This document shows positions 1 to 27,099 of a stretch of 27,099 nt of DNA, one piece after another (the first letter of the stretch is position 1; every line of letters starts with the position of its first letter). The translations under genes and the position numbers were made by a program. The DNA is from a virus, in IMG/VR virus record IMGVR_UViG_3300023176_004905, positions 1 through 27,099 of that record, one strand, 5' to 3'. The notes under the pieces are model-generated. The model worked only from the letters and a program-made list of their open reading frames with translations, did no database searches and had not been told where the DNA came from.

Positions 1-1620
1 AGCGGAAAGATAATAATTAACATGAAAGCCTAGCTCTGCATCTCTAGGGGTGACATCTACATACCCTAGTGTATTTTCAACACTGGGTATACCCTTAAAG
101 AAAAACTGGCTAGATGTCATAGTGTAAGTAAATGGCCCCCATTTTCCAATACCTACAGCAACCGGTGGTGCTTCTTCTTCTTCCTCACCTCTACCCAAGT
201 CACTAACATGCCAAACACCGTCAATCTGCGTAAGCAAGACTTCTTCGCCTGATGGATATGTTTTTCTAGGGTTGAAGTTGTAAACAGGAACAATTTGCTT
301 GCTTTTATTATCTTGATCACTACATCTTGTATCTGCTGTTTGTGCATAATTGGGCGACCACTGAAGGGGCATACTGTTCTGTGTCCTGATGAGCATACCA
401 GAACCGCGAGAAGGAATATAGCAATTTTCATTGCCTTCTTCTTCTAGTGTTTCTCTAATATCGTTATTTAAGAGAAAGTCTAGCGAAGGAGCTTTTCCGG
501 GTCTTAGATTCGTAACAAGTTTACAAAGCATGTTTACGTTTCCGCTTTGCCACTTCTTACTAACGGGGTTCCATTGAAGGTCTATCTCTCCAGCAGCCTG
601 CCTAGTAACATCTTCTTGATCGTCAGATACTCGCTCACCATCTTCCCCACCAATCGCACCTGTAGCATCTCGCCTTGGTCCAACAAACGACATTTCCTTC
701 ATAGTGACTGCTTTGCCAGTCTTCGCAGTCATTGATTCGTCTTTGAGGTAAAGACTAAATTTGATATTGTCTGTTATTTTACAGTTTTTTAAAAGCCCAT
801 TATTTTGATTTATAAAGAATGTAACATCGCCAGACCACTGTACTCTAGGGTTGCCCTTGGCTGATTTAATTTCATTTAAGAGTGCGTATGAACCAAAAGC
901 CTCTTTCTTCGCTAATCCGGGATATGTATTCGGCTCATTTAATTCCCAAGTTTCTCTTGGGTAATAATCATCAAAATGATTCATGAACTTGTTAAGCTGA
1001 ATCAAGCTATACAGAGGAGATATATCTTTTAGTGGTGCATAATACTCAGCAAGAGCAATATTTGCAGATGTTGCTTCATTTATCTCTTCTGGGGTGCTAG
1101 GGGGATCGAACGGATCTGATGCACTGGCATACAAAGGTTGAACGTCAGGAAACGCAGGATCGACACCGCTGAGAAAAACTCCAATAACCGGATTTTTTGT
1201 TTTTAAATTTAAAGTATCAACGGTTGACTGAACGTCACCTATTCCTACAGTTGTTTTCCCAGCATATGACCATATTTGACTATCTTCGCCACCCTCGTTA
1301 GAATCTAAACCTTTGAGATTTTGTTTTATGAATCTTCCAGCATTTGGAATCTCTAGGTTTGGCTTCCATCCGTACCAAGAGAATTCTGTAGTATCAGTTA
1401 TACCTAAGAGGCTTTGTAGAGTATTAGTAACAGTGTCAAGTTTATCAGTTGGGCCAAAGGGAACATTGATGTGTCGCCTATTTAGATATCTTCCTAAATT
1501 ATCACGTTCGTTCCACCACTCAAGTAAAGTGCCGGTAGTGAACGTACCAAGTCCCAATTCAATAAAATACGGATGGTTAGTTTCAAATACATGAAAATCT
1601 GTTTTATCTTGGTTCTTCAT
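1..1620 (-). CDS. Structural protein of the tail operon, C-terminus outside the window
   Basis: The frame is open from ATG at 1618-1620 to base 1: 540 codons translated without a stop, so the gene continues past the left edge. Start choice is supported by AGGAA 6 bases upstream, overlapping the end of the previous gene, and a gap of only 3 bases. The protein begins MKNQDKTDFHVFETNHPYF. Tryptophan and Asn-rich segments are spread through it (EWWNERD, FSWYGWKPN, VQWSGDVTFF). A basic/acidic stretch, GPRRDATGAIGGEDGERVSDD, precedes GEIDLQWNPVSKKWQSG near residue 350, and a run of five glutamates (172-186) acts as a likely linker before APPVAVGIGKW. The strand-rich profile and the context suggest another baseplate or tail-tip component. 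The family is not recognised. Confidence 0.82.
   Translation of the reverse strand, partial: MKNQDKTDFHVFETNHPYFIELGLGTFTTGTLLEWWNERDNLGRYLNRRHINVPFGPTDKLDTVTNTLQSLLGITDTTEFSWYGWKPNLEIPNAGRFIKQNLKGLDSNEGGEDSQIWSYAGKTTVGIGDVQSTVDTLNLKTKNPVIGVFLSGVDPAFPDVQPLYASASDPFDPPSTPEEINEATSANIALAEYYAPLKDISPLYSLIQLNKFMNHFDDYYPRETWELNEPNTYPGLAKKEAFGSYALLNEIKSAKGNPRVQWSGDVTFFINQNNGLLKNCKITDNIKFSLYLKDESMTAKTGKAVTMKEMSFVGPRRDATGAIGGEDGERVSDDQEDVTRQAAGEIDLQWNPVSKKWQSGNVNMLCKLVTNLRPGKAPSLDFLLNNDIRETLEEEGNENCYIPSRGSGMLIRTQNSMPLQWSPNYAQTADTRCSDQDNKSKQIVPVYNFNPRKTYPSGEEVLLTQIDGVWHVSDLGRGEEEEEAPPVAVGIGKWGPFTYTMTSSQFFFKGIPSVENTLGYVDVTPRDAELGFHVNYYLSA
172..186 (-). repeat. GAA/GAG run encoding five glutamates
   Basis: Five consecutive Glu codons (GAG then four GAA) followed by Ala-Pro-Pro. 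This is a short acidic linker in the left-edge protein, with a simple-sequence character that could vary in length between relatives. Confidence 0.7.
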
Positions 1621-1623
1621 TTC

Positions 1624-4600
1624 CTATTCCTGTTCTTCGGGTGTGTGATTGTCCGGGTTTATTATATGGTTTATAGCTTTGTATGCGTTCAACGCATAAC
1701 TTGGCAAGAACTTGCTTGGTTCTTTAGAAAAAGCCTGCATCATATCTGTCATTCCACCAATATATGTTTCGCGAGCTATTAAATTTGCGTCCATTGTACT
1801 GCGTGCTCTCTCCAAGTCTTTAGCATCGTTATATGCAACGCCCCCATTCGCACCTAGAGCTATAACGCCTTCAGATACTTCTTTTCCAAGCTCTCTATTT
1901 GCTTCAGTTTGTTGAGTAACACCATTGACTATATCCAATACCTGTTGACCGCCAGCGTTCATTACAGAATTTACGAGATCTGTACTGGTCGATCTTTTTC
2001 CTAATCCTCTTCTGATCGCACTGTTCTGCTCGTCTTTTAATTTTTGCCTTTCTCTTGCGATCTGACTAATTGCCATTTCTTTTTGTTTTGCAAGTTTACC
2101 CCATTGGGCAGTATAAAGGTCCATCTTTACAGTTGTTTTGACTCCTCCTTGTGAGACATTAACACCTATAGAGGTAACTAGTGGACCTGCCTGCTTCAAC
2201 GCTGAAGCCAAAGCAATTCCTGTTGGTGCATCTGGAATAGCAAACCCACCTCTCTCACTAAACAATAAAAGACTATTTGAGAACTGTGCCTGTAAAGAAC
2301 CAGCCTCATTCATCAATTGATAACCTGCGAAATTCCAAGGGGCGAAATTCTCATCCTTGATAAATTCTACCTTGCCTCCAATGTCTGCAAACTTAACTCT
2401 TGGGTCACCACTTGGATTTAGTTTAGATGATGATAACCAAGGGCCATAACACCTTTCGTGAGACATCATTGGTATAGCAACAATGTCTGGGAATACAGGA
2501 GAAGGTTGAGTATAATTTATTCTCACGTTTGGATTGTTAGTTATGCTACCTTCGATAACTTTCTTACTTAATGATCTAGCTGAACTAATATCTTCTAAAG
2601 AAACTCTAAGCCAGTTTTCTTTTTTGCCGGGAATAAAAGTGGGAGGATCGTCTGGACCAATACCGAACAATCCGGGGAATTTAATTGGGTCTATTTGTTC
2701 AGCACCTTGTAATCCGTAACTGCTGGCTTCTGCTGTCGCTAACAATTTATCAGAAAACTTAGGTGGCTCACCACAAATAATCTTAGTTTGTCCGGGTTGT
2801 GGTATATTTGGCTTGCTAAACTGTGGAATCTGAACAGTGTCCTGAGTCATCAGATGTTTCAATTGCAGAGCCTGATACTCTTGATTTTGCCCATCGTTCC
2901 ATCTTGTGTCAATGATACTCCTGATTCTTCCGGGAACTGTAACGAGTGCATAAACGTGTTTGTCATCTAATCTCTCTATGTCACTATCAATAATCCAAGC
3001 GTCTGTCTCTTCGTCGTACACTCTTCTAAAGTCATACCACTCTTCATTCCTTCCATCTACGCCTCCATCTCTTGGTATAGAGAATAAAGGTAGGGCATCT
3101 GGATAATCATAGGTAATTCTAGGAGTACAATCATCGTTTTTACCCTCAGTTCTTACAGGTTCTGGAATACTAAGAGTAAACTCATATTCGTTCGCATAAA
3201 CATTTAAGTTATACTTTTTCAGCTTGGGCGGCATGTACAATGTTTCATCAACGCTACATTTTACGAACGCCATAGAATCTGGCTGTCGCTCTTTTTTTCT
3301 CTGTTCTTCTTGTGTTTGAGCAAGAGCTTCAAATCTTAGTTTGTTGTCAATGTTATTATTCGGCAGTTCTTCGACAATATCTGGAATAAATTGACCGCCC
3401 TTGGTCATAACTTGCTGAACCATGTCGCTGGCACTAACGCCTGTAAAATCTAATGTCTCACTGTGATTATAGCGAGCATAGCACTGAACCCTGTTTGAAT
3501 CACTCATCAGGTTGTTCATATCAATTGGGCAAAGACCCTGCTGAATAGCTGGTGGCATACTGGACCAAGGAACACCTGCCCTCAAAGCCTGTAAAGCAGA
3601 TACATTTACTCCAAATATGTTAAACCCAAAAAACCCACCTTGGGGTTCTGGTTTATAGTTCCATTCCCAACTCTCAGAGAATGGGTTGTAATTACCTTTT
3701 AGGGCACCTGTACGGACAAGACTTGGATCTGATATTTTTCTTTCTCTTATTGGTTGTAAGTTTTTGTCGTCTTCATAATCTTGCAAGTAGTCAAGCCAAA
3801 GATTACTTGCGTTTCCAGCACTTAATCTGTTCTGAATAGCTAGATTTAAATCTTCTACGAAACTAGGCATCCCCGTGTTGAAAACAGGAAGGGTATTGAT
3901 GTCGTAAGAAAATTCTCCCAATGCTTTGGGGTCTGATGATATTGGTCTTGGAGGAAATCCGAAAGGTCCGTTTTTAATGTTAAAGTTTGCAGTACCATCA
4001 AAAGTAGAGATCCTCTTAGAGTATCCTATGTTTGCGATCTTAGGAATTCTAACAAGAAACTTCTTACCTAAACATTCGTCGGCAATTTTCTTAACAAAGT
4101 TGTAAACCTTTTTTGCATTTTCTTCATGTTTTTTGGCTGTCTTCTCTATATTGAAAAGAAACTTACCTAATGGGCCATTTTCTAAGTTTTCAACAAAGGC
4201 GACAGATTCATTAGAGGATCTAAGTGCAGCAGCCATCTTGTCATAATTATCCATGATCTGCGTGTGTTCTGATAGCTGATCAATTAAAGCTCTATATCTC
4301 TTATTTTGAGACTTAAAATTGGGGTCGCCCTTATTTTCTTCTGCAAGTTTGTTTATTTCGGATCTAATAGCTTTCATTCTCTCAAAGAGAGTTTTCTTGG
4401 GTAACTTTAATAGTGGACTATTGAGATTTTCAAAAGACTTTTTGAGATTAGCGGTATCTTTGACAACCCTAGTTTTAGAATTCACAATTTTACCAACGCC
4501 AGCTTCTACAATACCTATAGCTGTAGCACGACGATAATATAGAGGATATCCAAACGGTGGAGAACATGGACTCTGTGGATATCCAAACTCGTCTACTGCT

Positions 4601-6768
4601 GGCTTGTCAGAGTGCCACACGCATCTCGGAACAGTAACAGCATACTGTCTATTTTCTAACTCTTTGAGCACTTCGTCAATTTTTGTTTTTGCTGGACCGT
4701 CTGGAATACTATCAAAATTGGCCCTATCTCTAAAATCTTGGAAGACTCTATTGATTTGATTTGTTTCAGAAGACAGTGCAGATAGAAACGCCCTATGTTC
4801 TGAGGTGTCCTCAACGTAAGTCTCATTATAGGACAATAAGAAATCTTTCCACTTCTGGTATGAAACAAGTGCAGCACGCAACTCTAATTCAGTAGCAACA
4901 TAATAATTTCCAACACCATACGCATTTAGGTTTGTAGCATCCAAAAGAATCTGCTGATAAGAACCAAAACCTCTAGGAATTGAAACGGCATTATTTCCTA
5001 ACAACCCATAGTAAGGTAGTATTTGCTGCTGCTCTTGAACTTTTATGTCCCACTGAAATTGTTGTAGCCAATCTCTGTTTTGAACATTATTGGCCTGAGC
5101 GTCGGTCCATAATTCATCTCTATCTCTTTCGGAGTGAAAGAAATAAGTTTCTACTTCTTGGGCACCAACCACAAACTTATCAGTAGTAACATTAGACAAT
5201 TCAAACCCAACATCTGAATTTTCTACATTGATTCCTCGATCTTGCAGTTCTTCTATGTACGATTTAATTGCACCGTATTGAGGTTGTTGAGTTTTATCTA
5301 TAGCATCTAATCTAATGATTCCAGCAATAACATTTTCTTTAGCTCCATTACTTACTTGATAATTATTGTATTCAAAAAGAAACTTCGATGCAGGATGGTC
5401 TATAACAGGAAGTAAAGTAACATATAATTCATGGCTGATAATGTCACAAAGTTCTTGGGCCAAACTGAGGAGATCAATCTGGTCAAAGTCCATGTAGTAT
5501 AACAGGGGAATTTTTTCTGTTGGGATGCCGCCAAAGTCTACGACGTAATTAAAACCTCTGAAATTAATTGCACCGCCAAAGCCTGCATCTTTGTATTCTT
5601 GGGGTAAAAACCCATAATACTGGAACATAGCGGCAAGACCTTGAGATATTCTATACCAAGGCATACCTTTATCGCTACGTCGTGAAAAACCCTGACCAGT
5701 GATTGGAAAATACTCTGGCAAAACATTTGGGCCAAACTGCATTTGACCGAAATAGTATTGGTCTTTAAGATTTATAAGAGGTCCGTCTGGTTGAACCATC
5801 GCTGGATTTTTTGGTTCTACTTTTACCAAACCGTCTTCAGCATCCCAAGCTGCGTCTACACCAACGTATAAAACCTCTCCAGTTGTATTGTTTGTAAACT
5901 TGTCAATAACACCTATGCCTTGAGCTTTGGTGCTAAATTCCGTAAAGAGAGATGTAGAAGGATCGTACTCTAAAAACCCATAAAGATTGATGAGATTTTT
6001 ATAGTTGAAAGTAGTGTCTTGATAATTGTTTAAAAGAACATTTACGTTTGACAGAATTTCTCTTGGGTCTGTAATAGAAACAGAGTATACTGGTTTCCCG
6101 CCCGGACCTTTGTTCTGAGTGTAACTCTGTAGGATACCGCCAAAATTAAAGTGGGCACGACCACGCCAAGGTGTATCTATATTCCATAACAAACTTCTAT
6201 CTTGAGCAACATTGTTTATTCTGTCAACCAAGTAGTAGGGTGGTAATTCATCAAAATCCTCTGCGTCCCAAGGAATCTCTGGGAACTTATAGCCCCAAGC
6301 ATTAGGGGCAACTTTTGTAGGAAGAGTCTGAATTCCATAGAGATCGTCATATGTTTGTCGAAAAGCCTGCTCTATAGTAGCCGGATTTTTACCGAATTTA
6401 AAATACACAGGTGTACCAACAACCGGCGGTAAGAATTGATCGCTGTTACCATTATGATATGGGTCATCTCCTCTACCCAATGGTTGACGATCCGAAACAT
6501 TGTATTCATCATTAACAAGATTGATCGTCATAGAAGATGCGGAATCACCAAACCCAGCACTTAGATCAAAATCTCTAATAGATGCACCCAGAAAGGTCTG
6601 CTGTACAAAACCTTCGTTACCATAGTTTCCTGATGCTTGTACATCGGCAGTCCAACCTCCGGTAGAAAGCTCACCGCTCGCACCTTGAGGTAGATTAAAA
6701 TGTACAGGCCAATCTTTGTTATACTCGCCAGATGGCGGTATTACTCCGTAGACATTATCTCCAATCAT
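1624..6768 (-). CDS. Large baseplate/tail-hub-like structural protein (1714 residues)
   Basis: The N-terminal 300 residues resemble hub-type tail proteins: a strand-rich start, FLGASIRDFDLSAGFGDSAS leading to MTINLVNDEYN, PVYFKFG near residue 120, YYLVDRINN near 180 and VYSVSITDPREILSNV near 230. A helix LSLAQELCDIISHELYVTLL lies near 430-450. Residues 750-895 are Lys/Glu-rich and predicted coiled coil. Later sections carry ERCYGPWLSSS near 1435, and TSIGVNVSQGGVKTTVKMDL with YTAQWGKLAKQ near 1530-1560, then a helical C-terminus of about 150 residues ending EEQE. No lysozyme, peptidase or other enzyme motif is evident. It starts 6 bases after the 243-residue gene, with AAGGA 9 bases upstream of ATG. 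The hub call is inference from the N-terminal pattern and the position downstream of the tape measure; a fibre-connecting protein is an alternative. Confidence 0.75.
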   Translation of the reverse strand: MIGDNVYGVIPPSGEYNKDWPVHFNLPQGASGELSTGGWTADVQASGNYGNEGFVQQTFLGASIRDFDLSAGFGDSASSMTINLVNDEYNVSDRQPLGRGDDPYHNGNSDQFLPPVVGTPVYFKFGKNPATIEQAFRQTYDDLYGIQTLPTKVAPNAWGYKFPEIPWDAEDFDELPPYYLVDRINNVAQDRSLLWNIDTPWRGRAHFNFGGILQSYTQNKGPGGKPVYSVSITDPREILSNVNVLLNNYQDTTFNYKNLINLYGFLEYDPSTSLFTEFSTKAQGIGVIDKFTNNTTGEVLYVGVDAAWDAEDGLVKVEPKNPAMVQPDGPLINLKDQYYFGQMQFGPNVLPEYFPITGQGFSRRSDKGMPWYRISQGLAAMFQYYGFLPQEYKDAGFGGAINFRGFNYVVDFGGIPTEKIPLLYYMDFDQIDLLSLAQELCDIISHELYVTLLPVIDHPASKFLFEYNNYQVSNGAKENVIAGIIRLDAIDKTQQPQYGAIKSYIEELQDRGINVENSDVGFELSNVTTDKFVVGAQEVETYFFHSERDRDELWTDAQANNVQNRDWLQQFQWDIKVQEQQQILPYYGLLGNNAVSIPRGFGSYQQILLDATNLNAYGVGNYYVATELELRAALVSYQKWKDFLLSYNETYVEDTSEHRAFLSALSSETNQINRVFQDFRDRANFDSIPDGPAKTKIDEVLKELENRQYAVTVPRCVWHSDKPAVDEFGYPQSPCSPPFGYPLYYRRATAIGIVEAGVGKIVNSKTRVVKDTANLKKSFENLNSPLLKLPKKTLFERMKAIRSEINKLAEENKGDPNFKSQNKRYRALIDQLSEHTQIMDNYDKMAAALRSSNESVAFVENLENGPLGKFLFNIEKTAKKHEENAKKVYNFVKKIADECLGKKFLVRIPKIANIGYSKRISTFDGTANFNIKNGPFGFPPRPISSDPKALGEFSYDINTLPVFNTGMPSFVEDLNLAIQNRLSAGNASNLWLDYLQDYEDDKNLQPIRERKISDPSLVRTGALKGNYNPFSESWEWNYKPEPQGGFFGFNIFGVNVSALQALRAGVPWSSMPPAIQQGLCPIDMNNLMSDSNRVQCYARYNHSETLDFTGVSASDMVQQVMTKGGQFIPDIVEELPNNNIDNKLRFEALAQTQEEQRKKERQPDSMAFVKCSVDETLYMPPKLKKYNLNVYANEYEFTLSIPEPVRTEGKNDDCTPRITYDYPDALPLFSIPRDGGVDGRNEEWYDFRRVYDEETDAWIIDSDIERLDDKHVYALVTVPGRIRSIIDTRWNDGQNQEYQALQLKHLMTQDTVQIPQFSKPNIPQPGQTKIICGEPPKFSDKLLATAEASSYGLQGAEQIDPIKFPGLFGIGPDDPPTFIPGKKENWLRVSLEDISSARSLSKKVIEGSITNNPNVRINYTQPSPVFPDIVAIPMMSHERCYGPWLSSSKLNPSGDPRVKFADIGGKVEFIKDENFAPWNFAGYQLMNEAGSLQAQFSNSLLLFSERGGFAIPDAPTGIALASALKQAGPLVTSIGVNVSQGGVKTTVKMDLYTAQWGKLAKQKEMAISQIARERQKLKDEQNSAIRRGLGKRSTSTDLVNSVMNAGGQQVLDIVNGVTQQTEANRELGKEVSEGVIALGANGGVAYNDAKDLERARSTMDANLIARETYIGGMTDMMQAFSKEPSKFLPSYALNAYKAINHIINPDNHTPEEQE
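1627..1631 (-). promoter_or_regulatory. Ribosome binding site deciding the start of the left-edge gene
   Basis: AGGAA, 6 bases before the ATG at 1620, inside the last codons of the upstream gene. It supports this ATG as the start of the gene that leaves the window at base 1. Confidence 0.7.
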
Positions 6769-6771
6769 AAT

Positions 6772-6782
6772 TCCTTATCCTT
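6772..6782 (-). promoter_or_regulatory. Double Shine-Dalgarno before the 1714-residue gene
   Basis: Two AAGGA sequences (6778-6782 and 6772-6776) flank and overlap the upstream TAA stop. The first is at the better spacing, 9 bases from ATG; the second is only 3 bases away. Confidence 0.65.
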
Positions 6783-7506
6783 GTTTGTAAACGTCCAAGT
6801 CTATTACTTTTCTATAAGACGACAAGAACGGTATGTTCAATGTTTCCCCCGGAATAGGCTCATCTGGCATGAGTTGGTGATGAATGTAATCATTAAAGAT
6901 ATTGAAATCTTCTCTTGCCAACATCTTTACCTCTTCTCCGTTAGAAAACTTAGATCCTTTGAGTGCCTCGTCCTGAGTGTAAGATTTTGTCAGTCTATCT
7001 TGACCCTCGGCTACCAACCAATGAATAACAGTTTTTTCTGGTGTTGGTCGGGCAATTTCGGGATTTACCTCGCTATTCCAGTGGAAGATGCCACTTTCCT
7101 GTGCGTTCATAGCCGGATTGCCAGACGTGTGGCCAACAACGTCTGCTGGGTATGTCTTTATAATTCCAGATGCCGCCCACCATTCATCACTAAACATTTC
7201 TGAAAATTGAGAATCTTCACCCGAATCGCTTGCTCCCGATGGATCTAGATTCGTTGTGAACTTGAACTCGTTTTTCGTAGACTGATTTGGGTATGGAAAC
7301 GGTGCATTGATTCCAGACCCTTTAAAACCAATAGTTTCTTGTCTTTGTGAATGTAGCTGTCTATTGTCAAAAAACGTAGACTCTCCAGATGGCAAGACAC
7401 CAGATACTAACTGCACCTTTTGACCAGACGTAAGCGGCAACAATGGCCCCAATTGGGGGTCATTTTCGTAAAAATCTGACCACTGTGGTTTCTCTGCGTG
7501 TGTCAT
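6775..7506 (-). CDS. Small virion-associated protein of unknown function (243 residues)
   Basis: Not recognised. It is an acidic, hydrophilic protein with a Ser-Gly-rich first half: nine SG dipeptides in 243 residues, for example in TSGQKVQLVSG, PSGEST and DPSGASDSGED. A more ordinary second half has a predicted helix (FNIFNDYIHHQLMPDE) and ends LNIPFLSSYRKVIDLDVYKQG. No cysteine, signal peptide or membrane segment is seen. The start lies 2 bases after the previous stop; only a weak GGA, 9 bases upstream, serves as ribosome binding site, so expression likely depends on coupling. Its position between two tail-type genes suggests a small tail or baseplate part or a bridging protein. Coding is supported by tight packing and the long open frame. 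Confidence 0.7.
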   Translation of the reverse strand: MTHAEKPQWSDFYENDPQLGPLLPLTSGQKVQLVSGVLPSGESTFFDNRQLHSQRQETIGFKGSGINAPFPYPNQSTKNEFKFTTNLDPSGASDSGEDSQFSEMFSDEWWAASGIIKTYPADVVGHTSGNPAMNAQESGIFHWNSEVNPEIARPTPEKTVIHWLVAEGQDRLTKSYTQDEALKGSKFSNGEEVKMLAREDFNIFNDYIHHQLMPDEPIPGETLNIPFLSSYRKVIDLDVYKQG

Positions 7507-7508
7507 AA

Positions 7509-9302
7509 TTATCGGTCCAACTCATACGTCCAAGAGATGTTGAATGAATAAGTGCCCTCTTTAGGGTTCCAGCTTTCAGAAGGTGGCGAAATAAAATACT
7601 TTCTCACTCCCGGCTCACCCTTGGGGCTAAGTTCCCCAAGAAGTTCTGCTATCTGACTAGCAGTGGGCTCTACCAAACTAGGCTTTTTAAGTATCAAGGT
7701 TTTTCTATCTTTGCCATATGGAATTTTAGTGTAATCCATCGTGAGATTGATTGATACGTCTCTTTTGTACTCTGTTCGTCCTCCAATATACTGTAGAACA
7801 GGACCGGTTGCCCTACCAATAACTGGAATAATAGCAAATACGTCTCCCGGATATGTATCATTAACCTGAATACTCTCGGCAATAACACCAGAAATAATAT
7901 TTGTTGGCCTATTATTAAAGGCTAAACTATAAGTGATTTCTCCGTTGTATTGATTGGTTCCAAGGCTAATTGACACGGGCTGAGAATTTAATGCGACAGC
8001 AACGAGATTATTCGCACGTTTGTATATGTCACTAGTCAGTCCAAATTGACCACTATTGGATATTTGATTATATTTTCTAAGAGCATTAGCATAAGCACCG
8101 CTTGCGGCGTTTAGAGATGGGTCTCCAAAACCAGAAGGGGAAATACTTCTTAAACCCTTAATGTTTCCATCAATATTAACCGACACAAATGGATCTGTAT
8201 TGGAGGTCGCAGTGGTCATGCTGAACGTTTCATTAGCAGTGCCACTACTCAAAACCCAACTTTCAGATACAGAATAAGTACCTTCAGTAACTCCGATCTG
8301 CTCAGTTCTTACGTGGTTATAGCCGCCGTAAGAATCTACCAAATTTACGGTTCCAGAACCTATTTGTCCTGCGATATTTGGGTAAGGTATGCCGCTGCCA
8401 CCATATGATAATCTCTTCTGAACAAAATTCTTCGCCTGCTCCCAAGCAGGACGATTAATCGTGTTAGAAGGATCTTGATTATAGTTATAATCTAAACCGT
8501 CTGGACCGTAAACGGTTTTACCTGTGGCATTTAGATTATGCGTAATTCTGTATGTTATCGGATTGTCAGGGCTTTCTCCACCAGCTTCGTCTGCCTCTAA
8601 GCTCCAATCTTCACTATAGGTTTCAATAAAAGCTGTGTCTTCATCGTCTAGCAACGTTTGAATTGTTGTTGCTGTGCTTCTTACGTCAAGACCGCTATTG
8701 GCAAAAGTGCCCTCCAAATCTACGAGCAATTGATCGTCATCAAAATTACCTCTAAGAAGATAATCTGCTTCTAGGACGATAGTAAATTCAGATTTTGTAA
8801 GATACGGCCCCTCTGTAAAATCAACACTTACAGTTCTGGGGTAACAAACAACTGTAGCACCGGCATTGTCTAGAACATCAGAAAGTTCTACTCGTTGACC
8901 ATCTTGAGCAAATAGTGCCCGAAGAGCACGTTGCTTGCTAACAATAGCAGAAGCAGGCTTGGTGTTTTGAACGATTGTGGGATTGGAACCTTCTATGATC
9001 TGCTGTCTAGGCGGCTTGGCCCTAACAGATAGTGGAACATTATCAAATTGATTATATGGGCCAATGAGAGTCCCTGTATCGGCAGGACCAGTAAAGAAAT
9101 CAAAAATCTGGTCCGTTGCAGAATTTAGGGCATAGGGTGTGCCATGTTCTGGAAGTAACGTACCCGTCAGCGTGATGGTATAAGTAGCACCAAAGGTGCC
9201 CTGCTTATTTTTTAATACAGTCTCAGAGATTTGTATAAATGGCGTTGGCCGTATGGAACAAATCTGTGTTGGGTCGTTTTTATAGTGTACTTTTATAGGC
9301 AT
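7509..9302 (-). CDS. Beta-rich virion structural protein, probably tail tip/baseplate (597 residues)
   Basis: I do not recognise a named family. The protein is dominated by short amphipathic beta strands: an N-terminal ATYTITLTGTLLPEHG segment, DFTEGPYLTKSEFTIVLEAD near residues 170-190, YSVSESWVLSSG near 345, GEITYSLAFNNRP near 455, PVIGRATGPVLQYIGG near 495, and a final EGTYSFNISWTYELDR. Paired strands with Gly/Pro turns like these suit a tail-tip or baseplate protein that forms beta sandwiches. No signal peptide, membrane segment or catalytic motif is visible. The ATG directly abuts the stop of the giant gene, and AGAGG sits 7 bases before it inside the giant gene's last codons, so translation is probably coupled. 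The gene is firm; the role is inferred from position between the giant adhesin and the hub-like protein. Confidence 0.8.
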   Translation of the reverse strand: MPIKVHYKNDPTQICSIRPTPFIQISETVLKNKQGTFGATYTITLTGTLLPEHGTPYALNSATDQIFDFFTGPADTGTLIGPYNQFDNVPLSVRAKPPRQQIIEGSNPTIVQNTKPASAIVSKQRALRALFAQDGQRVELSDVLDNAGATVVCYPRTVSVDFTEGPYLTKSEFTIVLEADYLLRGNFDDDQLLVDLEGTFANSGLDVRSTATTIQTLLDDEDTAFIETYSEDWSLEADEAGGESPDNPITYRITHNLNATGKTVYGPDGLDYNYNQDPSNTINRPAWEQAKNFVQKRLSYGGSGIPYPNIAGQIGSGTVNLVDSYGGYNHVRTEQIGVTEGTYSVSESWVLSSGTANETFSMTTATSNTDPFVSVNIDGNIKGLRSISPSGFGDPSLNAASGAYANALRKYNQISNSGQFGLTSDIYKRANNLVAVALNSQPVSISLGTNQYNGEITYSLAFNNRPTNIISGVIAESIQVNDTYPGDVFAIIPVIGRATGPVLQYIGGRTEYKRDVSINLTMDYTKIPYGKDRKTLILKKPSLVEPTASQIAELLGELSPKGEPGVRKYFISPPSESWNPKEGTYSFNISWTYELDR

Positions 9303-12300
9303 TTAGAAACCTCTTATCCTTAAATCAAGAGAGTCTGTAGTTGCAGTGCTCCCCATGACTAAATTTAATGAACTTGGGAGTGGGCCACTTGGTGCTGATA
9401 TGTTCAAGAACAATCCACTTTGATCTATCCCATCGGCAGAAGCAATCCCACTTACGCCAAAATTGTTCAGTCCTAAAGTATTATACACATTTGCACTGCT
9501 TGCTCCCAACATAGAAAGATTCATGTTTCCAGACTCTAATACTGGTCTGCCAGAAGCAACCAGATTCATAGAACCATCTTCTTGAGTTCCAAATAGTATC
9601 TTTAGATCAACCTCTTTTACGTATGGTCTGTGTGCCACAAAACCCTTTCTGGAGGGGTCAAAGCCAGAAACTTCTAAGAAAATGTCACCATTTTGATTGC
9701 TAAAGATAATTCCTGAAATTTTGTATTCAATTGGGTCGCCAGAAACGTTCTGGTATACCCTAGTTTCCAATCTATCTGTACTTTCTTTTGGTTTTTTATT
9801 GCCAAATACGTGGGCATCTATCCATCCGCCACTGTTTGGAATGGCTGGAATTTGCTCTCTGAGCATAGCGTCAAAGGTGTATGCAGATCCAGCGTTTGCA
9901 AGACCACTCGTTGGGTGATTGCCGCTTGTAGGCCAATCATGGTTTGGAGATCCAATTACCAGCGTGTAATCACTATCACCACGGAAAGAGCGGTAAATGG
10001 CTACAGATTTTCCAAAGTTGTCGTTATCAGACCCACTAGCAGTTAGGATGAATCCTCCAAGTCCATCATCATCAATATCTGTTTGAATTCTGTCTTGATA
10101 TCCCACTGCGTACAGCTTTTCAGCAAACTGCCACTCTTGCGTTCTGGCTCCAAAATCTACTAATTCATTTCTGTAGTTGTAAACAGCACCACCATTAAGG
10201 ATCATAAGACCGCTATTATTGTTGAACTGGTCTACACGGATACCAGAATCGGCTAAGTCATAGAAGGAATGGGACGGAATGTCGTATTCGCCGTTAAAGC
10301 TCTTTCTTTGGAAAGCTGTACTTAAACCGCTTCCATTGTAGGCGACCGCACCGCTGTAGATATGGTGATGTAAGGTAGCGAAGTCATGATTAGGAGCACC
10401 GATTGCTGCCATATCACAATCCATAGAAACAGAGAATCCAAATCTATCGCCCCTTCTTCCATATTCAAGAATAAAGCTAGGATCTGCAATTTGGTGTGGA
10501 CCACGCTCTGCTTCCAGAACCTCAATTGGGCTTGGAGAGAAATCGTAAATTCCGACATTTACATTATCAGGCTTGATCTTAGCACCAAACTCCCAAGGTA
10601 AACCCTCTGCAATTACATTTCTGCCGTTGTCTGTGTTGTTGTATACAAATGCGGCACCAGCACCACCATCTGCACCAATCTTGGCTCCAGACCCAGCTTC
10701 TCCATTTTGAATCTCATGCCACTGGACAACTCCACTAATTCCGCTAACCGCTGTTTCAGCAGTAAACGCATTGTAAGGAGCACCAACAATTAACTTACCA
10801 TCATTGATCTCAATAGAGTAACCGAACAAGTCGCCCGGACATCCAGAATTAAATATGTCATAATCTAGATAATCTGTGTTTTCTATCTTCATCAATTCTG
10901 TCATGCCGCCACCAATACCGGCATCAACAATAAAGTCTTTATCTGTATCGTCATTAAGATCTAACAGCAAGTCGTAATCTTGATAGATACCACCTTGGTA
11001 ATTTACAATATCTAGGAAATCACCGCTAAATCTTGGATAAACACCATGAGTTCCAAGTGCGTCGTTATTAAAGAACTCTTCTTTTCTAGCCTGTATTTTT
11101 AATGGCTCTTTAATTTCTTCAGGTCTGGTTAATGTGGTTGGATCATAAGAATCTTCATTATCTGAATAAAGACCCAAACTACCTACCACGCCATTTCCAC
11201 CCCAAAGTCGGCTTGGGCAAAGAGTGCCAGCACCAATAGATGATCCACTTACGGCAACATATTTAGCTGTACTGCCACGCTCAGGAGCACGTATCTTCTG
11301 TGTAAATTCCCAATTCTTTCCAGCAACAGTATTTCTAGGAATACCAAGATCAAACCCTCCAGCCTGACCCTGCGGAGAACCGGCTCCACCGCCAAATCCT
11401 ACGCTGCCATCTCTTGACTCTTCTGGACTAGGCGGATACAAGTTTCTAACAAAACTCTGATTACCCTGAGTAGCAGCCGCCCTATAGTGAGGACATTGCC
11501 CCTGCAATAACGTAGAGTCTGAAATCAGAATAATCTTTGATCTTCTAGATCCATTTCTGAACGAAGTAAAGTTCTCAAACTCTTCTGCTACAATGACTGG
11601 GCCATCTTCTATTTCTTCCTGTGCCCAATCTACAGAAGCCTCTAAACAATCAGGATCGTCAAATGGAATGTCTCCACAGTATAATTGACTCTTATGTTTT
11701 ACAGGTCTTGATTCGCCCGGAATGTATCCGCTCTGAGCAGGGTTGACAATGTACATACAATTAACTGGAATAGGAGGACCATCTGGCACAAGTCCACTAC
11801 TCGTAGTTGTACTAATTGTGGTTATTACTTCAAGTGGTGCTCCCGATACTGAGAGAATACGAGGTGTTGAAGGTGGTAAAGGAATACCAGATAACAACTT
11901 AGCATCTATAAAGCTAGACCATCTGTTTGTATTAAATTGTAATTCTAACTCGGTTATATTCTGTACCTCATCAGTTCTAAAATCAAATACAAATTGAGAA
12001 GGAGTAAAGGTAGTAGTCTTATTCAATTCTGTAATAGTTCCACATGAATCAAAACTTGTGGATGCTGTGCCAAAATTGCCCTCTCTTTGTATCTCAGTAG
12101 GTGTATCTAGACATATTCCAAACTCTTCAAATTTAGTCTCAGAAACCCAGTTGACCCAAACTCTGTATCCAGATCCCGGTTCGATTGGGAATTTAACAGA
12201 AGCGTTTCCATCAATCGTCCAGTTGTTTCTGCTAGTGTACTCTTTGTATGTCTGAATGACAGGATTATTGAAGGATATTATTCTTTCGAAATCTGCCCCT

Positions 12301-15300
12301 CCAGAAAGCGGCACAATAGACTTCTTATCCGCCAAACCTAAATCACTTCCCTCGCCACCAGTCTTTTCACTAAATTCAATTCCACTCAAGCTAGTAGCAA
12401 ATTGATAGTTGGGGAATGTCCATGCATATCCATCATCACAACCGCTAACACTGTCGGTTGCATAGTTAACAATCTGGCTGGAAGTTTCTCTACCGTAAGT
12501 CTCTACCACTGATTCTCTATGATATTCACCCTGTTTTGGTAGGAACATTGGCCTACTGGTGACACCAAGTCCGCTACAGAGATAATCAATTCTATCAGCA
12601 GTTTCTTGTGCATCTTCTTCATTATCCGCATTATACGTAATGATAAGTTTCTTTTCACCAGTATCTAACCAACTGTTTAAACTTGCGAAGTCACTGCTTG
12701 ATGGTTTTCCAGATGGGAACGCAAGCCAAGCAAAATCTATCTGATCGTTCAACGCACTCATTGGTTGATTCTCTTTAAAGTATCCTCCAGCGAGCAACAA
12801 TTCAACATTTATTTTATTACCGAGACTATGATCTGTTGATGAACCATCATAGTTGTAAGCACTGTTTAAGGAGGATCTTCCTGTAAACCCATTAATTTGA
12901 ATACCTTTAGCAACCTCATCGCAGTTCTTGCGAATCATATTGAGATAGAATTCTGTATTCTTATCGTCATTATTGGTTGGGTGCGTGATACCTCTACTAG
13001 CATCATCTTCGGGCCATTGACCTGCTAAAATATAGACTCTAGAGTTATTGAGCGTTCCATCGGATTTTTTACCAGATTCAACAAGTGCAAAAATATGATC
13101 TGGATAGACAGTTTCTCTAACTGTCCTCTCAGATGTCGATGAAGTCCCCGTAGCTTGCAAGATTCCATCTCGACCATTAAGGGTGTCTGGATCAAACATG
13201 TCTCCACCAAATGTGAACTCATTGAATAATCCAGATATAGATGAATCGGTATCCTCTTGAATAGAGAAAGCAATCTCGTCTTCATTAACTTCTGCTAAAG
13301 AAATGTCTGTTTCGTTTTTACGTGTAACTTTATACTTGTAACGCTGCTCGTAATCGCACTGAAGTCCAGAAGTCGCCGGTTCAAACCAGTAAATATCAGG
13401 TAAGTGTTCAGCGGTAGTCAAAACTGGCGTTGGTGATTGATCCTGCTTGAAGAATAGCGGCTGTGGTGTGTCATCACAAATAGGAGTAAAGTTATTGAAC
13501 AAGAAGGGCCAGTTTCTCTGGTATCGAACAACTTTACATGTCTTAGGTGTGGTCAAAACACAAGAGTCATTCCATTCAGCACGTAAATCTCCACGATTAC
13601 CATCTAGTGGGAACTCACACTTTGTATTGATGATCTGCGGTGATCCATTACAACTCGCACCGTCTGGACAGCCAATTGTAGCAAAGTAATCTTCTAGACC
13701 GTCTCTGGATAAGTCTATTCTAATATCGCCAACACCCTTGACATAATATTTACCGTCATACTCAATTGTTCTGGCAGTAGAGTATGCTGGCAAGAATGAT
13801 GCGGTTGCATTGTACTTATCATCATTTAAATCTTGCTGACTAACACATCCTTGTATCGAGTAGCTTTGATCTTTAGCGGCTTGAATCCGCATCCTAGAAC
13901 CTAACTTTTCTAGGATTTTGTTAATAATATCATTAGACTCTTTGTATAGTCCATTATCTTCCCATACTGGGTCGTTACCAACCAAGACGAGATTTCTATC
14001 GCCAAGCTCCAGCCAATCTTTTATGTTGTCGATAATCTCATCACTGGCAGCGTCAACTTCTGGCGTAATAATAAACGCAAGACCGGCCTCTTGAGGAATC
14101 TCAATTTCCGAGAAGTCCATTCTTCTCCAGTCTTTACCTTGGTAGTCTGAAAATCCGGTAGATCCAGAACCAAAGATTAAAGGCCAGTTACTTTCATCAT
14201 AGTATCCAGCGTCTCTTTCTTCATCGTGAGTTGATCTATCTAAGTTTCCGAAACGGCCAAACTCTACAACCTCGTTATGTGGGAAGTATTTTCTATTGTG
14301 GAACATTCTTACCGCACCAGCGTTATGATAAGAAGCCCAAGACTTAACATTATCGCCCCAAACATTAATGTCTTCAAATTCGTTGAAGGAGTCTGTAGGT
14401 GCCCCAAATGCTACAATCTCACCATCTTCGTCTACAGAGCAACTCCAGCCCATTCTGGATGTTCCCGCAAACTCGTCGATGAGGAACTTTCTTGTTCCGA
14501 TATATCTAACATCATTATGACCGTACTCAAACGTCAACTGATATGGCTCTGGAAGTGAAGAACCCCAGAACGTAACATCGTTTCGATATTCAAACCTGTC
14601 TGGAGATTTGATGTAATCATAAGTAGCTGTCTTAGCGATTGCTGCACCAGAAGCACGCTCTATAGAATCATAGTATTCTACAGCGTAATTAAATGGACTT
14701 CCTTTGAAGACAAGCCATCTTCTAATATTGTCGTATACCTTTTGAATCTCCGATTCGCTTCTTTCATAAATCTTACATGGGTTGTTATTCCAAGGAGATC
14801 CAATTGCTAATACTTCTGAATTCTTACTAAGAGCAACAGAGTGTCCGAAACGGTCATTGTAAGTTTTGGCATATCCAGCACCAAATATACTTTCTGGATC
14901 ATCAAAAAGTTCAGATTCGTCGTTAGGTGAAACAATGACTTGAACACAGTTAAAATTATCACGCTCTTTTTCAAACAAGTAAACTCTACCGCCAGATGCA
15001 GGAGGAACTTGGAACTCAGTAACAACTGACCCGTGAGTATTGCCCCAGATTTGACCAACACCGCTAGTGATAAAGTTTCTATTTAAAGTAGTGTTAGTAA
15101 ATGTTGTTGATAAACGACCACTATCAAAAGTATCCTGCATTAACTCAACAGATGTATCCGCCCAGTCTTCAGATTTACCTATGACTGTATGTAAGTGACC
15201 GCTTTGCTGAATACCTTGAACAAAGTCAGTAACACCACTAGCAAATGAGTGCTTCTCATAAAAATCTTGGAACTTATCGTATATATTGTAAACTGTGCCA

Positions 15301-18300
15301 TTTTCATCGGCATATTGTAAAGCTCCAGCAGTAGATCCTGTCTGCTCTTTGAACATACCAATAATAGCTGGAATACCACTGTAGGCAGCAGCATTTGGAT
15401 TACCACTTGGGAAAGCTGTAAAGAATCCATCGAGAACAGTATCGAACATTTGGTTGAATACGACCGGCTGACCAGAAGCAACAAAGTCAGCAAGAGTTCC
15501 TGATCCACCAAGTACGCCAGAACCAACCTCAGTTAGAAGATCAAGGTCGTCTAGTCTAGGAATGTATCTGTGTGTAAACCAATCAGACTCATCGGTAGAA
15601 ATATTAGGATAATCCCTATTGGAGTAGGTTAATTGGAAGACAAGTAGATTTGGCTTAATTTCTGCATACCACTCGTCTGGCCCAGCGTTCCAAGGTGCTG
15701 AGAAGTATTTCCAAAGAATATTAAATTTACCAGCCGAAGCAGCAACCTTTTGTAACTTAGGCTTATTGTATGCGAACAGGTCGGCAAAAATCATTCCCGC
15801 AGTAGGAACACCAGAAGTTACAAGATCGTCAAACTGTCTTGACCATTTAGCACGAGGTGCTCCAACCGCAATAACTTCTCTGTCACCACTGGCCGACAAT
15901 GACAATGATTCACCGAACTGTCTACCTTCTTGACCAATCTGCCACTTGTTTCCAGAGATAGAAAAATCACCAAATGATAATAGATTATCTGTTGTTCTCT
16001 GGATATAATCTTTTCTAAAGCCAGATGGTAGCATCAACTGCTCTTCCAAGACCCAATCTGCTTTCTTGCCAGCCTCGTCTTGCCCTCTTCGATACAAGAA
16101 TACAGCACCCGCACCGCTGACTTCTATGTTACCAAAACCACCACCAGATGGATAAACGCCATAGTCAGGAATTGTGATATTAGGTGCGGCAACAGCCATG
16201 ATATCTTCACTGACAGCAACGTTTTGACCAAATTTGTCACCAATGCTTCTGCCAGACGCAACGATCAAGTCAGAGTCAGAGTAAAGGTTTGCAGAAGGAG
16301 GAACACCACCGGCATCGTCACCAATAAGTTTGACACCAGAGAATACAATGTTTCCATTGCAGTCCTCTGTACAGCATCCGCTACCGTCTGCATACCAAGC
16401 TGGACCACACATTCCATATTCCCATTCCTCAAATGTTCTTGGGACAGGAATAGCGTCAGTAGAACCAGTAACAATACTCATGGTTGCAAAGTATGGAGTA
16501 GAAGGAAGAAGTTGGGTGTACTTCCTTATTCCATAGTAGTTTCCGCTGTATCCTAAACCGCCTTCAAAGTTGATCGCACCAGAATTTGTGTAAGTAGCTT
16601 TGGCCCGGAATATTCCACCTTCGTTGCATGTCTCTTCTCTCCAAACAGTGCAGTCTGTTTCAAGTGCGGCATCAACCGCTTTGCTTGGGCTGTCCCCTGT
16701 GCAAGATCCATAACCTATTAAGTCTACACCTCTAATCTCATTGTCTGCGGACAGGGAGGCATAAGAGTTATCTTCTAGTTCAATTCCGGTTCCATAGTTA
16801 TTATTGTGCCACAGTCCAAATGCAGATCCAGCACCTTTAGATCCTACATTGTAACTTGCCGTAACAAGATTAACTGTGCTTGTCAGTAAAGATTCTACTA
16901 ATGGGTTATGGAGATACAGATTCATGTCTGTATCAATTATGTTTGGAGCATTAATATACAACGGCATAGTAGACGTTGTTCGTGAGCCCGGAATCTGGTT
17001 TCTTCCAAACATGCTCAGATTAATAAATCCACTTGCAGCAGTCTCTTGTGTATTCCCAATAGACCTATTATATAGGTACATTGGAATTGATCGGTATATA
17101 CTAGTTCTATCACCAAGAGATGCAGACATATTCAGATTGAGGAATGGACCCTCTGGGCTTTCACCGAAATCTACATTATAGACAGTGAGAGGAAGACCAA
17201 AGATATTCCCGCTGCCATAGTTTGGAGAGTTTGGATCTGAAGTATCTGAATTTCCATCTAAGGAATTGTCTAGTGATCCGAGGACAACTGGTAAGGCAAG
17301 TGGCATACTTCCAGAAGCTATATCTGGAATTTGACCACTGACATATAGATTGAATGAGATGTCGCCAGACTGTGGCGGGATGAACAAGTTAAGTGCTTCA
17401 CTACGCTGGAAAGCACCACTAACATTGAGGTGGAAACCAGAAGGAAGCCCTTCTGAAATAACATCGTAATCAAAAGGAACCTGAATAGTAAGATCTAAGC
17501 TGTCATTGACTTCCCTTGGGAAACCACCAATGTTCATATTCAGAGTATTGGACGCAGGATAAGCACCGCTAGAATACAAATTAAATGTGCCACTATTAGC
17601 AGTTTTGCAAATATTGACATCCTGCATCCTAACATGCGAAGAGTGCATCTCAAGTCTAGAATCAAACGCTGGCCCAGATGGGTAAACCAAGTCGTACTGA
17701 ACGAACATTTGATTTACGTCGTCTTTAAAGTATCTTTCTGAGAAGTCTTTTAATCTTGGCTCTTCGGGGAAGACAGTCCAAGCATCAGTTTCTTCACAGA
17801 TAGAATCGTAATCAAAAACGGATTCAAGTTTGATTAAGCAACTAGACGGTTTAATGTAGTGAGTTTTACGGTTTACAAGTCCCCAGTTTGGTTCGTCTGG
17901 AGTCCAATATGGCTCCTGCTTCTTGGTGTAAAGACTAACGATCATCTGAGGTCCAGAAGGCATGATATCAGTACATGCTTCCCACTCTATGCCTGCACCA
18001 GTCTTATGCTCAATAACGGTCTCAACAACGAGGGCACGTTCAGAGAATTTGTATCCGACTGGTAGGTTTTTAGTTATTCTTCTATTTACAGCATAGAATG
18101 AATCTTGAACGTCTGACAAATGGAAACGTAGGAAATCGTTTTCCATCTGTGTATGATATGCAACACCACTATCTACATTAGACAATAATGGTAAGTCATT
18201 GTTTTGTGAGTAACCAGAGCCATGATGATTTAACTCAAAGATAATATGTTCTGCGTTTGGACGTTTTTGCCACTGGTCAAACCCAAATCCAAACTGACAC

Positions 18301-21300
18301 CACTTAAAGTCACCGATAGCCCAATCGTTGTAAGTATCTTCGTTTACTCTGTCCCAAAGTTTATATCTGTCATTAGTATGAGACTCGTCAGGATCAAAGA
18401 ACTTAGCACGACTATTTTCTAAGAAAACATCTGCGTTAACGCCCTTATAAGTTTTATCTGCACCGGACGCTACAATGTTCGTACCAAATCCGTACAGGGT
18501 ATCAACACCAGAACTATAGGTAGAGACACCAAACTCACTGACCAGCATATTCATGCCCACGCCAGAGCCAGCAGAATATCCTAAGACAATATTTGCATCG
18601 TTTGCATTTTTATGGAACGGAGAAGATGTAGCTCTCAGTACATCAAAGTCAGATCCACCAAATTCATTATCAGTGTAAAGTCTAAGTCTATGGTTGCCAT
18701 TATCATTATATGTAAGAATAGTATTTAATGGGAATTGATAGCCGCTATACTTGATAGTATCTTTGACTGTTATAATATTACCATTGACATCTTGGGCGTA
18801 ACCGCAAAGGAATCCATCCTCATAGCCGAGGGCAAAATCCATGTCTTCAGCAGTGCTCCACTTAGACACAATAACGCCACTGTCGAACAGGTCGTAGTCT
18901 ACTCCAGAAACGTTTGCGTCTGGTGTGAATCTAGTGAAGATAGCAAAACCGCCAGATACATCAACAGGGCCAAAGTCAATATTCTGACCACCAGCTTCAC
19001 CACTAATTCTAATGACTCTATCAAATGCGTCGGCAATCTTTCCATACAATGGGTTTCCAACAAAGGTTGTAGAACCATTGGATAAAGATGTCCAGTCAGT
19101 AGTGGTATAGTTACCGCTGTATCCCGGAAGTTGATCGTTAAACAATGTGCCACTTGCAAATCTCCAACCAATATTATGGTGAATCTCTGGATCAGTCAAG
19201 CACAGACCACTGAGAGTACCCAAGCCACTAGGAGAGGATGGACCCATGTCAACAGACAATACATATCTATTTTCTGGCCCAAACGAATCAAACTTGTAGT
19301 AACCTGACAAGAATGGGTAGTCTATAGTTGGATTTTCAAAACCAAAACTGAAGGAGTCTAGGTCGTATGGTCCACGAACTGTACCCTCTGAACCTCGCCA
19401 CCTTCTAGAGTAGTTTGTTTTGATTGTATCAGGCGAACTATAAGCATGGGGAAGACCTGCGATGGCAGAAATTGGTTGATACCCAGAGCCAGCGTTTAGT
19501 ATGTCATCATAAGATTCCATGCCCGATGGGAACAATGCACCTTCTGATCTACCAGCCTGAGCCTTGCCTATCTTCTCACCACCTTGAGTGTAGATGTTTA
19601 GACCGTCTGCTGGTGCATATCTAGCACAAAGCTCTATGTATGCAATAGAAGCACCACTAGGAAGTGGATAAATGTCTAAGTATAAATGTTCCAATAACGA
19701 GCTTAGACTATAATCTCTAGATACTCCATACCTTACATTGTCATCAAGAATAACCAAGGGTACTTCATAAAGTTGGAAGTCAGTAGTATTAACCACTGGG
19801 TACTGGGCCAATTTGTAATGGTCGTTACCGCTCGCTTCAAAGTAGTCATCTCTCTCAGATAGTCCAGCACCACCCATTGTCCAGTCTGAGTTGTCACCGT
19901 AGAAGCCTGATAGAACTGGGTGCTGTCCAATATGGGGCACAAATTGGTCATTTAAGAAAACGCCAGACGGGTCTTGAATAAATCCTCCAGATGGGCTTGT
20001 TACATTCAACAACTTGTCGTCGCTGTAACCAACAACATCAAGTACATAGTCTCTGGTGCCCACTTCTTTTTTAGCCAGAACCTTGAGTGTTAAAGATTCT
20101 ACATTAAAGTAAGGCGAGTCTTCTTGTATCTCTTCTGTACGTTTTTCTACATTAAATGCACCGCTGGGTGAGAACCATATATTCTTTGTGCCCTGATCAA
20201 ATGCAAAGTCAAAATCACCCGGAGTAATTTCATCTACTTTTGATCTTCCATGCTTAAACTTCAGTATGAGCTTACCAGAGTCAGCAACGTCTCCACCCTC
20301 TGCGGTCCGTAGCTTGATGTAACGGTCATCATTTTGAACTTTAAGAATATCAATAAGTTCTTGTGCCCCGCACACATCTTCATTTGTTGCACTAAGAGTG
20401 TCGTTTTCCCATATGTTATTATTTACCGCTGGGTATATTGTAGTGTCATATGTATTGAGGGGCATAAAGTTAGGCTTGATACACCTCTCAAGACGCCTAC
20501 CTTTGTCCCTAACAGCTACTTGGAATGGGAGATAGTTTTCTGGTCTTGGTCCGAATCCGCCACTATTACAAATCTCAACAGCAGAGATTCTAAAACCTCT
20601 TGTTGGATTGATAAACCGAACTTCTTGAGTTGATAAAGGTTGACCATCTAGGGCAAGGTAGTTATTTCCACTAGCATAGAATGTTTCGGGAGTAATGTAG
20701 TTATCTTCGAAACCCTCGTCAAAACCCTCTGTAAATGGATCATCTAAAGAAACGGCACGCACACTAAAAGACAGTTGGTATCCAACGTCTTCGTGCATGT
20801 GGGGAATACCACGTCTTTGCCAGTCGTACCTATCTGATATAGCATTTAATTCTGGCAAAGAAGAGTATGTTGAAAAGTTTTCATACTCGTCGTTAGCATC
20901 GCCCTTTATCTGTATGTCATTATACTTTACAATTAAGTTTCCAGAAGGGTCGGAAAGTCGAATATTGTATAATGTATAAAGAGGAGGAGTCTTAGACTCT
21001 AGGTTTGATAATGGTGCTGATACACGAATTCTAAACGCAGAATGATCTGGCCTAACATTTAAACTTGTTAGGTTACAATTATATTGGAAGAGGCCCTCTG
21101 TATGTATTGTATTCGGCTCAATATATGAATTCAAATCATCTGATAGATTATTAGAGTCGCCGCCATCTTTTGCTGTACCTTCATAAACACCTTCATCAAT
21201 GTAAGACCAAAGATTACCGGATTGATTGTATGGGGCAATAAACGACCCGAACCCGTCTGCAACAGAAAGGTCGCCAGAAGGATACAGCTTACCCTGACAG

Positions 21301-21965
21301 TAGAAGTCGCCAAAGTCTCCAGCCATCTTATCTACTGTGTTGTCAAAATCTCCCTCACCAACAACCTGCTGAGAGATAGAATAGTCGGCAATGAGGTCTT
21401 CGTCAATCTCTCCATCGCTCTCGATAGACACTAAAGGAAATGGTATCTCTACTGATAATAATCTGGATAGCTCGCCCTCGCCCTCTAGCAAGATATTTCC
21501 ATTACCAAATGATTTCGCTATAGTTGCATTTGGAGGTGTGGGATGACCTATACCACTGGCAACTACACTGTCAATTTGGGCAGTAGTAAAATCAACATCG
21601 CCATCATAAAAGATTAATGCAGAGCCATCAGCGTATGTATTTATGACACTTACTGTCTCTGTAAATGGCACAGCACCAGCTAGACCAGAGATTGTTACTT
21701 CCCATCCAGCCTCTACAAATTCACAGCTTTCTGGATCAGAGCATCCACTGATGGTAAAGTACGGACCAGATCCATCCAATACTGTACTAAAATTTGCGGT
21801 AAGAGTTTCACCCGGAGAAGTAATTTTAGAATCGTTCTCAAGAGTGGCAGAAAGTGCCCCCTCATTTAAACCAAGAAATGCATCGACTTCTGCACCACCG
21901 GGGCAGGTAGCAGATGTCCCCTCGATGCACGAACATTCAAGATTTTTTAAGAATGGTTCCGACAT
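9303..21965 (-). CDS. Giant (4220-residue) mosaic virion protein, probable host-binding fibre/adhesin
   Basis: This is the largest gene in the window. No signal peptide or membrane segment is visible; the N-terminus has three early cysteines (C11, C13, C21). Regions by eye, in residues: beta-rich N-terminal third; LamG/concanavalin-like fold 930-1150; NLxL beta repeats 1455-1705; Cys-rich patch 1853-1870; four FG-GAP blades 1890-2530; Rossmann/GATase-like segments at about 2622-2693 and 3074-3140, with a fold-end-like segment at 3454-3510; Cys-rich stretch 2765-2872; three more FG-GAP blades 3705-4030 with a DxDxDG calcium-type loop near 3963; NLxL repeats 4120-4220 to the end. Ser-Gly dipeptides are unusually frequent. 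LamG and FG-GAP domains bind carbohydrate or protein ligands in other proteins, so a receptor-binding role is inferred. It starts 9 bases after the tape measure gene with AGGA 7 bases upstream of ATG. The start is well supported; the role is inference. Confidence 0.85.
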   Translation of the reverse strand: MSEPFLKNLECSCIEGTSATCPGGAEVDAFLGLNEGALSATLENDSKITSPGETLTANFSTVLDGSGPYFTISGCSDPESCEFVEAGWEVTISGLAGAVPFTETVSVINTYADGSALIFYDGDVDFTTAQIDSVVASGIGHPTPPNATIAKSFGNGNILLEGEGELSRLLSVEIPFPLVSIESDGEIDEDLIADYSISQQVVGEGDFDNTVDKMAGDFGDFYCQGKLYPSGDLSVADGFGSFIAPYNQSGNLWSYIDEGVYEGTAKDGGDSNNLSDDLNSYIEPNTIHTEGLFQYNCNLTSLNVRPDHSAFRIRVSAPLSNLESKTPPLYTLYNIRLSDPSGNLIVKYNDIQIKGDANDEYENFSTYSSLPELNAISDRYDWQRRGIPHMHEDVGYQLSFSVRAVSLDDPFTEGFDEGFEDNYITPETFYASGNNYLALDGQPLSTQEVRFINPTRGFRISAVEICNSGGFGPRPENYLPFQVAVRDKGRRLERCIKPNFMPLNTYDTTIYPAVNNNIWENDTLSATNEDVCGAQELIDILKVQNDDRYIKLRTAEGGDVADSGKLILKFKHGRSKVDEITPGDFDFAFDQGTKNIWFSPSGAFNVEKRTEEIQEDSPYFNVESLTLKVLAKKEVGTRDYVLDVVGYSDDKLLNVTSPSGGFIQDPSGVFLNDQFVPHIGQHPVLSGFYGDNSDWTMGGAGLSERDDYFEASGNDHYKLAQYPVVNTTDFQLYEVPLVILDDNVRYGVSRDYSLSSLLEHLYLDIYPLPSGASIAYIELCARYAPADGLNIYTQGGEKIGKAQAGRSEGALFPSGMESYDDILNAGSGYQPISAIAGLPHAYSSPDTIKTNYSRRWRGSEGTVRGPYDLDSFSFGFENPTIDYPFLSGYYKFDSFGPENRYVLSVDMGPSSPSGLGTLSGLCLTDPEIHHNIGWRFASGTLFNDQLPGYSGNYTTTDWTSLSNGSTTFVGNPLYGKIADAFDRVIRISGEAGGQNIDFGPVDVSGGFAIFTRFTPDANVSGVDYDLFDSGVIVSKWSTAEDMDFALGYEDGFLCGYAQDVNGNIITVKDTIKYSGYQFPLNTILTYNDNGNHRLRLYTDNEFGGSDFDVLRATSSPFHKNANDANIVLGYSAGSGVGMNMLVSEFGVSTYSSGVDTLYGFGTNIVASGADKTYKGVNADVFLENSRAKFFDPDESHTNDRYKLWDRVNEDTYNDWAIGDFKWCQFGFGFDQWQKRPNAEHIIFELNHHGSGYSQNNDLPLLSNVDSGVAYHTQMENDFLRFHLSDVQDSFYAVNRRITKNLPVGYKFSERALVVETVIEHKTGAGIEWEACTDIMPSGPQMIVSLYTKKQEPYWTPDEPNWGLVNRKTHYIKPSSCLIKLESVFDYDSICEETDAWTVFPEEPRLKDFSERYFKDDVNQMFVQYDLVYPSGPAFDSRLEMHSSHVRMQDVNICKTANSGTFNLYSSGAYPASNTLNMNIGGFPREVNDSLDLTIQVPFDYDVISEGLPSGFHLNVSGAFQRSEALNLFIPPQSGDISFNLYVSGQIPDIASGSMPLALPVVLGSLDNSLDGNSDTSDPNSPNYGSGNIFGLPLTVYNVDFGESPEGPFLNLNMSASLGDRTSIYRSIPMYLYNRSIGNTQETAASGFINLSMFGRNQIPGSRTTSTMPLYINAPNIIDTDMNLYLHNPLVESLLTSTVNLVTASYNVGSKGAGSAFGLWHNNNYGTGIELEDNSYASLSADNEIRGVDLIGYGSCTGDSPSKAVDAALETDCTVWREETCNEGGIFRAKATYTNSGAINFEGGLGYSGNYYGIRKYTQLLPSTPYFATMSIVTGSTDAIPVPRTFEEWEYGMCGPAWYADGSGCCTEDCNGNIVFSGVKLIGDDAGGVPPSANLYSDSDLIVASGRSIGDKFGQNVAVSEDIMAVAAPNITIPDYGVYPSGGGFGNIEVSGAGAVFLYRRGQDEAGKKADWVLEEQLMLPSGFRKDYIQRTTDNLLSFGDFSISGNKWQIGQEGRQFGESLSLSASGDREVIAVGAPRAKWSRQFDDLVTSGVPTAGMIFADLFAYNKPKLQKVAASAGKFNILWKYFSAPWNAGPDEWYAEIKPNLLVFQLTYSNRDYPNISTDESDWFTHRYIPRLDDLDLLTEVGSGVLGGSGTLADFVASGQPVVFNQMFDTVLDGFFTAFPSGNPNAAAYSGIPAIIGMFKEQTGSTAGALQYADENGTVYNIYDKFQDFYEKHSFASGVTDFVQGIQQSGHLHTVIGKSEDWADTSVELMQDTFDSGRLSTTFTNTTLNRNFITSGVGQIWGNTHGSVVTEFQVPPASGGRVYLFEKERDNFNCVQVIVSPNDESELFDDPESIFGAGYAKTYNDRFGHSVALSKNSEVLAIGSPWNNNPCKIYERSESEIQKVYDNIRRWLVFKGSPFNYAVEYYDSIERASGAAIAKTATYDYIKSPDRFEYRNDVTFWGSSLPEPYQLTFEYGHNDVRYIGTRKFLIDEFAGTSRMGWSCSVDEDGEIVAFGAPTDSFNEFEDINVWGDNVKSWASYHNAGAVRMFHNRKYFPHNEVVEFGRFGNLDRSTHDEERDAGYYDESNWPLIFGSGSTGFSDYQGKDWRRMDFSEIEIPQEAGLAFIITPEVDAASDEIIDNIKDWLELGDRNLVLVGNDPVWEDNGLYKESNDIINKILEKLGSRMRIQAAKDQSYSIQGCVSQQDLNDDKYNATASFLPAYSTARTIEYDGKYYVKGVGDIRIDLSRDGLEDYFATIGCPDGASCNGSPQIINTKCEFPLDGNRGDLRAEWNDSCVLTTPKTCKVVRYQRNWPFLFNNFTPICDDTPQPLFFKQDQSPTPVLTTAEHLPDIYWFEPATSGLQCDYEQRYKYKVTRKNETDISLAEVNEDEIAFSIQEDTDSSISGLFNEFTFGGDMFDPDTLNGRDGILQATGTSSTSERTVRETVYPDHIFALVESGKKSDGTLNNSRVYILAGQWPEDDASRGITHPTNNDDKNTEFYLNMIRKNCDEVAKGIQINGFTGRSSLNSAYNYDGSSTDHSLGNKINVELLLAGGYFKENQPMSALNDQIDFAWLAFPSGKPSSSDFASLNSWLDTGEKKLIITYNADNEEDAQETADRIDYLCSGLGVTSRPMFLPKQGEYHRESVVETYGRETSSQIVNYATDSVSGCDDGYAWTFPNYQFATSLSGIEFSEKTGGEGSDLGLADKKSIVPLSGGADFERIISFNNPVIQTYKEYTSRNNWTIDGNASVKFPIEPGSGYRVWVNWVSETKFEEFGICLDTPTEIQREGNFGTASTSFDSCGTITELNKTTTFTPSQFVFDFRTDEVQNITELELQFNTNRWSSFIDAKLLSGIPLPPSTPRILSVSGAPLEVITTISTTTSSGLVPDGPPIPVNCMYIVNPAQSGYIPGESRPVKHKSQLYCGDIPFDDPDCLEASVDWAQEEIEDGPVIVAEEFENFTSFRNGSRRSKIILISDSTLLQGQCPHYRAAATQGNQSFVRNLYPPSPEESRDGSVGFGGGAGSPQGQAGGFDLGIPRNTVAGKNWEFTQKIRAPERGSTAKYVAVSGSSIGAGTLCPSRLWGGNGVVGSLGLYSDNEDSYDPTTLTRPEEIKEPLKIQARKEEFFNNDALGTHGVYPRFSGDFLDIVNYQGGIYQDYDLLLDLNDDTDKDFIVDAGIGGGMTELMKIENTDYLDYDIFNSGCPGDLFGYSIEINDGKLIVGAPYNAFTAETAVSGISGVVQWHEIQNGEAGSGAKIGADGGAGAAFVYNNTDNGRNVIAEGLPWEFGAKIKPDNVNVGIYDFSPSPIEVLEAERGPHQIADPSFILEYGRRGDRFGFSVSMDCDMAAIGAPNHDFATLHHHIYSGAVAYNGSGLSTAFQRKSFNGEYDIPSHSFYDLADSGIRVDQFNNNSGLMILNGGAVYNYRNELVDFGARTQEWQFAEKLYAVGYQDRIQTDIDDDGLGGFILTASGSDNDNFGKSVAIYRSFRGDSDYTLVIGSPNHDWPTSGNHPTSGLANAGSAYTFDAMLREQIPAIPNSGGWIDAHVFGNKKPKESTDRLETRVYQNVSGDPIEYKISGIIFSNQNGDIFLEVSGFDPSRKGFVAHRPYVKEVDLKILFGTQEDGSMNLVASGRPVLESGNMNLSMLGASSANVYNTLGLNNFGVSGIASADGIDQSGLFLNISAPSGPLPSSLNLVMGSTATTDSLDLRIRGF
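9306..9620 (-). repeat. NLxL-type short beta repeats, C-terminal block of the giant protein
   Basis: Residues about 4117-4220 consist of six or seven units of the same kind as the central block: EVDLKILFG, SMNLVASG, NMNLSMLGAS, LFLNISAPSG, SLNLVMGST and SLDLRIRGF, the last ending the protein. The presence of this family both mid-protein and at the very end suggests a module used for self-association or capping. Confidence 0.65.
9310..9315 (-). promoter_or_regulatory. Ribosome binding site of the 597-residue gene inside the giant gene's last codons
   Basis: AAGAGG, 7 bases before ATG, lies in the Arg-Gly codons of the giant protein's C-terminus. The stop TAA and the ATG are directly adjacent, which favours coupled translation. 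Confidence 0.75.
9876..10853 (-). other. FG-GAP beta-propeller blades 5-7 of the giant protein
   Basis: Three blade motifs are visible at about residues 3705 (GDLFGYSIEINDGKLIVGAP), 3832 (GDRFGFSVSMDCDMAAIGAP) and 3976 (DNFGKSVAI... then LVIGSPNHDW). They alternate with closing strands GAAFVYNNT, GAVYNYRNE and GSAYTFDAM. A DIDDDG loop near residue 3963 fits the DxDxDG calcium-binding pattern common in these propellers. Confidence 0.75.
11436..11607 (-). other. Segment C of the giant protein, resembling the end of a GATase-like fold
   Basis: Residues about 3454-3510. GPVIVAEEFENF, SRRSKIILISDSTLLQG and GNQSFVRNLYP follow the order 'gPv.va.e......gr.vvi.Ds.ll.......N..f..nl' that closes DUF4350-type domains. 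It may complete segment B across a 310-residue insertion. Tentative. Confidence 0.35.
12546..12746 (-). other. Rossmann/GATase-like segment B of the giant protein
   Basis: Residues about 3074-3140. DFAWLAFPSGKPSSSDF, LNSWLDTGEKKLIITYNAD and a helix ending in LCSGLG align by eye with segment A over about 65 residues: strand, P, helix, WL..G...L(I/V).., then helix-LG. This suggests an internal duplication. A catalytic role is unlikely; a structural or sugar-binding role is possible. Confidence 0.4.
13887..14102 (-). other. Rossmann/GATase-like segment A of the giant protein
   Basis: Residues about 2622-2693. It shows a hydrophobic strand and turn (LAFIITPEVD), an Asp/Glu helix, WLELGDRNLVLVGNDP, then a helix ending LEKLG. 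This is the layout of the membrane-free class I glutamine-amidotransferase-like folds seen in DUF4350-type proteins, in which a 'W/Yl..G..lll' strand follows the first helix. No catalytic Cys is evident. The call is tentative. Confidence 0.4.
14376..16298 (-). other. FG-GAP beta-propeller blades 1-4 of the giant protein
   Basis: Four blade motifs are visible at about residues 1898 (GDKFGQNVAVSEDIMAVAAP), 2010 (FGESLSLSASGDREVIAVGAP), 2360 (DRFGHSVALSKNSEVLAIGSP) and 2498 (a diverged MGWSCSVDEDGEIVAFGAP). Closing strands such as GAVFLYRRG, GRVYLFEKE and GAVRMFHNR alternate with them, as in integrin-alpha-type propellers. A segment of about 300 residues without recognisable motifs separates blades 2 and 3. 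Confidence 0.75.
16851..17603 (-). repeat. NLxL-type short beta repeats, central block of the giant protein
   Basis: Residues about 1455-1705 contain roughly fourteen units of 12-25 residues, each with one short strand of the form (x)NLxL or (x)PLxL. Examples are SGTFNLYSSG, LNMNIGG, LDLTIQVP, ALNLFIPPQSG, SFNLYVSG, FLNLNMSAS, MPLYINAP and DMNLYLHNP. The strands are joined by Gly/Ser/Pro-rich turns of varying length. The regular strand-turn spacing suggests a beta solenoid or a stack of hairpins. DNA copies are diverged, so this is an old protein-level repeat. Confidence 0.65.
18516..19178 (-). other. LamG/concanavalin-like region of the giant protein
   Basis: Residues about 930-1150 read like a LamG or concanavalin-A-like beta sandwich. 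GFAIFTRFTPD matches the usual core strand, followed by VIVSKWSTAEDMDFALGYE (the common 'i.sKw....f.l.' strand), then HRLRLYTDN and NIVLGYSAGSG near the end. These folds usually bind glycans or protein ligands. The call is a pattern match by eye and the borders are approximate. Confidence 0.55.
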
Positions 21966-21972
21966 TTATTTA

Positions 21973-21976
21973 TCCT
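21973..21976 (-). promoter_or_regulatory. Ribosome binding site of the giant gene, overlapping the tape measure stop
   Basis: AGGA, 7 bases before ATG. Its first two bases are the last two of the tape measure TAG stop, so a ribosome ending the tape measure is placed to restart on the giant gene. Confidence 0.75.
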
Positions 21977-24900
21977 AAAGTACAGAGTCCTTCTTGACTA
22001 GATCACCAGAATTATTTGCTTTGTATTTTTGAATCTCATTTCCTACTTCGGTCAACAATCCATCCTTGATATCATCTTTCAAGGTTTCAAGGAATGATGC
22101 ACCATTGAAGTTAACATTAATATTTGTTGGATCTAAGGCCACATTAAATTTAGTGTTTACCAATTTCTCTACCGTTTCTGCAAATCCTGAGAAAATATTT
22201 GTTAAACCCGGAAGTGCGTTAGTAAACACATTAGCAATTCCATCTACAAAACCGCCATCGTTATAGTATCTAACACTACCACCGCCACTCAAAGCACCCG
22301 GAGCACTTGCTCCACCACCAGTATTCATTGCCCTTAAAATTTGTAAGTTATTACCTCTATTAACTGCCGCACGATTAACAACAAATTCTCCCGGCGTTAA
22401 CATGGCTGGAACCGTATCTGTTCCACGAGGAACGAACATTCCTCTACTTGCATAAACAACTCCACCTCTCGCTAACGCCTGTGCTGTCTGAGCACTTTGA
22501 ACTTCTCCCAACTTCCTGTCAAACGACAACTGAGCAGCATTAATTGTAGCGTCTTGGATTGCTATTTCAGCCTTGGCAAAAGCGGCTTCTTGTGATGCTA
22601 ACCCACCCAATGCTCCAGCTAGTTCTCTTCCTTCTGCTTTTAATGCTTCTTCTTCTGCTGTCGTACCAGATAATACACCAGTTCCCTGAATTCCGAACCT
22701 TTGTAAAGTTAAGTCTTCTGCACCACGGAGTTGCTGGTCAGATAACCCTTGTCCCTGAAGGGTTTTAAATCCAGCACCAAGGGCACTAGCACTAAACAGC
22801 CCAGCAAGCCCAGCACTACCAGATGCGAGTGCAGCACCAGCACCAGCAGCGGCCTGTTGATCCAAGAACCCTTCTACATCTCCACTGATTAATTTATCAA
22901 GGGCACTTTTCTCTGCGGCATTTTTCTGCTTAACAATATTAAGCTCTTCTTTGAGTAGGGAGATACGTTGTTTTGTAAACTGAATTAATGCCTTGTTTGC
23001 AGCTTGAGCTTCTGGTCTCTTGTCTGCGGCAAATCCACCAACACCTTGGAATGGACCGCCTTTTTGTAGACCTGCACCAGCAGCCAATGCACCGCTAATA
23101 ACTTGATCTGTTTGATCTGCGAATGTCTGACCAATTTGAGCAGCAACAGCATTGATATCGGCAGCATCTCCAGTTGTAAGCTGTGCCCCTAAACCACCTA
23201 GTCCACCAATATTATTAAACTGAGCAATTCTAGCTCCCAACTGTTGCTCGCCGGTTAGCTTGGAGCCACCAAATGACTCAAACACTTTAGCTGCTTCTAG
23301 CTGTGTTTCAATAGCTTGGTTTGCAGCAGCGGCAGCTTTTTGTTCTAACTGTTCGCGATCCGCATACAACTTTGTCATGGTCGCATTGTGCTGCGACTGA
23401 AGTTTTACTGCTTCTCGGAAACCTTTAGATAATTCTTGACCATCTGCTAGAATTTGCTGAGTGAGTGCATCTAAGTCGGCATCACTAGCATCGCCCTCAA
23501 TACCGGCAACATTTTTACGAATCACTGCTTCAAGTTTGGTTTTGGTTGCATCGTCTGCTTTATCTGGAATAGCATCAAGCAATGCCTGTTCAAGCTGCTT
23601 TTTTCCTTCATCACCTTTTGCAAGTTCTAGACCGCCTAATTGGGCAGCAGCATTTAGACCAAACTTGTTAGTTGCTCTTGCAACATCAGCCTGACCACTA
23701 ATAGAGGCGGCTAATGGAGATCCAGCAGGTAAAGAAGACAATAGTGCAGCTTTGGACTGATTGATTGCATCGGTAGCATCAACGCCCAGTTTTCCACTAG
23801 CATTGTCTAATTCTTCAGATAGTAGAGCCAAACTATTAGCACCAGTTTCTAACCCAGCAACTAGTTGGGCGGAAGCATTAGCAGCAGCACCAAAAGCTGA
23901 AACGATTTTGGTTGCATCAAGGTTTGCTTTGTTTAATTCTTGTTGAGCTTTTCTATTTGCTTCAATTGTGTCAACTTGTGCCAATAATTCTTTTCTTAGT
24001 GCTTCGTTACCACCAGTAAGGTTAATAGCTTGCTGTCTTAAGTCAGCGACACTTACGCCTAACCCATTAAGTCTCTGTATTTCGGCTCTGGTTGCTGAAT
24101 CTATTGCTTTATTTGCTTTGTCTCTGGCTGGTCCTGTAAGGTCTTGAGCTTCTGCCCTAGCTGTGGCAAATGCCTCATTAACACCAGACAGTGCCTGACC
24201 TACATTTTGACCGCCCTTAATTTCTTCTGCTGAAGACCCTTGTCTAGATTCAATAAATCCAAACGCACTTTGGAATTGAGCTTGTTCTTTTTTCTGTGCT
24301 CTTCTTTCTACAAACCCTTCTGGATCAGAAAATGCTTCGATAAACCCTTGAAGAGTGAATACTTCACCAATTGAACTAGCAACAGAGGCTTTACCAGCAG
24401 CTTCGACTGCACCGGCAATATTATCACTGGCTTTAGCTTGCTCTTCTGCACGCTTAAACCACTGCTGGAACCCATCGGCAATTTGAGAACCAACGGCAGC
24501 AATGGCAGCGACAGCAGCAACTCCACCGGTAATAACGCCACTAGCACGACCAATACCCCTCTTTAGGGCACCACCGGCTCTACCAATACCCCTCTTTAGG
24601 GCACCACCGGCTCTACTACCAAGGTTTCTGATTCTTTGAGCTAATCCACTTATAGCTTTAGCAGTGGCACCTACAGCTTTAGCAGAACCCTTCACGATTC
24701 TGGTAAAAGCGGTTTGCTTGTTTATAAATTTAACAACCCCAACGGCTCCTCGCCCAAAACCACCTGCTAATTTGTTGGCACCATCTTTAAGTTTTTTAGC
24801 TCTTTCACCAACACGACCAAGTGCTTCTCGTGCCGCTTTGAGATTCTTCTCGCCTCCAATAAGTTGGACACCAAATTTCTTAAGCCCCTCAGTTGCATTT

Positions 24901-27099
24901 TTTGCCTCTTTAACTACTTTATTTTTTACGTTTGTTCCAAATGCACTCAATGCAGTCTTTGCTTCGTCAGCTTTTTGTGCGGCATAGCCAAAACCTGCTA
25001 TTGCAACGTTTTCAATTGCACTTCTAGCCTCTTTAGCTTTTTTGGCTGCATCGGCTGTCGCAGCGGCTGCTGCCTGCTCCTCTTGTTTAACCTTCTCTAA
25101 AGCTAATTGATATAAGTCTGCTTGTGCTGTTGCAGAACCAGCAGCATCGGTTGATGCAGCTATCTTATCATCTAAACTTTTTATTTGCTCATCTGCTTTT
25201 GCGGCAGTTGCATCTAGTTCGGCTATTTCCGCTTTGAGTTGTTGTATTCCCGGAGCATCTTCAAAAACTGTTCCTTCAAACGGCTCAATTTGTTCCCGTT
25301 TTTGGGTCGCAGTCAACTCAGCGAGCGATTTTAACCCCTCAAGCTGCTTCTTGTCAGAACCAAAATCTTGTACATTTTGAAGCTCTCGTGTAGATGTAGC
25401 TCTAAGACCTTCAATTTCCCCACTAATTTCTGATTTCTCTTTTGCAACCGCCACTGGGTCATTAAAATTAATACCCGATTTTTCTGGTGAAAAAGCCCGA
25501 TCCACGAATTCCTGCTCGGAAAGGCCCGACGCCTTCACCGCATCGGGGCTTAAAGCCTGCTGCCCCCCTTGAACGTTTACAACTTGTGCATTGATGTCAG
25601 TTTCTTTTTGAGCATTGGCAGCGTCTTTTGAAGATTGGGCTAGATCTTCAGTAGCATTAGTAGCTTCCTCACTCTTTTTGGTAGCGTCTTCTGTTCCAAA
25701 AGCCCATTCCTTAATAGCTTTATTTGCTTGGAACGCAAGAACACCAATAGTGCCAACCTGAATCAGTGCCTTGAGACCATTTTCTAAACCAATAGTCCAA
25801 GCAGCTTGTGCATTAGTAGCCTCAAGACTTTTGTCACCAAGTTTTTCAACGGCGGCTGTAGCCGTTGCAGCAACGGTACTAAGAATAATAAGACCCGAAC
25901 CACCAAAACCGCCACCACCAGCAGTGCCGCCGTTAGCAAACGTTTGAACAGCACCGCCTTTAGCAAATCGAGCAACGCCCGTTTTGTTCATGCTGTTAAG
26001 ATTGCCGTAACCGATGCTCTGTGCGGCTTTCTTATTTACGACAAATTCACCCGGAGTCAGAAGGGCTGGAACGGTATCACCAGAACCGGGGATGCCTCCA
26101 CCTTTGTTTCTTTTTAGCCCTGATTTTAATTTACCATCTGGACCAGCTTTAAAACTCTTAACCAATCTAACACCAGAAGATGAAGTATAACCAAAATCAT
26201 TTAAATCATTTTCTGTTTTCTTAAGAATACCTTTGGTGAACTCGCCCCTAGCTCTTTTACCTTCTGCTTTCTTTATTTTTCTAATTCTTGGATCTGGTCC
26301 AAATAACGCTTCTAATTTATTGATTTTTCTTGATAAAGAACTACTAGGAAAATCGAAGTTGGTTTTACCACCAGCAGCAATGGCACCTGTTAAGGCACCG
26401 ACCATACCTTCAAACAAATAACCAGAAACGGTAGAAACTACAGATTGGTCATCGACAAGACTTTTCTGAACCTTAGATAAGAGACTGGTATCAACTTTGA
26501 ATTCAGGTTTTAAGTCAAGGAGCTTTTTCCTGTCTACAATTCCAACTGTTCTTTTTATAGCTTCTTTTAAACCCTTCTTAGCTCCCCTATCAGCAGCTTC
26601 GTTGTATTGAGAGTTCTTCTTTAGATCTCCAGCGGCAGGGTAAAATTCTGGGAACCCCGCATTAGCGTCTATTTGTGCTGGAACGCCTCTTGCTAAAAGT
26701 TGCTTAGTAGCTTTGGGGTCTAAATTTTGATTCGCCGCTAATCTACGAATTGTTTTTTCATTTGTAAAAGTAAATTTATATGGATTATTGGCTCCAGAGG
26801 GTACAAAACTAGAGTCTTGTCTACCTGCTGGGTTAAGAATAAATCCACCGATTCTGTCTTTTCTTAATGCTAACTTTAATGGGTCTTTTACTGTGAAATT
26901 TGATATGTCTCTAGTGGTTCTGAGAGGTGCTTTCACTCCCCTACCAGTTGTACCGTTATTAAAACGATTCTCATTCATCGCCTGTAGTGTGCCAGCACCT
27001 AACTTCTGGGCACTACTTTTCTTGATAACAAACTCGCCCGGAGTAAGCATAGCAGGTACAGTATCTCTGTTGCCCTGCCCCGGAACGAAACCTCCCCTA
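21975..27099 (-). CDS. Tail tape measure protein, N-terminus outside the window
   Basis: Tape measure proteins fill the tail lumen, set tail length and are ejected ahead of the DNA. The reading frame is open to the right edge; the methionine at 27050 lies inside a DTVPAMLTPGEF motif and is not a start, so the true start is upstream of the window. 1707 residues are visible. Three copies of the (D)TVPA(M/L)LTPGEFV(V/I)(N/K) motif, common in tape measure proteins, occur near visible residues 12, 345 and 1560. The body is Ala/Gln/Glu/Lys-rich and predicted helical, with Gly/Ala-rich hydrophobic stretches near residues 390-416, 441-461, 851-874 and 1411-1446, and a basic 11-residue tandem repeat near 827-849. 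The stop is TAG at 21975-21977; its AG forms part of the ribosome binding site of the next gene. At about 0.15 nm per residue, a rule of thumb, the tail would exceed 250 nm. The family call is firm; boundaries of inner domains are by eye. Confidence 0.88.
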   Translation of the reverse strand, partial: RGGFVPGQGNRDTVPAMLTPGEFVIKKSSAQKLGAGTLQAMNENRFNNGTTGRGVKAPLRTTRDISNFTVKDPLKLALRKDRIGGFILNPAGRQDSSFVPSGANNPYKFTFTNEKTIRRLAANQNLDPKATKQLLARGVPAQIDANAGFPEFYPAAGDLKKNSQYNEAADRGAKKGLKEAIKRTVGIVDRKKLLDLKPEFKVDTSLLSKVQKSLVDDQSVVSTVSGYLFEGMVGALTGAIAAGGKTNFDFPSSSLSRKINKLEALFGPDPRIRKIKKAEGKRARGEFTKGILKKTENDLNDFGYTSSSGVRLVKSFKAGPDGKLKSGLKRNKGGGIPGSGDTVPALLTPGEFVVNKKAAQSIGYGNLNSMNKTGVARFAKGGAVQTFANGGTAGGGGFGGSGLIILSTVAATATAAVEKLGDKSLEATNAQAAWTIGLENGLKALIQVGTIGVLAFQANKAIKEWAFGTEDATKKSEEATNATEDLAQSSKDAANAQKETDINAQVVNVQGGQQALSPDAVKASGLSEQEFVDRAFSPEKSGINFNDPVAVAKEKSEISGEIEGLRATSTRELQNVQDFGSDKKQLEGLKSLAELTATQKREQIEPFEGTVFEDAPGIQQLKAEIAELDATAAKADEQIKSLDDKIAASTDAAGSATAQADLYQLALEKVKQEEQAAAAATADAAKKAKEARSAIENVAIAGFGYAAQKADEAKTALSAFGTNVKNKVVKEAKNATEGLKKFGVQLIGGEKNLKAAREALGRVGERAKKLKDGANKLAGGFGRGAVGVVKFINKQTAFTRIVKGSAKAVGATAKAISGLAQRIRNLGSRAGGALKRGIGRAGGALKRGIGRASGVITGGVAAVAAIAAVGSQIADGFQQWFKRAEEQAKASDNIAGAVEAAGKASVASSIGEVFTLQGFIEAFSDPEGFVERRAQKKEQAQFQSAFGFIESRQGSSAEEIKGGQNVGQALSGVNEAFATARAEAQDLTGPARDKANKAIDSATRAEIQRLNGLGVSVADLRQQAINLTGGNEALRKELLAQVDTIEANRKAQQELNKANLDATKIVSAFGAAANASAQLVAGLETGANSLALLSEELDNASGKLGVDATDAINQSKAALLSSLPAGSPLAASISGQADVARATNKFGLNAAAQLGGLELAKGDEGKKQLEQALLDAIPDKADDATKTKLEAVIRKNVAGIEGDASDADLDALTQQILADGQELSKGFREAVKLQSQHNATMTKLYADREQLEQKAAAAANQAIETQLEAAKVFESFGGSKLTGEQQLGARIAQFNNIGGLGGLGAQLTTGDAADINAVAAQIGQTFADQTDQVISGALAAGAGLQKGGPFQGVGGFAADKRPEAQAANKALIQFTKQRISLLKEELNIVKQKNAAEKSALDKLISGDVEGFLDQQAAAGAGAALASGSAGLAGLFSASALGAGFKTLQGQGLSDQQLRGAEDLTLQRFGIQGTGVLSGTTAEEEALKAEGRELAGALGGLASQEAAFAKAEIAIQDATINAAQLSFDRKLGEVQSAQTAQALARGGVVYASRGMFVPRGTDTVPAMLTPGEFVVNRAAVNRGNNLQILRAMNTGGGASAPGALSGGGSVRYYNDGGFVDGIANVFTNALPGLTNIFSGFAETVEKLVNTKFNVALDPTNINVNFNGASFLETLKDDIKDGLLTEVGNEIQKYKANNSGDLVKKDSVL
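22324..22475 (-). repeat. LTPGEFV motif copy 3 in the tape measure gene
   Basis: Encodes GMFVPRGTDTVPAMLTPGEF then VVNRAAVNRGNN and a helix ending in RAMN. It is about 1220 residues after copy 2 and about 150 residues before the C-terminus, the place where this motif is most often seen in tape measure proteins. Confidence 0.85.
24551..24616 (-). repeat. Perfect 33-bp tandem duplication in the tape measure gene
   Basis: Positions 24551-24583 and 24584-24616 are identical over 33 bases, and the identity extends 2 bases further left. They encode two exact copies of the 11-residue unit AGGALKRGIGR, a basic Gly-rich segment just before a hydrophobic Ala/Val-rich stretch. Identity at every third codon position points to a recent duplication by slippage or unequal recombination. 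Confidence 0.95.
25990..26103 (-). repeat. LTPGEFV motif copy 2 in the tape measure gene
   Basis: Encodes GGGIPGSGDTVPALLTPGEF followed by VVNKKAAQSIGYGNLNSMN. It lies about 330 residues after copy 1 and shares its layout: a Gly-rich loop, the motif, a basic or Asn residue pair, then a short helix ending in Met-Asn. A Gly-rich hydrophobic stretch follows. Confidence 0.85.
26997..27095 (-). repeat. LTPGEFV motif copy 1 in the tape measure gene
   Basis: Encodes a GGFVPGQG loop, then DTVPAMLTPGEFVIKK and SSAQKLG. It is the first of three diverged copies in this gene. It shows that the frame continues 5' of the methionine at 27050. Confidence 0.85.

Follow-up and report, generated by a model that had tools for sequence, protein, structure and literature searches.

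A giant protein with FG-GAP motifs and a LamG-like region encoded in the putative tail module of uncultured phages

We analyzed a window of 27,099 bases (the whole stretch of DNA considered here) from an IMG/VR virus record, and found that it encodes a protein of 4,220 amino acids, hereafter the giant. We give a probability of roughly 0.5 to the reading that the giant is a conserved structural component of the distal tail (the tail tip or baseplate region), combining a C-terminal FG-GAP propeller, most likely closed, with an N-terminal LamG module. The position beside a probable tape-measure gene, the FG-GAP motifs shared by all aligned members, the integrin matches of the predicted structure, the LamG fold and a low dN/dS support this reading. 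Counting against a scaffold role, adhesion is a frequent function of LamG and propeller folds, which would suit host binding as well. To our knowledge, a length of 3,500-5,600 residues, as seen across the family, ranks among the longest of phage proteins.

The giant gene, its neighbours and its relatives

The gene has one start and one stop codon. At the base composition of the sequence, the probability of 4,220 stop-free codons arising by chance is ~1e-123, and the protein is conserved on ~90-100 viral contigs in IMG/VR, confirming the single open frame reported at these coordinates by an earlier sequence-only reading; it lies on the minus strand (Table 1). The same reading had located this frame directly after the tape-measure gene. 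The placement is plausible in view of the 9-nt gap, the length of the neighbouring product in relatives (1,963-2,860 aa) and its LTPGEFVV-type motifs; the tape-measure identity itself is less firm, since the sole family match, by three stretches within 21975-27050, is to phrog_35029, a family of unknown function.

The gene order is probable tape measure, giant, p597, p243 or a shorter equivalent, p1714 and p1366, and the relatives examined have the giant in this same position, flanked by the probable tape measure and p597. By inference only, p1714 is possibly hub-like. The lineage comprises uncultured tailed phages with genomes of ~170 kb or more. The 173-kb contig of one relative (L007), classed as linear in IMG/VR, encodes a terminase, a ribonucleotide reductase and a DNA polymerase III alpha subunit, and may be nearly complete because both of its ends fall within homologues of one gene. 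Its terminase matches those of Bacillus and other phages at ~25%. A 335-aa protein that matches a head protein of Bacillus phage G at 20% identity was taken for the putative major capsid protein. No sheath was recognised, and a non-contractile tail is our guess. Fibre-like genes with YadA-head-like repeats follow one another near the probable capsid gene (G001:C1:99592-115498), and several of them lack counterparts in related contigs.

A single-sequence search of IMG/VR yielded 15 relative loci, and searches with profiles yielded 30 and then 40. With two deeper profiles, tblastn confirmed 98 and 90 candidate stretches in overlapping sets, of which 80 were kept in each case; near-identical contig copies of one virus are counted individually in these numbers. 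Among 71 loci examined, the giant is a complete single frame in 58 (3,486-5,598 aa, median ~4,070), is cut by a contig end in three and is split in ten. Best-segment identity among the relatives ranges from 100% down to ~26%. No cultured relative was found in searches that included 50,697 phage records, against which both the giant and p1714 gave zero tblastn matches. The giant matched no PHROGs family, FG-GAP_2 was the only family found by a Pfam scan, and no homologue is described in the literature available as open PMC papers. The statement that no described protein has this module order thus held for the 50,697 phage records, PHROGs and, by sequence, the PDB. Three contigs of bacterial MAGs also carry the giant (L123, L124 and L125; SAR202 twice, Verrucomicrobiales once), and these records may represent mis-binned phage contigs. 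One SAR202 bin contains two distinct phage contigs, which is either a host hint or mis-binning.

Table 1. Features of the 27,099-base window. W denotes residues of the window protein, with residue 1 at position 21965.
Feature	Residues	Position	Strand	Basis or remark
p1366 homologue, N-terminal part		1..1620	-	comparison; fastest-diverging large gene of the module
p1714, conserved		1624..6768	-	open frame, comparison
p243, small neighbour gene		6775..7506	-	open frame, comparison
p597, conserved neighbour, family unknown		7509..9302	-	open frame, comparison
Giant gene (probable tail protein), 4,220 aa		9303..21965	-	ATG at 21965, stop at 9303
Variable N-terminal region	W1-190	21396..21965	-	C-x-C near start
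Conserved N-terminal core	W190-860	19386..21398	-	matches no family
LamG/ConA-like jelly roll	~W974-1154	18504..19046	-	Foldseek of model, profile match
NLxL beta-repeat block 1	~W1450-1700	16866..17618	-	hhalign, motif count
Cys-rich patch	W1755-1869	16359..16703	-	7 Cys
Linker	W1755-1771	16653..16703	-	natural split site in other lineages
Propeller half 1, blades 1-4	~W1880-2600	14166..16328	-	Pfam, alignment; ~230 extra residues inside blade 2
FG-GAP motif 1	W1908-1930	16176..16244	-	sequence reading, alignment
FG-GAP motif 2	~W2014-2039	15849..15926	-	sequence reading, alignment
FG-GAP motif 3	~W2369-2392	14790..14861	-	sequence reading, alignment
FG-GAP motif 4	~W2500-2524	14394..14468	-	sequence reading, alignment
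Long insertion between blades 4 and 5	~W2600-3690	10896..14168	-	alignment
DUF4350/GIFT-like alpha/beta domain 1	~W2617-2700	13866..14117	-	profile similarity
DUF4350/GIFT-like alpha/beta domain 2	~W3021-3160	12486..12905	-	profile similarity
Weak likeness to C-terminal tail of DUF4350/GIFT-like domain	W3440-3500	11466..11648	-	E 0.02
Propeller half 2, blades 5-7	~W3690-4070	9756..10898	-	alignment, model, Foldseek
FG-GAP motif 5	~W3709-3731	10773..10841	-	sequence reading, alignment
FG-GAP motif 6	~W3837-3860	10386..10457	-	Pfam, sequence reading, alignment
FG-GAP motif 7	~W3978-4009	9939..10034	-	sequence reading, alignment
NLxL beta-repeat block 2	~W4090-4220	9306..9698	-	hhalign, motif count; model pLDDT below 50
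Probable tape-measure gene, cut by window end		21975..27098	-	9-nt gap, length, LTPGEFVV-type motifs

Modules of the giant and the putative split propeller

Wherever it is visible, the module order is a variable N-terminus, a conserved core, the LamG-like region, a beta region, NLxL block 1, a Cys-rich patch, blades 1-4, two successive GIFT-like domains, blades 5-7 and NLxL block 2. The LamG, FG-GAP, Rossmann-like, NLxL and Cys-rich modules listed in the sequence-only reading were all upheld by profile, model or motif evidence, as follows. That reading had also proposed structure prediction and Foldseek as a check, and AlphaFold models covering W930-2129 and W3021-4220 (moderate mean pLDDT, 63 and 52) returned a LamG fold and integrin-type propeller matches, respectively.

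The least conserved part of the window protein is W1-190. In five relatives (L097, L099, L102, L103 and L105) an N-terminal extension of 790-1,330 extra residues shifts the start of the LamG region from residue 860 to residue 1,649-2,191, and the 5,598-aa protein of L277 is probably extended likewise. The N-terminal 2,000-2,200 aa of two extended members were scanned; RCC1-like repeats, a second propeller type, were found together with cadherin/Big domains in L102 and with a LamG domain in L099.

Pfam gave no hit to Laminin_G_3 or LamG in the window protein at E<=1, and alignment of the LamG region to a Laminin_G_3 profile from a Verrucomicrobial MAG was weak (129 columns, hhalign E=0.0037, probability only 9%). 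The jelly-roll fold is nevertheless backed by Foldseek, in which the W930-2129 model matched laminin LG5 (E 1.1e-5, TMt 0.56) and beta-neurexin (TMt 0.59). The Foldseek list also contained clostridial neurotoxin entries; a toxin reading was rejected, as the jelly-roll fold alone is in common. The two NLxL blocks are related to each other (hhalign 97%, E 2e-10) and contain six and three strict NLxL motifs against 1.1 and 0.5 expected. Besides the Cys-rich patch at W1755-1869, in which two of the seven Cys columns are invariant or nearly so in a 39-sequence alignment, a second patch carries 7 Cys within W2766-2870.

Five stretches of the giant matched Pfam FG-GAP_2 (PF14312) with 81.5 bits against a cut-off of 23 (E=5e-23), and two further motifs were recognised by eye, making up the seven that had been claimed. 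All seven motif columns are alignable in 41 of the 41 aligned members, although single residues vary, and most motifs are followed in the sequence by a G-[AG]-x-[VA]-[FY]-like hairpin. The arrangement is always 4 + 3 around a gap of ~1,200 residues (~1,205 between motifs 4 and 5 in the window protein), which suggests that the blades form a single split seven-bladed propeller, whose closure is predicted. The model of blades 5-7 has about four strands per motif, and in its Foldseek search ranks 1-46 were integrin alpha propellers (best E 6.6e-5, probability 1.00) with low TM-scores (TMt ~0.2). Profiles of the LamG region, the propeller and the first alpha/beta region had no significant match among PDB sequences. 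No compact relative with a contiguous propeller was found; the insertion is present wherever both halves are visible.

The insertion contains the Rossmann-like modules, two mutually homologous alpha/beta domains (hhalign 95%, E 1.7e-8) resembling DUF4350/ABC_transp_aux, and DUF4350 presumably belongs with the GIFT domains. The first copy of a relative scored 16 bits against DUF4350 in a genome search, below the cut-off of 30.4. In hhalign comparisons with a DUF4350/ABC_transp_aux profile of five sequences, domain 1 gave E 0.011, domain 2 E 1.5e-4 and W3440-3500 the value listed in Table 1, with other regions at 0.14 or worse. A ThuA-like origin was unsupported by the profile comparisons, and a viral fold library returned weak, unnamed matches only. 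The GIFT domain was defined by GldG and IFT52, and sugar binding has been proposed for it (PMC7226087).

The giant resembles integrin alpha in having seven FG-GAP blades, and the alpha-I integrins in particular in that an alpha/beta domain interrupts the series of blades. The alpha-I insertion lies between blades 2 and 3; that of the giant lies between blades 4 and 5, is ~1,200 residues long and is DUF4350/GIFT-like instead of vWA. The sequence matches the bacterial-type FG-GAP_2, and beyond the repeat there is no sign of common descent with integrins. Among phages, the tail nozzle protein of SU10 is a seven-bladed propeller interrupted by Ig-like domains between blades 2 and 3 (PMC9509320). 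This interrupted seven-bladed propeller in a tail protein, as in the SU10/T7 nozzle (PMC9509320), offers an architectural analogy only: the nozzle belongs to the short tails of podophages, and no sequence relation to the giant was found here. Propeller domains also occur at phage baseplates, seven-bladed in PhiKZ gp131C and five-bladed in the phi11 receptor-binding protein (PMC4901313); the combination of FG-GAP, LamG and GIFT-like domains is undescribed there. By analogy, a propeller in the giant would have precedents on both the structural (SU10 nozzle) and the receptor-binding (phi11) sides. Of comparable length is the 5,002-aa tape-measure protein of P23-45 (PMC10770324), which is a tape measure fused to an RNA polymerase and not a chain of beta domains.

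Natural splits of the gene

The sequence-only reading had described the protein as made in one chain. This is true of the window and of the 58 complete relatives; at the ten split loci, which come from about eight different viruses, two genes encode the giant, or in one case (L320) probably three, unless that locus is damaged. The break falls at W1755/1756 (window numbering) in L288, L313, L311, L315, L321 and L322, the last repeated by L323 and L324. In L310 (5467-5477) and L320 (11503-11512) it falls at ~W1450-1510, just before or within NLxL block 1. In L320 the stretch between blades 1 and 3 is apparently missing or damaged. The junctions consist of a 4-nt overlap (ATGA, or ATGx sharing the stop) in four cases, a 23-nt overlap in two and gaps of 8-9 nt in the other two. 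Assembly or sequencing errors are unlikely to explain the splits: the same split recurs in divergent contigs, and there is agreement between two contigs obtained from different samples.

In a tree built on blades 1-4 of 69 members (a quick search with SH-aLRT support only, midpoint-rooted for drawing), four state changes are needed. Three of them account for the W1755 splits, which are scattered among unsplit members as L288/L313, L311 and L315/L321/L322; L310 accounts for the fourth. The simplest account is that one variable linker, flanked by conserved blocks, was the site of repeated fission, with fusion possible at some nodes. In several split genes the codons of a conserved Y-G-x-C motif place a GGAG or GGAGG just ahead of the new start codon, possibly the reason why the split recurs at W1755. 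Since the gene is split at this linker in at least three lineages, the giant is, to judge from its gene structure, composed of two modules able to work as separate chains. Proteolytic processing of the single chain at the same linker is a speculation.

Conservation and the likely role of the giant

Between lineages, the giant is 43-55% identical over ~100% coverage, compared to 41-55% for p1714, 54-67% for p597, 24-35% for p1366 and 28-39% for an upstream 1,503-aa fibre. This fibre matches a tail-spike family, and its identity falls from 0.63 to 0.21 from N- to C-terminus; a 2,028-aa homologue in another genome (G004:C1:92781-98867, minus strand) itself carries FG-GAP_2 repeats. The identity of the giant stays at ~0.4-0.7 along its length, except at the N-terminus and in NLxL block 1; in the pair formed by the window and L006, W2800-3700 is somewhat less conserved (0.78-0.86 vs ~0.95 elsewhere). 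In close pairs, dN/dS obtained by a simple counting method was 0.09-0.15 for the giant (0.087-0.145), 0.07-0.14 for p597, 0.12-0.23 for p1714 and 0.15-0.57 for p1366, with 0.37 for the tape measure from one close pair only. The giant is under strong purifying selection and evolves fairly uniformly.

The sequence-only reading had regarded the giant as the main host-recognition structure. On this view it would be a giant adhesin that contacts the receptor through its LamG, propeller and GIFT-like domains. The ligand-binding habit of LamG and FG-GAP folds speaks for this, as do propellers in the phi11 receptor-binding protein and PRD1 P2 (PMC4901313) and the long N-terminal extensions of some members (RCC1-like, LamG, cadherin-like), and a conserved receptor would permit a conserved adhesin. 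The comparisons leave the claim unsupported, and we regard it as somewhat unlikely: the giant is conserved over its full length with low dN/dS and lacks the conserved anchor and strongly diverging binding region of a receptor-binding protein, and fibre-like divergence sits in the 1,503-aa fibre and p1366, where variable specificity more likely resides. The pattern of the giant is that of a conserved structural part, which suggests an old, slowly evolving component of the tail rather than a fast-changing host-recognition fibre.

Serial beta domains, NLxL repeat blocks and several glycan-binding-like folds would also suit a long peripheral fibre or decoration that makes a first, reversible contact with a conserved surface polymer, leaving specificity to other genes. 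The gene lies inside the tail module beside the probable tape measure, and no trimeric-fibre repeats were recognised in Pfam or PHROGs, so that we find this proposal doubtful. A secreted or host-surface protein outside the virion is highly improbable given that the gene is embedded in a structural gene block, even though the virion location is itself predicted from gene order. A more elaborate idea is that of a "phage integrin". This would be a conserved protein of the distal tail with an FG-GAP propeller displaying inserted sugar-binding GIFT-like domains and a LamG domain to grip a conserved surface glycan, its two modules occurring naturally as one chain or two and maybe processed at W1755; we offer it tentatively, as an unlikely elaboration.

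For the structural distal-tail protein that we favour, gene order and sequence features are the basis of the assignment to the tail tip, the neighbouring tail genes being without informative family matches. In the arrangement we propose, the distal tail is where the propeller and N-terminal modules assemble. The seven C-terminal blades would most likely close as one integrin-alpha-type propeller, its ring interrupted between blades 4 and 5 by the insertion with its GIFT-like domains, and this propeller would probably belong to the body of the tail tip. Standing out from it would be the LamG, GIFT-like and N-terminal domains, which may serve to bind glycans of the host or as docking points for neighbouring fibres, with variable fibres setting specificity.

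The giant defines a widespread, hitherto unannotated family of phage tail-module proteins, and would put an integrin-like split propeller into a phage tail. Recurrent splitting at one linker marks a module border, and the split relatives offer structural studies a naturally two-chain form. For this uncultured lineage, the search for determinants of host specificity shifts to two other genes, those of the 1,503-aa fibre and p1366.
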